From the NCBI RefSeq assembly GCF_900105385.1, contig NZ_LT629772.1, positions 2,728,001 to 2,792,000 on the forward strand: 64,000 nt of DNA, given 5' to 3'. Under the pieces are notes generated by a model that was not told where the DNA came from, made no database searches, and worked only from the letters and a program-made list of their open reading frames with translations. This document shows positions 1-64,000 of the stretch, one piece after another. This stretch comes from Microlunatus soli (GTDB lineage Bacteria > Actinomycetota > Actinomycetes > Propionibacteriales > Propionibacteriaceae). Within the stretch, counting starts at the first letter, position 1. Every line of letters starts with the position of its first letter. The position numbers were made by a program, and so were the translations under genes.

Positions 1-261
1 CAGGGCTTGCCGGTTGCGATCAACGAATGGTCCAACCAAGGGGCTCGGCGCGGTGTCGCCGAAGGTGGCGGTGGCGAGTCGCCACAGTTCATCGAGAGCA
101 TGCACCGCTGGATGACCGCGCATGCGGGCGACGGCACGCCACAGGCGGGGAAGCTGCTGTACGAGGTGCAGTTCAACCTGTGGCCGGACCAGTTCCAGCT
201 CTACCCGGCTGACCAGACGGTGCAGCCGCAGACCGCCGCGAAATACGCCGAAGTCTTCTGA
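1..261 (+). CDS. C-terminal part of a probable secreted glycoside hydrolase (GH26-like)
   Basis: The frame is open from the first base of the window, so only the last 86 residues are present. The segment has the pattern of the end of GH26-like beta-mannanases from actinobacteria: a strand ending in INEWS, where the Glu would be the catalytic nucleophile, then an MHRWM helix and a closing QLYP...AAKY block. The family assignment is from remembered pattern similarity only; another clan A TIM-barrel hydrolase is possible. It would hydrolyse beta-mannan or a related glycan outside the cell. The GH76 enzyme 1 kb downstream gives a mannan-related context. No terminator is visible in the 82 bases before the next gene. 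Confidence 0.5.
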   Translation, partial: QGLPVAINEWSNQGARRGVAEGGGGESPQFIESMHRWMTAHAGDGTPQAGKLLYEVQFNLWPDQFQLYPADQTVQPQTAAKYAEVF

Positions 262-343
262 TCAGTCCCCCCGATGAATCGCCCTTTCAGGAGTCTGTGA
301 CCGCCCCGGAGGGCTCTGCGATCCGGTCTGGCATGATGATCAG

Positions 344-1042
344 ATGTCATCACTCAGGTTGGATTCTGTACAGCGGAATCCCAATCTGTATCAAATGGTC
401 AGCGCAGGGCTCTCCGATGCGATCAAGGAAGCCGGGCTCGGCCCCGGCGACAAGATCCCGTCCGAACGCGAGCTCGGCGAGCAGTTCGGGGTCTCCCGTC
501 CGGTGGTCCGAGAGGCGATCAGGCATCTGGCCGCCAAGGGCATCCTCGAGGTCCGCACCGGGTCCGGGGTGCGGGTGGCCAGCATCGGACACGAGGCCAT
601 CAGTGAGTCGATCGAGCTGTATCTGACCCAGCGTGACGCGCTGGATCCGGACAAGATCAACGAGGTCCTGACCAGCCTGGAGCTCCGGGCGGTCGAGCTC
701 GCCGCCACGCTGGCGACCGAAGATGATCTTGAACGGGTCCTGGCCAGCCGTGACGCACTGGTGGATTTGCCCGATGAAGCCGGGAACTGGGTTGCCGTCG
801 CCGAGGAGTTCCACAGTGCGATCGCCCGAGCCGGCGGCAACGAGATCATCAGCGCCTTGATCAACTCCCTGACCGATGTCCGGCGCGGCATCGGGCAGAC
901 GGGCGTCCATGATCAACGACAATCTGGCGCCGTCATGGAGCAGCATCGCCGCATCGCCGATGCCCTGTCACGACACGACGCGGACGCTGCGGTCGCCGCG
1001 ATGACGGATCACCTTGATCCCAGCGCACGAACGTCGTCCTGA
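344..1042 (+). CDS. GntR/FadR-type transcriptional regulator (FCD domain)
   Basis: 232 residues. An N-terminal winged helix-turn-helix (about residues 38-78, with PSERELGEQFGVSRPVVREA) is followed by an all-alpha FCD ligand domain in which His residues and acidic partners typical of the metal/carboxylate site are visible (EEFHSAIARAGGN, near residue 165). FCD-type GntR proteins usually sense an organic acid or sugar acid and repress a neighbouring catabolic operon. The start is the first ATG after the previous gene. No good Shine-Dalgarno sequence precedes it, so a leaderless or weakly initiated message is possible. Likely targets are the flanking glycoside hydrolase genes, which is inference from position. 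Confidence 0.88.
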   Translation: MSSLRLDSVQRNPNLYQMVSAGLSDAIKEAGLGPGDKIPSERELGEQFGVSRPVVREAIRHLAAKGILEVRTGSGVRVASIGHEAISESIELYLTQRDALDPDKINEVLTSLELRAVELAATLATEDDLERVLASRDALVDLPDEAGNWVAVAEEFHSAIARAGGNEIISALINSLTDVRRGIGQTGVHDQRQSGAVMEQHRRIADALSRHDADAAVAAMTDHLDPSARTSS

Positions 1043-1187
1043 CCGAGACGCTGCGAACAGAAGCGCCTGAGGAAGACTGCGGTTCCTTCGGGTTGCGCCG
1101 ACTGACCGGGATTCGCCGGCCGGAACAACCGAGCATGGTCATCCGCGGCGTGGGCCGTGGAGGCGAGCGCACAGCAGGAAACGGTAC

Positions 1188-1242
1188 CGATAACGCCAGC
1201 TATTGCCGTCAGGCGACGTTATCGTTATCGTTCGCTGCGAAC
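1188..1242 (+). promoter_or_regulatory. Operator-like repeats upstream of the GH76 gene
   Basis: CGATAACG at 1188-1195 faces two overlapping CGTTATCG copies at 1217-1224 and 1223-1230, directly followed by the perfect palindrome GTTCGC-T-GCGAAC at 1230-1242. GATAACG/CGTTATC words are typical half-sites of sugar-responsive LacI-family repressors in actinobacteria. The half-site TTATCGTT (1219-1226) recurs as a full palindrome at 60801-60822. Confidence 0.45.
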
Positions 1243-1278
1243 CTCGCCTTCCTCCTCGACGACGAATGGAAGCTCACC

Positions 1279-2496
1279 ATGCCTACGTTCTTGCCCCCAG
1301 CACGCCTGACCCGCGCCGTCCTCACCAGCGTCGCAGGTCTCCTCAGCACCGGACTGATCTGGAGTGCGACACCGGCGCACGCCGTCCCCGATCAACCGGC
1401 CACCCCGGCCGCGTCGGCGGCGACCTGGGCGAACCGAGCCACCGACGCCTACCGCGCCCTGCAGCGGGAGCTGTATCAAGGTGCCGATGATCATGGGCTG
1501 TATCTGGAGCGCACGCCGAAACAGGATGCCGACCGTGATCACTCCTACCTGTGGCCGATGCGGGAAGCAGCGGCGGCAGCCGTCGACATGTCCCGACTGC
1601 CGCGGCGAGGCGCCGCCTATCGCGATGACGCTGCCGAGCGCTTCGACACCATCGAGTTGTATTTCGGCGATGGCGAACGCCCCGGCTACCAGTCCTATCT
1701 GCCGGCTCCGCTGGGCACCGGCGGCGACGTCTACTACGACGACAATGCCGTCGTCGGACTGAGCGAACTTGATCAATACGAACTGACCGGATCGCCGATC
1801 TACCTGAAGCGGGCCGAGCAGATCGTTCCGATCGTGTCCCGGGCCTGGGACACCGACGACAGCTTGACCTGCCCCGGCGGCATGGACTGGTACGACTCGC
1901 CCAACAATGTCTACCGCGCCACCAACGTCACCGCCCTGTCCGCCCAACTGGCGGCCCGGCTCTACGAACGCACCCGTAACGCCGACTACCTCGCCAAGGC
2001 CGAGCAGTGGTACGGCTGGGTCTACACCTGCATGCGGCAGGCACCCGGACTGTACGACAACGACCGCAACGACGACGGCAGCACCAACCCGACCTTGTGG
2101 AGCTACAACTCCGGAGCCATGATCGGCACCGCGACCTCGCTCTTCCGCAGCACCGGCGACCGGTCGTATCTGGCCAACGCCGTCGAGGACGCGCGCAGTT
2201 CACTGGCCTACTGGACACAGGGAACGCGGCTCCATGATCAACCGGCGATCTTCAACGCCTTCTATTTCAAGGATCTGCTCGAGCTGGACGCGATCCGCGG
2301 CAATCGGGATTTCCTGATCGCGATGAGTGATTACGCCGCCGCGACCTATGCCAGCAACCGGGATCCGGCGACCGGTCTCTACCGCTTCCAGCCGTCCGGT
2401 GGCGGTGACTACGACCCGGATGCGCCGGCCGAGACCTTGGAGCAGTCGGCCATGATCCAGATCTTCGCCACCCTCGCCGTCGCGACGCCACACTGA
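1279..2496 (+). CDS. Secreted GH76-family alpha-1,6-mannanase-like enzyme
   Basis: 405 residues from the ATG at 1279, chosen because it opens a clean signal peptide (basic start, hydrophobic core, cleavage after ATPAHA near residue 35). The frame is open further upstream but that part looks non-coding. The mature protein has the (alpha/alpha)6-barrel pattern of GH76: the paired aspartates of YYDDNAVVGL (D154-D155) match the catalytic Asp-Asp motif of the family, and the later LWSYNSGAMIG stretch is typical. GH76 enzymes cut alpha-1,6-mannan backbones of fungal or actinobacterial origin outside the cell. Operator-like repeats lie just upstream. Convergent with the next gene, 16 bases away, with no obvious terminator. 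Confidence 0.85.
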   Translation: MPTFLPPARLTRAVLTSVAGLLSTGLIWSATPAHAVPDQPATPAASAATWANRATDAYRALQRELYQGADDHGLYLERTPKQDADRDHSYLWPMREAAAAAVDMSRLPRRGAAYRDDAAERFDTIELYFGDGERPGYQSYLPAPLGTGGDVYYDDNAVVGLSELDQYELTGSPIYLKRAEQIVPIVSRAWDTDDSLTCPGGMDWYDSPNNVYRATNVTALSAQLAARLYERTRNADYLAKAEQWYGWVYTCMRQAPGLYDNDRNDDGSTNPTLWSYNSGAMIGTATSLFRSTGDRSYLANAVEDARSSLAYWTQGTRLHDQPAIFNAFYFKDLLELDAIRGNRDFLIAMSDYAAATYASNRDPATGLYRFQPSGGGDYDPDAPAETLEQSAMIQIFATLAVATPH

Positions 2497-2512
2497 CGGC
2501 CAGCCAGCAAGA

Positions 2513-3187
2513 TCATCTGCCCAGGGGCCGGCCGCGAGCTGCGGACGGCGCTGGACGCACACGGTCACGGTGCGGAGGCCGCGCACCGTTGGCTGCGGTT
2601 CGGCTGTTCGCCAACTGGTTCTGCACCGTCGTTCGCTTGGCGTTCGACGTCCTCACGGCCGCGGCGATCTCCGGCGGCAGTGACTGTCGCGGTGGGGTGA
2701 TCGGACGATCCGGGTCCTTGTTCTTGCCGATCGCGGGCCGTGTTGCGGGCAAGTCCTTCAGCGCATCGACGCCGCGGCCCTTGGTGCGATCGAGGGCGGC
2801 GGCCGCGACGGCAAACGGCAGACCGTTCGCTCGGTGTTCGAAGGCGAGCACTTGGCGGATGGGCAGTGGGCTGTCCGGGGCCGGCTCGAATTCGCGGTAG
2901 ATCATCCGATGCGACGGTCCCATCGGTTTGCCGCTCGGGGTGAAGTCCTGGACGACCGGCACCTTGATCTCGGCGCAGTCGCGAAGGTCGTAGTGCCGGG
3001 GCGAGTAGCCGAGCCGCTCGCCCGCGAAGTCGCGTTCGCGGCCGGCCCGTAGTGCCCGTGCGGCTTTCAGCCCTGCGGTCAGCAGACGCGCATCGGCGCC
3101 GCCTGGATCTGCCGCCGCACCTTTCCGTAGACCCCGTAGCCGCGCCGCAAGATCATGCTGCAGGATGACCCGATACGGATCAGCCAT
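2513..3187 (-). CDS. Putative type II toxin-like protein, partner of the Phd-like protein
   Basis: 224 residues from the ATG at 3187, which overlaps the end of the upstream antitoxin-like gene by 8 bases (ATGGCTGA), the usual toxin/antitoxin coupling. The first part (YRVILQHDLAARLRGL) and a later SHRMIYREFE strand recall the RelE/ParE fold, while the roughly 90-residue tail is Pro/Arg-rich and looks disordered. If it is a toxin it would act in the cytoplasm, probably as a ribosome-dependent RNase or gyrase poison; no catalytic residue can be named. An in-frame ATG 27 bases upstream is possible but less well placed. A conserved actinobacterial protein with another function cannot be excluded. 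Confidence 0.5.
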   Translation of the reverse strand: MADPYRVILQHDLAARLRGLRKGAAADPGGADARLLTAGLKAARALRAGRERDFAGERLGYSPRHYDLRDCAEIKVPVVQDFTPSGKPMGPSHRMIYREFEPAPDSPLPIRQVLAFEHRANGLPFAVAAAALDRTKGRGVDALKDLPATRPAIGKNKDPDRPITPPRQSLPPEIAAAVRTSNAKRTTVQNQLANSRTAANGARPPHRDRVRPAPSAARGRPLGR

Positions 3188-3518
3188 CGCCGCGCCCGCT
3201 CGGCGAGTCGTCAATCTCCTTCAAGAAGTCGTCGAGGTCGACACCCTCGTCGGGTCGGCTGGACCGAATCCGATCCCGTACGATGTTGGCGATCCGCTCC
3301 TCACCGGCCGCCTCCTCGGCAAGGTCGAGATAGTCCAACCACTGCTCGAAGGGGATCACCACACCCTGCGGCTTGTCGTCGTTGGCGACGATCAACGGCT
3401 CGGAGTTGCCGTCCTCAAAGCTCTGCAGGACGCGGGCGAGATACTCCGCAGCAGTGTCGGAGTCGACAACGATCAGGCGTTCGCCGTTGGGTAGTTGATG
3501 CTCGAATTCGGGGGCCAT
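3180..3518 (-). CDS. Phd/YefM-like antitoxin-type protein
   Basis: 112 residues. The central pattern (SDTAAEYLARVLQSFEDG, then a strand EPLIVAND and VVIPFEQWLDYLD) follows Phd/YefM antitoxins, whose N-terminal domain binds operator DNA and whose C-terminal helix neutralises the toxin. The acidic, flexible end (VDLDDFLKEIDD) fits a toxin-binding segment. It is translated first and overlaps the next gene by 8 bases, so the order antitoxin-toxin is classical. A 150-base gap separates it from the GntR gene upstream. Confidence 0.6.
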   Translation of the reverse strand: MAPEFEHQLPNGERLIVVDSDTAAEYLARVLQSFEDGNSEPLIVANDDKPQGVVIPFEQWLDYLDLAEEAAGEERIANIVRDRIRSSRPDEGVDLDDFLKEIDDSPSGRGDG

Positions 3519-3669
3519 GCCGTCACGCTACACACGTCGTACCCGACCCGGAACCGACTCATCCACAGCCTGCACACCCGGGACAGAGCCCCGCCGGGTT
3601 CGGCGTCGGCACCGCAACGCGGCGAGATGATCAAGGACCGCCGCGAGCGCCCGCGGATGCGGTGCGCTG

Positions 3670-4431
3670 CTATCCGTCGACTGACGGGCTCGGCACGACA
3701 TCGGGATCACCGGCGGACATCGAGGCCCGCATGTCCTCGACGGTCCAGGCCTCGACCTCGTCCAGATGCACTTCGGCGGCCCGCTTGGCCGCCTCGATGT
3801 CGCCGGTGATCATGGCGTCCAGGATCTCCAGGTGCCGACGGGTCGAGCCGGCCACCCGATGCCGTCCGGTCGCGCCGAGGATCCGCAGCCAGTAGACGTA
3901 CGGTTCGACGGCAGCGCGGGCACGGATCAACCGCTGATTGCCGGAGGCGGCGACGATCTCTCCGTGCAGCCGGGCGTCACTGGCGAAGAACGGCTCGAAA
4001 TCACCCTGGTCCGCGGCCGCGAGCGCCTCGACCACCTCGGTGCGCAGTTCGTCCAGCAGTGATCGCGGCATCACCCGGGCAGCGAGCCCGGTCGCCACCC
4101 ACTCGATGCCCTTGCGGTATTGGCAGACCTCGTGGATGTCGGCGATCGTCGGGGTCGCCACGTACGTCCCCGAACGCGGCCGGGTCTCGATGATCTGATC
4201 GACCTCGAGCCGCTGCAACGCATCCCGCACCGGGGCACTCGAGACGCCGAACTCCCGGGCGATCGCTGCCCGGTCCAACCGTTCGCCGGGTTTGAGCATC
4301 CCGGTCGCGATCCTGCGGGCGAGGATCTGCCGGAGCTGACTGGCGATCGAGTCGACGACCAGGCCGTCGCTGACCTCGTCGGATCGTGGCGACGGCACGT
4401 TGGCGGAACTCTTCCCGGGGGTCATGATCAT
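3670..4431 (-). CDS. GntR-family regulator (FCD domain)
   Basis: 253 residues with a winged helix-turn-helix at about 48-90 (RLDRAAIAREFGVSSAPVRD) and a helical FCD effector domain behind it. It lies 33 bases downstream of the DapA-family lyase on the same strand, so the two form an operon, and the MFS transporter is divergent. It most likely represses both transcripts from the shared 5359-5458 intergenic region, which holds an imperfect ATCTGAT-N3-ATTAGAT palindrome. The inducer would be the lyase substrate or a breakdown product. The start at 4431 is one of two adjacent ATGs. Confidence 0.85.
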   Translation of the reverse strand: MIMTPGKSSANVPSPRSDEVSDGLVVDSIASQLRQILARRIATGMLKPGERLDRAAIAREFGVSSAPVRDALQRLEVDQIIETRPRSGTYVATPTIADIHEVCQYRKGIEWVATGLAARVMPRSLLDELRTEVVEALAAADQGDFEPFFASDARLHGEIVAASGNQRLIRARAAVEPYVYWLRILGATGRHRVAGSTRRHLEILDAMITGDIEAAKRAAEVHLDEVEAWTVEDMRASMSAGDPDVVPSPSVDG

Positions 4432-4464
4432 TTCTCCGACAGGACGACTGAGCAGGAGCCGAGC

Positions 4465-5358
4465 TTATCCGCCGATCACGCCGGCTGCTCGCAGCGCCGC
4501 TGCGATCCGCGTCCGATCCTCATCGGTTGCCGGCGTGAACGGCTTGCGCGGATAGCCGGCCGGCCGTCCCTGCAACTCGAGCGCAGCCTTCAGGGTGGCC
4601 GGCAGATTCGGCCGATCGATAGCGGTCCACACCGTGAGGATCCGCTCGTGGAGATCGCGGGCGGTGTCCAGGTCGCCTTGCTGGACGGCATCCCACAGCT
4701 GCACGCTGAGCTTGGGCGTCACGGTCGGGATCGCGGCCAGCGCCCCGTGGGCTCCCATCAGGAATGCCGGATAGTGCAGATCGTCCAGCGCAGCCAGGAT
4801 GGTGAAGCGGTCCCGGGTCCGGTGCAGCAGCTGGCCCAGCAGGTGCATGTCGCCACCGCTCTGCTTGATCGCCACCACCTCGGGCACGGCGCGACCGATC
4901 AGCTCGATGGTGTCGACCGGCACCAGGGCCCACGGCACCACGTTGTAGAGGATGATCGGCAGCCCGATCTCGGCGCCGAGTTCCCGGTAGTACTCGACGG
5001 TCTCCTCCGGCGACGGCGCGAAGACGTAGTGCACGGGAGTGATCTGCAGGGCGTCGACGCCGGCGTCCTTGAGGGCGAGGCCGTACCGCTTGGCCTGTGC
5101 CAGGGAGTTCTGGATGATCCCGGAGATGACGGGGATCCGTCCACCCACGGCGTCGATCACCGTCCGCGCGACGGCGACGCTCTCCTCCAGCGACAGGGTG
5201 TGTCCTTCGCCGGTGCTGCCGGTGGCGCAGATCGCGGTGATCCCCGACTCGACGAGGTAGTCGACGTCCTGCTTCAGCAGTCCGTGGTCGACGGCGTCGT
5301 TCTCATCGAACGGCGTGACGACGGTCGAGATGATCCCGTGAAACTTCGGATCCTTCAT
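4465..5358 (-). CDS. Dihydrodipicolinate synthase / N-acetylneuraminate lyase family protein
   Basis: 297 residues. The start is the ATG at 5358 because AGGAGG lies 5 bases before it; an earlier in-frame ATG at 5382 lacks this. The class I aldolase signatures are complete: TGSTGEG near residue 48, Tyr138 (ILYNVVP) and Schiff-base Lys165 (VVAIKQSGGD). Members cleave or form 2-keto acids through a lysine Schiff base: DHDPS, sialic acid lyase, 2-keto-3-deoxy sugar-acid aldolases, and keto-deoxy-sugar-acid dehydratases. Its operon with a GntR regulator and a divergent MFS carrier argues for catabolism of an imported acid rather than lysine synthesis. The exact substrate cannot be read from the sequence. 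Confidence 0.85.
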   Translation of the reverse strand: MKDPKFHGIISTVVTPFDENDAVDHGLLKQDVDYLVESGITAICATGSTGEGHTLSLEESVAVARTVIDAVGGRIPVISGIIQNSLAQAKRYGLALKDAGVDALQITPVHYVFAPSPEETVEYYRELGAEIGLPIILYNVVPWALVPVDTIELIGRAVPEVVAIKQSGGDMHLLGQLLHRTRDRFTILAALDDLHYPAFLMGAHGALAAIPTVTPKLSVQLWDAVQQGDLDTARDLHERILTVWTAIDRPNLPATLKAALELQGRPAGYPRKPFTPATDEDRTRIAAALRAAGVIGG

Positions 5359-5389
5359 CCGTTCCTCCTGGGAAGGTGGCAAACATGGA

Positions 5390-5418
5390 TTGACATCTGA
5401 AATCTGATCATATTAGAT
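5390..5418 (+). promoter_or_regulatory. Promoter-like region with GntR-type palindrome between the lyase and MFS genes
   Basis: TTGACA at 5390-5395 is followed after 17-18 bases by a weak -10 (TTAGAT at 5413 or TAGATA at 5414), pointing to the MFS gene. The imperfect palindrome ATCTGAT-CAT-ATTAGAT (5402-5418; 6 of 7 arm positions pair) sits in the spacer and the -10, where a repressor would block the polymerase. Confidence 0.4.
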
Positions 5419-5458
5419 ACCAGCGCAGGTGCAAACCATGTCCCAAAGGGGTGACGTC

Positions 5459-6793
5459 ATGTCCGATCGAGCCACCGACACGTCCGTCCACGCTCCCGCT
5501 CCGATGCGTCGGGTGATCTGGGCCAGCGTGCTGGGCACGACCGTGGAGTACTACGACTTCACGCTGTACGCGACTACCGCGGCGCTGGTCTTCGGCACCG
5601 TGTTCTTCCCGTCCGGCAATGCCTTGGTCGGCACCCTGTACTCCTTCGCCACCTTCTTCGTCGGCTACCTGGCCCGGCCGCTCGGTGGCGTGCTGTTCGG
5701 CCACTTCGGTGATCGACTCGGCCGCAAGACGATCTTGGTGATCACGATGCTGATGATGGGGCTCGGCACCTTCGCGATCGGGCTGATCCCCAGCTATCAG
5801 CACATCGGCATCGCGGCTCCGCTGCTGCTGGTGCTGATTCGCCTGATCCAGGGCGTCGGCATGGGCGGCGAGTACGGTGGCGGTGTCTTGATGGCATTGG
5901 AGAATGCTCCGGTCAAACGGCAGGGCTTCTTCACCTCGTTGGTGCACATCGGCACCCCGGCCGGCGTGCTGATCCCGGTCGGCATCGTCACACTGCTCAA
6001 CACGTTCCTGCCCGACGGCGCCTACCTGGCCTGGGCCTGGCGGCTGCCGTTCCTGCTCAGCATCGTGTTGATCGGCGTCGGCTTCTTCATCCGGCTGAAG
6101 CTGACCGAGACTCCCGAATTCGTCGTCGCTCGCGAACAACGCGACACCACCAAGGTGCCGATCAAGCAGGTGCTCGGCGAATTCCCCGGCTCGGTGGTGT
6201 TGTCGATCCTGGCCAAGATCGCCGAGAGCGGCCTGTTCAACATCTACTACGTCGTCGCGATCACCTACGTGACGACGAGTCTGGGGCATCCGAAGGGCCC
6301 GATCCTGGTGGCAGTCCTGATCGCCTGCTTGATCGAATGCCTGACGCTGCCGCTGTTCGGTGCCCTGTCCGATCGGATCGGCCGACGGCGGGTGTATGTC
6401 GCCGGCGCACTCTTCCAGACCGTACTGGCAGTGCCGTTCTTCCTGATGATCAGCACCGGCAACATCGCGCTCACCGCTTTGGCCCTGACCCTCGGCCTGG
6501 CCATCGGCCACGGATCGATGTACGGCGCCCAGGCCGCCCTGTTCAGCAACCTGTACCCGGTCGGCGTCCGCTACACCGGTCTCTCGGTCACCCAGCAGGT
6601 CGGAGCCACCCTCGGCGGTGGGCTGTCACCGTTGATCGGAACGGCCTTGCTGGCCGCGGGCTCGGGCTGGCAGCCGCTGTTGATCTACGTGATCGGCGTC
6701 GCCGTCCTGTCCAGCGCGGCCGCCCTCGGCCTGCGGCGTGGCGAGAGCGCTGATTCGCTGTCCAGCACGGAATCCCTCGGCATCCGAACTTGA
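5459..6793 (+). CDS. MFS transporter, metabolite:H+ symporter type
   Basis: 444 residues from the ATG at 5459, preceded by AAGGGG at 7 bases; GTG at 5429 and ATG at 5438 are in frame but without such a site. Twelve hydrophobic segments are visible. The loop 2-3 signature GHFGDRLGRKTILV, the TTVEYYDFTLY start of helix 1 and the GVGMGGEYGGGV region are those of the MHS group (ShiA, KgtP, ProP relatives) that takes up organic acids, shikimate or betaines with protons. Given the divergent lyase and GntR genes, an organic or sugar acid fed to that lyase is the likely cargo. Inner membrane. Confidence 0.88.
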   Translation: MSDRATDTSVHAPAPMRRVIWASVLGTTVEYYDFTLYATTAALVFGTVFFPSGNALVGTLYSFATFFVGYLARPLGGVLFGHFGDRLGRKTILVITMLMMGLGTFAIGLIPSYQHIGIAAPLLLVLIRLIQGVGMGGEYGGGVLMALENAPVKRQGFFTSLVHIGTPAGVLIPVGIVTLLNTFLPDGAYLAWAWRLPFLLSIVLIGVGFFIRLKLTETPEFVVAREQRDTTKVPIKQVLGEFPGSVVLSILAKIAESGLFNIYYVVAITYVTTSLGHPKGPILVAVLIACLIECLTLPLFGALSDRIGRRRVYVAGALFQTVLAVPFFLMISTGNIALTALALTLGLAIGHGSMYGAQAALFSNLYPVGVRYTGLSVTQQVGATLGGGLSPLIGTALLAAGSGWQPLLIYVIGVAVLSSAAALGLRRGESADSLSSTESLGIRT

Positions 6794-7019
6794 TCAGGAG
6801 CTGATCGGGTCGCCTGGACCAAGAGTTCGCAACCAAACCGAATGCCGACCAGGGAGCGAGCGAACGCCGACCCGAGCGCAGCCCTCACAGGTGAAGACCG
6901 AACGCGTTCCCCACCGACCGAGTCCCGCCGTTGCCGCTGCGTGCGGACCGGTTAACCCCCGTACGCGTTCGGGTGCTGCTCCCAGTGATTGCCGGCGCGA
7001 CAGCAAGCACTGTTGAGTC

Positions 7020-8042
7020 ATGACGACGACTGTGCACGCCGCTCCCGAATCATCCGGTCGACGTGCCAGGAGCGAGTTCGGCCCGCTGCGTGATCGCATC
7101 GTCGCCGAAGGGCTGCTCGGCCGGCGGGTCGGACACTATGCGCTGCGCGGCGGTTTGATCTTGGTCGCGCTGCTCGCCACCGCCGTCGGCATCATCCTGC
7201 TAGCCGGCAGTTGGTGGGTCTTGCTGCTCGCTCCGGTTGCGGCGATCGTGTCGGCACAGATCAGCTTCTACGGTCACGATGCCGGACACCAGCAGATCAG
7301 CGACTCCCGCAAGATCAACAGGATGACCGGCCTGATCGCCGCCAACGTGCTCGCCGGCATTTCGCACGGCTGGTGGCAGGACAAGCATCTGCGGCATCAC
7401 GCCAACCCCAACCATGAGGGGCTGGACCCCGACGTCGGCGAGGGCGTGATCGCCTGGAGCGAGGAGCAGGCCGCCAAGAAGACCGGCTTCGCCCGCTGGT
7501 TCGCCAGGCGCCAGGCGGCGTTCTTCTTCCCGCTGCTCACCTTGGAAGGCTGGAACCTCAACCTGGCCGGCCTACGATCGATCAGGTCCCGACCGGCCAA
7601 GTCTCGTAGCCTGGAGATCGGGCTACTGGCGCTGCACTGGGCGGTCTATCTCGGATTCCTGATCATGGTGCTGCCGCTGCCGGTGGCGATCGTCTTCATC
7701 CTGATCCATCGCGGACTGTACGGGCTCAACCTCGGGATGGCCTTTGCCCCGAATCACAAGGGAATGGAGATGCCGCCGCAGGGATCGCGGATGGACCACC
7801 TCCGCAAGCAGGTGCTCACCTCCCGCGACGTCACCGGCGGCCCGCTCGTCGACTTCATGCTCGGCGGCCTCAACTACCAGATCGAGCACCACCTGTTCCC
7901 CAGCATGCCGCGGCCACACCTGAAGCTCGCCGCGCCGATCATCCGCGACTACTGCGCCGACATCGGCCTGCCCTATCGATCCTGCGGACCGATCGAGTCG
8001 TACGGCGAATGTCTTGCGTACTTGCGCGAGGCCGGCCGGTGA
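7020..8042 (+). CDS. Membrane fatty-acid desaturase family protein
   Basis: 340 residues with the three histidine boxes of the integral-membrane di-iron desaturases: HDAGH (86-90), HLRHH (123-127) and QIEHH (near 287). The QIEHH box with Gln in place of the first His is typical of front-end and acyl-lipid desaturases, so a polyunsaturated or methyl/delta-position acyl-lipid desaturase is likelier than a stearoyl-CoA type. Hydrophobic pairs at about 43-85 and 205-245 anchor the protein. It introduces a double bond into membrane acyl chains using O2 and an external electron donor. The gene stands alone; no ferredoxin or reductase gene is nearby. The 226 bases upstream hold no gene. Confidence 0.88.
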   Translation: MTTTVHAAPESSGRRARSEFGPLRDRIVAEGLLGRRVGHYALRGGLILVALLATAVGIILLAGSWWVLLLAPVAAIVSAQISFYGHDAGHQQISDSRKINRMTGLIAANVLAGISHGWWQDKHLRHHANPNHEGLDPDVGEGVIAWSEEQAAKKTGFARWFARRQAAFFFPLLTLEGWNLNLAGLRSIRSRPAKSRSLEIGLLALHWAVYLGFLIMVLPLPVAIVFILIHRGLYGLNLGMAFAPNHKGMEMPPQGSRMDHLRKQVLTSRDVTGGPLVDFMLGGLNYQIEHHLFPSMPRPHLKLAAPIIRDYCADIGLPYRSCGPIESYGECLAYLREAGR

Positions 8043-8078
8043 TGATCAACTCGACCACCATGCCTGATCCGACCCGTG

Positions 8079-8459
8079 TTACCCACAGGAGCCGGCGAGG
8101 ATCACGCTCTCGTCGGCGATGCCCGCTGGTCGATCACCGGAACGAGCATTGCGTGTAGTCACAGCAAACGCCGCAGAATTGCGCAGTTCCTCGACCGCGG
8201 TCACCAGATGGAGATCGGCCAATCTGACGAAGCTCCCGACCCCGCCGGGGACCGACTCGACCAGCCCACACTCACGAAGGTGTCTCAAGTGGTCCAGCAT
8301 GTTGGACGGTGAGACCTTCAGAGCGTCGGCGAGATCGGACGGGTAAGCCGGCGATTCGCTGAGTGCGACCAGCATGCGAAGCCTGACCGGATCCGACAGC
8401 GCACGCGCGAGCCTCGCCAACGACGCGGATTCGTCCGCAACAGCAGGTGTCATCATCAT
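8079..8459 (-). CDS. ArsR/SmtB-family regulator, CmtR-like
   Basis: 126 residues, winged helix-turn-helix (about 20-85). It lacks the alpha3 ELCVCDL-type site but resembles mycobacterial CmtR, which senses Cd/Pb with two cysteines in the recognition-helix end and one near the C-terminus. Here Cys64 (LRHLRECGLV) and a C-terminal Cys125 are kept, while the first CmtR cysteine is His60, so a changed metal preference or a non-metal role is possible. The start is the first of three successive ATGs with no good ribosome site. Possible targets are the convergent desaturase or itself. No metal exporter gene is adjacent. Confidence 0.75.
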   Translation of the reverse strand: MMMTPAVADESASLARLARALSDPVRLRMLVALSESPAYPSDLADALKVSPSNMLDHLRHLRECGLVESVPGGVGSFVRLADLHLVTAVEELRNSAAFAVTTRNARSGDRPAGIADESVILAGSCG

Positions 8460-8471
8460 CTCGATTCGTAT

Positions 8472-9308
8472 CTATGGGCGGCCGGGCGACCTGTCGTCGA
8501 CAGCCGAGAGCTGCTCGGGCCTCAGGACCGGCTTGTCATAGGGGAGATCGCGACAACCCAGAAGTGAAGAGATCTCGGAGGTCGCCGCCCACAACGCATC
8601 GAGGATCGACTGCATCAGCTCGGAGTTCGCCATATTGGCCGGCAGCGCGCAGGCCAGCGAGCACATCACCACCCCGGCGCCGGACCACACCGGCACCCCC
8701 AGAGCGAGGTAGCGCTTCGGATCGAACTTCACGCACAGGCCGTGATCGACGATGTCGGCCAGATGCCGCTCCCAATCTTCCGATGTCCAAGCCGGTTCGA
8801 CGCCGGTGGCAGCATCGATGAATGCCGGCCATCTCGCGCGATCGGAGAAGGCCACCAGGACCCGACCCGCGGCTGGATCGAGGACTGCGGCGGGGTCCCA
8901 CTCCTCGCGTGGCGACGCAACCTGGTAGATCAGACTTGCCGATTCGGCCCACCCGATGCTCTGCAGACGATCGTTGATCAGCACCGTCGCCAGGACGTTG
9001 ATCTTGGTTGCTCGGCTGGCCTTCTGGATGGCGGGCCGGATGATTGCCGGGAGCGCCACGGCAGGATCGAATCGTGCCGTCATCGCGGTCACCGAGGGGC
9101 CAAGCCGGTAACGACCGTCGGTGACCAGGAGGTAGCCCCTCTTCGTCATGGTCTTCAGCAAGTTGTGTGTCGTCGAGGGCTTCAGCCCGACCTCGCGAGC
9201 CAGCGCACTGACGCCCATCTCGCCGCGCCGAGCAATCTCCTCGAGCAGATCCAGTGCCCGATGCAGCGATTGGACGTCCCCCGCCCGGGGATCTGCGGCA
9301 CTAGCCAT
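8472..9308 (-). CDS. IclR-family transcriptional regulator
   Basis: 278 residues: an N-terminal winged helix-turn-helix (about 12-75, with MGVSALAREVGLKPSTTHNLL) and a GAF-like effector domain that binds a small metabolite. It is divergent from the phytanoyl-CoA-dioxygenase-type gene across a 246-base intergenic region that carries a promoter-like element and an inverted repeat, so it probably controls that gene and the binding protein behind it. It ends 12 bases before the ArsR gene. Confidence 0.85.
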   Translation of the reverse strand: MASAADPRAGDVQSLHRALDLLEEIARRGEMGVSALAREVGLKPSTTHNLLKTMTKRGYLLVTDGRYRLGPSVTAMTARFDPAVALPAIIRPAIQKASRATKINVLATVLINDRLQSIGWAESASLIYQVASPREEWDPAAVLDPAAGRVLVAFSDRARWPAFIDAATGVEPAWTSEDWERHLADIVDHGLCVKFDPKRYLALGVPVWSGAGVVMCSLACALPANMANSELMQSILDALWAATSEISSLLGCRDLPYDKPVLRPEQLSAVDDRSPGRP

Positions 9309-9462
9309 GGCCCGAAGGGTAACCGGATAGCCACCGATTGCGCGCCCGGCTCCGGCTGGCCGCGACCATCATCACATCAATCTCCTTGCAGGGTTGGGGA
9401 TCCGGCTGCATACGACGCGACTGTCCGGCGCGTCAGGTGTTCGACATCAGCCCACCGCGCCA

Positions 9463-9531
9463 TTGACATCCCCATCCACCGATGCTTAGCTGCCATTCAG
9501 TGTTACAGACCGCTTTTCAGCATAACTGAAT
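9463..9531 (+). promoter_or_regulatory. Candidate promoter and IclR operator for the dioxygenase gene
   Basis: TTGACA at 9463-9468, 17 bases, then TTAGCT (9486-9491) as a weak -10. Immediately downstream ATTCAG (9495-9500) pairs with CTGAAT (9526-9531) in an inverted repeat that extends imperfectly (ATTCAGTGTTA against ATTCAGTTATG), a spacing that would suit a tetrameric IclR regulator. Confidence 0.4.
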
Positions 9532-9554
9532 CACCCAATGGAGGGAACGAACAG

Positions 9555-10403
9555 ATGCAGGTTTCAGCACTGGAACACAGGCTCAGCGAAGAAGAGCGCG
9601 CGACCTTCGAGGACCAGGGGTTCCTTCAGATCGAAGACGCGATCGCGGCGGACCACCTCAAGCTCCTGACTGAGGCGACGGACCGGATCCATGAGCGCCA
9701 TGTCGCAGCCGGGAACCCTGACAACCAAGCGATGTTCGTGCCCAACTTCATCCCGGAGGACGAGTTGTATCTCGACCTCGTCGATTACGAGCCGATCCTG
9801 CCCAAGATCTGGGGGATCCTCGGCTGGAACCTCTCGCTCTATCACTCCCACCTGATCGTGACGCCGCCCTCGGGTGCCACCCGATCGGAGAAGACGTTCG
9901 GCTGGCACCAGGACTCCGGCCGGGTGAATTTCGACATGCCGGGCCCGCACCCCCGACTGTCGGTCAAGGTCGCCTACTTCCTGTCCGACGTGTCGGAAGC
10001 GGGCCGCGGCAACTTCTGGGTGATCCCGGGCAGCCACAAGAACGAGGACGTCACGATTCCGGACGGGGACGGCCAACCCGAGGGTGCCGTCCCGGTGTTG
10101 GCCAAGCCTGGCATGGCTGTGCTCTTCGACCGCAGACTGTGGCACGCCGCCAGCCCGAACTGGTCCGACATCACTCGGAAGGTGCTCTTCTACGGCTACG
10201 GACATCGCTGGATCAAGCCGAAGGACGAGATGACCCTGTCCGAGTACTGGGACCAGAGCGACCCGATCCGCAAGCAACTCCTGGGCTATGCGACCAGCGC
10301 CAACGGTTGCTACACCCCGACCGAGGACGACGTACCCCTGCGGGCTTGGCTCGCCGAACACAGCCCCTCTGATGTGGACCAGGAACGGCACGCAGAGAAG
10401 TAG
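9555..10403 (+). CDS. Phytanoyl-CoA dioxygenase (PhyH) family oxygenase
   Basis: 282 residues from the ATG at 9555, preceded by GGAGGG at 8 bases. The frame is open much further upstream, but that stretch is antisense to the IclR gene and was left out. Fe(II)/2-oxoglutarate ligands can be seen: H118-x-D120 (FGWHQDSG), distal His197 (RRLWHAASP) and Arg208 for the co-substrate. PhyH-family enzymes in bacteria hydroxylate small molecules of many kinds. Next door, 47 bases on, is a sugar-type solute-binding lipoprotein, so the substrate may be an imported compound. Cytoplasmic. Confidence 0.82.
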   Translation: MQVSALEHRLSEEERATFEDQGFLQIEDAIAADHLKLLTEATDRIHERHVAAGNPDNQAMFVPNFIPEDELYLDLVDYEPILPKIWGILGWNLSLYHSHLIVTPPSGATRSEKTFGWHQDSGRVNFDMPGPHPRLSVKVAYFLSDVSEAGRGNFWVIPGSHKNEDVTIPDGDGQPEGAVPVLAKPGMAVLFDRRLWHAASPNWSDITRKVLFYGYGHRWIKPKDEMTLSEYWDQSDPIRKQLLGYATSANGCYTPTEDDVPLRAWLAEHSPSDVDQERHAEK

Positions 10404-10450
10404 TCCACGGACGCAATCGACCTTCAGAGAATGGTGAGGGGCCGACGCCA

Positions 10451-11755
10451 ATGTCGACGACCGCACGATCACCACTGTCCCGCCGTCGATTTCTGGCCGC
10501 CGCCGGGATCGCGGCAGGCATGGCCGCTGCCACCGGTTGCGCCAAGGGAACCGGGACAGTCGCCGCAACCAAGAACACGATCACCTCAGCCGCCTGGGTC
10601 GACCCGATCACCGATGTCATCTACGGACCGATCGCGAAGGGGTTCGCGGCGAAGTCGGGTGTCACTTTGCAACCGCAGGCCAGTGTCGCGTTCGCCGATT
10701 ACCAGACGCGGTGGCGGACTCTTCTGGCCGGTGGCCAACCACCGGACATCTTGGAGGTGAACGACGATTTCGTTGCCGAGGTCACCAACAAGAAGCTGAC
10801 CCAGGACCTGACTCCCTATCTGCAGAAGTCCAAGATCAACACCTCCGACTTCTTCGAGAAACCGTTCAACTTCACCAAGCGCGGCGACACTCAACGGGCC
10901 ATGTCCATCGGGTCCCTGGCCCGCTGCATCATCTACAACAAGACGATGTTCAAGGAGGAAGGCATTCCCCTGCCTCCCACGACGTGGACCGATGACGGCT
11001 GGAAGTGGGACGACTTCCTGAGCGCTGCCAAGGCCCTGACCAAGGGGTCCACAACCTGGGGCGCGGTGGTCGTCAAGGACACGGCGTACGAGAACACCTT
11101 CTGTCTCAACAACGGTGGCGTCGGCACGTTCTCCGCGGACGGCAAGAAGTTCACGCTGGCCGATGGGCCGGGTGTCGAGGCACTGCAGTGGGTGTACGAC
11201 CTCACCCTGAAACACAAGGTCACCCCGGCCTACGGCGACATCCAGGCCGACGGCGCCGAACAGCGACTGTTCGCCGGAGGCAAGCTGGGCATGTTGTTCG
11301 CGCCGTCGTCGGCGATCGCCTACTACGCGGAGAACGTGAAGGACTTCGAGTGGGACATCGCCCCCGTGCCCGGGAACCAGCATCAGTTCCAGGAGGGCGG
11401 TCAGATCGTCTACACGATCCCGGAGAAGGCCAAGAATCCGGATCATGCCTGGGACTTCCTCAACTACATCATCAGCCCGGAGGGCGGCAAGGTCCTGGCC
11501 GAGGCAGGCCTGGTGGTGCCGATCAACAAGAAGGCGGCCGAGTCGTTGACGAGCCCCGGGAAGTACCCGAAGAACATCAAGCTGTTCGTCGACGCCCAGG
11601 ACCACAGCAAGCCCATCAACTTCTCCGCGGGCACTGCCGCGGCAGTTGCGATCTACCGGCCACAACTGCAGCGCGCCATCACCGGCGAGATCACGGCGAA
11701 GCAAGCCCTGACCGCCGCCCGTAGCCAGGTCGAGGCAGCACTGGCGAGCACCTAA
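10451..11755 (+). CDS. Sugar-type ABC transporter solute-binding lipoprotein (orphan)
   Basis: 434 residues. The N-terminus combines a twin-arginine motif (LSRRRFLAA) with a lipobox (AATGC, lipidation at Cys30), so it is exported folded and anchored in the membrane. The rest follows the bacterial extracellular solute-binding family 1 fold (YKTRW-type strand near 80, a YPKNIKLFVDA hinge near 375). No permease or ATPase gene follows; the next gene is convergent. It must either serve a transporter encoded elsewhere or act as a sensor. Same-strand linkage with the dioxygenase suggests shared IclR control. Confidence 0.85.
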   Translation: MSTTARSPLSRRRFLAAAGIAAGMAAATGCAKGTGTVAATKNTITSAAWVDPITDVIYGPIAKGFAAKSGVTLQPQASVAFADYQTRWRTLLAGGQPPDILEVNDDFVAEVTNKKLTQDLTPYLQKSKINTSDFFEKPFNFTKRGDTQRAMSIGSLARCIIYNKTMFKEEGIPLPPTTWTDDGWKWDDFLSAAKALTKGSTTWGAVVVKDTAYENTFCLNNGGVGTFSADGKKFTLADGPGVEALQWVYDLTLKHKVTPAYGDIQADGAEQRLFAGGKLGMLFAPSSAIAYYAENVKDFEWDIAPVPGNQHQFQEGGQIVYTIPEKAKNPDHAWDFLNYIISPEGGKVLAEAGLVVPINKKAAESLTSPGKYPKNIKLFVDAQDHSKPINFSAGTAAAVAIYRPQLQRAITGEITAKQALTAARSQVEAALAST

Positions 11756-11825
11756 CCCCGCCTTCAGCTGCGCAATCCGCCCGGACCGACGCGCGCACCC
11801 GGTGGATCAGAAGTCCAGCCGCGCA

Positions 11826-11840
11826 CCGACCCTGGGTCGG
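11826..11840. terminator. Hairpin between convergent genes, possible bidirectional terminator
   Basis: CCGACCC-T-GGGTCGG is a perfect inverted repeat lying between the ends of the binding-protein gene and the lacI-type gene. There is no T-run, as is common for GC-rich terminators, so the call rests on position and symmetry only. Confidence 0.35.
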
Positions 11841-11856
11841 CGGTGGCGCACACGAC

Positions 11857-12897
11857 TCAAGCCGTTGCGGGTCCGGTGGAGTCCCGGGTCACCAATTCGG
11901 GACGGATCAGCACCGACGGGGCGGTGACCGCCCCGTCGGGATCTGCCCGGAGATAGTCGACGGCAGCAGTGGCCATCGCATCCAACGGCTGCCGGATCGT
12001 CGTCAGCGGCGGCCAGGCCAGCTCGGCCAGCAGGATGTCGTCGAAGCCGATCACCGACAGGTCCCGACCGGGTGTCAGTCCGGCCGTACGGGCGCCGGCA
12101 CAGACGCCGAGCGCGGTCATGTCGTTGATCGTCAGCACCGCGGTCGGACGTAGTTCCTCGGGGCGTTGCAGCAACTCCGCGACGGCTGCCCGGCCGAGTG
12201 CCGCAGCGTCCAGATCGGCGAAATCGTCATCGTCGGCAGCCCAGGTGATCGCTCCGTCGCCGAGCTTCGCGGCTGCGGCCGCCTCGACGAATCCTCGATG
12301 CCGTTCCTTGCGGTTGATGCTGCCCAACGACCCCGAGATGAAGGCGATCCGACGATGCCCGAGGTCCAGCAGATGCTGAGTTGCCATCTTGGTCCCGAGC
12401 ACGTTGTCGATGCTGATGTTGATCACCTGATCGGGATCACCCAGCTGAGCAGTCCGGTCGAAGGCGACCAGCCGCAGCCCGGCGCTGATCTTGTCGGCAA
12501 GATGATCAAGGGACGGCAGCGACGTGCACAGCACGATCGCCCGCAGCCCCTCGGCCCACAGCTCGTCGACGTAGGCCCGTTCCCGATCGGGATCGCGTTC
12601 GCTGTTGCAGAGCAGCACGTGTTGACCGTGGGTCAGCGCAGCCGCCTCGACCCGCTGGGCGAACGCTCCCCAGAACGGGTTCGCCACCGACGGGACGACC
12701 AGGCCGATCGCGCTGGCCCGGCCGGTGCGCAGCTGCCGGGCCGCATGGTTGGGACGGTAGCCGAGGTCCTGCATCGCACGCACGACCCGGGAACGGGTCT
12801 CCGGCAGCATCCGCCCGTCCCGACCGTTGAGCACGTTCGAGACCGTGCTCGGCGACACCCCAGCGGCTCGCGCCACCTGGTAGATCGTTACACCCAA
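11857..12897 (-). CDS. LacI-family transcriptional repressor
   Basis: 346 residues. I place the start at a TTG at 12897 because GAGGAGG lies 5 bases before it and because translation then opens directly with the helix-turn-helix (VTIYQVARAAGVSPSTVSNV, residues 3-22); the ATG at 12939 would add an unneeded tail. Hinge-helix residues (PNHAARQLRTG) and a periplasmic-binding-protein-like sugar domain follow. Divergent from the heparinase-type operon; a TCGGT-AA-ACCGA palindrome just behind that operon's -10 is the likely operator. Confidence 0.88.
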   Translation of the reverse strand: MGVTIYQVARAAGVSPSTVSNVLNGRDGRMLPETRSRVVRAMQDLGYRPNHAARQLRTGRASAIGLVVPSVANPFWGAFAQRVEAAALTHGQHVLLCNSERDPDRERAYVDELWAEGLRAIVLCTSLPSLDHLADKISAGLRLVAFDRTAQLGDPDQVINISIDNVLGTKMATQHLLDLGHRRIAFISGSLGSINRKERHRGFVEAAAAAKLGDGAITWAADDDDFADLDAAALGRAAVAELLQRPEELRPTAVLTINDMTALGVCAGARTAGLTPGRDLSVIGFDDILLAELAWPPLTTIRQPLDAMATAAVDYLRADPDGAVTAPSVLIRPELVTRDSTGPATA

Positions 12898-12994
12898 TTG
12901 ATCCTCCTCGGCAGACCGACCCACCACGCAGTCTGGCACACATTCGCGCGGAACTTCCCGGTCACACGGCGCATTTCAGCCTGGACGACGATCG

Positions 12995-13035
12995 TTGACA
13001 TCTCGGAAGGTCTCGCTCTAGGCTCGGTAAACCGA
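12995..13035 (+). promoter_or_regulatory. Promoter and LacI-type operator of the heparinase operon
   Basis: TTGACA (12995-13000), 18 bases, TAGGCT (13019-13024), a good actinobacterial -35/-10 pair. The palindrome TCGGT-AA-ACCGA (13024-13035) overlaps the end of the -10, the position where LacI-family repressors block initiation. Confidence 0.55.
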
Positions 13036-13128
13036 TGCACCAACTCAGCGGCGACGGAGTCGCACAACGACGCCTCCACACGTGATCACCGACATCGGCG
13101 CGGCCATCGCACGATCGGAGCAACAGCC

Positions 13129-14772
13129 TTGCCACACGGCATCCGCCAGTCACGGCCTCCGCACAGCGCGGCCTCCGGGCAGGTCTTGATCCCACCGGCC
13201 GGACGTGGTGGTTGGTGGCACGACTTCGTCTGCCCCGCGCACGGCACCGAACTCCTGCACGACAACATGCTGATCGGCGAGTTTCCCGACGGTGGCGCAC
13301 GGTGTCCACACGGTTGCCGCCTCGACACGACGGCCGTCCGCGGAGCCTGGACGACGCTGGCTCACCAGGCACGCGCGCGACAAGCTCGCCGGCTCGCGAC
13401 CGTTGACCCACAGGGCGAGTCGGGACGCCGAGTGCTGGACTTTCTGACCTGCTGCGCCGATCGCTACCTGAGCCTGCCCGGTGATCATGACGGCGCCCAG
13501 GGCTGGATGCTGGCCGGCCGACTCTTCCACCAAGCCCTCACCGAGGCGATCTGGGCGGTCAACATCGGACAGGCCGCCTGGACGCTTCATGATCATCGCG
13601 TCACGTTGCCGACGGCCGTGACCGAGCTGCTCGCCGAGTTGACCCGCGCTGCCGTGGCCAGCCGGGCAACGCTGCTGGACCAAGATCGCTCGACGTCGAA
13701 CTACCTGGCCTGGCTGGACGCAGCCGGTGCCGTCTGCAGTCGCGACGAGCAGTGGCTCAGCGGCGATCACGGGATCTATCCGCACCTGTTGGCCGCCACC
13801 CTCTCCGACGGTTGGCAATGGGAGGCGAGCACCTACTACCACTCGTTCGTGCTGCGTGCATGCCTGATCGCGATCGCGAACGTTCCCGGTGCCGTTCCGC
13901 CGCCCGAGGTTGCCGAACGGTTGCGAGCCATGCACCAGGTCCTGCGGGAGCTGCGGTCGCCGGGTGGTGAACTCCCCGCCCTGCACGACGGTCCGTATCG
14001 CCGCGACGGCTACGACCAGGAGCTGGCCGAACTCGACCTCGACGAGACCGACCGCGCAACAGTGGGTGCCCCGGCGACGATCACCGTCCAACCCGACGGT
14101 GGCTATGCGATCCTGTCCCGTCCTGGCCTGCACGCGATCCTCGCGTTCGGACCGCATGGTGGGTCGCACGGACACTTCGACAAGTTGTCCCTCAGCCTCT
14201 ACGGCCGCACCACCAGCTGGCAGGCCGATCCCGGGCAGGTGCCGTACGGGAATCGCTTCTGGCGCAGGCACTACGCCAGCACGGCGGCCCACCCGACCGT
14301 GATCATCGACGACACCGACCAGTCCGCCTGCACCGGCAGTCTGTTGGGCCGCGATGACGACTCCGTCACCGTCGGCTGTGACACCGCCTACCCTGGCGTG
14401 CGGATCACGCGGACCCTGCGGCACACCGTCGAAGGGCTCGACGACGAGGTGACCGTACGCTGCGACCGGCCGCGCAGAGTCGCCCTGCAGCTACGCCCGG
14501 TGGGCCCGGTCGACACCCTCGTCACCGCCGACGGTTTCAGCACCGTCTGGCACGGTTCGTCCGATGCGGAGGTGCTGATGGGTTCCCACCAGGCGACCGG
14601 ACCGGCGCAACCGATTGTTCGGCCCGGACCTGGCCCGGCGGACGACCCGCAACGGGAGGTACCGCAGATCGACTGGATCGCCGAGGACTGCCGGGAGATC
14701 ACCTTCACTTCCCACTACCGGGTCGCCCCGCCACTCGAGGGCGACCGAGCCGCGAACGAGGTCACGCGATGA
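13129..14772 (+). CDS. Heparinase II/III family protein (polysaccharide lyase-like), cytosolic
   Basis: 547 residues from a TTG at 13129 with GGAG 8 bases before it; no ATG or GTG in frame fits better, and the open frame further upstream is antisense to the lacI-type gene. There is no signal peptide. A His/Cys-rich start (VCPAHG, CPHGC) leads into an alpha/alpha toroid, then a beta-rich region with HGGSHGHFDKLSLS (about 341-355), matching the heparinase II/III core His motif. Such lyases cut uronic-acid-containing oligosaccharides by beta-elimination, giving unsaturated uronates. It overlaps the next gene by 4 bases (ATGA) and is probably under LacI control. Exact substrate unknown. Confidence 0.8.
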   Translation: MPHGIRQSRPPHSAASGQVLIPPAGRGGWWHDFVCPAHGTELLHDNMLIGEFPDGGARCPHGCRLDTTAVRGAWTTLAHQARARQARRLATVDPQGESGRRVLDFLTCCADRYLSLPGDHDGAQGWMLAGRLFHQALTEAIWAVNIGQAAWTLHDHRVTLPTAVTELLAELTRAAVASRATLLDQDRSTSNYLAWLDAAGAVCSRDEQWLSGDHGIYPHLLAATLSDGWQWEASTYYHSFVLRACLIAIANVPGAVPPPEVAERLRAMHQVLRELRSPGGELPALHDGPYRRDGYDQELAELDLDETDRATVGAPATITVQPDGGYAILSRPGLHAILAFGPHGGSHGHFDKLSLSLYGRTTSWQADPGQVPYGNRFWRRHYASTAAHPTVIIDDTDQSACTGSLLGRDDDSVTVGCDTAYPGVRITRTLRHTVEGLDDEVTVRCDRPRRVALQLRPVGPVDTLVTADGFSTVWHGSSDAEVLMGSHQATGPAQPIVRPGPGPADDPQREVPQIDWIAEDCREITFTSHYRVAPPLEGDRAANEVTR

Positions 14773-16811
14773 TCTTGATCGGTGACTCCGGCCACCTCGA
14801 GCAACTGCGAACCGAACTCGGCAGCACCCGGGCCCGGCAGTGGCAGCGGCTGTACGAGCAGTGCAACAGCTATCGCGAACAGGTCCCGCCAACCGAGCAC
14901 CCGACCGCCAGCATCACCTACTTCGGCCCGGCCGCAGCCAATCTCGCGCTGGCCTATCGACTGACCGGCCAGCCGCACTACCGGGAGGAGGCATGGCGTT
15001 GGATCTCGACCTGTATCGGCTATCCGCATTGGGGCAAGGCGAAGCTGCCCGATCATGATCTTGACGCCGGCTGGCTGCTGCACGGTCTGAGTTTGGCCTA
15101 CGACTGGCTGGGTGATGATCTTGATGATGCGCGGCGTGACCGGCTCCGAGCGAAGTTGGAGCTGCAGGGGAAGCGGCTCTACGACTACGCCGCCGAGACC
15201 GAGGGCCACGGCTGGTCGACCAACTACTGGCAGAATCACAACTGGATCTGTTACGCGGGACTCGCGACCGCTGCACAGGTGCTCGGTCGCGACGAGTGGG
15301 CCGAACGTGCCCGGACGAACTTCGACACCGTGCTGCCACTGCTCGCCGCGGACGGCTCCGACTATGAGGGTGTCGCCTACTGGCGCTACGGCGTGCCGTG
15401 GTTGGCGATCTATCTCGATCTTGTGCAGCGGACGACCGGCGAGGATCTGTGGCAGCACTGCGACTTCCTGGCCAACACGATCGGTTGGCGGCTGCAGCAG
15501 AGCCTGCCCGGTTTCGGGGAGAGCTTCGGCATCGGTGACTGCCATGATCGGCGCAGCGGTCACAGTGTCGCGCTGTACTACCGGCTGGCCGCCGCCTACC
15601 GGGACGGTCGGGCCGCCTGGCTCGCCGATCTCGTTGCCGACAAGCTGTTCTGGCGTGAAGCGTACGAGTCGGGCATCAAGCCGGGCGTGAAGCCGGAGGC
15701 GTACCTGGAGCTGCTCTGGTATGACCCGAGCGTGACACCGACGCCGCCCGACGACGATCCGGTCACCGCCCACTTTCCTGATCTTGGTCAGGTCGTCTCC
15801 CGGACGTCGTGGACCGATCCGGACGCGACGGTCGTCAGCTTCACTTCGGCTCCCGGTGGCGGGCACACCGCCTGGGATGCCGCGGAACGGTTCCGCCGGC
15901 AGCAGGACCTGGAGACGCTCAACGCCGGGCACCATCATCCCGACGCCGGCGCGTTCCTGCTGGCCGGGCACGGCGCACTGCTGGTGGTCGACGACGGCTA
16001 CGCCAACAACAAACGCGCGGCGCAGCACAATCTGATCTTGGTTGACGGACAGGGCTGGCACGGCGAGGGCGGCAAGAACGCCTACCGCGACCTCCCTTAC
16101 GATGCCCGCCCGGAGCTGGTCGATGTGCTGGCAGAACAGGGATTTCTGCACGCGACCTCGCGGACGGCGATGATGTTCGACCCGGCACTGGGAGTCACCC
16201 GGCTGGACCGTACGCTGATCGCCACCCCGCAGGGACGCGTTCTCGTGCTGGACGACTGCCGCGCCGATCAACCGCGCCGTTGGCGGTGGCTGCTGCATGG
16301 TGACTGGCCCGCCGAGGAGTTGCCGCCGGATCCGGGGACGTTCCCGATCCCGCACGAACGGTCGGTCATCCTGCGGAGCGGACCCGGTATGGCCCGGGTG
16401 ATCCGGCTGCCGGGGACTCCGACGGACCGTACCTTCGAACCCACCGAGGTGCAGGCGAATCCGACCGGGTCGACGCCGAGCCTGCTGATCACCCGGACCC
16501 TGCAGACGACCGCGTGGCAGACCGAACCGGTCACCGAGGCGACCTTCCGTACGGTGCTGGAGACCACCTCCGCGCTGAACCCCGCACCGGCCGCGCTCCG
16601 TGAGGTGGACGGTGACAGCTACGACTTCGGAGCCGAGTGGATCACCGTCGGTCGGAAGGGTCTCATAGATGGTCGCAACGTCCGAGGTCGGGCGAGGGCG
16701 GTGATCTTCTCCGGCGGGCGACTGGCGGTCGTCGCCGCCACCGAGATCGAACGGCCGGAGGGACCACCCGTCCGGTGGGACAGTCCGTACACCGGAGTGG
16801 TCGAGCAGTGA
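14769..16811 (+). CDS. Second heparinase II/III family protein
   Basis: 680 residues, no signal peptide. An N-terminal alpha/alpha toroid carries NYWQNHNW (near 150) and YEGVAYWRYG (near 200), and the C-terminal beta-sandwich half begins with GHHHPDAGAFLLAG (near 388), the conserved His/Asp block of the family. It follows the first lyase with an ATGA overlap, so the two are made together. Two different family members side by side suggest sequential cleavage of one oligosaccharide, for instance an endo- or oligo-lyase with an exo-lyase, which is inference. A solute-binding protein follows after 77 bases. Confidence 0.8.
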   Translation: MILIGDSGHLEQLRTELGSTRARQWQRLYEQCNSYREQVPPTEHPTASITYFGPAAANLALAYRLTGQPHYREEAWRWISTCIGYPHWGKAKLPDHDLDAGWLLHGLSLAYDWLGDDLDDARRDRLRAKLELQGKRLYDYAAETEGHGWSTNYWQNHNWICYAGLATAAQVLGRDEWAERARTNFDTVLPLLAADGSDYEGVAYWRYGVPWLAIYLDLVQRTTGEDLWQHCDFLANTIGWRLQQSLPGFGESFGIGDCHDRRSGHSVALYYRLAAAYRDGRAAWLADLVADKLFWREAYESGIKPGVKPEAYLELLWYDPSVTPTPPDDDPVTAHFPDLGQVVSRTSWTDPDATVVSFTSAPGGGHTAWDAAERFRRQQDLETLNAGHHHPDAGAFLLAGHGALLVVDDGYANNKRAAQHNLILVDGQGWHGEGGKNAYRDLPYDARPELVDVLAEQGFLHATSRTAMMFDPALGVTRLDRTLIATPQGRVLVLDDCRADQPRRWRWLLHGDWPAEELPPDPGTFPIPHERSVILRSGPGMARVIRLPGTPTDRTFEPTEVQANPTGSTPSLLITRTLQTTAWQTEPVTEATFRTVLETTSALNPAPAALREVDGDSYDFGAEWITVGRKGLIDGRNVRGRARAVIFSGGRLAVVAATEIERPEGPPVRWDSPYTGVVEQ

Positions 16812-16888
16812 TCACCACCGCCGCGGCCGTCCACCAGCAGCGAGACGTGACCAGCTACGCGCATTCCTGATCAGCTCAAGGAGGAGCT

Positions 16889-18544
16889 ATGTCCATCAGT
16901 TCGGATCCCCGGCTCAGTCGGAGATCGTTACTTGCCGGAGCCGGGTCGGCCGCCCTTGTCGGAGGTGTCGCGACCACGGTGGGCTGCAGCCCGAAGTCGA
17001 CCGACCAGGCCAACACCGCCACCAAGAACGCGTCGACCAAGCTGCCGACCTACACCGAGTACACCGGTGCGAAACCCGACCTCGCCGGCACCGAGACCGG
17101 CGTGATGCCCGGCTTCTTCAGCTACCCGAAGGATCCACCCAACGCGGTCGCCGACAAGCCGGGCACCGGCAAGGAGACCATCACCGGGATGGCGCCGATC
17201 TACTACGCCGTGCCACCGGGGCCGAAGAGCAACAGCTACTGGGCAGGGCTGAACGAACGTCTCGGTGTTGATCTTCAGATGCAGATGGTCGGCAGCACCG
17301 ACTACGAGAAGAAGCTCGCCACGGTGATCGCCGGGTCGGATCTGCCGGACACCATGCTGCTCGAGGTCCAGGCGAACTTCCCGCAGATGCTGGACAAGCT
17401 GTTCACGCCACTCGACGAGTTCCTTGCCGGGGACGCGATCAAGGACTACCCCAACCTGGCCAACGTCCCGACGGTCGCGTGGCAACACACGATCTACAAC
17501 GGCCACATCTACGGCATCCCGATCCCGCGCGCGACGATCATGAACTACAACTTCATCCGGCAGGACCTGTTCGACGCGGCCGGGGTGTCGAGCAGCCCCA
17601 AGGGCTACGACGAGCTGGTCGAGACGACGAAGGCGCTGACCGATGCCAAGAAGCGGCGGTGGGCGTTCAGCCTGGTCCAGCAACCGCGCAATCTGCTGGG
17701 GATGATGAACAACGAGCCGAACGGCTGGCGCTACGCCGACGGCAAGCTGACCAACCAGGTCGAGACCGACGAATACCGGCGCACGGTCAGCGATCTGGCG
17801 ACGATGTGGAAGAGCGGCGTCATCCACCCGAATGCCTTCGACGACTCGCAGAACAAGGCCGCGCTGTTCATGGGCGGCACCTGCTGCATCAACGCCAACG
17901 ACGGCTACGTGACCTGGACCCAGTTCACCGCCGAGGGCAAGACGGTTCCCGGCTTCAAGCTCGGTCTGATGGAGAGCTACAACCGGGACGGCACCGCGCT
18001 CGCGCACTGGCACGAGGGTCCGGGCATCTTCCACACCGCGTTCACCGGACTGAAGAAGCAGGACAGCAAGGACAAGACGAAGTTGATCCTGCGGGTGTTG
18101 GACTGGCTGGCAGCACCCTTCGGCACCGAGGAATACCTGTACCGGATCTACGGTCAGGAGGGTGTTGATCACAAGCTCACCGCCGATGGCGACCCGGTGC
18201 TGACCTCCACCGGCCTGACCAACACCGTCGTCCCGGCGAAGTATCTGGCCGACGCGCCGTCGGTGATCTATGAGCCCGGACGGCCGCAGGACGTCAAGCT
18301 GCAGCACGCCTATCAGAGCAAGGAGATCCCGACCGGGATCCAGGATCCGACGCTCGGGCTGTTCTCCGACACCTTCGCGTCCAAGGGCGACACGATCTCG
18401 GGGAACCTCGACGACGGCGTCAACCAGATCATCCAGGGCCGCAAGCCGCTGACCGAGTTGGACGGCCTGCTGGACAGCTGGCGCTCCGGCGGCGGCGACA
18501 CCATCCGGAAGGAATACCTGGACCAGCTGCAGAAGAAGGGCTGA
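16889..18544 (+). CDS. Large ABC-type solute-binding lipoprotein (LplA/AlgQ-like)
   Basis: 551 residues. Twin-arginine motif (LSRRSLLAG) plus lipobox (TTVGC, Cys33). AAGGAGG lies just before the ATG. The length is above that of ordinary family 1 binding proteins (about 420) and fits the group that binds larger oligosaccharides, such as the AlgQ/LplA type, with NSYWAGLNERLGVDL at the start of the first lobe. It probably captures the oligosaccharide cut by the two lyases. No permease or ATPase is encoded in this unit, so it needs a transporter from elsewhere or the 22-25 kb importer. Confidence 0.85.
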   Translation: MSISSDPRLSRRSLLAGAGSAALVGGVATTVGCSPKSTDQANTATKNASTKLPTYTEYTGAKPDLAGTETGVMPGFFSYPKDPPNAVADKPGTGKETITGMAPIYYAVPPGPKSNSYWAGLNERLGVDLQMQMVGSTDYEKKLATVIAGSDLPDTMLLEVQANFPQMLDKLFTPLDEFLAGDAIKDYPNLANVPTVAWQHTIYNGHIYGIPIPRATIMNYNFIRQDLFDAAGVSSSPKGYDELVETTKALTDAKKRRWAFSLVQQPRNLLGMMNNEPNGWRYADGKLTNQVETDEYRRTVSDLATMWKSGVIHPNAFDDSQNKAALFMGGTCCINANDGYVTWTQFTAEGKTVPGFKLGLMESYNRDGTALAHWHEGPGIFHTAFTGLKKQDSKDKTKLILRVLDWLAAPFGTEEYLYRIYGQEGVDHKLTADGDPVLTSTGLTNTVVPAKYLADAPSVIYEPGRPQDVKLQHAYQSKEIPTGIQDPTLGLFSDTFASKGDTISGNLDDGVNQIIQGRKPLTELDGLLDSWRSGGGDTIRKEYLDQLQKKG

Positions 18545-18552
18545 CACCCAAA

Positions 18553-18576
18553 GGCCCTTGAGCCTGTCGAAGGGCC
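18553..18576. repeat. Dispersed intergenic repeat, copy 1
   Basis: A 24-base perfect-stem element (GGCCCTT ... AAGGGCC) with core CCTGTCGAAGGG between the binding-protein and SDR genes. Related copies are at 21888-21906 and 36788-36806. The stem could also slow transcription. Confidence 0.6.
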
Positions 18577-18603
18577 GCACCCGACGTGGAAGGAAGAATT
18601 CAC

Positions 18604-19380
18604 ATGGTCGATGGAACGAACGGATCGCTGGCAGGTCGACGAGCACTCGTCACCGGCTCCGGGCACGGCATCGGCGCGGGCATCGCCACGGCGCTGGCTG
18701 CGGCGGGTGCCGATGTCGTCGTGCACTACGGACAGTCCGCGGACAAGGCGGAACAGACTCGCCAGCAGGTTGCCGGGCACGGTGTCCGCAGCACGATCCT
18801 GCAGGCCGACGTCACCCGGACCGTCGAGGTCGACCGATTGATCGCCGATTCCGTGGATTTCCTGGGTGGGTTGGACATCCTGGTGTGCAACGCCGGCCAT
18901 CTGGTCGGACGTGAAGCCGTCGCCACGATGACCGACGATCACTACGCGTCGGTGATGGAGGTGAACATCGGAGCGACGTTCCGCACGGTCCGGGCTGCCC
19001 TCCCCCACCTGGAGAAGTCCGATCACGGTCGGATCGTGACCATGTCGTCGCTGGCCGCGCAGAACGGCGGCGGCAATGGCTCCACCATCTATGCGGCCGC
19101 GAAATCCGCCGTCCTCGGCTTCACCAAGGGGCTGGCCAAGGAGATCGCTGGCTCGGGAACCACGGTCAACGCGCTGGCGCCCGGTTTCATCGGCGACACC
19201 CCGTTCCATGATCGTTTCTCCCCGCCCGAGGCCCAGCAGACCATGATCGCCGGCATCCCGCTGGGCCGCGCCGGTCAGGTCAGTGAGGTGGCCTCGGCTG
19301 TCACCTGGCTGTGCTCGGACGGTGCAGCGTTCGTCACCGGTACGACGGTCGACATCACCGGGGGCGCCTGGTTCCACTGA
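18604..19380 (+). CDS. Short-chain dehydrogenase/reductase (SDR)
   Basis: 258 residues from the ATG at 18604, with a purine-rich GGAAGGAAG upstream. Classical SDR marks: TGSGHGIG cofactor loop, CNAGH after strand 4, a catalytic Ser in MSSLAAQ, Tyr163-x3-Lys167 (IYAAAK) and PG after strand 6. It would reduce or oxidise a carbonyl or hydroxyl with NAD(P)(H). Next to two uronate-type lyases, a 4-deoxy-5-keto-uronate reductase role is attractive but unproven. Second choice: a FabG-like or sugar dehydrogenase. Confidence 0.85.
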   Translation: MVDGTNGSLAGRRALVTGSGHGIGAGIATALAAAGADVVVHYGQSADKAEQTRQQVAGHGVRSTILQADVTRTVEVDRLIADSVDFLGGLDILVCNAGHLVGREAVATMTDDHYASVMEVNIGATFRTVRAALPHLEKSDHGRIVTMSSLAAQNGGGNGSTIYAAAKSAVLGFTKGLAKEIAGSGTTVNALAPGFIGDTPFHDRFSPPEAQQTMIAGIPLGRAGQVSEVASAVTWLCSDGAAFVTGTTVDITGGAWFH

Positions 19381-19408
19381 TGTCCGTCGGCGGATCCAGC
19401 CACCGGAA

Positions 19409-19534
19409 TCAGCTGATGATCCTGTCGCCGACAATCACCCGGCTCTCTATCGTGAAGGCCCGGAAAACGTTCCGGGCCGACGAGGCGTCGCGGTACGTCA
19501 TGCGGCTCAGATCATCGAGCAGGTAGCGGCGCAT
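19409..19534 (-). CDS. Small open frame coupled to the Gfo/Idh gene
   Basis: 41 residues, its ATG overlapping the stop of the upstream oxidoreductase gene (TGATG). The sequence (MRRYLLDDLSRMTYRDA...) is recognised by nothing I know. It may be a real small protein, the truncated start of a larger lost gene, or chance. Convergent with the SDR gene. Confidence 0.3.
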   Translation of the reverse strand: MRRYLLDDLSRMTYRDASSARNVFRAFTIESRVIVGDRIIS

Positions 19535-20568
19535 CAGCGTGCGCCCAGTTGCCGCCGAGCCTGCTCGAGCACACCGACGACAGCCGTCGTCTCCTGATGG
19601 GTGTGGATCGGTGACTCGACCAACCCCTCGCCGATGTAGCCGGCAGCGGCGATAGCCTGATAGTGCAGCGCGTCGTACGGTTCGGCCAAGGCCGTGTCGG
19701 TCCATCTGACGGCGTCCGGATCCGGGCCCCACATGGCCTTGGTCGACAGCATCAGCCCACTCGGCCGGATGTAGGGCGAGTCGACTTCCACCCGTCCCTT
19801 CGTGCCACCGATGACCGCGGTCACCGGCAAGGCGGAGCGCAGCGAGGTGACAGCACAGGCGAGCGCGCGTTCGTAGCTCAGCGAGAGCTGGGCATGATCA
19901 TCGACTCCGGTCGCAGCCAGTGATCCGACAGCATGCACCGCCCGTGGCGCACCGAGCACCGAGGAGATGAACGAGACCGGGTAGACGCCCGCGTCGAGCA
20001 GCGCGCCGCCGCCGAGGTCGGGGTTGAAGAGCCGGTGCTTCGGGTCGTAGTTCGCGACGAATCCGAAGTCGGCGGCAACGTAGGTCACCTCGCCGATCAG
20101 CTCGGCCTCGAGGATCTGGGCCAGGACGTCGGCCTGCGGGAGGTACCGGGTCCACATCGCCTCCATCGCGAACAGCCCATTGTGCCGCGCGAGCTCGAAG
20201 ACGGATCGGGCATCGTCCTCGGTCATCATGAAGGGCTTCTCCACCACGATGTGCTTTCCGGCGTTGAGGGCGAGTTCGGCCATGGCCCGATGACTGTCGT
20301 GCGGTGTGGCGATGTAGACGACGTCGACTTCGTCGAGTCCGACCAGTTCGGCCGGTGAGCCGACGGGTTGCGGAATGTCATGCCTGGCAGCGAATTCCTG
20401 TGCCCTCGCGAGCGCTCGTGACCCGACGGCGACGACCTGCTGATCGCTCTGCCGGTGCAGTGCATCGACGAAGCGGCCGGCGATGCCGCCGGGGCCGAGA
20501 ATGCCCCATTTCAGTGCTGGTGCGGGCTGTCGCGGACGCGGTGCAGGGATGATCGGTGACTCGGGCAT
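19534..20568 (-). CDS. Gfo/Idh/MocA-family oxidoreductase
   Basis: 344 residues. N-terminal Rossmann fold with GILGPGGIAGRF (about 22-33) and the conserved EKPF (VVEKPFMM, near 110) whose Lys helps catalysis, then the alpha/beta substrate domain. AGGAG precedes the ATG at 7 bases. Family members oxidise hydroxyls of sugars, inositols or glycosides with NAD(P). It is divergent from the ROK regulator across 74 bases, which suggests that the regulator controls it. Confidence 0.88.
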   Translation of the reverse strand: MPESPIIPAPRPRQPAPALKWGILGPGGIAGRFVDALHRQSDQQVVAVGSRALARAQEFAARHDIPQPVGSPAELVGLDEVDVVYIATPHDSHRAMAELALNAGKHIVVEKPFMMTEDDARSVFELARHNGLFAMEAMWTRYLPQADVLAQILEAELIGEVTYVAADFGFVANYDPKHRLFNPDLGGGALLDAGVYPVSFISSVLGAPRAVHAVGSLAATGVDDHAQLSLSYERALACAVTSLRSALPVTAVIGGTKGRVEVDSPYIRPSGLMLSTKAMWGPDPDAVRWTDTALAEPYDALHYQAIAAAGYIGEGLVESPIHTHQETTAVVGVLEQARRQLGAR

Positions 20569-20642
20569 TGATCGACTCCTGTGCTGGTGAATGGGTTCCG
20601 GGCGTTATCGTGCTCGCACAGCTCAAGAGCACGAGGTAGGGG

Positions 20643-21869
20643 ATGAGGGAATCTGTGTCGACGGTGCCACGTAGCCGGCGGGGACGGTCCTTTGCCGAGA
20701 CCCGGGGAGCGATTCTCGATCTGATCCGTTCCAGTGGAGAGATCTCGCGTCGAGACCTGGCGCGCCAATCCGCGCTCACCGAAGCGACGGTCTCCAAGGC
20801 CGTGAAGGCGCTGTTGGCCGAAGAGATCATCGTGGAGTCGGGCTACGCCGAGTCGACCGGCGGCAAACGGCCGATCCTGCTCCGGCTGGTGAACTCGGGG
20901 CGCTGGGCCGTCGGCGTCATCCTTGATCATTTCCGCATCGTTGCCACGTTGTGTGGCATCGACGGCAGCCAAGTCGCCTCTGTCGAGCTGCCGGGTGCCG
21001 GTCATGACGACACCGACACCGTGCTGAACGCGGTCGCCGACGCGGTGCACCAACTCCTGGAGAGCAACGGCGTCGCCAAGGACGCCGTGATCGGCCTCGG
21101 GGTTGCGGTCTCGGGCCGGCGCATCGAGGATCCTGCCCCGGGATCTGCACCGTCCGAAGCCTGGTGGGGGCAACCTTTCGTCGCCGACAGACTGCAGGAG
21201 CTCACCGGCCTGGATGTCCTGCAGGAGAACGACGCCAACTGCGCTGCGCTCGGGGAATTCTGGTCCGGACGAGTGCCGGATGATCGCGACTTCGCCCTGG
21301 TCTACCTGGCCGACGGCGTCGGCGTCGGCATGATCATCAACGGCGATGCCTACCGCGGCCGATCCGGCCACTTCGGCGAGATCGGCCACAGCTTCGTCGA
21401 CCCGTCCGCCCGACCCTGTTGGTGCGGCTCCGTCGGCTGCCTGGACACCGTGGGAACACCGGAGGCGATCGCCCGGGCCGTGCTGACCTCGCCCGACAAG
21501 AAGGACGAGTGGGAGCTGCGCAGCGATGACTCCCCCGCGGTGACCTACGCGAAGGTCGCGGCGCTGGCGCAAGCGGGTGAGCCGGTGGTCCGGGACGCGA
21601 TCGAGGAGGCTGCGGGATTCCTCGCCACTGCCCTGGTCAGCCTGGTGAACACCATCGACCTGGACCGCATCATCCTCGCCGGTCCAGGACTTTCCGTCGG
21701 TGCCGACGTCTACGTCGAAGCCGTCCGCACCCGCATCCGGACGACGTACATGAGCTCCATCCATCCGATCGAGGTGCAGCTGCGTGAGGCGAGCGCCGAC
21801 ATCGCGGCACTCGGAGCAGCCGCACTGGTCCTGCATCGTCACCTCACTCCTCAACTCAACTCGCAGTAG
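20643..21869 (+). CDS. ROK-family transcriptional regulator
   Basis: 408 residues: a winged helix-turn-helix (about 22-68, SRRDLARQSALTEATVSKAV) fused to a ROK sugar-kinase-like domain. The ROK zinc signature is complete (GHFGEIGHSF then CWCGSVGCLD). In NagC/XylR-type ROK regulators a sugar or sugar phosphate bound in this domain releases DNA. It sits between the divergent oxidoreductase and the importer operon at 22-25 kb and probably governs both. Confidence 0.9.
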   Translation: MRESVSTVPRSRRGRSFAETRGAILDLIRSSGEISRRDLARQSALTEATVSKAVKALLAEEIIVESGYAESTGGKRPILLRLVNSGRWAVGVILDHFRIVATLCGIDGSQVASVELPGAGHDDTDTVLNAVADAVHQLLESNGVAKDAVIGLGVAVSGRRIEDPAPGSAPSEAWWGQPFVADRLQELTGLDVLQENDANCAALGEFWSGRVPDDRDFALVYLADGVGVGMIINGDAYRGRSGHFGEIGHSFVDPSARPCWCGSVGCLDTVGTPEAIARAVLTSPDKKDEWELRSDDSPAVTYAKVAALAQAGEPVVRDAIEEAAGFLATALVSLVNTIDLDRIILAGPGLSVGADVYVEAVRTRIRTTYMSSIHPIEVQLREASADIAALGAAALVLHRHLTPQLNSQ

Positions 21870-21887
21870 CGCCAACCCGCTACACCA

Positions 21888-21906
21888 CCCTTCAACAGGC
21901 TCAGGG
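21888..21906. repeat. Dispersed intergenic repeat, copy 2
   Basis: CCCTTCAACAGGCTCAGGG, the reverse-oriented relative of the 18553 and 36788 elements, lying just after the ROK gene. Confidence 0.55.
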
Positions 21907-22050
21907 CTCGGGTGATCTCATCTGAACTAACTTTCTTGACTATCTATTGCTAAGTCTAGTGGATCTCGCTTACTGTGCCGTCAGTTCCAGCGTCGGAACG
22001 CGGGGCCCGTGTCGTCTCCACACGCCGGCCTCGCCTCACAAGGGAGAACC

Positions 22051-23442
22051 ATGATGTTTCCTCGCCTCAAGCGCACCCGAGCCGTGCTCGCCGGCGCCAC
22101 CGTCCTTGCGGTGACCGCGATGACCTTCGCCGGATGCAGCCCGTCGACCGACAGCAGCACCAAGGACGGCGGGTCGGCCACCCAGGGCACCCTCAACTGG
22201 TGGAGTTGGACCCCGGACAATGATCTTGCCGAGCGTGAGATCGCGGCCTTCAACAAGGTCTATCCGGACATCAAGGTGACGTACAAGAAGATCAACAGTG
22301 ATCAACTGTCCGCGGTCCTCCGACCGGCACTCGCCTCGGACGACGGCCCGGACGTGTTCACTGTCAACGCCAGCGGATCGCATTCGGCGCAGGCGTTCGC
22401 CGCGTACGCCGAGGACCTCACACCGCACATCAAGAAGTTGCTCGGCGACGACTGGCGCTCCAAGGTGTTCGCGCCCGGCGCCGACGCGTTCACCGTCAAG
22501 GGTCGCCTCGTCGCAGCGGAGTGGGCCAAGGTCGGCGCCGGCATGATGTGGATCAACCAGGACATGTTCGACAAGTACGGTCTGAAGCCACCGAAGAACC
22601 TGGCGGAGTGGAAGACCCTGTGCGCAACGTTCCGCTCGAAGGGTCACGGTTGCTTCCAGGAGGGCTTCGCCTCGACGTCCAACTTCGGCACCGACACCCT
22701 GCATTCGCTGGTCAACAACGTCGACCCGAACGCCTGGACGAACGCCCTCTCCGGCAAGGGCAAGTGGAACTCCCCCGCCTTCGTCAAGGGACTTCAGAAT
22801 CTCAGAACCCTGCAGGCAGAGGGAATTCTCGACAAGGGTGCGGTCGGCGTGCAGCAGTATCCCGATGTCAACAACGCGTTCCTGTCCGGGAAGATCCCGA
22901 TGGTCCAGATGGGCACCTGGTACTCGCAGTATGCGACGGTCAACAGCATGGAGGCCGCCCTGGAAGGAGCCGGCGTGCCGAAGGGAACGAAGAAGATCAC
23001 CATCATGCCGATCCCGTTCCCCGACGTCAGCGGCAGCGGCATCCCGATGACGGTCTACTCCGACCCCGATGCCGGCCAGGCTGTCAACGCGAAGTCGAAG
23101 CATTTGAATGCGGCCATCACCTTCGCACTCTGGCTCGGCAACACGCCGGAGGGTGCTCACGTCGTGGCGAACAACCTGGACGAATTCCCCACCCTGAAAG
23201 GAGAGGACGTCGGTCCGCAGTGGGACAAGATCAAGTTGGTGAACCCGAAGGTGCAGCAGCCGGCGCTCAAGGCGCAGACCAAACTGCTCGAGGAGTCCAC
23301 TGCGCCGCGGAACATCGGCATGTCGGCCGAAGTCGGCCAGGCGATCACCGATGCGGCCCAGGCCATGGTGAACAGCACGAAGACCCCGCAGCAGGTCGCC
23401 GACACGATCCAGGCAGCCGCAGACTCTGGTGAGGGCCGCTAG
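22051..23442 (+). CDS. Sugar ABC transporter solute-binding lipoprotein
   Basis: 463 residues from the ATG at 22051 (AGGGAG at 5 bases). Signal sequence of the Sec type with lipobox FAGC (Cys29). The body is solute-binding family 1 (a TLNWWSWTPDNDL opening strand, and YPDIKVTYKKI). First gene of a three-gene importer operon: the next gene begins at the base after its stop. The 180 bases upstream include an AT-richer stretch (about 21920-21962) where a promoter and ROK operator are expected. Confidence 0.92.
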   Translation: MMFPRLKRTRAVLAGATVLAVTAMTFAGCSPSTDSSTKDGGSATQGTLNWWSWTPDNDLAEREIAAFNKVYPDIKVTYKKINSDQLSAVLRPALASDDGPDVFTVNASGSHSAQAFAAYAEDLTPHIKKLLGDDWRSKVFAPGADAFTVKGRLVAAEWAKVGAGMMWINQDMFDKYGLKPPKNLAEWKTLCATFRSKGHGCFQEGFASTSNFGTDTLHSLVNNVDPNAWTNALSGKGKWNSPAFVKGLQNLRTLQAEGILDKGAVGVQQYPDVNNAFLSGKIPMVQMGTWYSQYATVNSMEAALEGAGVPKGTKKITIMPIPFPDVSGSGIPMTVYSDPDAGQAVNAKSKHLNAAITFALWLGNTPEGAHVVANNLDEFPTLKGEDVGPQWDKIKLVNPKVQQPALKAQTKLLEESTAPRNIGMSAEVGQAITDAAQAMVNSTKTPQQVADTIQAAADSGEGR

Positions 23443-24381
23443 GTGTTGCGGAGCCGTACGGAGGCGGTCCATCCGATCGTCCGAACGAACGGCTTGTCGA
23501 CCGGTCGGCGACTCAAGACGCCGGTCGGCTGGCCATGGATCCTTCCAGCGTTGATCTTCTCGGTCGGAACGCTCTACTACTGCATCGGCTACACCGGCTA
23601 CATCTCCACCCTGGACTGGGATGGCGCCAGCCCGCTGCAGCAGCCGGTCGGTGCGGCGAACTTCGTCCACCTGGTGCACGACCCGATCTTCTGGGGAGCG
23701 ATCGTGCACACGGTGATCTTCGCCGTGTCGACCTTCGCGCTGCAGGTCGTACTCGGCCTGGTCTTCGCCTGCCTGCTGCACTCCAAGCTGTATCTGCGCA
23801 CCTTCTACAAGGTGTTGATCTTCATTCCCGTCGTGTTGGCGACGGCGACGGTGGCGCCGGTGTTCCGGCAGATCTTCGCCGCCGACGGAGTGCTCAACAC
23901 GATCCTCAACACGGTCGGACTCGATGGGCTGGCCCAACCGTGGATGGCCAACCGGGTCTTCGCGCTGATCATCGTGATCATGGTGCACGTGTGGCAGTCC
24001 ACCGGTGTGGTCTTCGTGTTGTACTACGCCGCGGTCGGTCAGGTGGAACCGGAAACCATCGAGGCCGCGCGGATCGACGGCGCCGGCAATCTCCGAATCA
24101 TCGGGGCGATCGTCTGGCCCGGTGTGAAGGGTACGACGATCGCGATCGCGATCCTCACCGCGATCGGGTCCCTGAAGACCTTCGACGTGCCGTTCCTGGT
24201 CACCGGCGGCGGTCCGAGCTACGCGACCGAGTTCCTCGGCACGCTGATCTACCGGGTCAGCGTCTCCTATGCGCAGGTGGGCTACGGCGCCGCGATTTCG
24301 ATCGTGCTGCTGGTGCTGGCGATCGTGGCGGCGATCATCATCAACACCGCCGGTCGACGAGGGGAGGAAGCCGATGTTTGA
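23443..24381 (+). CDS. Sugar ABC transporter permease (MalF/UgpA type)
   Basis: 312 residues from a GTG immediately after the previous stop codon. Six membrane segments; the EAA loop is EAARIDGAGNLRIIGAIVWP (near 206-225), which docks onto the ATPase. Pairs with the following permease to form the channel. No ATPase gene is present, as usual for actinobacterial CUT1 importers that share one MsiK-type ATPase. Confidence 0.92.
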   Translation: MLRSRTEAVHPIVRTNGLSTGRRLKTPVGWPWILPALIFSVGTLYYCIGYTGYISTLDWDGASPLQQPVGAANFVHLVHDPIFWGAIVHTVIFAVSTFALQVVLGLVFACLLHSKLYLRTFYKVLIFIPVVLATATVAPVFRQIFAADGVLNTILNTVGLDGLAQPWMANRVFALIIVIMVHVWQSTGVVFVLYYAAVGQVEPETIEAARIDGAGNLRIIGAIVWPGVKGTTIAIAILTAIGSLKTFDVPFLVTGGGPSYATEFLGTLIYRVSVSYAQVGYGAAISIVLLVLAIVAAIIINTAGRRGEEADV

Positions 24382-25162
24382 GATCCGACGCACCCGGACC
24401 CGGGTGTTGCTGCAGATCCTGCTCACCGTCCTGGTGATCCCGTTCGTGTTCCCGTTGGTGGCGATGGTGCAGGGATCCCTGGCTGGACAGGGATGGGGCA
24501 ACTACGCCACGGTGCTCTCGCTCCCCCTGCTGCCGGGCTTCTTCATCAACAGCGCCGTCATCGCCGCCTCGGTGATCGTGCTGGTGCTGATCTGCACCAT
24601 GACGGCATCGTTCGGATTCTCGAAGCTCCGGATCCGCGGCAAGGAGATCTTCTTCTGGGCACTGCTGGCCTGCCTGACGTTGCCCGGCGTCGTACTGCTG
24701 GCACCGTTGTTCGCCACGGTGACCAGGATGGGTGCGTACAACACGCTGTGGGCGGTGATCATCCCGGTCGCCGCACTGCAGGTGCCGTTCACCGTCCTGC
24801 TCGCGCGCAACTTCGTCGACGGCATCCCTGATCAGCTGATGGAGGCGGCGCGTGTCGACGGCGCGAACATCCTGAAGATCTTCTGGCACATCATGCTGCC
24901 GCTGACCAGGCCGATCATCGCCGCCGTGGGGGTGTTGGTGTTCATCAACTCCTGGAACGAGTACCTGTTCCCACTGCTGTTCCTGCAGAGCCCGGAGCAG
25001 CAGACCGTCACGCTGGTGCCGTCCTTCTTCATCGGTCAGTACAACAACGATCAGACGAAGGTTCTGGCGGCAGCGGTGGTCATCGGTCTACCGATCGTGA
25101 TCGCCTACATCTTCTTGCAGAAATACTTCGAACGCGGTCTCGCCGCGGGCGCACTCAAGTAG
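24374..25162 (+). CDS. Sugar ABC transporter permease (MalG/UgpE type)
   Basis: 262 residues from the ATG at 24374 (GGAGGAAG just upstream), overlapping the previous gene by 8 bases. Six membrane segments, EAA loop EAARVDGANILKIFWHIMLP, and the SWNEYLFPLLFL motif typical of MalG-type subunits. Slightly short at the N-terminus compared with the usual 275-300 residues. Confidence 0.92.
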   Translation: MFEIRRTRTRVLLQILLTVLVIPFVFPLVAMVQGSLAGQGWGNYATVLSLPLLPGFFINSAVIAASVIVLVLICTMTASFGFSKLRIRGKEIFFWALLACLTLPGVVLLAPLFATVTRMGAYNTLWAVIIPVAALQVPFTVLLARNFVDGIPDQLMEAARVDGANILKIFWHIMLPLTRPIIAAVGVLVFINSWNEYLFPLLFLQSPEQQTVTLVPSFFIGQYNNDQTKVLAAAVVIGLPIVIAYIFLQKYFERGLAAGALK

Positions 25163-25195
25163 CACGACCCACGAACCGATCTCAGAAGGGACGAC

Positions 25196-25567
25196 ATGCC
25201 TCACGCACGTATCGATCTGCACAAGGTCCATCAACCACGGCTGAAGGAGTTCAGCGACGCCATCCTGGAGGGGATGGTGCGCGGGCTCGACATGCCGAGG
25301 GATGACCTGTTCCAGATCTTCCGGCTGCACGAACCGGGCGAGCTGGTGTTTTCGCCGACCCACCCGCGGCACCAGCGTGACGACATCATCTTCATCGAGT
25401 TGCTGGCACAGGTCGGCTACAGCGACGAACAGAAGCAGGCGGCGATGACCGCGATCGCCGACGAACTCGCCCAGCTCGGCATCAAACGTGACAACGTCCT
25501 GCTCGTCGTCGCCGAAGTGCACGGAGCGGCCTGGCTCGCCGCCGGACCCGACACCGCCGCGGCCTGA
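25196..25567 (+). CDS. Tautomerase-superfamily protein
   Basis: 123 residues. Met is followed directly by Pro (MPHARIDL), the N-terminal catalytic proline of 4-oxalocrotonate tautomerase/MIF-fold enzymes. Length and spacing suit the two-lobed tautomerase_2 group. It lies 33 bases after the permease and 18 bases before the propeller gene, so it belongs to the operon. It may isomerise a keto-enol intermediate of the imported sugar's breakdown. Cytoplasmic. Confidence 0.78.
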   Translation: MPHARIDLHKVHQPRLKEFSDAILEGMVRGLDMPRDDLFQIFRLHEPGELVFSPTHPRHQRDDIIFIELLAQVGYSDEQKQAAMTAIADELAQLGIKRDNVLLVVAEVHGAAWLAAGPDTAAA

Positions 25568-25585
25568 GCAGAAGGGACCACGTAG

Positions 25586-26464
25586 ATGGCTTATCGATCA
25601 CTCCACCAAGATCAGGTTGCCCGGATCCACGTGCACGATGCGGCCGACGGGACCGACACGGTGATCTTCGAGGACCCCGATGTCCTGTTGGAGGCTCCGA
25701 ACTGGTCGCTGGATGGCCGGGCACTCCTGCTCAACGGCAACGGCGTCCTGTGGTCGCTTGCGCCCGAGGCCGGTTCGTCACCCGCAACGATCACTCATGA
25801 CGGGCTACCGGACATCAACAATGATCACGTCCTCGACCCCGACGGCGAGTCGATCTACCTCTCGGCAGCCGATGGCCACATCTATCGAGCAGCGCTCAGC
25901 GGTGGCCCGGTCACCAAGATCACTCCCGATGACGGTCTCAAGCACTACCTGCACGGGGTGTCCCCGGACAGCAAGCGACTGGCCTATGTCCAGATGTCCG
26001 CTCAGGGCGTGCCGGGTGTGTTGATGATCATTCCTGCGACGGGTGGCGAGCCGACCCTCGTCGACACCGGCGCCGGCCACATCGACGGACCGGAATGGTC
26101 GCCCGACGGACAGTGGCTCTACCTGAACAGCGAGCACTGGGCCACTGAACCCGGGCACGCCCAGGTCTGCCGCATCCGGGAGTCCGGCGGCACACTCGAA
26201 CGACTGGTCGAGAGCGGGACCGTCGACTGGTTCCCGCACCTGTCGCCGGACGGATCGAAGGCGGTCTACATCGAGTTCCCGACCGGCACCCAGGGACACC
26301 CCGCCGATCTCCCGGTCAATCTCGTCGTGGTGAACACCACCGACTGGACGACACCCCTGGAGCGGATCTCACTGCCGGGAGGCCAGGGCACCATCAACGT
26401 CAACAGCTGGTCCCCCGACTCCACCCGGTTCGCCTACGTCTCCTACCCGATCGGTGCTGCCTGA
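25586..26464 (+). CDS. TolB-like beta-propeller protein
   Basis: 292 residues, no signal peptide. Repeated WSxDGR/SPDxxxxAY blades (NWSLDGRALLLNGNG, GVSPDSKRLAYVQM, EWSPDGQWLYLNS, HLSPDGSKAVYIEF, SWSPDSTRFAYVS) give about five to six blades of a TolB/WD40-like propeller. A cytosolic protein of this kind beside sugar catabolism genes resembles the fold used by oligogalacturonate lyase, but the catalytic residues of that enzyme cannot be confirmed here. End of the importer operon; convergent with the second propeller gene. Confidence 0.75.
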   Translation: MAYRSLHQDQVARIHVHDAADGTDTVIFEDPDVLLEAPNWSLDGRALLLNGNGVLWSLAPEAGSSPATITHDGLPDINNDHVLDPDGESIYLSAADGHIYRAALSGGPVTKITPDDGLKHYLHGVSPDSKRLAYVQMSAQGVPGVLMIIPATGGEPTLVDTGAGHIDGPEWSPDGQWLYLNSEHWATEPGHAQVCRIRESGGTLERLVESGTVDWFPHLSPDGSKAVYIEFPTGTQGHPADLPVNLVVVNTTDWTTPLERISLPGGQGTINVNSWSPDSTRFAYVSYPIGAA

Positions 26465-26520
26465 CGGACGGAGTGACACCCTCGTCGCCCGAGTGGATCC
26501 GCCCACTCGGGCGCACCGCG

Positions 26521-27573
26521 TCATCGCCTGGCCTGCTCCGCACGATCGGTCGGAGTCTCCCAGGCCTGCGCGGCCTCCGTGTTGCCCCAGGCGTCAAGAT
26601 CAAGGAGACCGAGGCCGCGGCCGAAGCCGGCCTCGTCGCTGTTCAACGCGACCATGTACGCCAGCCAGCGGCCGTCCGGGCTGACGTTGGAGTTCGTCGC
26701 CTTCCAGGTGTGATCGGCTGGCATCGAGGTCATCCGCACCCGCTGCTGGGAGCCGTCGAGCTTGAGCTTCCACAGATCGCGCGGCGGATAGTGCGGCCAG
26801 TCCGTGTCGCAGGAGGATTCCAGACAGATGTAGTCGCCGCCGGGGAAGATGCCCTCACATTCGTTGTGGACCAGCGATTCGGCGACATAGGTGTGGTGTG
26901 TACGGTCGGCCAGGGTGACGCCCTTGACGATGCAGTTGGGTGTCGGGAAGATTCCTTGGGTGCGGCCGGTGACGTATTCGGCCATGATCACTTCGGAGTC
27001 GTCATGGCGGAAGTCCTGCGGCTCCGGTGCGACGCCGCCGCCGGTGCGGTAGAAGATCTCGTCCTCGCCGAGGGCCGGGCCGTCGTCGGTGTAGTCGATC
27101 TTGGTGACATGGCACTCGACGACACCCGGATCACCGAGTGTCGGGTCGTTCCGTCCGGACACGGCATAGGTGATCTTCGGTTCGTGGACCGAGACCCCGG
27201 CGCCCTCGAACATCCGGCGCCCCAGCGGCTTCGGCGGCGACGTCAGGTTCTTGTCCAGCACCCACAGTTCCGATTCCACGTGTCGGCTGACATCCCGATC
27301 CTTGAACTGTCGGGGTCCGATCAACAGGTAGTCGCCGGTGGACAAGATCAACACGCGCAGGAAGCTGTGGTGGTCGCCGAGATCGCGGGTCAGGTTGCGG
27401 ACCTCGCCGGTGCCGACGTCGAGCTCGCAGGCGTCTCCGTAATTACGTTCGATGAAGGCGATCCGGCTGCCGTCGGCCGACCAGTAGGGTCGCTCGCCGT
27501 AGTCCAGGAGCTTGCTGTGGAAGGGCGGCGGGTCGTCCAGGACGTGCTTGACCTCGGCTGACGGGTTGGGCAT
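26521..27573 (-). CDS. TolB-like propeller protein, oligogalacturonate-lyase-like
   Basis: 350 residues from the ATG at 27573 (AAGGGAG at 6 bases). Cytosolic. Blades such as YWSADGSRIAFIE and NVSPDGRWLAYMV, with several conserved His (GDHHSFLR, DFRHDDSE, SLVHNECEGIFPGG, DHTWKATN), recall oligogalacturonate lyase, whose propeller binds Mn through His residues and beta-eliminates digalacturonate. The similarity is by pattern only. It follows the large unknown enzyme at 27632 on the same strand, 58 bases apart, and so is the last gene of the oligopeptide-type transporter unit. Confidence 0.65.
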   Translation of the reverse strand: MPNPSAEVKHVLDDPPPFHSKLLDYGERPYWSADGSRIAFIERNYGDACELDVGTGEVRNLTRDLGDHHSFLRVLILSTGDYLLIGPRQFKDRDVSRHVESELWVLDKNLTSPPKPLGRRMFEGAGVSVHEPKITYAVSGRNDPTLGDPGVVECHVTKIDYTDDGPALGEDEIFYRTGGGVAPEPQDFRHDDSEVIMAEYVTGRTQGIFPTPNCIVKGVTLADRTHHTYVAESLVHNECEGIFPGGDYICLESSCDTDWPHYPPRDLWKLKLDGSQQRVRMTSMPADHTWKATNSNVSPDGRWLAYMVALNSDEAGFGRGLGLLDLDAWGNTEAAQAWETPTDRAEQARR

Positions 27574-27631
27574 CGGTGGCTCCCTTGCGGTGGACTGACG
27601 TGGACGGTTGGCGGTGCCTCGCACTCGGCGA

Positions 27632-30322
27632 TCAGTCGCCGGGCCGCGGACTCAGGACGTAGTAGGGCCGGCGGTCCAGCCGTGGCGGATCCAGCCCGGG
27701 CGCCAAACCGACGGCTGCGGGGTTGTCCTCGTCGGCCGGCAGCTGGGCGATCAGGCGGTATTGGAGTTGGTAGCGGCCGGTCACTGCGCTGCCCGGAATC
27801 TCCGCCGAACGTTCCTGGGTGTTCCCGGGTGTGGGCAGCATGGCCGTCTCCGACCAGGACTGCGACTGATCGACTTCGCGATACCGGAGGACGAGCCGGA
27901 TGCGTGGGTCGCTCACGGTTGCTGCGAGCCGGACCGGCCGACCGGCGACGCATCCGTTCGGTGGCTGGTGATCGATCGCCGCCGGCAGCGAGACCCACGG
28001 TCGCGCAGCCTGCTGCCCGGTCGAGCAGTCGCAGGTGTTGCCGTGGGCAGCAATTCCGGCCAGGTCCTCCTCGATCGCCGGGAGTCGATCTCGCCAATGG
28101 CCGCGCTGATACGGCATCTGTCCGAACGGCAGATCGTCTCGGTAGGCTCCGGCGGCTGCCGAAAGATCGCGCCAGTGGTCCCGTGCTGCTTGGTAGTGGC
28201 GCAGGCAGTCCTCAAGATCATCGGCGCTCGCCGTTCGCCGGTGAAGCGCCCAGCTGACGGCAGCCCGCAGCTTGTCGGCAAAAGATTCGCCGAGGCCGGC
28301 GGCGATCTCGGCGTCGATCATCAGCCGCTCCAGCTCCGCAGGATCGGACGAAACGTCGGCGGCCGACCGCGCCTTCTCGATGTGGCTGCGTGCCGAGGAC
28401 GCCAGCTGGTCCAGCCACGCGGCGACCTCGATCGGGGTGTGCCGCGGCAGCACCGCTCCCTCGAGCAGGGCCGCCGCGTAGTCCTCGGGTGAGGCGAAGA
28501 GTTCGGGATCGAGCGGGCTGACGTGTCCGAAGGAGTAGGGCGGATCCATGTCGAACGTCGGGTCGAGATGCCAGCCCCGGTCGGCGAACGGGTTATCGGC
28601 CTGCGGCTCGAATTCGATCAGCGGCAGCGGGGTTTCCATCTCTGGCCAGTAGATGTTCCCGGCCACCGACGGGGCATGCGCGACGGTGATCAACGGCAGG
28701 ATCCGTCCCGCGTTGGCCGAGGCCGCCTGCACGTCAACTGCTGCGTCACCGAAGCGGGACTGATACCAGCGGAGCCAGCCGGAGCTGTCACTGTCGGGGT
28801 TGTACGCCGCTCGGCCGCTCACCCGGAACCACGGCGCGTACTTGCGCCAGGTCTCCACTCCGTCCAGTTCGATTCGCTCGTCACCGTAGAGGCCACGTTC
28901 GCGGATCGGCCGGCCGGGCAGGGGATTCTCGGCGGAGTCCTTCTTGCCGAGGAAGGTCAGGGCGTCGAACCATTCGACGCCGCGAGACCCGGCGAACGTT
29001 GCGTTCCGGGCGATCCCGGCGGCGGTGACCGGGTCGGGTGTGCACAGCACCCGTTGCGTTCCGGGCCAGACGCGGTGCAGCAGCTGGTAGCCGGCATCGA
29101 CGCGGGCGAAGTCGGCGTAGCCGTAGCGGGTGAAGCTGCGTTGCCGGGTGACGTCGGCACCGGACCGGCCGCCGCCTTCAGCGGCCAGGTCGGAGTCCGG
29201 GCGGGCCCGGCGATGCCCGTTGAACTCTCGGGCGCGGATGCCGGCCTGGTGGTAGGGCAGCCCCATGTGCTCGCCCCAGTACTTGGTGGACAGGGTCAGT
29301 GGACCGTCGGCCGACTTCAGTGCACGGAGCAGGTCGTCGTTGATGCCCTTGGCATGGGCGTCGATGCTGATCTCGCGGTCGACCTCGGCAACTGCTGCCA
29401 TCATCTCGGCCCAGAAGGCGTGCGTGGGCTCGGGAACTCCGCCTTCGAAGTGCACCCGGAAGGTCAGTGTGCTGATCTCCGGGACCTCGTCGAGGAGCAG
29501 CTTCAGGGCATCAGCGCAGTAGCGCGCATGGTCGGTGTCGGGCAGTCCGGTGACAAGCCAGCGTTCGGTCGCCACCTTCGGCTCGAGTCGCGGGGCATGG
29601 TTCCACAGACCGAGTCCGAATTCGATGCCGCGCGCAGCGGCGGCCCGGGCGGCGTACTGGATGGCGGCGAGATTCTCCTTCTGCTGCTGCGGCTCCAGAC
29701 CGGTGACCGATACCTGGTGTCCGGGCACATCGAGGACGAACGGATACAGGAAGCACAGGTCGTTGTCGACGACACGCTTGTCGATCAAGAAGTCGTAGCC
29801 GAGTCCGAACGCGATCGTGAACCGGTTGAAGCGGTGGGTCGCCAACTCGGTGAGATACTCGTCCCAGAAGGAATGATCATGCAACCAGCCGCTGTCGAAC
29901 CGGTGCGATGCGTACAGCCGGGTGATGCTGCGGGTCGGCACCCGTGGTCGTTCGTACCGGGTGCGGATGGCCGCCAGTGCCGCCGCGAGTTCGCCGGTGT
30001 GTTCGATGACGTCGGCGATGTCGCGCAAGGCATAGGTCAGTCCCCTGCTGTCGGCGGCGCCGACCAGGACCTCCGTACCGTCGTCGGACGGTCGGGTCGC
30101 GATGGCGAACGCCTCGGGGGAGAACCGATCCGGCGCTTCCGCCCGTGAGACCAGGTCGGACCAGCTCCGACTCCCGGGGCGGCAGATGATCAGCTGCAGC
30201 CGTGCGTCCTCGGCCGATCCGCGCGCCGTCACCGCGTCCGCGACCGTGTCGGCCGCCCACTCGACGGGCGCCCAGCCCGATCCCCAGGTGTCGACGGCCG
30301 CGGAGTCTTCGACCGTGATCAC
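27632..30322 (-). CDS. Large glycoside-hydrolase-like protein, paralogue 1 (family unassigned)
   Basis: 896 residues, no signal peptide. It starts at a GTG with GGAGG 5 bases before it and overlaps the transporter ATPase gene by 4 bases (GTGA). An N-terminal alpha/beta domain (SPEAFAIATR, VGAADSRGLTYALRD) resembles the domain before the barrel in GH20/GH67-type enzymes. A TIM-barrel-like centre carries blocks shared with the paralogue at 36871: GLWNHA, RVHFEGGVP, DAHAKGINDDLL, KYWGEHMGLPYHQAGIR, FTRYGYADF, RVWPGTQR. The end is an Ig-like beta sandwich. Conserved acids in HFEGG and DAHAKG are candidate catalytic residues. A cytosolic glycosidase acting on the imported oligosaccharide is likely; I cannot name its family. 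Confidence 0.65.
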   Translation of the reverse strand: MITVEDSAAVDTWGSGWAPVEWAADTVADAVTARGSAEDARLQLIICRPGSRSWSDLVSRAEAPDRFSPEAFAIATRPSDDGTEVLVGAADSRGLTYALRDIADVIEHTGELAAALAAIRTRYERPRVPTRSITRLYASHRFDSGWLHDHSFWDEYLTELATHRFNRFTIAFGLGYDFLIDKRVVDNDLCFLYPFVLDVPGHQVSVTGLEPQQQKENLAAIQYAARAAAARGIEFGLGLWNHAPRLEPKVATERWLVTGLPDTDHARYCADALKLLLDEVPEISTLTFRVHFEGGVPEPTHAFWAEMMAAVAEVDREISIDAHAKGINDDLLRALKSADGPLTLSTKYWGEHMGLPYHQAGIRAREFNGHRRARPDSDLAAEGGGRSGADVTRQRSFTRYGYADFARVDAGYQLLHRVWPGTQRVLCTPDPVTAAGIARNATFAGSRGVEWFDALTFLGKKDSAENPLPGRPIRERGLYGDERIELDGVETWRKYAPWFRVSGRAAYNPDSDSSGWLRWYQSRFGDAAVDVQAASANAGRILPLITVAHAPSVAGNIYWPEMETPLPLIEFEPQADNPFADRGWHLDPTFDMDPPYSFGHVSPLDPELFASPEDYAAALLEGAVLPRHTPIEVAAWLDQLASSARSHIEKARSAADVSSDPAELERLMIDAEIAAGLGESFADKLRAAVSWALHRRTASADDLEDCLRHYQAARDHWRDLSAAAGAYRDDLPFGQMPYQRGHWRDRLPAIEEDLAGIAAHGNTCDCSTGQQAARPWVSLPAAIDHQPPNGCVAGRPVRLAATVSDPRIRLVLRYREVDQSQSWSETAMLPTPGNTQERSAEIPGSAVTGRYQLQYRLIAQLPADEDNPAAVGLAPGLDPPRLDRRPYYVLSPRPGD

Positions 30323-31434
30323 GCGAACCTCCTTGCTGATTGGCCGTCCAGGTTGCCGGTCTCCGGTACGCCGAGCTCGAAGACACCGGCCAGCTCGAGG
30401 TCCTCGCTGTGATGGCAGGCGGCTCCGTGCCCTGCTGCCAGGTCGCGGAGCGGCGGCACGTTGTCGGTGCAGGCCTTGCCGTCGGCATAGATGCAGCGGG
30501 TGTGGAAGAAGCAGCCGGACGGTGGGTTGGCGGGATCGGGGAAGTCGTCGGACAGTCTGATCCGTCGGCTGGTGTCCCTGAGCTTGGGATCCGGACGTGG
30601 TACGGCCGACAGCAGTGCTTCGGTGTACGGATGCTGCGGATTGCGGTAGATCTTGTCCGTTTCGGCGATCTCCACGATCTTGCCCAGGTACATCACCGCA
30701 ACCCGATCGCAGATGCTCTCCACCACCGACATGTCATGGGAGATGAAGAGATAGGTGTGGCCCAGCTCCTCCTGCAGATCGCGCAGCAGGTTGAGGACCT
30801 GCGCCCGGACCGACACGTCGAGCGCCGAGACGGCCTCGTCGGCGACGACCAGTCGTGGATTGGTGATCAACGCCCGCGCGATGTTGACCCGCTGCCGCTG
30901 TCCACCGGAGAAGGCGTGCGGATACCGGTTCGCCAGGCTCGGGGACAGGCCGACGCGTCGCAGCATCTCCGCGACCCGATCTTCCAGTTCCGATCCGTGC
31001 GCCAACCCCGAAGCCTTCAGCGGGTCGCCGACGATCTGGGCGATGGTCATCCGCGGGTTGAGGGCCGAGAACGGGTCCTGGAACACCTCGCGGATCTGGC
31101 GCTGATAGGGCCGGAGTTCCGCGGTCGACATCGGTGCCAGGTCCACCGTCGACCCGTCGACGGTCCGGTAGATCAGCTTGCCGTCCGACGGTTGCTCGCT
31201 GCGGACGATGCACCGGCCGAGTGTCGTCTTACCGCAGCCCGATTCGCCGACCAGCCCGAGTACCTCACCGGGCCGTACGTCCAGGTCGATGCCGTTCACC
31301 GCATGCACCCAGCCGGTTCGGCGGGACAGGATGCCGCGACCACGGATCGGGTACCGCATGGCCAGCTCTTCGATCTTGAGGATCGGTTCCTGCACCGTCG
31401 CCTCGGCCGACGGCGCCTCCGGGGTGGTGATCAT
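30319..31434 (-). CDS. Oligopeptide/oligosaccharide ABC transporter ATPase (OppF/DppF type)
   Basis: 371 residues. Walker A GESGCGKTT, signature SGGQRQRVNIARAL, Walker B VVADEAVSALD, H-loop ISHDMS, and the C-terminal oligopeptide-family tail with CFFHTRC that can hold an Fe-S cluster. The start overlaps the stop of the D gene (ATGA) and its own stop overlaps the next gene. Cytoplasmic face of the importer, paired with the D ATPase. Confidence 0.93.
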   Translation of the reverse strand: MITTPEAPSAEATVQEPILKIEELAMRYPIRGRGILSRRTGWVHAVNGIDLDVRPGEVLGLVGESGCGKTTLGRCIVRSEQPSDGKLIYRTVDGSTVDLAPMSTAELRPYQRQIREVFQDPFSALNPRMTIAQIVGDPLKASGLAHGSELEDRVAEMLRRVGLSPSLANRYPHAFSGGQRQRVNIARALITNPRLVVADEAVSALDVSVRAQVLNLLRDLQEELGHTYLFISHDMSVVESICDRVAVMYLGKIVEIAETDKIYRNPQHPYTEALLSAVPRPDPKLRDTSRRIRLSDDFPDPANPPSGCFFHTRCIYADGKACTDNVPPLRDLAAGHGAACHHSEDLELAGVFELGVPETGNLDGQSARRFA

Positions 31435-32549
31435 CTGCTCACCTCATTCGCGGGTTCGGTTTCGGCCAGGAACTCCGGATCGTTGAGCACGCAGCGCGAA
31501 CGGCGCCGCTCACCGAGCCAGACCGTCGGCGGGTCGACCCGATCGCAGACCCCTTCGACCGCTTCCGGGCACCGTGGATGGAACGGACATCCCTGCGGAT
31601 AGTTGAACGGATGCGGCACCTGCCCCTGGATCGCGGACAGCCGTTGCCGTGCCCCGGCCCCCATCCGCGGGATCGACGCCAGCAATGCTCGGGTGTAGGG
31701 ATGCTGCGGATGCTCGAAGACCTCGTCGACGGGCCCTTGCTCGACAACGGTGCCGAGGTACATCACCACCACCTCGTCGGCGATCTCGGCCACCACTCCG
31801 AGGTCATGGGTGATGAACATCATCGCCATGTCGCTGTCCTGCTGCAGGTCGCGGAGCAGATCGAGGATCCGCGCCTGGGTGGTGACATCGAGTGCTGTGG
31901 TCGGCTCGTCGGCGATCAGCAGCTTCGGATTGCAGGACAGGGCGATGGCGATCATCACCCGTTGGCACATGCCACCGGAGAGCTGGAAGGAATAGGCGTC
32001 CATCGTGTGCTTGGGGCGCGGGATGCCGACCTGGGCCAACAGGTCCAGCGCCCGATCGGTGGCGGCGGCCTTGCTCACCGGGGTATGCAGTCGGATGACT
32101 TCGATCAACTGGTTGCCGATCGTGTACATCGGCGACAGGGAGGCCATCGGCTCCTGGAAGATCATCGCGATCTCGCCGCCGCGGATCTCCCGCAGGTGAT
32201 CACCGGCCGGATCCAGCGCAACGAGGTCGACGCCCGAGTCGTCCGTTGCTTGTTCGTCGGCGTCCGTCGACTTCCGTGACCGGCGCGGTCGCTTTGATCG
32301 TTCGGCCGAGGAGATCGCAGCTGCTGACCGCCACCAGATCCTTCCGCCGGTGATCCGGCCGGGTCTGTCGATCAGTTGCAGGATCGACCGTGCTGTGATG
32401 CTCTTGCCGCAGCCGGACTCACCGACGACGCAGACGGTTTTGCCTGCGGGGACGCTGAAGCTGACGCCGTCGACGGCTCGGACGACCCCGTCGTCGAATC
32501 GGAATTGGGTGTACAGGTCCTCGACCTCGAGGAGATCCGCGGTGGAAAT
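31431..32549 (-). CDS. Oligopeptide-type ABC transporter ATPase (OppD/DppD type) with apparent ATT start
   Basis: 372 residues when read from an ATT at 32549. In this frame there is no ATG, GTG or TTG between the upstream gene and codon 129 (ATG at 32165), yet the protein before that ATG is plainly Opp[12 protein letters not shown], then Walker [16 protein letters not shown] near residue 45, and the [14 protein letters not shown]-loop region. AAGGAG lies exactly 6 bases before the ATT. Signature [15 protein letters not shown], Walker [13 protein letters not shown], and the CPFHPRC tail are present. A roughly 35-residue Arg/Lys then Asp-rich insertion (about 77-110) lies between Walker A and the Q-loop. 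Starting at 32165 would remove the ATP site. Confidence 0.85.
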
Positions 32550-32569
32550 GATGTGCTCCTTGGAGGCGT

Positions 32570-33751
32570 CTATTGCTTGTACGGATCGGCGGCGTCCCGA
32601 AGCCCGTCACCGACGAAGTTGAGCGACAGCACGGCGATGACCACCATCAGGCCGGGCAACATCAGCCACGGCGCCGAGGCGACGACCCGGACGTTCTGCG
32701 CCTCTTGCAGCAGAACACCCCAACTCACCACCGGAGGCAGCAGCCCGAGCCCGAGGAACGACAGCGCCGTCTCGGCCAAGATCATCGCCGGGATCGACAG
32801 GGTCAACGACGCGATCAGGTGTGAGGTGAACAGCGGCAGCATGTGCCGGAAGATCAACCGTGGCGGTCTGTTCCCGTCCAGTCGGGCCGCGGTGACGAAG
32901 TCCTCCTCACGCAGGGACAGAAATCGTCCGCGGGTGACCCGGGCCAGCTCGGTCCAGGCGAACAGCGCCAGGATCGCGGTGATCGCGAAGTAGCGGTTGA
33001 TCGGTCCCCAACCCGGAGGTAGTGCAGCAGCCAGTCCCAGCCAGAGCGGCAGGGTCGGGACCGACATGAACAGCTCGACGAGTCGCTGGATCAGCAGATC
33101 CAGCTTGCCGCCGGCATAGCCGGAGATGCCGCCCATCAGGACGCCGAGGAAGAAGGCGATGGTGACGCCGACGAGCCCGATGGTCATCGAGATCCGGGTC
33201 CCGAAGACGATCCGGGAGAACTGATCACGGCCGTTGCGGTCGGAGCCGAGCAGATACATCGGTCGGCTGTCGTCGACGGGGCCGATCAGATGGACATTGG
33301 TGTTGATCAGACCGAAGAGCCGATAGCTGTCCGCCGATCTGTCGAACAGTCGCACCGGGATCTTCTTGGAGCGGTCGACGGTGTATTGCACCGCCAGCGA
33401 CTCCTTGTCCACCGATTGCTTGAAGTCGTAGACATACAGGCCGATCTGGGTGCTGCCGGAGCTGTTGTCGATCAGGTGCAGTCGCTGAGGGGGCGCGTAC
33501 GGGTACTGCTCGTGGAACATCGTGGTGCTGAACGGTGCCAAGAACTCGGCGAAGATCACTGTGAGGTACAGCAGCACGGTGACGATCGCGCCGGCCATCG
33601 CCAACCGATGCCGACGAAACGCTCGCCAGACGAGCTGGGACTGGCTGGCGGTCGAGACCTTTTCGTCAATGTCGGCTGCCGTTTCGGCGGGCGGGCTCGC
33701 CGGCTCCAGCGGCTGGCCCGGGTGGACGGCGGCTACTACGCGATCAACCAT
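32570..33751 (-). CDS. Oligopeptide-type ABC transporter permease (OppC/DppC type)
   Basis: 393 residues from the ATG at 33751 (GAGGTGA 4 bases upstream), 4 bases after the OppB-type gene. N-terminal membrane helix (MAGAIVTVLLYLTVIFAEF) followed by a long external loop (about 70-190) and five more helices; EAA-like loop AARLDGNRPPRLIFRHMLP. The first membrane helix plus extended loop is longer than in E. coli OppC and may reach toward the large binding protein. Confidence 0.92.
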   Translation of the reverse strand: MVDRVVAAVHPGQPLEPASPPAETAADIDEKVSTASQSQLVWRAFRRHRLAMAGAIVTVLLYLTVIFAEFLAPFSTTMFHEQYPYAPPQRLHLIDNSSGSTQIGLYVYDFKQSVDKESLAVQYTVDRSKKIPVRLFDRSADSYRLFGLINTNVHLIGPVDDSRPMYLLGSDRNGRDQFSRIVFGTRISMTIGLVGVTIAFFLGVLMGGISGYAGGKLDLLIQRLVELFMSVPTLPLWLGLAAALPPGWGPINRYFAITAILALFAWTELARVTRGRFLSLREEDFVTAARLDGNRPPRLIFRHMLPLFTSHLIASLTLSIPAMILAETALSFLGLGLLPPVVSWGVLLQEAQNVRVVASAPWLMLPGLMVVIAVLSLNFVGDGLRDAADPYKQ

Positions 33752-33755
33752 GCTG

Positions 33756-34748
33756 TCACCTCGCCATCCGGAGCCGCACCCGTGGGTCGAGCCAGGCCAG
33801 AGCAAAATCCGACAGCAGGGTTCCGATCACCGTCAGCAGGCTTGTCACGAGGATGATCGATCCGGCGAGGTACATGTCCTGACTGGTCAGCGAGCTCAGC
33901 AACACTGGCCCGGTCGTCGGCAGCGACAACACCTGGGCGACGATCACCTCGCCGGCGACCAACGCCGGCAGCACCCAGCCGATCGTGGAGATGAACGGAT
34001 TGAGCGCCACCCGCAGCAGATACTTCAAGATCAACTTTCGTTCCGGGACACCACGGGCTCGTGCCGCGACGACGTACGGCCGGCGTAACTCGTCGAGCAG
34101 GTTGGCACGGAGGATCCGAATCAGGCCGGCCGTGCCGGCGCTCCCGAGCACGATGATCGGCACCCAGAGATGGGAGAACAGATCCAGTAACTTGCCCAGA
34201 TTCCATCGCGCGTCGACGTAGTCGGGTGAGAACAGTCCGCCGACGCTCTGCCCGAAGTACCGGTAGCCGATGTACATCAGCACCAGGGCGATCATGAAGT
34301 TCGGCACGGCCAGCCCGAGGAAGCCGATCGTGGTGGCGATGTAGTCCCCGACCTTGTACTGCCGGACCGCCGAGTACAGGCCGACCGGCAACGCCACGAT
34401 CCAGGAGAACATCAAGGTGCAGAACGAGATCACGATGGTCAGCGGAAGGCGCTGGGCCAACACACTGGAGACCGAACGGTTCAACTGGAAGGACTCGCCG
34501 AAGTCGCCGGTGAGCACGCCACCGATCCACTTGAAGTACTGCACCCACAGCGGAGAATCGAGCCCGTAGCGCAACTGCAGTGCGGCGATCCGGGACTGAT
34601 CGACGTCGCCGCCCTGAGAACGCATCTGCGCGATGATCGTGGTCAGATAGTCCCCGGGTGGCAGCGAGATGATCACGAACGACGCGATGCTGATCAAGAA
34701 CAGAGTCGGGATCATGAACAGCAGCCGACGGGCGATATAAGCAATCAC
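33756..34748 (-). CDS. Oligopeptide-type ABC transporter permease (OppB/DppB type)
   Basis: 330 residues from a GTG at 34748 that overlaps the stop of the binding-protein gene (GTGA). Six membrane segments, FGESFQLNRSVSSVLAQRLP after helix 1 and the loop AARARGVPERKLILKYLLR are typical of the B subunit. Earlier in-frame starts would run inside the binding-protein gene and were rejected. Confidence 0.92.
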   Translation of the reverse strand: MIAYIARRLLFMIPTLFLISIASFVIISLPPGDYLTTIIAQMRSQGGDVDQSRIAALQLRYGLDSPLWVQYFKWIGGVLTGDFGESFQLNRSVSSVLAQRLPLTIVISFCTLMFSWIVALPVGLYSAVRQYKVGDYIATTIGFLGLAVPNFMIALVLMYIGYRYFGQSVGGLFSPDYVDARWNLGKLLDLFSHLWVPIIVLGSAGTAGLIRILRANLLDELRRPYVVAARARGVPERKLILKYLLRVALNPFISTIGWVLPALVAGEVIVAQVLSLPTTGPVLLSSLTSQDMYLAGSIILVTSLLTVIGTLLSDFALAWLDPRVRLRMAR

Positions 34749-36679
34749 GACTGCGGATCCAGGTAGTAGGCGGTGACGTTGGTGACCGCCGGATACGGCG
34801 CCTTGAAGGACAACCACATCTGATCATCACCGGGCACGTTGTGGGTCCGGTCGGACACGATGCAGAACGGGTCGCCGGGCAGCGAGACACCCATCGTCCA
34901 GAACTCATCCTTGGCGATCTCGCTGATCTCCTTCAGCGCCGCGTACTGAGTCTTTTGGTCCGCAGAACCGATCACCTTTTCGCGATAGATCGACATCTGC
35001 TTCTGCATCGCTTCCGGTGGCGCCTCGCGCGGGCTGCCACCCTCGTACCAGTTCGACCACAGCGGCGCGTAGGACGAACCGCCGGTAGCGAACAGCCAGC
35101 GGGGATCGGCCACCAGGTCGACGTAGCCGAGCTCGCCCTTGTCCAGCGTGCAGTCGTAGTCGTTGGCCGTCAGACGTTCCGACACCAGTTCCGGGCTGGC
35201 GGTATCGATCCGCAGCTCGATTCCGACCTTCGCCCACGTTGCCTTGATGAACTGCAGTGCGTCGATCATGTCGGGGTAGCGGGCCTGGCAGAGGATCGAG
35301 ATGACGATCGGTTTGCCGTCCTCACCGATCAGCTTGCCCGCGGAGTTCTTCTTCTCATAGCCTGCAGTCGCCAGGTGTTGGGCGGCCTTGTCGAGATCGA
35401 ACTGCGTGTACTGGGTGCCGAACTCGTCGCCGGTGTAGAAGGGCACCTCCGGCCGTGGCGCGGTCTGCCACGGTCGGCCCTGGCGCTGATAGACCAGGTT
35501 GATGATCTGCTGGCGATCGATCGCGTAGGACAGCCCGATCCGGAAGTCCTTGTTCCGGTACATCGCCCGCTTGGCTGAATCCTTGCTGGTCAGGTTGAGG
35601 CAGATGCCGATCGAGTTGTGATTGGAGTCCTTCACACCGACCAACTTGTACTTTCCGGTCTCCTGCCCACCGCTGAGCACCGGTCGGTTCTTGGGAATCG
35701 TCACCTCCTGCCGCATGTAGAGGTCGACATCACCGTTGGCGGCCGACAGCAGCAGCGGGTTCGGCTCGTTGAAGAAGGTGAACGCCACCTCGTCGACGTA
35801 CGGCAACTGACTGCCGTCGGTGTCGACCTTCCAGTAGTAGGGATTGCGCTCCCACAGCTGGCGTCCACCGTCCCCGTGCGGGTTCTTCGGCACCCAGGCG
35901 CTCACGACCGGCAGATCGACATTCTCCAGTTGGTCGATCTTGGCCAGGAAGGTCTCGCTCCAGTCCTTCGGAAGATCCGGATTGAACTTCTTGTGGAACT
36001 TCTTCAGGTAGTGCTGCGGCAGCAACCAGAACGGCGGACCGTGCGGTGTCAGCTGCTGCAGGAACAGCGCCTGCGGGGACGGGAAGGTGAAGGTGACCTT
36101 CAGCGGCCCGTCGGCGGTCACCTTGACCGGCTCGTCGCCGATCTTGAGCGCGCTCGGGATGACCGGCGTGAGTTCCTTCTGCAGCAGGACATTCTCGTAC
36201 CACCAGGTCAGGTCCTCCGAGGTGAACGGCTCGCCGTCGCTCCAGCGCATCCCCTCGCGCAGGTGGAAGACGTAGACCCGACCGTTTTCGAGCACCTCGA
36301 ACTTCTCGGCGACGTTCTCGATGATCTTGCTGTAGGTCGGATCCCAGGTGACCAGATGATCATTGGTCACCGTCATCCAGAGCCAGCTCGGGTCGGTGCT
36401 CTCCAACACGGTGCGGAGCGTGCCGCCGTAGATGCCCACCTTCTGCAGCGGTGTGATCACCCGCGGGTTCTTCGGCAGCCGTTCGGCGACGGCGGGAAGG
36501 TCGCCCGACTTGACCTTCGCGGCCAACATCGGTGCTTCCTTGCCCTTGGCCTGTTTCGGCCCGTCGTCGGTGCCTCGGTCCGGATCGGTGGAGAAGAAAC
36601 TACAGCCACTCAACGCAGCGAGGCCGGTGACGGATGCAGACCCCAACAGGATCTGGCGACGCGACACGGACATGGACAT
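34745..36679 (-). CDS. Oligopeptide-family solute-binding lipoprotein
   Basis: 644 residues from the ATG at 36679 (AAAGGTGG, 5 bases). Twin-arginine motif (VSRRQILLG) and lipobox (LSGC, Cys26). Solute-binding family 5 body: VYVFHLREGMRWSDGEPFTS, then PYYWKVDTDG and YAIDRQQIINLVYQ. At about 645 residues it is larger than most peptide-binding members (about 540) and close to family 5 proteins that bind oligosaccharides. First gene of the transporter operon. Confidence 0.92.
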   Translation of the reverse strand: MSMSVSRRQILLGSASVTGLAALSGCSFFSTDPDRGTDDGPKQAKGKEAPMLAAKVKSGDLPAVAERLPKNPRVITPLQKVGIYGGTLRTVLESTDPSWLWMTVTNDHLVTWDPTYSKIIENVAEKFEVLENGRVYVFHLREGMRWSDGEPFTSEDLTWWYENVLLQKELTPVIPSALKIGDEPVKVTADGPLKVTFTFPSPQALFLQQLTPHGPPFWLLPQHYLKKFHKKFNPDLPKDWSETFLAKIDQLENVDLPVVSAWVPKNPHGDGGRQLWERNPYYWKVDTDGSQLPYVDEVAFTFFNEPNPLLLSAANGDVDLYMRQEVTIPKNRPVLSGGQETGKYKLVGVKDSNHNSIGICLNLTSKDSAKRAMYRNKDFRIGLSYAIDRQQIINLVYQRQGRPWQTAPRPEVPFYTGDEFGTQYTQFDLDKAAQHLATAGYEKKNSAGKLIGEDGKPIVISILCQARYPDMIDALQFIKATWAKVGIELRIDTASPELVSERLTANDYDCTLDKGELGYVDLVADPRWLFATGGSSYAPLWSNWYEGGSPREAPPEAMQKQMSIYREKVIGSADQKTQYAALKEISEIAKDEFWTMGVSLPGDPFCIVSDRTHNVPGDDQMWLSFKAPYPAVTNVTAYYLDPQS

Positions 36680-36708
36680 CGCTACCACCTTTCATCATCG
36701 TAAGGTGA

Positions 36709-36743
36709 CTCTCACTCTAATGGAGAACTCCGCCTAGTGAGAG
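36709..36743 (-). promoter_or_regulatory. Inverted repeat and CTCCATTA word upstream of the transporter operon
   Basis: CTCTCACT (36709-36716) pairs perfectly with AGTGAGAG (36736-36743). Between them lies TAATGGAG (36718-36725; CTCCATTA on the coding strand), a word also found in front of the paralogue gene. Good position for IclR binding, 30-60 bases before the first start codon. Confidence 0.45.
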
Positions 36744-36787
36744 AAAACTTTCAGTTAGCGGAGCCCGAAGATCCCTGACCACCAGGA

Positions 36788-36806
36788 CCCTGAGTCTGTC
36801 GAAGGG
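36788..36806. repeat. Dispersed intergenic repeat, copy 3
   Basis: CCCTGAGTCTGTCGAAGGG, followed by a degenerate second piece (CTTGCCGAAGGG). Same family as the elements at 18553 and 21888; lies in the gap between the two transcription units of the 27-40 kb locus. Confidence 0.55.
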
Positions 36807-36870
36807 CCCCGAACTTGCCGAAGGGCTGCTTCTCGTAACCGACGCCGATCCGCAGCCCCCGCCCGCGACC

Positions 36871-39408
36871 TCAACCGGCCGCGGGCATCACGACGTAGTA
36901 GGGCTGATTGGCCAACGCGTCATCGAAGGCCGGATCCAGCGCCACCGCCCCACCCTCGTGCTCGACGGTGAAGCTGTACATCAGTGGATAGCTGGAATCG
37001 CTGTAGTCGGCGGGAATCTCGGCCCGATAGCCGTCCCCGGATCGCTGCATCTCGACCGACTGCCAGTGCTCGGCCTGGTTGACGTGCCGGAAGTTCAGCA
37101 CAATCTTCTTGACCGGCGCGGTCACCGAGACGTCGAGCGCGACCGGCTTGCCGCGATCGAACGCGTCCGGTGCCGTGTGTACAACTCCGGTTTGTGACGG
37201 CCGCGACGGCACCGACGATGTGAACGTCTTGGTGCTGTCCTCGGCTGCCGCGCGGAGCTCGTTGCCCATGGCATCGACGTCGGCCTCCAGCGCCGGCCTA
37301 CGGTCGGTCCAGCTGCCGTGCTCGCTGCGCTCCGGACCGAAGCGCAGGTTGGCCTGGTAGACGCCTTCGACCAGATCGCCGATCTCGGCCCAGACGTCGC
37401 GGGCGATCTTCGACTGGTCGTACGCCCGGCTCAGCCGACTCCGATCACCGGTGCGTTGCCAGAGGGCGTAGTCGGCTGCAGAGCGGAACTTCGCCGCGAA
37501 GAAGCGCCCCAGGCGCAGCAGCACTTCGACGTCGATCGCGGTCCGACGCAGCTGCGGCGAGGCATCGGTGGCGGCGGACAACTCGGCGGCCCCGGCGGCC
37601 GCTTCGTCGACGAAGCGCTGGAGCCAGTCGGCGACCTCCACGGGGGTGTAGCGGCCGTCGAGTCGGCCGGCGATCACGTCGTCGGCCCACTCGTTGATGA
37701 TGTAGAAGGTCTGCGGGTCGAACGGGCTCACAGTCCCCCACATCGGCGGTGCCTCGGTGTCGCTGCCGTGGTGCGACGGGTAGGCGCCTTCGGTGACCGG
37801 GAGGTTGGTGTAGACCTCGGGCCAGTTGCCGTTGTTGGAGCCACCGACACCATGCACGACCGTGATCAGCGGCAGGATCCGGCTGAGCGGTGCGAGCGTG
37901 CGTTCGACGGTCTCTGCATACGTGCCGTACGCCTGGTTGAGGTAGCCCTCCCACTCCCTGCGCGGCGCCTCGGGGTTGTAGAGCTTCCGGCCCCACACGC
38001 GATAGGTGTAGGCGTACTTGGTCCAGTCCCGCAGCCCGAGCTTGAGCTCGGGATCGATGTACGGGTCACGACGTCCTGGCGCGCCGGATCCCTTGCGTCC
38101 CTTGAAGAACAGCGGCTCGCAGATGTCCACGCCGAGTGCTCCGGCGAAGGTCGACAGCCGGCCGTAGCCGGCGGCATGCTCCGGGTCGCCCCACAGCAGC
38201 AGCTTCTGGGTGCCGGGCCAGACCCGGAAGATCAGATCGGCGCGACGATCCGAGCCGAGGAAGTCGGCATACCCGTAGCGGGTGAACCGGCGCGCGAACT
38301 CGGTGACCGAGGTCAGCTCCTTGCCGGGCGGTACCGGCTTGGACTCTTCGAGCCGGCGGATGGCTGCCTGATGGTAGGGCAGCCCCTGGTGTTCGGCCCA
38401 GTACTTCGCACCGAGGACGGGCTGCAGCCCCGGCTTGTTGACCGCGTCGAGGAGCGCGTCGTCGACACCCTTGGCGTGCATGTCGACCTGTAGTTCCTTG
38501 CCGCTTTGGGAAAGAGCCTCGAAGACCGGGTCCCAGAATTTCTCGTGCCCCTCGTCGGGGATGCCGCCCTCGTAGTGCACACGGAAGCTGAACCCGTCGA
38601 TCTCCGGGCAGACGCGGAGCAGTTCGGAGATCGCGGCCGCGGAGTAGTCCGCGTGCGTTTCCGGGGTTAGCCCGGTGATCGGGAATCGGTGGACCGAGTT
38701 GCGGCCGTAGTCGTAGGCGTGGTTCCACAAGCCCAGCTGGAAGTCCATCCCACGCCGCTTGGTCTCCCGGGCGATGAACTGGAGCATCCGCAGATTGGTC
38801 TCCCGCTCCTCGACGGAGACACCTTCGGCGGCGACGTTCCAGCCGGGAACGTCCAGCAAGAACGGGTAGGCGAAGCAGAGGTAATTGTCGGTGGCGCCGT
38901 TGCGATCGGCGCCGTAGTTGTACTGCATCCCGAGCGCCAGGTGGAAGCGGCTGAAGCGCGCCTGGGCGATCCAGTCCAGATACTCCGCCCAGAACTCTTT
39001 CGAGGTGAACCACGGCAGGTCTTCGTCCACGCTGGAGAACGACCGCATGATCCCCCGCACCGGCATCGTGGTCGACGAGGCAACGCCGTCCAGACCCTCG
39101 AGCGCGCCGCTCAGGTCTCCGGCGATCTCGACCTCATCGGCCAGCCCGACCAGGGCGTACGAAGCGCCCACGACGTCGGTCGCCTTGATCTCCAGCCCGT
39201 CGCCCGTCCGGACGTAGGAGTAGCCCTGAGTTCCTTGATCATCTTGTCGCAGGACCACTGACGAGGCGCCCGCGGGCGACTCCCCCACAGCAACACGTTG
39301 TACGTCTCCGCCCGACCGATCGCGGAGCAGATCCAGAGCCCAGTCGACGGGCGGCCCCTCCAGTTCCGGATCTACCTGCACTCCGACCACGAGCATGCTG
39401 TCGTCCAT
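36871..39408 (-). CDS. Large glycoside-hydrolase-like protein, paralogue 2 (family unassigned)
   Basis: 845 residues from the ATG at 39408: GGAAGG lies 4 bases before it, and from here the first conserved block (PVDWALDLL, residue 20) falls at the same distance from the start as in the paralogue at 27632 (PVEWAADTV, residue 19). The shared barrel blocks are GLWNHA, RVHYEGGIP, DMHAKGVDDALL, KYWAEHQGLPYHQAAIR, FTRYGYADF and RVWPGTQK, and it ends in an Ig-like domain with YYVVMPA. Cytosolic. Two diverged copies suggest related but different linkages in one substrate. Its own promoter region has two direct repeats that could be IclR sites. Confidence 0.65.
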   Translation of the reverse strand: MDDSMLVVGVQVDPELEGPPVDWALDLLRDRSGGDVQRVAVGESPAGASSVVLRQDDQGTQGYSYVRTGDGLEIKATDVVGASYALVGLADEVEIAGDLSGALEGLDGVASSTTMPVRGIMRSFSSVDEDLPWFTSKEFWAEYLDWIAQARFSRFHLALGMQYNYGADRNGATDNYLCFAYPFLLDVPGWNVAAEGVSVEERETNLRMLQFIARETKRRGMDFQLGLWNHAYDYGRNSVHRFPITGLTPETHADYSAAAISELLRVCPEIDGFSFRVHYEGGIPDEGHEKFWDPVFEALSQSGKELQVDMHAKGVDDALLDAVNKPGLQPVLGAKYWAEHQGLPYHQAAIRRLEESKPVPPGKELTSVTEFARRFTRYGYADFLGSDRRADLIFRVWPGTQKLLLWGDPEHAAGYGRLSTFAGALGVDICEPLFFKGRKGSGAPGRRDPYIDPELKLGLRDWTKYAYTYRVWGRKLYNPEAPRREWEGYLNQAYGTYAETVERTLAPLSRILPLITVVHGVGGSNNGNWPEVYTNLPVTEGAYPSHHGSDTEAPPMWGTVSPFDPQTFYIINEWADDVIAGRLDGRYTPVEVADWLQRFVDEAAAGAAELSAATDASPQLRRTAIDVEVLLRLGRFFAAKFRSAADYALWQRTGDRSRLSRAYDQSKIARDVWAEIGDLVEGVYQANLRFGPERSEHGSWTDRRPALEADVDAMGNELRAAAEDSTKTFTSSVPSRPSQTGVVHTAPDAFDRGKPVALDVSVTAPVKKIVLNFRHVNQAEHWQSVEMQRSGDGYRAEIPADYSDSSYPLMYSFTVEHEGGAVALDPAFDDALANQPYYVVMPAAG

Positions 39409-39415
39409 GACGCCT

Positions 39416-39450
39416 TCCAGATAGTGGAGATCGTTGCTCATATAATGGAG
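39416..39450 (-). promoter_or_regulatory. Direct repeats in front of paralogue 2, candidate IclR sites
   Basis: On the plus strand TCCAGATAGTGGAG (39416-39429) and CTCATATAATGGAG (39437-39450) match at 10 of 14 positions and begin 21 bases apart, two helical turns. The second shares TAATGGAG with the site at 36718. They overlap the leader and ribosome-site region of the gene. Confidence 0.4.
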
Positions 39451-39642
39451 TAGTTGGAACGGGTCCGCAATCGTTTGGACAAGATTCCGGTGAAAGCCTG
39501 AGCTTGTCGGGCGCTCCGCGCGCCCGTGCCGGCGCCCACCTCGACCAACGAGCGCGGACCGCACGGTGTGCTAGCTTCACGCCCACATTGGCTTCGTCGC
39601 GGGCAGGAAGCCGACGAGACAGGGCGGAGGAGAATGGCATCC

Positions 39643-40407
39643 GTGACGAAGAGAGGCGGAGGCGTCCAATCGGTCGAGCGGGCCTTCGCGCTACTCGAGC
39701 TGATGGTGGAACGAGGCGATCAGTCCCTGACGGAGTTGGCGCAAGCGATGGACCTTCCGGTCCCGACCATCCACCGCTTCCTCCAGACCCTGGTCGGGTT
39801 GGGATATGCGAGGCAGCGCGATAACCGGCGATACGGTCTGGGTCTCGGGCTCGCTCGGCTGGCCAGCCCGGTCGGGACGGAGTTCTCCCCCATTGCGCAA
39901 CCGCATCTCGCGAGCCTGGTGGCCGAGATCGGTGAGTCGGCCAATCTGGCGGTGCTCGACGGCAACATGGTCGTCTACGTCGCCCACGTCCCGTCCCCGC
40001 ACGCGATGCGGCTGTTCACCGAGAACGGCCACCGCGCCCACACCCACGCGACCGGAGTCGGCAAAGCGATCCTGGCCCAGCTGCCGGAAGCGCACATCGA
40101 TCGCATCCTCGACCGCGCCGGCATGCCGGCCGCGACCTCGCGAACCATCACCGACCGCGCCAAGCTGCACCGGGAGTTGGCCAAGATCAACCGCCAAGGG
40201 TACGCGACCGATGCCGGGGAGCAGGAGGACGGCGTCTTCTGTTACGCCGTCCCGGTCCTCGGGCTGCCCATCTCGATGGCCGTCTCCGTCTCGGGGCCGA
40301 CGTTCCGGATGACCAAGGAGTTGGGTGCGAAGGCGATTCCTTTGTTGCAGGCCGAAGCCGAGGCACTCCGAAGGGACTTCGCCGGTCCTCTTTCCGACGT
40401 CACTTGA
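39643..40407 (+). CDS. IclR-family transcriptional regulator
   Basis: 254 residues from a GTG at 39643, 10 bases after GGAGGAG; an ATG at 39634 would leave only one base of spacing. Helix-turn-helix (about 10-70, SLTELAQAMDLPVPTIHRF) and a GAF-like effector domain with ATGVGKAILAQLP and DDGVFCYAVPV-type strands. Divergent from paralogue 2, so it is the obvious regulator of the enzyme/transporter locus. It may act as activator or repressor. Confidence 0.88.
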   Translation: MTKRGGGVQSVERAFALLELMVERGDQSLTELAQAMDLPVPTIHRFLQTLVGLGYARQRDNRRYGLGLGLARLASPVGTEFSPIAQPHLASLVAEIGESANLAVLDGNMVVYVAHVPSPHAMRLFTENGHRAHTHATGVGKAILAQLPEAHIDRILDRAGMPAATSRTITDRAKLHRELAKINRQGYATDAGEQEDGVFCYAVPVLGLPISMAVSVSGPTFRMTKELGAKAIPLLQAEAEALRRDFAGPLSDVT

Positions 40408-40470
40408 CGGGTGCATTGCAGACAAGCGCACCTGGCCAGAGCTTGGCCGTGCTCGCATACTCAGCTCGGG

Positions 40471-40495
40471 GCGGTGCGGTGCGGTGCGGTGCGGT
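40471..40495. repeat. Short tandem repeat (GCGGT)5
   Basis: Five perfect tandem copies of GCGGT just after the IclR gene, between it and the transposase remnant. A slippage product with no visible function. Confidence 0.8.
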
Positions 40496-40529
40496 CCACC
40501 CTCGCACCACCAATTTCGGTGGCGTCTTC

Positions 40530-40937
40530 GTCGTGCCGCGGCTCGGCTCAGATCGCCTCGTCGAGCCGAGTCTATTGCCGGTCGGTGAGCCGGTCGGCGT
40601 CGCAGCCGAGGATATTTCTGATCTTGTAGAGCGGATCGTCCATGCGTGCCCGGTGGCGCTGTCGCGATCGAGCCCTGCTCGTTGAAGAACGCGCTTGTTT
40701 CACACGCCAACTCCAGGCCCGCCAGCAGAACCGATCCAGTCGGCCGAAACAAGGGACGTTGATCAAGACACGTCGCGTCGTCCGCGCCAGGCTGCGATCA
40801 TCCCGCAGGCCGTAGCCCGACGGGTACGGCTCCGACTCCAACGTCACGAACAGCCGACCGCCGGCGGCGCGACCAATCTCAATCACGTGCGGCCCGTCCA
40901 GACCGGCCAACACGTCGCAACGGTCGCAGTGGCCGGT
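40530..40937 (-). pseudogene. ISL3-family transposase remnant
   Basis: Two blocks of an ISL3 transposase are joined by an internal deletion. The first (CDRCDVLAGLDGPHVIEIG... then INVPCFGRLDRFCWRAWSW) matches the N-terminal region, where the family has a VDAPCFGRP...WRKRRWRC pattern. The second (DDPLYKIRNILGCDADRLTDRQ, then in-frame TAG, TRLDEAI, stop) matches the middle of the catalytic part. The zinc cysteines and most DDE residues are missing, so it is dead. No intact inverted repeats or target duplication could be found. It lies at the left edge of the defence island. Confidence 0.7.
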
Positions 40938-41249
40938 TCAGGCACGATCACCGAGCGTAGCCTCAGGCATCGTCGAGGTCCTTGAGGAACAGCTGCTTGG
41001 TCGCTCTGATCTTGAAGTCCTCGCCCCTCAACTCACCGCACCAACAACCCCCAGGCGTGTCACTCAGCGCCCACCGGAGCGATGAAGAGCCGCGATACGA
41101 GACCGTGAGCCCCGTCGCCGCGAAGCTGCTTGACTAGGTCTTTGGCCTAGCAAACTGAGCGTCGATCGACGGTGCCGTGTGCTTGGGCCAACTGATCTGA
41201 GGCGGATCGTTACTCTTGGAGTGATGCCGAGAACTTCCGCTGTCGGCCA
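40938..41249. other. Gap with coding-like scraps, no gene called
   Basis: Minus-strand frames show short protein-like pieces between stops (about 28 residues ending near 41059, and a longer frame ending LFLKDLDDA near 40966), perhaps decayed remains of a gene between the transposase remnant and the helicase. Nothing here can be named. Confidence 0.3.
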
Positions 41250-44200
41250 TCACGCACTCTCAAGCAATGCGTTAAACAGTTTGATCGGTGTGCGGTCGAG
41301 GACGTACGTGTCAGAAACCGTGATGTGTGACAGACCGCGCCCCCGCAGTTCAGTCACGGCTCGTCTCATGTTCGGATTCCAATGTGCGTCTTCATGTCGC
41401 CAAAGCGGATGGCCGATGACGACAGCGGCACCTTGGCCCTCTGGTGAAACGAGTGCTGGTAGCCCGTTGACCACATGTTGTTCGATTCGGAGGTGCGAGC
41501 CGTAACCGTGAGCGAAGCTCTGCATCAACGCAGCGGTTCGATCTGCCCAGTGGGACGGGTCGAGGCTTCTTCCGAGAACAAGGTCAACGACGTCCAGCCC
41601 GAGGCGCCAGTCCAGCGCCCAGTGATTGAAGCGATTCTCGTAGTTACGGAGGCAGCCCGGGCATGAGGAGGTGCAGGCTGTTCCGTGCGGGTCTTCACGG
41701 AGTCGTTGACCTGTATCTTCTCGGATTGAGGTGAGGAGCTTCCCAAACGTGGCCGGCTCGCCGAGTTCCAACGCATACCCAGCGCCGTTGTCGAGGGCAT
41801 CGGCAAGGAACACCCGCGCTGAGACGGTGGTGCTGTTAAGTGCGGGCTGAAGTCCGACTTCAAGTTCCGACTGCTCAATGTCCAAGTACTCCTTAGCAGC
41901 GTTGCGGAGCAACTCAGCAAAGGAGAGTAATGCTCCTTTGCCCGCCGGACACGCCCAGGGCAGGGTGGCGACTGCCCCTTCTGGCAATGCCAGATCATCG
42001 AGGCCGAGCAGTAGCACATCGGTTCGACGGACTTCGCCGATCGCTGCTGAATCGAGGGCTTGCCCGCCAGTCCGCATGAACTCGGGAAGAGGGCGCCGAT
42101 AGAGATCGCGATTCTGAGCAATCACCGACCCGTCCGACTGCCGGCTCAGATCGAATAGCTTGCGGTTGTTGTCGTTCACTGCTACGACCTCCGCTTGCTC
42201 GAGTAGTCGAAGTGAAATCCCGTGGAGCCTCGTTTCCTGCCCGAGCTCAGTGTTGGCGGAAAGCTCGGAGTAGCCGGCGTACATCGGCGTGATGTGCGAG
42301 TCGTCGTAGTCCGGCTGGCTATAGATCGTCCGGTAGCCTTCAGGCTGATAGAGCGAGAACGCCCTCATTTGTTCGCCGCAGACCGAACACCTGAGTGACT
42401 CGTCCGTAGGCCGAGTATCGAGGCTGCCACACTGTACCTGTACGCAACGGTGAATCGGGAAGGGTGCCCCGAGAGGATCTTTGGCTCGTGTACTTTTCCC
42501 GATGACGTTGTAGGCCGCAAAGCCCACCGCTAGGTGCTCTGCGCCATCCTTCACAACGACGGCTCCAGGAGCAAATGCCGTGATGGACATTCGAAGATCA
42601 CGATCGGCGACTGTATGCCTGTCTACGTCGCCAGCACCACGGAGCTGTTTTGAATAGAGCGGTCGTACCCGCGTCGGGAAACCGAACATTGGGAGCACCC
42701 CGGCGTTTGCAAGCAACTCGCTGAGTTCGGCGTGCTGGAAGTACGGATTCCCGACGGCTTCGTCGATGTCGTTGGCGAGACCGTTTCGCGCCCAGTCATC
42801 GAGCTCGTCTGCATCGAGAGCCGTGTAGGCACTGAACCGTGCGCAGACGACGGGGACGTCATTGGATGCCTCGAGCCATGCGACGACCTCGGCTCTCCGT
42901 TGCGGCCAGTCTTGGGTTAAGCCGAACGTCCCGTGGATGCTGTCACTAGTGCGCCTCGGCGGATTCTGGGCTGTGAGGAATGCCCTGCGGAGCAGTTCGG
43001 CTGCGATCACTCGGCGGACAATCCGAGGCCGCGACAAGTCGATGAACGGCGGCGGAGGGTCGGCGGCGGTCATCTTCTCCGGGGCCTGGAAGTAGTAATC
43101 ATCGTGGGCTCGGTCCCGCGAGACGGTGACCGCGAACGAGAACGGTTGACCTGAACGTCCGGCTCGACCGACCCGCTGTTGATAGTTGAACCGTTGAGGC
43201 GGCATGTTCGCCATCGCTACGGCTCTGAGCGATCCGATATCGACACCGACCTCCATTGTGGTTGTCACCGAAAGCAAATCCAGGGGGTCCGCCAGAGCGC
43301 TCTCGGCGGGTGCAGGAAGTGTCGCGCCCTTGAATAGGCGTTGCCGGGTCCGTTGGTCGTTGAGTCTGGTCTGACCGGTAAGCTCAGCGACCCTCATACG
43401 TCGAAGCGGTTGCGAGGCGAGCCATCCGTAGTAGTCGAACTCTTCGGACCATTCCGCCTCGTGGAGCACACCATTCGGGCATTCCTCATTGGTGCAGATG
43501 CCGGCCGAGGGATGCAGGTGCGTGGTTCCGCAGTTCTCGCAAACCCAGACCGTGTCGCCAGGCGTCCTGAGTTCCAGAGCGTCTTGACCAGTCTGGGTCT
43601 TTAGCGCCCAGGTCTCGTCGACGATGCCACTCCTGCGCAGAAACTCGCCGAGGTTCGCCGCCAGGGTCTGCCAGTCAATCTGATGTTTCGCGGCGACGCG
43701 CTTCAGGTAGGTGACGACAACCTTCGGCGTCGAATTTGATCGGGCTGAATATCCGCCCTCGAACCGCTTTGCAATCCCGAGGAGACGAATGACACTGGCC
43801 AGGACATCGCCTGCGGTCTCCGCCGAGATTCCCCAGCTATTGGGGGCGGGCGGCCGCGCTCGAACTACACCCAGTCGAGTGGATTCGAGGTCTCGTGAAG
43901 CTCGATCGAAAACTGCTTCGGCAACAGCCTTAGCGGTGAGTCGATAGCGATCTTGGCGGATCGGACGTGCCACGGCATCAGCCAGTGGCTCCCAGGCATG
44001 ACGGACTGGAGGTTCGTAAGCACGGTACCAAGGGGCATCGCCCTCGCTTTCTGCAACGGATGGCCCTGGTCCAGCTGGGTTCACGCCGACTTCGAGCATC
44101 ACCCGCTCGGCGGCGTGGATGAGTGTTGCCCACGGCAGGGATTCGGCCTCTCGCTCCGCAGCAGCGATCATCTCTTCGTCTGCTGAATCGGCTGCACCGA

Positions 44201-46601
44201 GACTTTCGAGCCGGATTTTGTCGAAGAGTTCCCGACGGCTGGCGCGCAGTTGCTCGCCCCGTCGGAGATCATCACCAGCGAGTTCACCGATGAGGAGCGC
44301 TCGGAGCAGCGGCACTGGGTTCTCGCGTCCGTGCAGAAGCTGCCGAACGACTTGCCGCACTTGGTCACGGAAGTTGTTGAGCGCAATCCCGGCTGCGATG
44401 CGTGCAGAGTCGTCCCTGCTGTCGGTGAAGACGATCGTCCTCGATTCCGCCGCGTCAGAGCCCAGGCTACGGAAAAGTTGGGACACCGCCATTTGGTTGA
44501 GCTGCGCGCGACCTGAAGTGTGTGCCCGGATTGGCGACCGGACGTTTCCGGCGAAGTACACAGCTGCGTCGTGGTTGTCCTGACTCCCACCGCAGCGAGG
44601 GCAGGCTTCCGGAAGCGCGGGCAGGGCCAGCCCACTGTCATCGCCCGCATTGTGGCTAAGAACCACCGCTGGGATGCCGTCAGGAAAACTGCCAAGGGTG
44701 AGCGAACCGAGTTTCGGATTCCAGGTTGCCGCACCGAAGTTGGTCTCGATCGTGGCCTGATTCTCGTCTATGTCGGCAGGGAGCTTGTGCCGGTTTGGGG
44801 CGTCGGGAACGGGCGAGCCGAGCCACAGCCATCGGTACTCGTCATCGTTCCTCCGGTAAACGAAGTCGCCGGAGTTCTCACCGGGCGTAACCGGAGTGGT
44901 GGACAGCACCACAGCGCCGCGACCGGGCCGCTCGACGACGTAACCGCCGAGGCTTACGTCGCCACACTCGAAGCAGTACAGGAGTTCAAGTACGCGTGCG
45001 CCACACTCAGCGCACGTGGACCGTGGCGTGTCATACATCCGACCGACTCGCCGTGGCTCTGAGCCGGTGCCACCAGGGCAACCGGGATCAGAGCAGGCCC
45101 AGAGCCCACGCATCCCTCGCATCATCACATGACCGCGGAACGGGATTGCGGGCTTGGCGACGTCGCCGAGACCGGCGAGCATCGCCCCCAGCGCCGTCGG
45201 TGCAAGTGGGTCGTCCGCGAAGAGGCGGGTCGCCACTGTGTCGATACGCGTTGCCTTCGGACGGCTATCGTCTTGGTTCATGCACGCTGCCGCAATGGTG
45301 TCCGCCCATCGATCCCTCGTCGCGACATCTCCAAGCTCGTTCGGCGAGATGCTCAACACCTCCGCCGCGGTTGGCTTCTCGCCAGAAACGAGTGATCGTG
45401 GCTGTCCCGGTTCGATTACGAAGGACGTACGGTCGACGCCGAAAAAGCGTTCTAGATACTCCAGACCCGAGTCGTCTCCGGGGAGTGAGGCGCTCGTCGC
45501 GATGATTCTGAATTGATCGGACGACGGCTCGAGTCCAAGCCGCGATGCGAGGTTTCGCACAACCATGCCGACTTCGGCACCGGTGCTGCCGCGGTACAGG
45601 TGCAGTTCATCGACGACCAGGGTGAAAACATGATCGGACGATTGCTGAAGCCAGCGTCGCGTCGACTCGAAGATTGGCTCCTCGACGTCGCGCATCAGCA
45701 TCACGTTGAGCATCGAGTAGTTCGTTACTAAAACGTCGGGCGGAGTGGCGATCATGTCCCAGCGGGTGATGAGCTCGCCGGCGTAGGGGTCCTGGAACTG
45801 AGCAATGAGATCCGGGTCGTTGAACTCAGCAAGCTTGGCGTTCAAACGCGATAGATCACGCATGTCCCGGGCCGCATCTGCGGTCGCCGGCCCGGAAGCC
45901 TTTCCAGTCGGGATTCCACCTGAACCCGGCGTCGCACCAGTGTAGCGACCGAACCATAGATCAATCGGTGATTCCTGATTCCGGAGACCTCGCACAGCTC
46001 GTCGAAGCCGCGCAACTTGGTCTTCGACCAATGCGTTAGTCGGATAGAGGATCACCGATCGGACCGCCGCCGGGCTTGCGTCGACGGCTCGTGTCGGTCG
46101 CCAGTTATCAGCCTGCCGGCTCAGATCCCACCACTCGTGAATCGACGTGAGAGGTGTCCCCGTCCGCTTCTCGGCCACGATCCGGGTAAGGAGCGGAATC
46201 AGGAAGGACTCGGTCTTTCCAGAACCAGTGCCCGATGTTACAACGGGATTGTGAGAGATGCTCTTCGCGAAATGCGTCGCGAGCGCGGCCGCCTGATGCT
46301 TGCGCAGCATCACATCCGGGAGCTCGTCAGGGGTCACACCAAAGACTGCCCGGAGTACATCGCCGAGATCACGGGCGTCGACTCTCGCCTGCCTCGCGGC
46401 CTCGTCGACAGGTGCAACCCCATCGTAGGGAAGCACAGGCTCAAGCATGAGCGGTGCGAACAGGTTCCCTTGGCCTTCGAGTAGAAGACGCCGTCGCTCG
46501 TTGCTGAGCAGCTGGTCTCGTAAGGCATAGGCGGTATCGATATAGCGGAGGAACGCGTCTTGGAGCTCGTCGGCGATCTTCACTGGAGTTGGAAATGGCA
46601 T
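41250..46601 (-). CDS. Large DEAD/DEAH helicase with DUF1998-like C-terminus (Druantia DruE-like)
   Basis: 1783 residues from the ATG at 46601, 5 bases after the stop of the 987-residue gene (an earlier in-frame ATG at 46712 lies inside that gene). Motor motifs: Walker [10 protein letters not shown] (near 123-131), DELH in [11 protein letters not shown], motif III TSASL, then [14 protein letters not shown] and the second-domain motifs TMEVGVDIG and QRVGRAGR. Cysteine clusters ([39 protein letters not shown]) and the end [24 protein letters not shown] fit a DUF1998-type domain. Length and layout match DruE of Druantia better than the shorter DISARM DrmA. Cytosolic antiphage helicase. Base composition is less GC-rich than the flanks. 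Confidence 0.8.
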
Positions 46602-46606
46602 GGTTC

Positions 46607-49570
46607 TCACCGACTTACTCGGTCGTAGATGATGTCCGCGATCTCTCGCGGCACTGATGGGTACTGAAGCATCCGGTGATTGACGATCTCTCGCGGCGCC
46701 CTGGCTGAGCAAAGAGCGAGCGCGCGCCCGTACAGCGCTGGCAGATCCGCGCCCAACGGCGTAACTACCGATCGACTGCGCGAATGGTAGCCAACCAAGG
46801 GATCACATGCCCACAGGTTTGCGATGTGTTTCACGATCTGCGCGTTGCCGAGTCCAATGGTTCCGTTCGCGATGTCGTCCGCTGTGCGGATCGCGTAAGT
46901 CGAGCCGAAATCTTTGAGTCGGTAGGCGCCGACTTTGACGAGTGACTCTGCCTGACGCCACGAGGCGGCAGACGTGTCCCAGAACTCCGCCGACCTGTGT
47001 GTCGGCACGATGACACGCTTGAGTGATTTCGCCACATCGCTAAGTGCAGGGAGCGCCTCAGCGATGTCCTTCGCTGGCGAAGCATCAAGCACGGTAAACC
47101 CCGCTTCCATCAAGGTCGAGACCGGTAACGTGCCGCAGACCTCGACGCGGGAGAGTTCAGCGTCAACTGTCGCAGCGACTTCGGCGTAGCCATCGAGCAA
47201 CCCCTTGAGCCGATCCAGCAGTGCACCGGAACGAGATCCGATGAGAACCCACCGATCGTCATCGGTCGGCACAAGAGTTGCCGTGTTTACAGCCCACTCC
47301 GTCACCTGGTGATAGGCGTCTCTAGCAACGTCGACATGCCCGACGACCTCAAGCCGCCGGAGGAAGGAGTCGGCGAACAGGCCGGAGCCTTCAATCTGAG
47401 CGGCGATCCGCTCGAATGTCCCGAGCGATCCGGTCCCGACATGATTCACCGCATCAAACGCGACCTCAAAGTCTGGCTCAGCCGACTCGGTCACCGGCGG
47501 GATCTTCGGAAGAACGACGGCTTTGGCTGCGGCATCCTTCTTCTTCGCAGCCCAGGGAGTGCCGGCGAAACGTCGCACGAGACCGCAGCCTGTGCATTCG
47601 CCTTCAATGCTCCGCGTAGGTGTTTGGCCCGCGAGCACGGGGGGAAGGAGGAACCTGTGCTTCCCGGTGACTAGACACGAGTCGCTCGCCGTCGGGGTAC
47701 CCACTCGCGTCTTCGCCGGCACCGCGGTGGACGGGCCTCGCTTCCTGGGCATGAACTCCGGCATGGGGGTTACAGCTTCGCCAACGAGCGAGTTGAGGCC
47801 AACGGTCCTCGCACCATTCACATGACTCGGCCACTTTGGAGGACCAGCGGTCAATGGCCAGCAAGGCGAGGAGTTAGGTGAGTAGACCAGGCGGATATCC
47901 ACCTCCTCGACCCTGAACTGCGGGGTGCGCGAGGAACGCAGCCTGAGGAGCGCCGTCGATGACGGCTTCGACGCCTCGTCAACGGACATCGCAATGACAT
48001 ACTCACCGTCAGATAGACCACGACCTACGAGCGGAAGGACTGCAAGCTCGCCAGTCTGAACAGACTCAGCTACGACCATGGCTGGGTCGATTCGGGTGCC
48101 GCGGTATACGCGGATGTGGATCGAAGACCCCCCAGCGGCGACAGCGACAACTTCGGGAGGTTCCAATGTGGACCACTTGCGAAGCAGGCCGGGAAGCACG
48201 AAGCCTCCTCGCAGCGTCAGGCTCGTCCGCGCGCGCGGGGCGAGCGGTAGGAGATCGAGATGCACCTGCCCTGTAGGAGCGGAGACAATCTGGACATGCT
48301 GGTAGACCAGCCATCCTTCTGGGTTGCCGGGTAGGTCAGCGAGCTCTTGCCAGCCCGGCCGGGCGTGAGAGTTGAGATGTGCCTCGACGCGCTGGCGTGC
48401 ATCGGACCTTGCTAAGACAACACTGTCCTCACCGAGCGATATGCGTTCGGCCTCGACAAACGCCCCTTGGAGGTCGTCCCACCGGAGCGGTGTTACGCGC
48501 TTCGGTCGGCGACCAAACGGTCGGCGGTCGTCCTCTCCGAACTCTCCCGCAAGCTGTTCGCCAATGAGAGAAGTCGCACTGACTCCCTCTACACCTGAGA
48601 GCCGCGTGGAACCACCCGGCCCGGAGATGGTCGGAACAATCGACTCCCCGTGCGCGAGCTGGAACCGAGCGCGGTCTGGCTCTTCTGACCGGTAAGGCAG
48701 CATCAAATTGAACTCAATCGACTTACGCGGGAAGGTCCGCAGGAAGGCCAGTAGACGCGTTGCGACAACGGGTCTTGCAGATGCGACCGCCTCGATCCCT
48801 GACCCGTCCCACGTTTCGAGTTCGAGACACGCGGCATCGACGATTCGCTGCCTGGCAGCCGGGACACGCCAGAGACTCGCGAGGTGCGAACTCAGAGGCA
48901 GGCTCGGATTTGCTGTTGCATAAGGTTCCATCGCGAGGCTCATGTCGTCTGGCGCGATACGCACACCGGGGGGCAGACCCTCGATCGCGAAGAGTTCGTG
49001 GAGACCGGCGCGATCATGCTGCCGGACAACCGCTTGCGACATCGGTAGCCCGATGAACGCATGTCCTCCGACCGCGTAGGCAGTCGGGATTCCTCGCTCG
49101 CCCTCCCATGCCTCCAGCCACGAGTTCAATGATCCCCACAGCAGATTGGCAATGCGACGGTAGTCGTTCTCGACTCTCTGGTGCTCGCTCGTGGGGACAT
49201 GAAGCATCCGATGCAGCCTTGAGTAGTAGTTGTGGGCGGCAAGGTCCCCATCCGCTTGCATCTGCTCTGCGGCGATCGACAATACTACTAAGAGGGGGAG
49301 TGCCGGAGGTGTTTCGAGTGGCTGGCGTTGATGGTGTCGCGCAACCTCGGCCTGCCAATGAAACGGGGCAACCCCAGGCAAATTCAGTTGGAGCGATGAC
49401 GTGGCGACGGACGCTAGCCCGGCAAGCGTCTGGTCCTCAACCTCCGCAGCTTCAAGCACAGCACGGATGGTCTCGGCGTCCGCCAACGCGTAGACGGGCC
49501 GGCCGGCTTTCGATGGATCGAACATGACGTCAGCGATCGCCTCGCTCACGCGTTCGTACTCGGAACCCAC
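46607..49570 (-). CDS. 987-residue protein of the Druantia-like operon, function unknown
   Basis: Starts at a GTG with AAGGGAG 6 bases before it. I see no ATPase, nuclease or methylase motif. Visible: an alpha-rich N-terminal third with [11 protein letters not shown] and several Trp-rich stretches, a beta-rich middle (350-600), one CxxC pair (GECTGCG, near 700) preceded by [13 protein letters not shown] that could complete a zinc site, and a C-terminal part ending in [10 protein letters not shown]. Its place immediately before the DruE-like helicase is that of DruH in type III or DruG in type II Druantia; which it resembles, if either, needs profile comparison. Probably a DNA-recognition or scaffold subunit, by inference. 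Confidence 0.6.
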
Positions 49571-49663
49571 GGCAGTCTCCCTTGCACCACTCTGTTGGTC
49601 CCAAACCTAGCGAAGAACTCCGACATCGTGGGCGTCAACGGTCTCCGAATTTGTCGTGGCAGA

Positions 49664-51037
49664 TTATGCGGCAGAGTGCCGACTGCTCTCCATACCTACT
49701 GAGGGCTGGTCAAGACCACAGAGGAGCGGCTCAGCGATCGCACGTACTACCTCGGCGTTGACAGCGTTGCCGAGCGCCTTATATGCGCGCAGATCGCCAT
49801 CGGGAAGGGAGATCGGGCCCAGGCTCTGGAGCGCGGCGCACTCTGCCGGTGTCATATAGCGACGAATGCCGACAATATCTTTACCGAGGATCGGGACCTG
49901 GGTGTGCGTCATGGCGATGAGACTTGGAGCAGTGGAAGTCCGCTTTGCCCGGATACCCGAAGCTCGCACTTGCAGAACGTAGCTGTCAATCCGTCGTCGG
50001 CCGCCCTGCACGTTCCACTCGAACTTCTGAAGGCTCGACGAAAGATTCCACGGCTTCCACTCGTCGAGCCACGGATCGATCCATTTTATATTAGCCGAGT
50101 AGAACTGTCGGTTTTGGCGGATGAAGGCTTGTTTCCATGAGGGGAACTTGAGATCTGTCGTTCGACGCGCATGGCTCGGAAGGAGAACAGACTGATCGGC
50201 CTGCGTCAGCCCTTTCAGTTCGAACCCGAAACTGCCTAGGGCGTGATCCAAATCGCGCGGCCCTAGCTCCTTCCAGATCGCCGGGGGCGTGGCGTCCTCG
50301 TAGGGATACGTTGCCCGAAACTCCATTGACCATATAGGGAAAGACGGCAATTTCAACGACTTCGGAGCGCGCTTTAGAAAGTCGTCCCACATGTCAATGG
50401 CCTGCAATGTCTGAATCGGGATTTCTCGGACTGGCTTCGCCCGCCTATCCAAAACGCTGCCGATATCCGTCTTCTGCCGGGAGGGGGTCGGCCACTTATA
50501 CCCACCGAGTCCATCGAGCGAACCTACGAAATACGCTCGTTCCCGAATCTGGGGCACGCCGAATTCGTGCGGCGAGTATTTGTGCACATCGACTGCGTAG
50601 CCGAGGTCTTCGAGTTCCTTACGAATAATGCCAAGAGTATCGCCGTTTTGGTGACGCAGTATGTTCGGCACGTTCTCAAGGATGAAGCGACGGGGTCGCT
50701 TCTCCTTCAGAATCGCAAGCACTTTGAAGAACAGCTTACCCTGAAGCGTGTGGCCGAATCCAAGTTGCTCACCGGCCTTCGAAAATGGCTGACAGGGAAA
50801 GCCCGCCGTAAGAACGTCATGCTCGGGAACCTCTTGAGCAATCGCTGCTTCGTCCTCCAAATCGTCGACGTCGCCCCAAGGCTGGATATCAAAATTGACC
50901 TTGTATAAAGCGTTCAGCGTTGCATCCCACTCGGCCGCGAACACGCCGACGCCGCCAAGCTGTCGCAACGCGACGTGGAAGCCCCCGAGCCCGGCGAACA
51001 GGTCGATGAACCGGAAGGCTGCCGCCTCGTCGGCCAT
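49664..51037 (-). CDS. DNA (cytosine-5) methyltransferase (DruM-like)
   Basis: 457 residues; GGGAGGAG lies 6 bases before the ATG. C5-MTase motifs in order: I DLFAGLGG (12-19), IV GFPCQPFS with catalytic Cys82, VI ENV (121-123), VIII QIRERAYFVG (163-172), a target-recognition region of about 180-380, then IX/X with ALGNAVN near 428. It methylates a DNA cytosine with S-adenosylmethionine and would mark self DNA for the helicase system. No separate restriction endonuclease gene is adjacent, which speaks against a plain type II R-M system. 93 bases separate it from the next gene of the operon. Confidence 0.92.
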   Translation of the reverse strand: MADEAAAFRFIDLFAGLGGFHVALRQLGGVGVFAAEWDATLNALYKVNFDIQPWGDVDDLEDEAAIAQEVPEHDVLTAGFPCQPFSKAGEQLGFGHTLQGKLFFKVLAILKEKRPRRFILENVPNILRHQNGDTLGIIRKELEDLGYAVDVHKYSPHEFGVPQIRERAYFVGSLDGLGGYKWPTPSRQKTDIGSVLDRRAKPVREIPIQTLQAIDMWDDFLKRAPKSLKLPSFPIWSMEFRATYPYEDATPPAIWKELGPRDLDHALGSFGFELKGLTQADQSVLLPSHARRTTDLKFPSWKQAFIRQNRQFYSANIKWIDPWLDEWKPWNLSSSLQKFEWNVQGGRRRIDSYVLQVRASGIRAKRTSTAPSLIAMTHTQVPILGKDIVGIRRYMTPAECAALQSLGPISLPDGDLRAYKALGNAVNAEVVRAIAEPLLCGLDQPSVGMESSRHSAA

Positions 51038-51253
51038 GCGTGACTCCTCCCGTCAGAGGCCGCAACGATACTGCCATCTACCGACAGTTGATCGGATGCT
51101 CGCCGGCGGCTCCCGAGTAAACCGGAGAGCCATGACCAACGCAGCTCTTCGTCACCACTGACCTCTCGGCCGCGAACTGCTGCAGCACTGTCAGTCAGCG
51201 ACACCATCGCTCTCACGGTTGTTTCCCGGGCACGGTGTTGGGAATCGCCCCCC

Positions 51254-51487
51254 TTAGATGCCGGGGAAGGCCACTTCGATTGCCTCTTTTAGGAGGGCTG
51301 CGCGTTCCCTGTCAAGCTGAATCGTCTGGCTTACCTTCGGCTTCGACATGCGAGCATCCGACCCGTACGTCGATATCTGGAGCCAGCGGATGCCACCGGC
51401 CTGGAGGACGCTCCACTGGGCGTCTGTCTCGGTCGGGTGTGGAGAGCTGTCCGAACTCGTTTGGGTGAAGGTGCGGATGCGGGCCAT
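51254..51487 (-). CDS. Small conserved-looking protein at the head of the defence operon
   Basis: 77 residues: MARIRTFTQ..., a WLQISTYGSDAR strand pair and SQTIQLDRERAALLKEAI helix. I remember proteins of this pattern in many actinobacteria, often beside restriction-modification genes and sometimes misannotated as methionyl-tRNA formyltransferase; function unknown. TAGTTT lies 6 bases before the ATG with no ribosome site between, so the message may be leaderless. 216 bases separate it from the methyltransferase. Confidence 0.65.
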   Translation of the reverse strand: MARIRTFTQTSSDSSPHPTETDAQWSVLQAGGIRWLQISTYGSDARMSKPKVSQTIQLDRERAALLKEAIEVAFPGI

Positions 51488-51872
51488 GTCTGAAAACTAC
51501 TGGATGAGTTCGCTACGCGTACCTCGGAACAAGGGCGGCATCCTAAATCGATGCCGTTTGGGCCATTGCCCCGTGTCGTGGCAGCTGTCCAGAGACGACG
51601 TGGCACCAACCACAAGCTGCGGACCTTTTCGGGATCGCAACGGGTGGGGCGGCCGCCTTGGCGGAGCCCGTCGGGCCGTGCTCAGTTCGTTCTGACTGAG
51701 CCTCACTATATAGATCGATCACGGCAATGCCGGAGAACCCTGCGTGGCCGATTGCAGCCCCGCATCAAAATGGATAGCGTCCGCACCAAGTCCGCTTCGG
51801 CCCGACAGGCGCGTCTGCGACAAGCCTCCACCCGCTGCGGGAAGTCCGTCATGTCTTCCTGGGGTTTTCGTC
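51488..51872. other. Intergenic region between divergent defence genes
   Basis: No convincing gene. It must hold the promoters of the small protein (TAGTTT -10, minus strand) and of the DUF2075-type gene; an AT-rich CACTATATAGATCG near 51704 on the plus strand is a candidate -10 area for the latter. Confidence 0.4.
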
Positions 51873-53726
51873 GTGCCGCTCTTCCGCGGGTCCGTTCAGC
51901 ATCTTCGATCCAAGATCGACAACGGTTCCCTGGTGCCCACCTTGTCCGAGCAGTATCGCCACCAGTTGGGTCGTTCGGTCCCCGACAGCGAGGCGCGGTC
52001 CTGGGCGCGCAGCCTCGACGTGCTGTCGGCTGACCTGCTCGAGGCCGGGCTCGGCTCGGTCGAAGCGCTGGTGGAGTATCAACTGCCGCTGACCAGCAAG
52101 CGGGCCGACGTCGTGCTCTGCGGGACGCACCCGTCGACGGGGCGGGATCAGTACGTGGTGGTCGAGCTCAAACAGTGGAGCCGTGTGCAGATGCTCGACG
52201 GCACGGACAACGTCTGCCTCTTGGAAGGCCTCGGCGAGCAGCTCCATCCGCTGGAGCAGGTCCGCACCTACTGCACCCACCTCACCGACTTCATCGGCAC
52301 GTTGAGCGATGAGCCTGACGCCGTGTCAGGAGTCGCCTACCTCCACAACGCCACTGATCTCGATGTCGATGCGCTCTTCGAGTATCCGCAGGACGAGCTC
52401 GGCCGGCTGTTCACAGGACAGCGCCGCGGCGACTTTCACACGTTCCTCCAAAGCAGGCTCGACGGCAGCGCGGGTGTCGACGCGGCCGACCGCCTGCTGT
52501 CCTCGGCAGTGCGGCCGAGCAAGCAACTGCTCACCCTCGCAGCCGATGAGGTCCAGCAGAGGGAACAGTTCGTGCTCCTGGACGAGCAGCGAGTCGCGTA
52601 CGAGCTGGTGATGCGCGCGGTCGACTCGTCCTACCGCGCCAACACCAAGGAAGTGATCATCGTGACCGGCGGGCCGGGCTCGGGCAAGAGCGTCATCGCG
52701 CTCTCCCTGCTCGGCGAGCTGTCCCGGCGCGGTCGGACCGTGCTGCACGCGACCGGTTCCAGTGCCTTCACCCAGACACTCCGCAAGGTGGCCGGCAACC
52801 GCGCGCCGCGGGTGAAGCAGATGTTCAAGTACTTCAACCAGTTCGTCGACGCCGAGCAGAACGGTCTGGACGTGTTGATCTGCGACGAGGCGCACCGCCT
52901 TCGCGAGACCTCGGCCAATCGGTACACCGCGGCGCATCTGCGGACCGGCAAGGCCCAGGTCGCCGAGCTGATCGACGCCGCCCGGGTGCCGGTCTTCCTC
53001 CTGGACGAGCATCAGGTCGTCCGTCCTGGCGAGCTCGGGACGGTCGCGGACATCAAGGCTGCCGCGACACAGGTCGGTCTCACGACTCGTGTCGTCGAGC
53101 TCGACGGGCAGTTCCGCTGCGGCGGTAGCCGGGCGTACGAGACCTGGGTGCTCCGACTGCTCGGACTTGCGCCAGGAGGGCCGGCACGTTGGGACGGCGA
53201 CGAATCGTTCATCCTGCGTACCGCTGTTGGTCCGTCGGAACTGGAGAGTCTCCTGCGTAACCGCCTGGAGGCCGGATACGGCGCCCGCCTGGCAGCCGGT
53301 TTCTGCTGGCCCTGGAGCGACCCGATTCCTGGTGGTCTCAAGCTGGACGTGGAGATCGGCGACTGGCACAAGCCCTGGAACAACAAGAAGCAGACGTCGC
53401 ACGCCGGTGCGCCCGGAACTCCCTTCTGGGCCAGCGATCCGGCTGGCTTCGAGCAGGTCGGCTGCGTCTACACCGCGCAGGGCTTCGAGTACGACTACGC
53501 CGGTGTGATCATGGGCCCGGATCTCGTCTGGCGGACCGATCGATGGGTTGCCCGGCCGGAGCACAGCCACGACACCGCCGCCAAGCGCGGCACACCCGAG
53601 CAGTTCGACAGGGCCGTTCGTAACACGTACAAGGTCCTGCTCACCCGCGGGATGATCGGCACAGCCGTCTACTCCACTGATCCGGAGACCCAGCACCTCC
53701 TCGACGAACTCATCCCGCAGCGTTAG
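51873..53726 (+). CDS. DUF2075-type helicase with N-terminal PD-(D/E)XK nuclease-like domain
   Basis: 617 residues from a GTG at 51873 (PLFRGSVQHLRSKI is the usual opening of the family); the open frame before it is Pro/Arg-rich and looks non-coding. The N-terminal domain has RADVVL (near 78) and VVVELKQW (near 97), the D...ExK core of PD-(D/E)XK nucleases. Then a superfamily I P-loop: Walker A GGPGSGKS (about 265-272), Walker B LICDEAHRLRE, a Gln-Arg motif ELDGQFRCGG, and near the end QGFEYDYAGVIMG and NTYKVLLTRG. Such proteins occur in defence islands and probably cut or unwind invading DNA. 14 bases before the MazG-like gene. Confidence 0.82.
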   Translation: MPLFRGSVQHLRSKIDNGSLVPTLSEQYRHQLGRSVPDSEARSWARSLDVLSADLLEAGLGSVEALVEYQLPLTSKRADVVLCGTHPSTGRDQYVVVELKQWSRVQMLDGTDNVCLLEGLGEQLHPLEQVRTYCTHLTDFIGTLSDEPDAVSGVAYLHNATDLDVDALFEYPQDELGRLFTGQRRGDFHTFLQSRLDGSAGVDAADRLLSSAVRPSKQLLTLAADEVQQREQFVLLDEQRVAYELVMRAVDSSYRANTKEVIIVTGGPGSGKSVIALSLLGELSRRGRTVLHATGSSAFTQTLRKVAGNRAPRVKQMFKYFNQFVDAEQNGLDVLICDEAHRLRETSANRYTAAHLRTGKAQVAELIDAARVPVFLLDEHQVVRPGELGTVADIKAAATQVGLTTRVVELDGQFRCGGSRAYETWVLRLLGLAPGGPARWDGDESFILRTAVGPSELESLLRNRLEAGYGARLAAGFCWPWSDPIPGGLKLDVEIGDWHKPWNNKKQTSHAGAPGTPFWASDPAGFEQVGCVYTAQGFEYDYAGVIMGPDLVWRTDRWVARPEHSHDTAAKRGTPEQFDRAVRNTYKVLLTRGMIGTAVYSTDPETQHLLDELIPQR

Positions 53727-53740
53727 GGCAGACTGAACGG

Positions 53741-54085
53741 ATGGCTGATCTGATCGAGCTTCGCGACGGGATGCGTAGCTTCACCGAGGAGCGTGACTGG
53801 TCTCGGTTTCATGATCCGAAGTCGCTGATCCTGGCACTGGTCGGCGAAGTCGGCGAGCTCAGCGAGCTGTTCCAATGGCTGCCTGCCGAGACGGCGCAGG
53901 AGCTGGCCAACCGCGAGCCACTGCGGCCCCGCGCTGAGGAAGAGATCTCCGACATCTTGCTCTACCTCATCAGGCTGGCCGACGTCCTGGACATCGACCT
54001 CGGCGACGCCGCAGAACGCAAACTTGCGGCCTCATCACAGAAGCACACTCCTGGATCGCAGCCGCACAAGGTCATCCCGGGCTGA
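53741..54085 (+). CDS. MazG-like nucleotide pyrophosphohydrolase
   Basis: 114 residues, all helical. The Mg-binding acids of the family are in place: EVGELSELFQW (ExxE near 37-41) and EEISDILLYLIRLAD (ExxxD near 67-71). The short single-domain form resembles dCTP pyrophosphatase/iMazG, which hydrolyses dNTPs to dNMP and pyrophosphate. Fourteen bases after the DUF2075-type gene, so one transcript. Nucleotide depletion or removal of modified nucleotides in phage infection is a reasonable guess; housekeeping use is also possible. Confidence 0.85.
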   Translation: MADLIELRDGMRSFTEERDWSRFHDPKSLILALVGEVGELSELFQWLPAETAQELANREPLRPRAEEEISDILLYLIRLADVLDIDLGDAAERKLAASSQKHTPGSQPHKVIPG

Positions 54086-54557
54086 AGCGCCATGCCGAGT
54101 ATCTCAACCGGCGCGGGAATCTCACGCTCTCTACTACTACGGCTACAACATCCCTGCATCGATCAAGGACTTCAGCGTAAAGTCGAGCACTACTGCGAGT
54201 CCGACATCGTTCTGACCCGACACCCCAGAGTGTGAAAGGCTTCGAACTCTCCCGGCTCGAGCTGGGGGATGATCTTGTCGGCCTTGTGCCGGAGCGACGG
54301 CACGACCGCGTCGCTGCCCAACCAGAATTCACCGAGCTCTGATCGGTGGACCGGGTAGCCGCTCGGTCAACCGTCGGCAGGTTCGAAGGACGCACCCGAG
54401 GGCAGCGGCCGCCCCCACAGCGCCTGGTGATACCTGTGCAAGGTAGCGCTTCCCCAGTCCGGGTCCTTGCCCGGTCAGGTATCCGTTCGGAAGTCGTACG
54501 TCGTGTCGATCATCGGCATCATTACCCTCCTCAGACTCAGACTTCGGTACAACTCTG
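54086..54557. other. Gap without a callable gene
   Basis: Only short frames are seen: a 36-codon plus-strand frame (54232-54342, starting VKGFELSRLEL) and a minus-strand piece of about 25 codons (GLAVVLDFTLKSLIDAGML, ending near 54146). Either could be decayed gene remains at the right edge of the defence island. No repeats or integrase. Confidence 0.35.
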
Positions 54558-55613
54558 TCAGCGGTCGACCGTTACGACTTGTAGCTCCCCGATCCGCAAC
54601 TGCCGGGTTCGGGTCCCGTGCAACGTCTCGTCACCGACCAACGGCTCACCCTCGCCGTTGTCGATCACATAGTGCACCGTCCACTGCGTCGTCATCGACA
54701 CCCTGTAGGTTCCGGTCTTCTGATATTTGTAACCACACGTCGGCGACGCAGCACCTGCCTCGACCTGCGGCGTCCACTCGGTCCCGTTGTTCGCACAGGT
54801 GAACGTGTTGCCGTCGCCAGGATTGATCGTGACCTTGCCCGGCTTCATCGACAACGACACCGTCATCCCGGCCAGCTTCTGCTTGGCCACCTTCGCCGAC
54901 AGATCTCCACCCTCGGCCCAGAACCACAACGGATAACCCACCACCGAGTCCAATGGCTGACCGGTCACCTCGCTGCGCAGATGATGAACCGAGTAGTCCG
55001 GCCCTACGCGCGGAGTTGCCGGCTTCGTTGACAACGTCGCCTTGGCCTTCAGCCACACGTCTTCCTTCGTGATCTTGGGTGGGGGAGCCGGTGCAGCGCC
55101 ACCGACCGGAGCCGGAGCCTGCGGCGCTGGGGCTGCCGGCGCCGGCTTGTCCGGCATGTCCATCAGCTGCGCTTCATACGTGGGATTGCACGAGTGCATC
55201 AAGTGCGCCAGCGTCTCGCCATCGACACAGTTGGCCTGCGCCGCTTCCGAGGCCTCCTGCTTCGCCCGTTCCGCCTGATTGTGTTTCAGAGCCTGAGCGA
55301 CGAGATCCTCGTAGGTCGGACCTGTACGGACGCGCGGCTGACCGGTGGAGCTGGAACTCGATTGGGAAGATCCAGAGTCGCCGCTCTTCACTCGGTCGGT
55401 GCCCTGTGCAGTTTGCGTCGCTTCGACCTCGGCCTCGACCTTCTTCCTGGCGACACCTTCGACATCGTTGTCCTCGAACGAAAGAGAGTTCCCCCGCTCC
55501 TCGTCGTCATAAGTGTCCGCGAGCGCAGCGGAAGAAAGGCCGAGCTGAATCGACAGCGCCAGTGCGGCGGCACCAACCAGCGACCTCAGAGCGCGCTTCC
55601 TCAGAACTCGCAC
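54558..55613 (-). CDS. Secreted protein of unknown function with PKD-like C-terminal region
   Basis: 351 residues from a GTG. Sec signal peptide (cleavage after AALA near residue 32). A charged, Ser- and Gln-rich middle and a Pro/Ala stretch (about 165-185) lead to a beta-rich domain: WFWAEGGDLS, MKPGKVTINPGDGNTFTC, a Cys pair (TCANN ... TCGYKY) that may form a disulfide, and TGTYRVSMTTQWTV. This recalls PKD-like domains (PGDG ... C-Y ... GTY) found in actinobacterial cell-surface proteins. It overlaps the lipoprotein gene by 13 bases, so the two are made together. Confidence 0.7.
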   Translation of the reverse strand: MRVLRKRALRSLVGAAALALSIQLGLSSAALADTYDDEERGNSLSFEDNDVEGVARKKVEAEVEATQTAQGTDRVKSGDSGSSQSSSSSTGQPRVRTGPTYEDLVAQALKHNQAERAKQEASEAAQANCVDGETLAHLMHSCNPTYEAQLMDMPDKPAPAAPAPQAPAPVGGAAPAPPPKITKEDVWLKAKATLSTKPATPRVGPDYSVHHLRSEVTGQPLDSVVGYPLWFWAEGGDLSAKVAKQKLAGMTVSLSMKPGKVTINPGDGNTFTCANNGTEWTPQVEAGAASPTCGYKYQKTGTYRVSMTTQWTVHYVIDNGEGEPLVGDETLHGTRTRQLRIGELQVVTVDR

Positions 55614-56221
55614 GCCTTGTCCTCGTCCGCCTGATTTGCCCGATAGACCCGCCAGGCGTCCGGTTCGCTCGCTCGCCGCTCCACGGACTCACCATCCTTC
55701 GTACGCATGTTGACGTCCAGCAGCTCCCACGAAAGCGGGCGACTCTGCGTCCCATTGGTGACGCTCGCCTTCCGTCCGTCGATGCAGGCGCGAAATGTCA
55801 ATTCCGTGCGCTTCGAGCCGTTCGAAGAGGTCTCAGGGCCAACAGTGACTCTGACATTCGCCGACTTGATGTAAGACCCCTCCTTCCTGGCGGCCGCAAA
55901 CGACTTCTGCAGCGCGTCACGCTCGGGGCCGTACGGATCCGTCATCGCGAGAAGCGACTTCGATGGGCCTGACTCGGGCTTCTTACCCTCCACGAGATGG
56001 AGCTTGTAGTAGGTCTTGAACTGCTCCTGCGCAGCATGGAGCATCATCTCGTTCTGGCTCACCGTAGGGCTCGGTGACGACGACGCCGAGGACGACGCCG
56101 CAGACGATCCGGGCGCGGACGGCGACTGCTTCGGCGTACCGCCGCCACCGTCACATCCGGCAGCGACCGTGAGGGTGAGCATCGCAACGACGGCACCACA
56201 CAACAGACTCCGCCTCGGCAT
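55601..56221 (-). CDS. Lipoprotein of unknown function
   Basis: 206 residues from the ATG at 56221 (GAGGAG, 7 bases). Lipobox VAAGC follows a hydrophobic signal, then a Gly/Ser/Pro linker (about 25-55) and a small alpha+beta domain (NEMMLHAAQEQFKTYYKLHL ... TELTFRACIDG ... SRPLSWELLDVN) of the size and pattern of NTF2-like/nuclear-transport-fold domains seen in such lipoproteins; this fold guess is weak. Cell-envelope partner of the secreted protein behind it. Confidence 0.72.
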   Translation of the reverse strand: MPRRSLLCGAVVAMLTLTVAAGCDGGGGTPKQSPSAPGSSAASSSASSSPSPTVSQNEMMLHAAQEQFKTYYKLHLVEGKKPESGPSKSLLAMTDPYGPERDALQKSFAAARKEGSYIKSANVRVTVGPETSSNGSKRTELTFRACIDGRKASVTNGTQSRPLSWELLDVNMRTKDGESVERRASEPDAWRVYRANQADEDKACEF

Positions 56222-56444
56222 CAATCGTCTCCTCAGTCGTCGGCTCCGCCGCCCGCAGTCTACGAATACAGAGCCCAGCCACGTCAACGAGCTGTGGATA
56301 ACCGCCCGACGACGTGCAACAGGCAGAAGTGCATGCGCTCTCCGCACGTAGGGTCGAGTTCGTGATGCCTGTTCAGATCTGCGGCGTTCCCTTGGGGATC
56401 GGTGAGCACGGCGCCGCGCAACCGCGGGCTCGAGGTCTCTGCTC

Positions 56445-57299
56445 ATGAGCACGGCCGTCGACGTGTTGTTCGGGGTCCTCTACGGCGACTGCCTGGGCGC
56501 ACCGTACGAGTTCCACAACGGTCCCGTCACCTCGCCCATCGCTGTCGGCCCGTCGGTGTTCGGGCACCCGGCCGGTCGTGGCACGGACGATACCGAGACG
56601 ACCGTCGCGGTCGCCGAGGGCCTCATCGACGCCAGCCAGGACGGCCGCAGCACCACCACGGCGATCGCCGAACGGCTGCTGGCCTGGCACCGGACCAGTC
56701 CTCCCGACGTCGGCGGCACCACCGCGTCCGGCTTGGACGCGTTCGACCACTCGGGCGATCCCCGATCCGGAGCCGCCACGGAGCACAGTGTTGCCAACGG
56801 GTCGCTGATGCGTTCGGCGCCGTTTGCCGTGATGAACGGCGACGGCTCCGAGCTCGCCGTCGATTCCTCCCGCACCACCCACGCCCATCCGCAGGTGCTC
56901 GGTTGTGTTCGTGCCTACGTACGCATGCTGCAGATGATCATGAACGGTGCAGAACCAACAGCCATCCAGGTCGGTGATCTGGCCGAAGACGATCTTGATC
57001 TTCATCCCGAGCTGGAGCCTGCCGAAATCCCCTGCCCAGGGATCGGCTTCGCACCGTACGCTCTTGATCTTGCGGTCTGGTCGGCCACTGCTGCGACCGA
57101 CTTCAGTAGCGGTATCGAAACGATCATCCGGCGCGGAGGAGACACCGACACCAACGGAGCGATCTGTGGCGCCGTCCTGGCTGCCCGCTTCGGCTTTCCG
57201 TCGGAATTGGTCTCGCCACTGGACGCTGAGCGGGTCGACGAGCTGACCCACCTCGGGCGACGTCTCGCAGTCCTCAATGCAGACCAGCTCCGACCCTGA
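56445..57299 (+). CDS. ADP-ribosylglycohydrolase (ARH/DraG family)
   Basis: 284 residues. GTDDTE (46-51) and RGGDTDTNGAICGA (near 238) supply the paired Asp/Thr Mg ligands of the DraG/ARH fold, with NGSLMRSAPF between. Such enzymes remove ADP-ribose from proteins or nucleic acids, or hydrolyse ADP-ribosyl metabolites. A short 130-base gap separates it from the small gene behind it on the same strand. Possible roles are reversal of endogenous ADP-ribosylation or defence against ADP-ribosyl toxins. Confidence 0.88.
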   Translation: MSTAVDVLFGVLYGDCLGAPYEFHNGPVTSPIAVGPSVFGHPAGRGTDDTETTVAVAEGLIDASQDGRSTTTAIAERLLAWHRTSPPDVGGTTASGLDAFDHSGDPRSGAATEHSVANGSLMRSAPFAVMNGDGSELAVDSSRTTHAHPQVLGCVRAYVRMLQMIMNGAEPTAIQVGDLAEDDLDLHPELEPAEIPCPGIGFAPYALDLAVWSATAATDFSSGIETIIRRGGDTDTNGAICGAVLAARFGFPSELVSPLDAERVDELTHLGRRLAVLNADQLRP

Positions 57300-57429
57300 G
57301 CCGACGCCGATCGCCGCGGCGACAACTCCCGTTCCTGGACGAGAGTTATCCACAGCTGCCTCCGCGCAACGCCGGATGACGATCCGAACCCCTTACGATC
57401 GAGCACGTAGCCGAGCAGAGGAGACGGAG

Positions 57430-57930
57430 ATGAGTGACAGGACCGGCGAGTCGAACGGCAATCGGCCGCCCACCTCTGCCGCCGATCTGCTGACCCGACT
57501 GCTGGACCTCCTCGCGTCCGCAACGACCATGCAGGACCTTGATCATCGGGCCGTGGGGCAGGCCTTTGGGCTCAGCTCGGATGGTGGTCGCCGGCTTAAC
57601 TACTTTGCCCAGCTGACCGATGTGTGGTTTTACAACGTTTTGGCGGACCCGGACTTCGCGCTCGGTCCGGTGTTGGAGGTGGAGTTCTTCGACGGCGAGG
57701 GCTCCGAGGCTGCCATGACCGACATCTGCGCAGTCGATCTTGATCAGTTCCGCTCACGGTTGACGACAGCCGGATACGCCTACAGGAAGGACTACGGCGA
57801 ACACGGTGAAGTGATCGGCCACGAGTTCACCCGTGGACCTCTCGTCGTCAGCGTCGTCGCCCGCGGTGAGGCAGGCAGTCCTCCGGAGAAGGTCACGCAC
57901 GACTGCGTACAGTCGGTCACCGTCCAGTGA
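57430..57930 (+). CDS. Unknown 166-residue protein, possible partner of the HExxH protein
   Basis: Start at the ATG 57430 with GAGGAG upstream. A mixed alpha/beta cytosolic protein (ADLLTRLLDLLASATTM; VLEVEFFDGEGSEAAMTDI; EVIGHEFTRGPLVVSVVA) with no motif I recognise. It precedes the HExxH-protein gene by one base, an order in which an immunity or chaperone protein would come first. That pairing is inference from spacing only. Confidence 0.6.
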   Translation: MSDRTGESNGNRPPTSAADLLTRLLDLLASATTMQDLDHRAVGQAFGLSSDGGRRLNYFAQLTDVWFYNVLADPDFALGPVLEVEFFDGEGSEAAMTDICAVDLDQFRSRLTTAGYAYRKDYGEHGEVIGHEFTRGPLVVSVVARGEAGSPPEKVTHDCVQSVTVQ

Positions 57931-57931
57931 C

Positions 57932-59086
57932 ATGATCACCAGAGCGCGGCTCTCCGATCGGGCGAGAGCAGTGATCGACGATTTCGCCAATCATCCCGGC
58001 GTGACGCCCGATCACGTCGGTTGTCTTCGCGCCGCCATCTATTCCTCACCCGCGCTGGCTCAGAACTTCGACAACGCCGTCAGGGGCGGCACTCTCGACC
58101 GCCTGAGGCCATTGCCTGAGTCGTCCTCGGCCGGGGGCACCTACGAAGCGACCCATCGTTCGATCAGCTTTCCCTTGAGCAAGCTCAACCGCGCGAACGT
58201 CGACGAGGCAACGTTCGTCCTCGGCCATGAGGTGCAACATGCGCTGAACCGCCGGGAGACGAGCCGAGCGGATCAGGCATTCTTCGACGACCTCGATCGA
58301 TCGGCGCGCCATGATCAGGACTACACCCGTCCCATCGCACGGGTGGTCCGCGCTCATCGGCGTGACGAGGCGTCAGCGAACATCGCGGGCTGGAACGCGC
58401 TGGCCGATCGGCTGCGCCAACGTCACTCCGACCTGACACTGGAGATGATCAGGAACGCAGCACGGTGGAGATCCCTCGACTTCGTCGAACGCGATCGGAC
58501 CACTCGGGAGCTGCGCCCTCGCGGGTCCTTGGTGATACTCGCAGATGGCCGGATCGACCCGACACCAACAAACGTCGAGGCGATGGCACGGGCCTATGTA
58601 GACCGATTGCCCGAGGCCACCAAACTCGGACACAACGGCAACTCCGACTACGCCAACCACTACGGAGCGTGGGCGATCAGTGTCGCCGCGCAGAAGCACA
58701 CCACGCACCACCCCAGCAAGCCGTCACTTTCGATGCGTGTCGATCTTGAACAACTCCACCTGGATCGCAGCCTGCTCGAGCAAAATGGCGTCGATCTCGG
58801 GCAGCGGCGTCAACCGATCCCACTCGTCGACGCCACCGGGCACCCACCGACCGATCATCTCCTGCACCACACCGCCGCCAGCCACCGCTTCGTGCCGATC
58901 GCCGATCGTCCCGATCTGAACGGCACGTCGCCGGTCCCTGCGCGGCTGGCCCGACTGGGCTTTGCGTCCCGCCCTCAGCTCCGAACCGTCACCCAGATTG
59001 CAGCGACGGCGACTCGATCGCAGTGGCCGACCTCATTGCGGACGCAACGCGTCCGTTCGGACTTCGGCGCGAGGGACGGGCCGTGA
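57932..59086 (+). CDS. HExxH-containing protein, possible metallopeptidase effector
   Basis: 384 residues from the ATG at 57932, one base after the previous stop. The helix TFVLGHEVQHALN holds H99-E100-x-x-H103, the zinc peptidase motif, and NRRETSRADQAFF after it could provide a third ligand. No signal peptide or membrane segment. The second half (SDYANHYGAWAISVAAQ; then a Pro/Arg-rich end) has no known domain. Similar HEVQHA helices occur in toxin-type peptidases of contact-dependent and phage-tail-like systems; a stand-alone peptidase is equally possible. Confidence 0.6.
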   Translation: MITRARLSDRARAVIDDFANHPGVTPDHVGCLRAAIYSSPALAQNFDNAVRGGTLDRLRPLPESSSAGGTYEATHRSISFPLSKLNRANVDEATFVLGHEVQHALNRRETSRADQAFFDDLDRSARHDQDYTRPIARVVRAHRRDEASANIAGWNALADRLRQRHSDLTLEMIRNAARWRSLDFVERDRTTRELRPRGSLVILADGRIDPTPTNVEAMARAYVDRLPEATKLGHNGNSDYANHYGAWAISVAAQKHTTHHPSKPSLSMRVDLEQLHLDRSLLEQNGVDLGQRRQPIPLVDATGHPPTDHLLHHTAASHRFVPIADRPDLNGTSPVPARLARLGFASRPQLRTVTQIAATATRSQWPTSLRTQRVRSDFGARDGP

Positions 59087-59261
59087 CGGCAGCACGACAG
59101 CCGCCGACGTCCTCTTTGGCGGCCGTCGGCCGGCTTGTTCCCTGGACGCCACAACAGTGACTGGTCGGACGAGACTTCAGCCGGGGCCGGCTTCGAGCCG
59201 TCCGGACACGCTCTAGCCTTGAGGATTCGACGACGATCAGGCCCAGTGTCAGGAGCACCGC

Positions 59262-60554
59262 ATGGCAGATGTCTCGACGCCAGCCCAGACAAGCGCGCCA
59301 GCAGACGAGTCGAGCGAACCGGCCGGTCCGCCATGGTCGACGCTGCCGACCCACCGCCATTGGCTTCAGGCAGAGCGTGATCGGCTCCTCCGGTTCCATG
59401 AGCACCACGCTTTCGACGCCGCAGTCGGGTTCGCGCCCCTCGATGTCGCCGGCTCCCCGATCCGACGAGCGCCCCGTGATCTCTATCTGAACGCCCGGCT
59501 CGTTCACTGCTTCGCCATCGAGCACCTTCTCGGCCGGCCCGGAGCAGCCGCCATCGCTCAGCACGGGTTGCGGGCATTGCAGACCGTTTTCCACGACACC
59601 GAACACGGTGGCTGGTTCGCGGCAGTGAATCCCGACGGCACTCCTGCCGACACCTCCAAGTCGGCGTACGGGCATGCTTTCGTCGTCCTGGCTGCGGCAT
59701 CAGCGACACAAGCCGGCCTGGTTGGTGGACGGGTACTTCTCGATGAGGCCCTGGCAACGATCGATGATCATCTGTGGCGCGAAGACGAAGGTGCCGTGAT
59801 CGACTCCTGTCACCGCGACTGGACGATCGCCGAGCCCGAATACCGCGGCCAGAACGCCAACATGCATCTCACCGAGGCCTACATGGCCGCCGCCGAAGCA
59901 ACCGACGACCACCAGCTCCGACGACGCGCAGAGGGCATCGCAACGAAGTTGATCAACCACCACGCACGAGAATGGCAATGGCGCGTTCCCGAGCATTTCG
60001 ACCAAGACTGGAACGTGGTGCCGTCCTTCAACATCGACCGACCCCATGATCAGTTCCGCCCCTACGGAGCTCTCGTCGGACACTGGTTCGAGTGGGCCCG
60101 GCTCGTCCTCGCCCTGCATCAGTTGCCGAACTCCCGAGTGCCCTGGGCTCAAGAAGCAGCGATCGGGCTCTTCCAACGCGGCGTCACCGACGGCTGGGAC
60201 CCGACCAACGGCGGCATCGTCTACAGCACCGACTTCACCGGCCGAGTCATCAACGCCGATCGCATGCACTGGGCGATCGCCGAAGGAGTGGGCGCCGCCG
60301 TGTTCCTGGCAGCGGCCACCGACGACCCGCAGTACGAGCACTGGTACCGAACCTTCTGGGATGAGATCGAGCACCACCTCATCGACCGCCGGCTTGGGTC
60401 CTGGCTGCACCAAACCGGCCCCGACGGTTCGTTCAAGGGCGATACCTGGCCCGGCAAACCAGATCTCTATCACGCCTGGCAAGCCACCCTCTACGCCTGC
60501 GCCAACCCATCCGTCGGACTCGCCGAGGCGGCAAGGACCGGACGGATGCACTGA
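59262..60554 (+). CDS. N-acylglucosamine 2-epimerase (AGE) family sugar isomerase/epimerase
   Basis: 430 residues; AGGAG before the ATG. The (alpha/alpha)6 barrel of the AGE family is visible: RDLYLNARLVHCFAIEHLLG, KSAYGHAFVVLAAASA, NANMHLTEAYMAAAEATDD and RMHWAIAEGVGAAVFL, with His residues in NANMH and the HWAIAE block at the places used for general acid/base catalysis. The YihS-like layout suggests mannose/fructose or sulfoquinovose isomerisation, or cellobiose epimerisation. The mannan theme of the left end favours mannose isomerase, which is inference. Monocistronic. Confidence 0.82.
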   Translation: MADVSTPAQTSAPADESSEPAGPPWSTLPTHRHWLQAERDRLLRFHEHHAFDAAVGFAPLDVAGSPIRRAPRDLYLNARLVHCFAIEHLLGRPGAAAIAQHGLRALQTVFHDTEHGGWFAAVNPDGTPADTSKSAYGHAFVVLAAASATQAGLVGGRVLLDEALATIDDHLWREDEGAVIDSCHRDWTIAEPEYRGQNANMHLTEAYMAAAEATDDHQLRRRAEGIATKLINHHAREWQWRVPEHFDQDWNVVPSFNIDRPHDQFRPYGALVGHWFEWARLVLALHQLPNSRVPWAQEAAIGLFQRGVTDGWDPTNGGIVYSTDFTGRVINADRMHWAIAEGVGAAVFLAAATDDPQYEHWYRTFWDEIEHHLIDRRLGSWLHQTGPDGSFKGDTWPGKPDLYHAWQATLYACANPSVGLAEAARTGRMH

Positions 60555-60800
60555 CCCGGATGCGAGGTACGAGTGCACGCGACACCGCTGCCGCCTCGAC
60601 CTCTGTCGCCTCGATCTGGACCGTGTCGGTGCCGAGCAATCACAGCCGCGAGTAGGTCAAACGAAGCACTACCGAAGCTGAAGAGACTCCCGGTCCGAGC
60701 ACCGGCGGCGGGCGCGCACGCGCGTCATACCTCGTCAACGCACGATTCCGGCAATCGGGATCACCCAGCGGAACAGACTTCACAACCCGACCCGATCCGC

Positions 60801-60822
60801 TTATCGTTCACCTGAACGATAA
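60801..60822. promoter_or_regulatory. Perfect operator palindrome upstream of the second oligopeptide-type importer
   Basis: TTATCGTT-N6-AACGATAA, perfect 8-base arms, ends 14 bases before the GTG and just before the ribosome site. Typical of a dimeric repressor site. The half-site also occurs in the GH76 promoter region. Confidence 0.65.
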
Positions 60823-60836
60823 CTCTCGGAGGTTGT

Positions 60837-62390
60837 GTGACCCCCTCGATCAGTCGTCGGAATGTTCTTCTCGGTGCGCTCGGCGGCGCGACGGCAACCG
60901 GGCTCAGTGCATGCGGAGCTCCGGCGCTCACGCTGCCCGAACGCGCGGCGACCGGGCCGGCCAGCAAGGGCGCCATGATGCGGATCGCTCGGCCGGCGGC
61001 CAGCGCGGCGGAGACCCTGGATCCGGCCAGCGGGCTGTCGGCGTACGAGTATCTGGGCGCTCTGTACAACCGGCTCGTCAAGCTCGATCGCAAGGGCAAC
61101 ACGGTTCCCGATCTTGCCGAGGAGTGGTCCCGTAACGCCGACGCGACGGTGTGGACGTTCAAGCTGCGCACCGGCATCAAATTCCACGACGGGCGACCGC
61201 TCACGTCCCGCGACGTCCGCTACACGATCCAACACATCCTCGATCCCGACGTCGCCTCGCCACAGGCCGGGACCTTGTCGTCCATCGACGAGACCACGGC
61301 TGTCGACCAGCACACCGTACGGGTCCGGCTGAAAGCGCCCAACGCGGAGTTCCCGTCGCTGCTGACCGCCTATCAGTGCTACGTGATTCCGGACGGCTCG
61401 GCCAAGACGATCGGTAAGACCGGCGTCGGCACCGGACCGTTCCGGCTGGTGTCGTTCACGCCTGCCGGGCCGGGCGCGGTGACGGTCAACGAGGACTACT
61501 TCGACGGACGACCCACCCTGGACAAGATCGAATTCTCCTCGATCCAGGACACCTCGGCCCGGGTCAATGCCCTGCTGGCGCACCAGGTCGATCTGATCTC
61601 GCAGACCAATCTGGACAACCCGACCGCCCGGGTCGTCGCCGACTCCCCGGGCACCACGGTGGCCCGAGTCGCCGACGCGCAGTGGTACACGATCCCGATG
61701 CTGGCCACCAGCAAGGAATTCAAGAATCCCCAGCTGCGCAAGGCGATGCAGCTGGCCTACGATCCGCGGGCGATCTTGGAGACCGCCCTCCAGGGAACCG
61801 GTACGCCCGGTTGGGACAACCCGGTGCCGCCCGAACTCGCGGCCCGCGCCGACGGACACCGAGAGTACGACCCTGACAAGGCACGCAGCATCCTGAAGAA
61901 GATCGGCCACGAGGGATTCAGCACCAAGCTCTACACCTCGGCCTACGAACCCAACTTCGCCGCGATCGCCGTCGCCTACGCCGATCAGGTCAAGCAGGCC
62001 GGCATCAAGCTCAAGATCACCAACGTCGCAGCCGACTCCTACTACACCCAGCAATGGATGCAAGTGCCGCTGATGGTCAGCTACTGGTTCACCGGCCGTC
62101 CGGTCGACCAACTGCTCAACCAGATCTTCCGGTCCGGGTCGAGCTACAACGAGTCGGCCTGGTCCAACAAGAGATTCGACAAGCTGCTGGACGAGGCCCG
62201 CGCCGACACCAACGACGACAGCCGGCTGGCCAAGTATCGCGACGCGCAGCAGTTGATCATCGCCGACGGCGCCGACCTGACCCCGATCTTCGGTGATCGG
62301 CTGGTCGGCATGTCCGACGACGTCGTCAACTACGACGAGTACGGCTTCGAATTCGACTATCTCCGTCTCGGGCTGCGGGAGGGCCGATGA
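60837..62390 (+). CDS. Dipeptide/oligopeptide-family solute-binding lipoprotein
   Basis: 517 residues from a GTG at 60837, 4 bases after CGGAGG. Twin-arginine motif (ISRRNVLLG) and lipobox (LSAC, Cys26). Solute-binding family 5: TWTFKLRTGIKFHDGRPLTS, then PGTTVARV, QLRKAMQLAYDPRAI and the end YDEYGFEFDYLRLG. Overlaps the first permease gene by 4 bases. Confidence 0.92.
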   Translation: MTPSISRRNVLLGALGGATATGLSACGAPALTLPERAATGPASKGAMMRIARPAASAAETLDPASGLSAYEYLGALYNRLVKLDRKGNTVPDLAEEWSRNADATVWTFKLRTGIKFHDGRPLTSRDVRYTIQHILDPDVASPQAGTLSSIDETTAVDQHTVRVRLKAPNAEFPSLLTAYQCYVIPDGSAKTIGKTGVGTGPFRLVSFTPAGPGAVTVNEDYFDGRPTLDKIEFSSIQDTSARVNALLAHQVDLISQTNLDNPTARVVADSPGTTVARVADAQWYTIPMLATSKEFKNPQLRKAMQLAYDPRAILETALQGTGTPGWDNPVPPELAARADGHREYDPDKARSILKKIGHEGFSTKLYTSAYEPNFAAIAVAYADQVKQAGIKLKITNVAADSYYTQQWMQVPLMVSYWFTGRPVDQLLNQIFRSGSSYNESAWSNKRFDKLLDEARADTNDDSRLAKYRDAQQLIIADGADLTPIFGDRLVGMSDDVVNYDEYGFEFDYLRLGLREGR

Positions 62391-63397
62391 AGCTCGTCCT
62401 GACCCGACTCGCGACCGCGGTGGTGACCCTGCTGCTGGCCTCGTTCTTCGTGTTCATGGCCGTCCAGGCCCTTCCCGGAGACGTCGCCGAACAGCTGCTC
62501 GGTCAGAACGCCACCCCGAAGGCCGTCGCCACGCTGCGTGGCCAGCTCGGTCTTGATCAGAATGTCTGGCTCCGTTATCTGGACTGGCTCGGCCACGCCG
62601 TTCGTGGCGACTTCGGGAAGTCTCTGGTCTCCGGTGAGTCGGTGTCGGCCACGTTGTGGACCGCGTTCGGGCACACCCTGCTGATCGCGCTGCCGGCCAT
62701 CGTGATCGGCGTGCTGCTGTCGGTGGTGCTCGGGATCCTGGCCGGCGCACGTCGCGGGACGGCCGCCGATTCCGGCATCTCGGTGATCGCCCTGTTGGCG
62801 ATGAGCATTCCCGAGTTCGTGGTCGCCACCGTGCTGGTGTTGATCTTCGCGATCGCGTTGCCGATCTTCCCGGCCGTCGTGCTGGACGGGCCCCGGGCGA
62901 CGATCAGTCAGCTGATCCCGACGGCGGTGCTGCCGGCGATCACCTTGATCATCGCGATGGCTGCCTACATCATCCGGTCCACCCGGTCCTCGACCATCGA
63001 CGTGCTGGCCACCGAGTTCGCCACCACCGCCACTTTGAAGGGCGTGCCGCGACGGAGGGTGCTGTGGCGGCATGTGGTGCCGTCGGCGATCCTGCCGGTA
63101 TTGCCGGTGATCTCGATCAACGTCGCCTGGCTGCTCGGCGGTGTCGTGGTCGTCGAATCGATCTTCAATTATCCGGGAGTCGGCAAGCTGATGATCGACT
63201 CCGTCTCCACCCGCGATCTGCCCATGCTGGAAGCGATCGCGGTGCTCAGCGCGATGATCTACGTGCTGGTCAACCTGGCCGCCGATCTGTTGGCGCTGGC
63301 CGCCGATCCGCGGCAGCGCACCTTGCACACCCGGTCACGGCGACGCTCGATCGAGGCGGATCCGGCAGCGGCGCCGAGCGAGGTGGCGGCACGATGA
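62387..63397 (+). CDS. Dipeptide/oligopeptide-type ABC transporter permease (DppB type)
   Basis: 336 residues; ATGA overlap with the binding-protein stop. Six membrane segments, FGKSLVSGESVSATLWTAFG after the first loop, the EAA-like loop FATTATLKGVPRRRVLWRHV, and VVVESIFNYPGVGKLMIDSV near the end, all hallmarks of the B subunit. Confidence 0.92.
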   Translation: MKLVLTRLATAVVTLLLASFFVFMAVQALPGDVAEQLLGQNATPKAVATLRGQLGLDQNVWLRYLDWLGHAVRGDFGKSLVSGESVSATLWTAFGHTLLIALPAIVIGVLLSVVLGILAGARRGTAADSGISVIALLAMSIPEFVVATVLVLIFAIALPIFPAVVLDGPRATISQLIPTAVLPAITLIIAMAAYIIRSTRSSTIDVLATEFATTATLKGVPRRRVLWRHVVPSAILPVLPVISINVAWLLGGVVVVESIFNYPGVGKLMIDSVSTRDLPMLEAIAVLSAMIYVLVNLAADLLALAADPRQRTLHTRSRRRSIEADPAAAPSEVAAR

Positions 63398-64000
63398 GCG
63401 TCCTGCAGACTCTCGTCCGCCCGACCTTTCGGAGCATCGGTCGGATGACGCCCGGCACCCGAGTCGGTTTGATCTTGGTCAGCCTGACCGTGTTGGTGGC
63501 GATCCTGGCACCGGTGCTGGCGCCGTACGATCCGGTGGCGACCGATGCCCAACGCGCGTTGGCCGGCGCGAGTCCGCAGCATTGGCTGGGCACCGACCAG
63601 TACGGCCGCGACATCCTGTCCCGCACGCTGATGGGCGGTCGGTACGCCCTGCTGGTCTCGCTGTTGGCGACCACGGTTGCCGTAGTGATCGGGACCGCGA
63701 TCGGCGCCGTGGCGGCGTACCACGGTCGGTGGGTCGACGGCGGCATCACCCGGGTGTTGGATGCGATCCTGGCGGTGCCGTCGGTGTTGGCGCTGCTGCT
63801 GGTGATCTCCGTCTTCGGCAACGGGCTGTGGGTGATGGTGCTGGCCGTCTCGGTGGTCTATGTCCCTGCGGTGGCACGGGTGGTGCGGGCCGCCGCCCGA
63901 CCGGTGATGACCACCGGCTATGTGACCGCCGCCCGGAGTCGCGGTGAAGGTCCGCTGCCGATCATCGGTCGCGAGATCCTGCCGAACATCCTCGGCACGG
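63394..64000 (+). CDS. Dipeptide/oligopeptide-type ABC transporter permease (DppC type), cut by the window end
   Basis: Starts ATG at 63394 with an ATGA overlap and stays open to the last base, so the first 202 residues are present. VGLILVSLTVLVAILAPVLAPYDP is the first helix, followed by LGTDQYGRDILS, the standard C-subunit block, and a loop TAARSRGEGPLPIIGREILP at the cut. The ATPase genes presumably follow outside the window. Confidence 0.9.
   Translation, partial: MSVLQTLVRPTFRSIGRMTPGTRVGLILVSLTVLVAILAPVLAPYDPVATDAQRALAGASPQHWLGTDQYGRDILSRTLMGGRYALLVSLLATTVAVVIGTAIGAVAAYHGRWVDGGITRVLDAILAVPSVLALLLVISVFGNGLWVMVLAVSVVYVPAVARVVRAAARPVMTTGYVTAARSRGEGPLPIIGREILPNILGT

Follow-up and report, generated by a model that had tools for sequence, protein, structure and literature searches.

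A candidate Druantia-family operon without DruG in Microlunatus soli, with DruF encoded as one F-L protein

The operon and its genes

The window, the whole stretch of 64,000 nucleotides of Microlunatus soli DNA analysed here, had been read from its letters as holding four minus-strand ORFs of a Druantia-like operon, and all four were present in the ORF list (Table 1). The methyltransferase gene ends 93 bases before the DruF gene. The TGA stop of DruF shares bases with an in-frame GTG, and 5 bases beyond comes the ATG of DruE, a junction too tight for any intervening gene. The length of DruE was counted from the ATG at 46601; the mechanical ORF, which begins at a TTG, is longer (1820 aa).

Table 1. 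Features of the operon, in positions of the window
Feature	Position	Strand	Evidence
77-residue ORF	51254..51487	(-)	ORF list
DruM C5-cytosine DNA methyltransferase, 457 aa	49664..51037	(-)	Pfam DNA_methylase, DruM2 model, alignment
One-piece DruF, 987 aa	46607..49570	(-)	PADLOC DruF2, DruL4; profile-profile matches
DruF Cys/His knuckle, C632-x5-H638-x20-C659-x2-C662	47585..47677	(-)	Alignment and pattern search
L domain of DruF, residues ~701-987	46610..47470	(-)	hhalign versus DruL
DruE, 1783 aa, YprA-type superfamily 2 helicase	41250..46601	(-)	PADLOC DruE2/DruE4, Pfam

The helicase matched the PADLOC model DruE2 with 1489 bits over its full length (42-1817 of the 1820-aa ORF) and DruE4 with 1319 bits. 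DISARM DrmA reached 32 bits, so DrmA was rejected as its identity and the DruE-like assignment of the sequence-only reading held. Pfam placed DEAD, Helicase_C and MZB in the protein; no nuclease family was among these matches and no nuclease was recognisable. Walker A (11 residues), a DELH box, QRVGRAGR and the Cys cluster of MZB (DUF1998) were conserved across the 18 compared DruEs of the fused-DruF clade, and the C-terminus is a short domain with an HPLW motif. Searches of solved structures, in which the DruE of a type II locus (L021) also served as query, found relatives in 9tu7_Y, a YprA helicase and 9wae_A, the last scoring 1581 bits with the family profile. Judged by these matches, the window helicase is a full-length DruE.

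The 987-residue protein, previously listed as unknown, matched PADLOC DruF2 (PDLC00016) with 999 bits over residues 3-986, and two DruF models of ~1000 residues matched it end to end; the outcome that the sequence-only reading had named as refuting it, a normal full match to DruF or DruG, was in part obtained, for DruF, and no DruG match appeared. No Pfam family exceeded the cut-off for DruF, and 15 of its relatives yielded one stray match. Solved structures gave 0 matches for DruF, for two type II DruF queries and for two DruG queries.

The methyltransferase matched Pfam DNA_methylase (4.8e-58) and DruM2 (PDLC00034, 229 bits, spanning 3-432 of 457), in keeping with the DruM-like enzyme first proposed; DISARM DrmMII scored 168 bits. 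The score of DruM2 was slightly exceeded by that of a plain type II methyltransferase model (233 vs 229 bits), so the label DruM rests on context. DLFAGLGG, PCQPFS, ENV, QIRER and GNA were seen in the protein or its alignment, and we take these to be the catalytic motifs of C5-methyltransferases. Because the helicase and the 987-residue protein match their families full length and the methyltransferase matches the DruM model, the operon is real and not a product of chance.

The 77-residue ORF gave 0 tblastn matches across the loci gathered at that stage, the 18 relatives described below included, and was rejected as a component of the system since it does not recur in them. Look-alikes occurred in two stretches with a methyltransferase and without DruF-DruE (L089, L106); the genome of L106 carries DruF-DruE ~21 kb from that stretch. 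The window also has a Schlafen-type gene.

The DruF-DruE pair and its relatives

Profile comparison (hhalign) divided DruF into an F domain (~1-526), a junction with the Cys/His knuckle (~527-700) and an L domain. The F domain matched split DruF at E 2.1e-44, the L domain matched DruL at E 1.1e-24 (probability 99.6%), and the DruL4 model covered residues 736-983. Split (type IV) DruF and DruL each matched type II DruF as well (E 2.2e-12 and 7.6e-10). On these profiles the first half of DruF corresponds to type IV DruF and its last 290 residues to DruL, and type II DruF contains both domains; DruL therefore looks like the end of DruF that split off. The four knuckle residues were invariant in a 90-row DruF alignment. 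Their pattern was found in 18/18 clade relatives and the window (19/19), in 0/8 type II DruF and in 0/9 split DruF, and in no other DruF or DruL row examined outside the clade. The knuckle is a putative zinc-binding site.

Nineteen loci, the window and 18 relatives, carry a one-piece knuckle DruF adjoining DruE on the same strand (hereafter F-E). F adjoins E on one strand in 18/18 relatives and precedes it in 17 of these (18/19 with the window); the order is E-then-F in L066. The complete order of 77-residue ORF, methyltransferase, 987-residue protein and helicase, the recurrence of which the sequence-only reading had proposed to look for, was found in none of the relatives, the first gene being absent from all 18; M-F-E recurred in three close relatives (L012, L059, L069). 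Distances of F and E were closely correlated (r 0.985, 18 loci, L066 left out). A nuclease-type gene immediately follows DruE in 6/18 relatives: a PD-(D/E)XK gene in L060, L061 and L071, with L062 assigned by BLAST kinship, and a gene with a weak NERD and UvrD match in L010 and L011. The products of the latter two were considered as kin of the Schlafen-type gene of the window and set aside, the BLAST match not being significant.

In the DruE tree the 18 placeable DruEs of the knuckle lineage, the window included, formed one clade (bootstrap 100/100), the 8 type II DruEs formed their own (100/100), and 17 split-labelled loci fell outside the window clade. The split label denotes loci whose DruF is short; the L part was recognised in 10 of them and, by other searches, in 4 more, and not in L074, L079 and L080. 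Two loci were left off the tree: L066, one of the 19, whose DruE lies in two frames, and L029 (Hymenobacter, DruE in three ORFs). A 197-residue DruF fragment (G650) was left out of the 19. In G1007 (L081), counted apart from them, DruF is one piece (1153 aa) and has no knuckle; the DruE of this locus groups among the split loci.

Actinobacteria hosted 17/19 of the loci seen, in agreement with the actinobacterial variant first suggested; the other two lie on alphaproteobacterial plasmids. F-E was present in 12 genomes, that of the window among them, out of 391 in the order, and in none of 18 other same-genus genomes listed. One same-genus genome is collinear up to window position 40368 and is without the operon. 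The genome-contig scan with DruF yielded only 3 loci, and 17 were examined out of 22 plasmid records in which DruE was matched. No DruE match was found in phage records at E 1e-20, and no DruF relative was confirmed in viral contigs. We tentatively propose, at slightly less than even confidence, that DruF was ancestrally one F-L protein, that DruF plus DruL of type IV is the same protein split at points differing by lineage, and that F-E is a separate, DruG-independent type forming a clean mobile block, with its methyltransferase exchanged like a specificity module.

The methyltransferase as companion of DruF-DruE

The operon is likely an anti-phage system of the Druantia family. The reading we favour, with reasonable but far from complete confidence, is a Druantia lineage of two constant genes, one-piece DruF and DruE, without DruG, in which DruM is optional and exchangeable and which acts by the mechanism proposed below. 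Exchange of the methyltransferase was observed: the F-E block of L012 and L069 is 93.6% identical in DNA, and their methyltransferases are 67% identical.

A substantial though lesser probability attaches to the view that F-E is the entire defence and the methyltransferase an island neighbour, solitary or restriction-linked, that does not shield the cell from F-E. It differs from the favoured reading in the methyltransferase step only, and the odds of the two overlap. This view draws on the 5/19 F-E loci in whose examined stretch a methyltransferase was not recognised, and on 3 more that had only distant ones (L010, L011, L013; E 1e-11 to 1e-14). In L014 the methyltransferase belongs to an operon of its own, which runs divergently and also encodes a GmrSD-domain protein and a helicase-like one; a trio of this kind is present in L101 too, where F-E is absent. 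Moreover, at E 1e-40 the methyltransferase was found in 30/245 genomes of the order. Five of its 31 hits lie at F-E loci; among the 26 others, 20 were inspected and showed no F, E, L or G nearby (6 weaker hits were left out), so that DruM-like genes are common without F-E, although the genomes of two of the 20 (L093, L106) carry F-E elsewhere. On the methyltransferase tree, which carries long-branch warnings and omits L104 because an overlapping ORF masks its main methyltransferase ORF, F-E-linked and solo copies were interleaved; the F-E-linked label required 9 changes, a number as low in 134/500 shuffles.

Against this view, a member of the DruM subfamily lies near F-E in 11/19 loci (the three distant ones excluded), in 4 of which it is co-directional and immediately precedes DruF, as genes of a single operon do. 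C5-methyltransferases were also present in the stretches of 8/8 type II loci. Moreover, distances of methyltransferase and DruE were correlated (r 0.755, 11 loci, p 0.0002; r 0.491, 8 loci, p 0.005), and solo copies clustered somewhat on the methyltransferase tree (8 changes, shuffled mean 11.9, 12/500 as low), indicating that the methyltransferase is not wholly independent of F-E. The F-E-free copies, the tree and the L012/L069 exchange weaken the candidate of a methyltransferase as fixed component, while the correlation and the clustering partly counter full independence. The methyltransferase is an optional, exchangeable companion.

Absence of DruG, proposed action and relation to known systems

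DruG is the only part missing from the window operon. The sequence-only reading had considered a fusion of DruF with DruG or the loss of one of them. Fusion was rejected, as hhalign of the 987-residue DruF against DruG gave a probability of 0.2%, showing no kinship. Of the suggested loss, the absence of DruG stood: it was absent from the matches listed for the operon proteins and from the surroundings of F-E in the relatives (0/18). Loss itself is less clear, because the DruG-bearing loci all fall in one DruE clade (8/8, among 44 DruE loci compared); DruG may have been gained in the type II clade rather than lost here, the root of the tree being unsettled.

It is unlikely that the operon is an ordinary Druantia type II whose DruG has diverged past recognition or is located elsewhere, the four parts still cooperating. 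In its favour, E and F score best with type II models of PADLOC, DruM2 is matched too, and the DruG search of carrier genomes was run without an internal positive control. However, DruG was found in 0/15 of those genomes and near F-E in 0/18 relatives, and the DruG profile recovered DruG in 8/8 type II loci, of which L015-L017 were in the profile, and an independent tally on L021-L025 gave 5/5 (E 4e-22 to 5e-31). The junction of DruF and DruE, with no space for a gene, and the separate DruE clades also argue against it.

Slightly less probable still is a modification-dependent system in which DruM is the specificity part and F-E reads methylation positively, like type IV restriction. The exchange of the methyltransferase beside a nearly constant F-E would suit it, as would the grouping of Druantia I/II with McrBC-related CoCoNuTs in passages of PMC12458937. 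However, DruG, whose queries gave weak coiled-coil and SMC-type matches only, is perhaps what stands for the coiled-coil CoCoNuT-type protein in type II, and it is missing here; an attack on self-methylated DNA would moreover be suicidal without an extra switch. That the helicase operon serves DNA repair or plasmid exclusion instead of phage defence is very improbable: YprA-family helicases include repair enzymes (in part of PMC12458937), but DruE profiles are matched full length, the distribution is patchy even within the genus, and relatives lie beside restriction or recombinase genes (L012-L014) or, in a split relative, CRISPR genes (L019).

In the favoured two-gene Druantia reading, DruF would serve as sensor or clamp, holding DruE and controlling the moment of its action, and the junction knuckle may bind zinc and help to contact DNA or DruE. 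DruE would use ATP to load on invading DNA and to unwind or strip it at ends or single-stranded stretches, and replication of that DNA would be blocked. Since DruE has no recognisable nuclease, any cutting would fall to host enzymes or to the adjoining nuclease genes of some relatives. DruM may methylate cytosines of the host chromosome, which would then be spared by F-E or a neighbouring nuclease; because DruM-like genes are common without F-E, this protection has no specific support here. The action of DruE is likened to that in type III, for which passages of PMC13192584 describe engagement of ssDNA-containing intermediates and passages of PMC13316683 a block of phage DNA circularisation and replication. 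This mechanism may not transfer, given the PLD nuclease domains of type III DruE and the lack of a DruH match for the 987-residue protein. The literature searched held no phage test of the window lineage.

DruE is common to all Druantia types (as stated in part of PMC13192584), and partner roles are known in part and for type III only. The comparison reduces the partners of types II and IV to one two-domain protein, DruF as F plus L, which accounts for DruL and leaves F-E as the smallest set for testing. Near-identical F-E blocks with different methyltransferases form a natural experiment on methylation as a self/non-self mark in Druantia. Such loci may be overlooked or misnamed by tools that require DruG or a DruL gene of its own.

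With DISARM the operon shares a YprA-type helicase and a C5-methyltransferase, but its helicase is DruE by >1400 bits over DrmA, and no other DISARM protein was among the matches listed (helicase best 25 of 32, methyltransferase best 25 of 60, DruF 10 of 10). With type III (DruH-DruE) it shares two constant genes with the large partner before DruE. However, type III DruE has PLD nuclease domains (per passages of PMC12458937), of which none was seen in the window DruE, and DruH was not among the 10 matches of the 987-residue protein (E 0.1), provided that the library holds DruH models. Parts of the same source name Druantia I/II type IV CoCoNuT and describe their small DruE C-terminal domain as an inactivated Vsr domain (PMC12458937). 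The window DruE likewise has a small C-terminal domain, but a CnuB-like protein, an inactive GTPase with a long coiled coil, of which DruG is perhaps the counterpart, was not recognised in the operon.

PADLOC type IV, as defined in the pertinent part of PMC8565338, comprises DruE, DruF and DruL as a gene of its own, and includes neither DruM nor DruG. Both it and the window have F and L domains before DruE and are without DruG, and one split locus, on a Nostoc plasmid (L018), has a C5-methyltransferase directly upstream. In type IV, however, F and L are two genes (554-746 and 302-449 aa; ten pairs measured), split loci are without the knuckle and their DruEs fall outside the window clade, whereas the window operon has DruM, and DruL occurs in it solely as the final domain of DruF. 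Type II (DruM-DruF-DruG-DruE) shares a C5-methyltransferase, a DruF with F and L domains and a DruE of the same family. It differs in having DruG, in a DruF of 785-927 aa without the knuckle (8 loci) against ~990-1050 aa with it in the window lineage, and in a DruE of 1935-1994 aa against 1820 aa (mechanical ORFs) in a separate clade. M-F-E therefore fits neither the type II (MFGE) nor the type III (HE) set, as the sequence-only reading had held. The family is the known Druantia; what is new is a DruG-less version with a one-piece, two-domain DruF, a variant and not a new kind of system.

The window operon and its proteins

The ORF listing of the window returned the four minus-strand ORFs where the sequence-only reading had put them. 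The ATG at 46601 was the best choice of helicase start, giving 1783 aa. The stop codon of DruF overlaps an in-frame GTG of the helicase ORF, indicating that F and E are tightly coupled, and 93 bases lie between the methyltransferase end and the downstream DruF. The G+C content was 0.586-0.625 in the ten 2-kb windows starting at 41000-50000 and 0.617-0.671 in the remaining 2-kb windows from 30000 to 64000. Over about 30348-40368 the window is collinear with G556, a genome of the same genus (81-83% DNA identity) that showed no DruF match, which puts the left boundary of the variable region between 40368 and 41250; its right edge was not found. A large serine recombinase is encoded near the L012 locus, and L069 carries a related ORF.

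The window proteins were compared with PADLOC profiles. The helicase matched DruE2 (1489 bits) and DruE4 (1319 bits) and scored only 32 bits with DISARM DrmA, so its earlier naming as DruE-like holds. The 987-aa protein had been called unknown, a label that must be dropped since the DruF2 profile PDLC00016 (1030 positions) covers residues 3-986 with 999 bits; no DruG model was among its matches. A second long DruF2 model scored 694 bits, shorter DruF2/DruF4 models matched stretches ending between residues 201 and 456, and DruL4 matched residues 736-983 (1.3e-11). The methyltransferase scored 229 bits with DruM2 and 233 bits with a general type II methyltransferase model; because DruM2 was no better, the name DruM depends on context. 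The enzyme also matches DrmMII of DISARM (168 bits). Pfam recognised the helicase and methyltransferase domains, found no family above cut-off in the window DruF, and gave one stray match in 15 relatives.

DruF architecture and the knuckle-bearing lineage

Type II comparison loci with M, F, G and E (L015-L017, L021-L025) and split F-L-E loci (L018-L020, L026-L028) were taken from plasmid searches. Among ten comparison proteins, PADLOC matched DruF2 and DruG2 in Agrobacterium L017, DruF2 without DruG in Sinorhizobium L015, DruF4 and DruL4 in L020, and DruF/DruL in Nostoc L018 and Deinococcus L019. The second L015 protein was labelled DruG via BLAST kinship to its L017 counterpart (1e-6), and the DruG label at the remaining type II loci came from profiles built in this analysis.

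In profile-profile comparisons, residues 1-526 of window-type DruF matched split DruF (E 2.1e-44) and residues 701-987 matched DruL (E 1.1e-24). The comparison with DruG was empty (probability 0.2%), which argues against the proposed fusion of F and G in the 987-aa protein. Unexpectedly, both domains were also present in canonical type II DruF, in which split DruF matches 16-460 (E 2.2e-12) and DruL matches 554-807 (E 7.6e-10). When the window family was compared with type II DruF directly, the match was weaker (first domain 1.8e-6, second domain 0.0084); the two are therefore linked by way of the split families. Because DruL matches the C-terminal part of both one-piece and type II DruF, these profile matches suggest that it is best regarded as the end portion of DruF. 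The F and L proteins of ten split pairs measured sum to 966-1085 residues, near the one-piece length, with a variable split point (554-565 + 413-449 in three pairs, 653-746 + 302-361 in seven).

In the window and 18 relatives (L010-L014, L059-L071), DruF is in one piece and bears a putative zinc knuckle, C-x5-H-x19to24-C-x2-C, where its two domains meet. The pattern was found in all 18 relatives, and its residues are invariant in a 90-row DruF alignment. It was found in none of 8 type II DruFs, 9 split DruFs and 20 DruL rows examined (19 different), nor in the one-piece DruF of genome G1007. In a 44-row DruE tree, the window and 17 relatives formed a single clade (100/100), L066 not being placeable, and the eight type II loci formed a separate one (100/100). 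The DruE of G1007 groups among the 17 split-labelled loci (loci with a short DruF, the L part recognised in 14), so one-piece DruF was gained or retained at least twice. The G1007 protein is a second, independent one-piece F-L DruF of 1153 aa. The L066 DruE consists of two ORFs (1007 and 740 aa), either split genes or a frame break. No DruG was found within the stretches read around the 18 relatives, nor in 15 carrier genomes by a genome search that had no internal positive control.

Methyltransferase exchange and neighbouring genes

In all 19 loci F is the direct neighbour of E on the same strand, in the order F-E except in L066, and F and E distances are correlated over 18 loci (0.985). Of the 19 loci, 11 possess a methyltransferase belonging to the window's subfamily (E 1e-50 or better) and three a distant one, including L011 and L013, where it lies beside a restriction endonuclease gene. 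None was recognised within the stretch read in the other five, one of which, L064 (genome G435), has a copy about 21 kb off. Co-directional, adjacent M-F-E occurs only in the window, L012, L059 and L069, all within one shallow subclade (DruE 87-97% identical); at the remaining M-bearing loci M is divergent, downstream or separated. Away from these loci, 20 stretches surrounding M genes held no F, E, L or G.

Solo copies and those linked to F-E were interleaved in the phylogeny of M. The F-E-linked label needed 9 changes (shuffled mean 10.1; 134/500 shuffles as low) and the solo label 8 (shuffled mean 11.9; 12/500 as low). The sharpest exchange case is L012 against L069. Their F-E blocks, which begin 12-15 bases ahead of DruF and end 16-17 bases past DruE, are 93.6% identical over 8344 aligned bases, whereas the methyltransferase stretch just upstream is 70.5% identical in DNA (enzymes 67%), indicating that F-E has moved as one block, separately from M. 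The L069 enzyme is nearer to that of the window (84.5%). However, the distances of M and E are also correlated (0.755 for 11 loci, 0.491 for 8 loci), which counts against full independence of M. In the Nostoc locus L018, a C5-methyltransferase lies directly upstream of split F-L-E, so DruM also occurs outside type II.

A PD-(D/E)XK nuclease directly follows DruE in L060, L061, L071 and, by BLAST kinship, L062, and a protein with a weak NERD+UvrD match does so in L010 and L011. No nuclease was recognised after the window DruE. The divergent Schlafen helicase has a D...ExK pattern at residues 122-143, of only putative activity. It and the small ORF after it have adjoining BLAST relatives in L071, and a helicase relative lies at the border of L094, a locus with a methyltransferase but no F-E; the two may form a separate defence pair.

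Look-alikes of the 77-aa ORF (YGSDxR...KVSQxxQLD) occur in L089 and L106, two stretches that have a DruM-type methyltransferase but lack F-E. The ORF may be associated with the methyltransferase, or it may be a general neighbour. L014 and L101 each carry a window-subfamily methyltransferase in one operon with two further genes, one for a helicase-like protein of 933-936 aa with an MzaC-type match and one for a protein of 632-633 aa, which in L014 has a GmrSD domain. F-E stands beside this operon in L014, whereas L101 has the operon without F-E. Candidate genes of about 970-1180 aa near solo DruM-type methyltransferases, some possibly wrong-strand ORFs, form two families, 64-89% and 76-95% identical (L089, L091, L092, L095, L103, L104, L105; L087, L088, L100); three tested gave no PADLOC match. 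The divergent operon of L010 encodes a cytosine methyltransferase and a protein matching DndH at its end. The window tRNA-like gene is probably a weak call.

Coordinates of features in the window and in comparison loci
Locus	Feature	Position	Strand	Remark
Window	Two ORFs after DruE, 353 and 897 aa		-	no PADLOC/Pfam match
Window	77-aa ORF	51254-51487	-	
Window	Schlafen group 3 helicase, divergent	51744-53726	+	Pfam 5.6e-83
Window	Small ORF after Schlafen helicase	53741-54085	+	
Window	tRNA-like gene	63624-63721	+	ARAGORN; odd four-base anticodon
L071, another F-E locus	Relatives of Schlafen helicase and small ORF	16144-17877, 17855-18934		
L089	77-aa ORF look-alike	5094-5330		
L106	77-aa ORF look-alike	5296-5733		
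L014	Three-gene methyltransferase operon	1774-7970		
L101	Three-gene methyltransferase operon	4225-10338		
L010, Shinella oryzae plasmid	Operon divergent from one-piece F-E	1325-11765		
L018, Nostoc sp. C052 plasmid	M-F-L-E	3797-14580		
L066, G668	Reverse order E-F	10014-18264		
L081, G1007	One-piece F-L DruF	6959-10420		no knuckle

Prevalence, mechanism and known systems

DruF relatives were found in 12/391 genomes of the order (11 full length, one fragment), 16/394 of the class (six full length and of knuckle type, the rest being short-DruF loci and G1007), 3/97 of the family and 5/396 of the phylum, each count including the window's own genome. The 18 other same-genus genomes listed in the order search gave no match. 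Of 8000 candidates scored in a protein search, 189 were relatives; among the 120 of these that were listed, named ones came from Agromyces, Rathayibacter, Tessaracoccus and others.

The motor motifs and zinc-site cysteines of DruE are intact, and Pfam recognised no nuclease in it. The domain at the C-terminus of DruE in types I and II is described as an inactivated Vsr nuclease (PMC12458937). According to two reports, type III DruE-type helicases work together with a partner and either act on replication intermediates or block circularisation (PMC13192584, PMC13316683). By analogy, DruF would be the partner of DruE here, corresponding to the type III partner. DruM would mark self DNA, the usual reading of such enzymes and the least secure step of this mechanism.

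In the mostly open-access literature searched, as far as its main texts were accessible and with the original Druantia paper aside, we found no account of methyltransferase exchange, of DruL being part of DruF or of an M-F-E lineage lacking DruG. The proteins themselves are not unseen, since PADLOC-DB already includes a DruF profile of this length. Unappreciated diversity of types I and II is noted in PMC12458937. As defined in PMC8565338, PADLOC type IV comprises DruE, DruF and DruL and lacks DruM and DruG, both of which type II requires; type II is reported there in Proteobacteria only.
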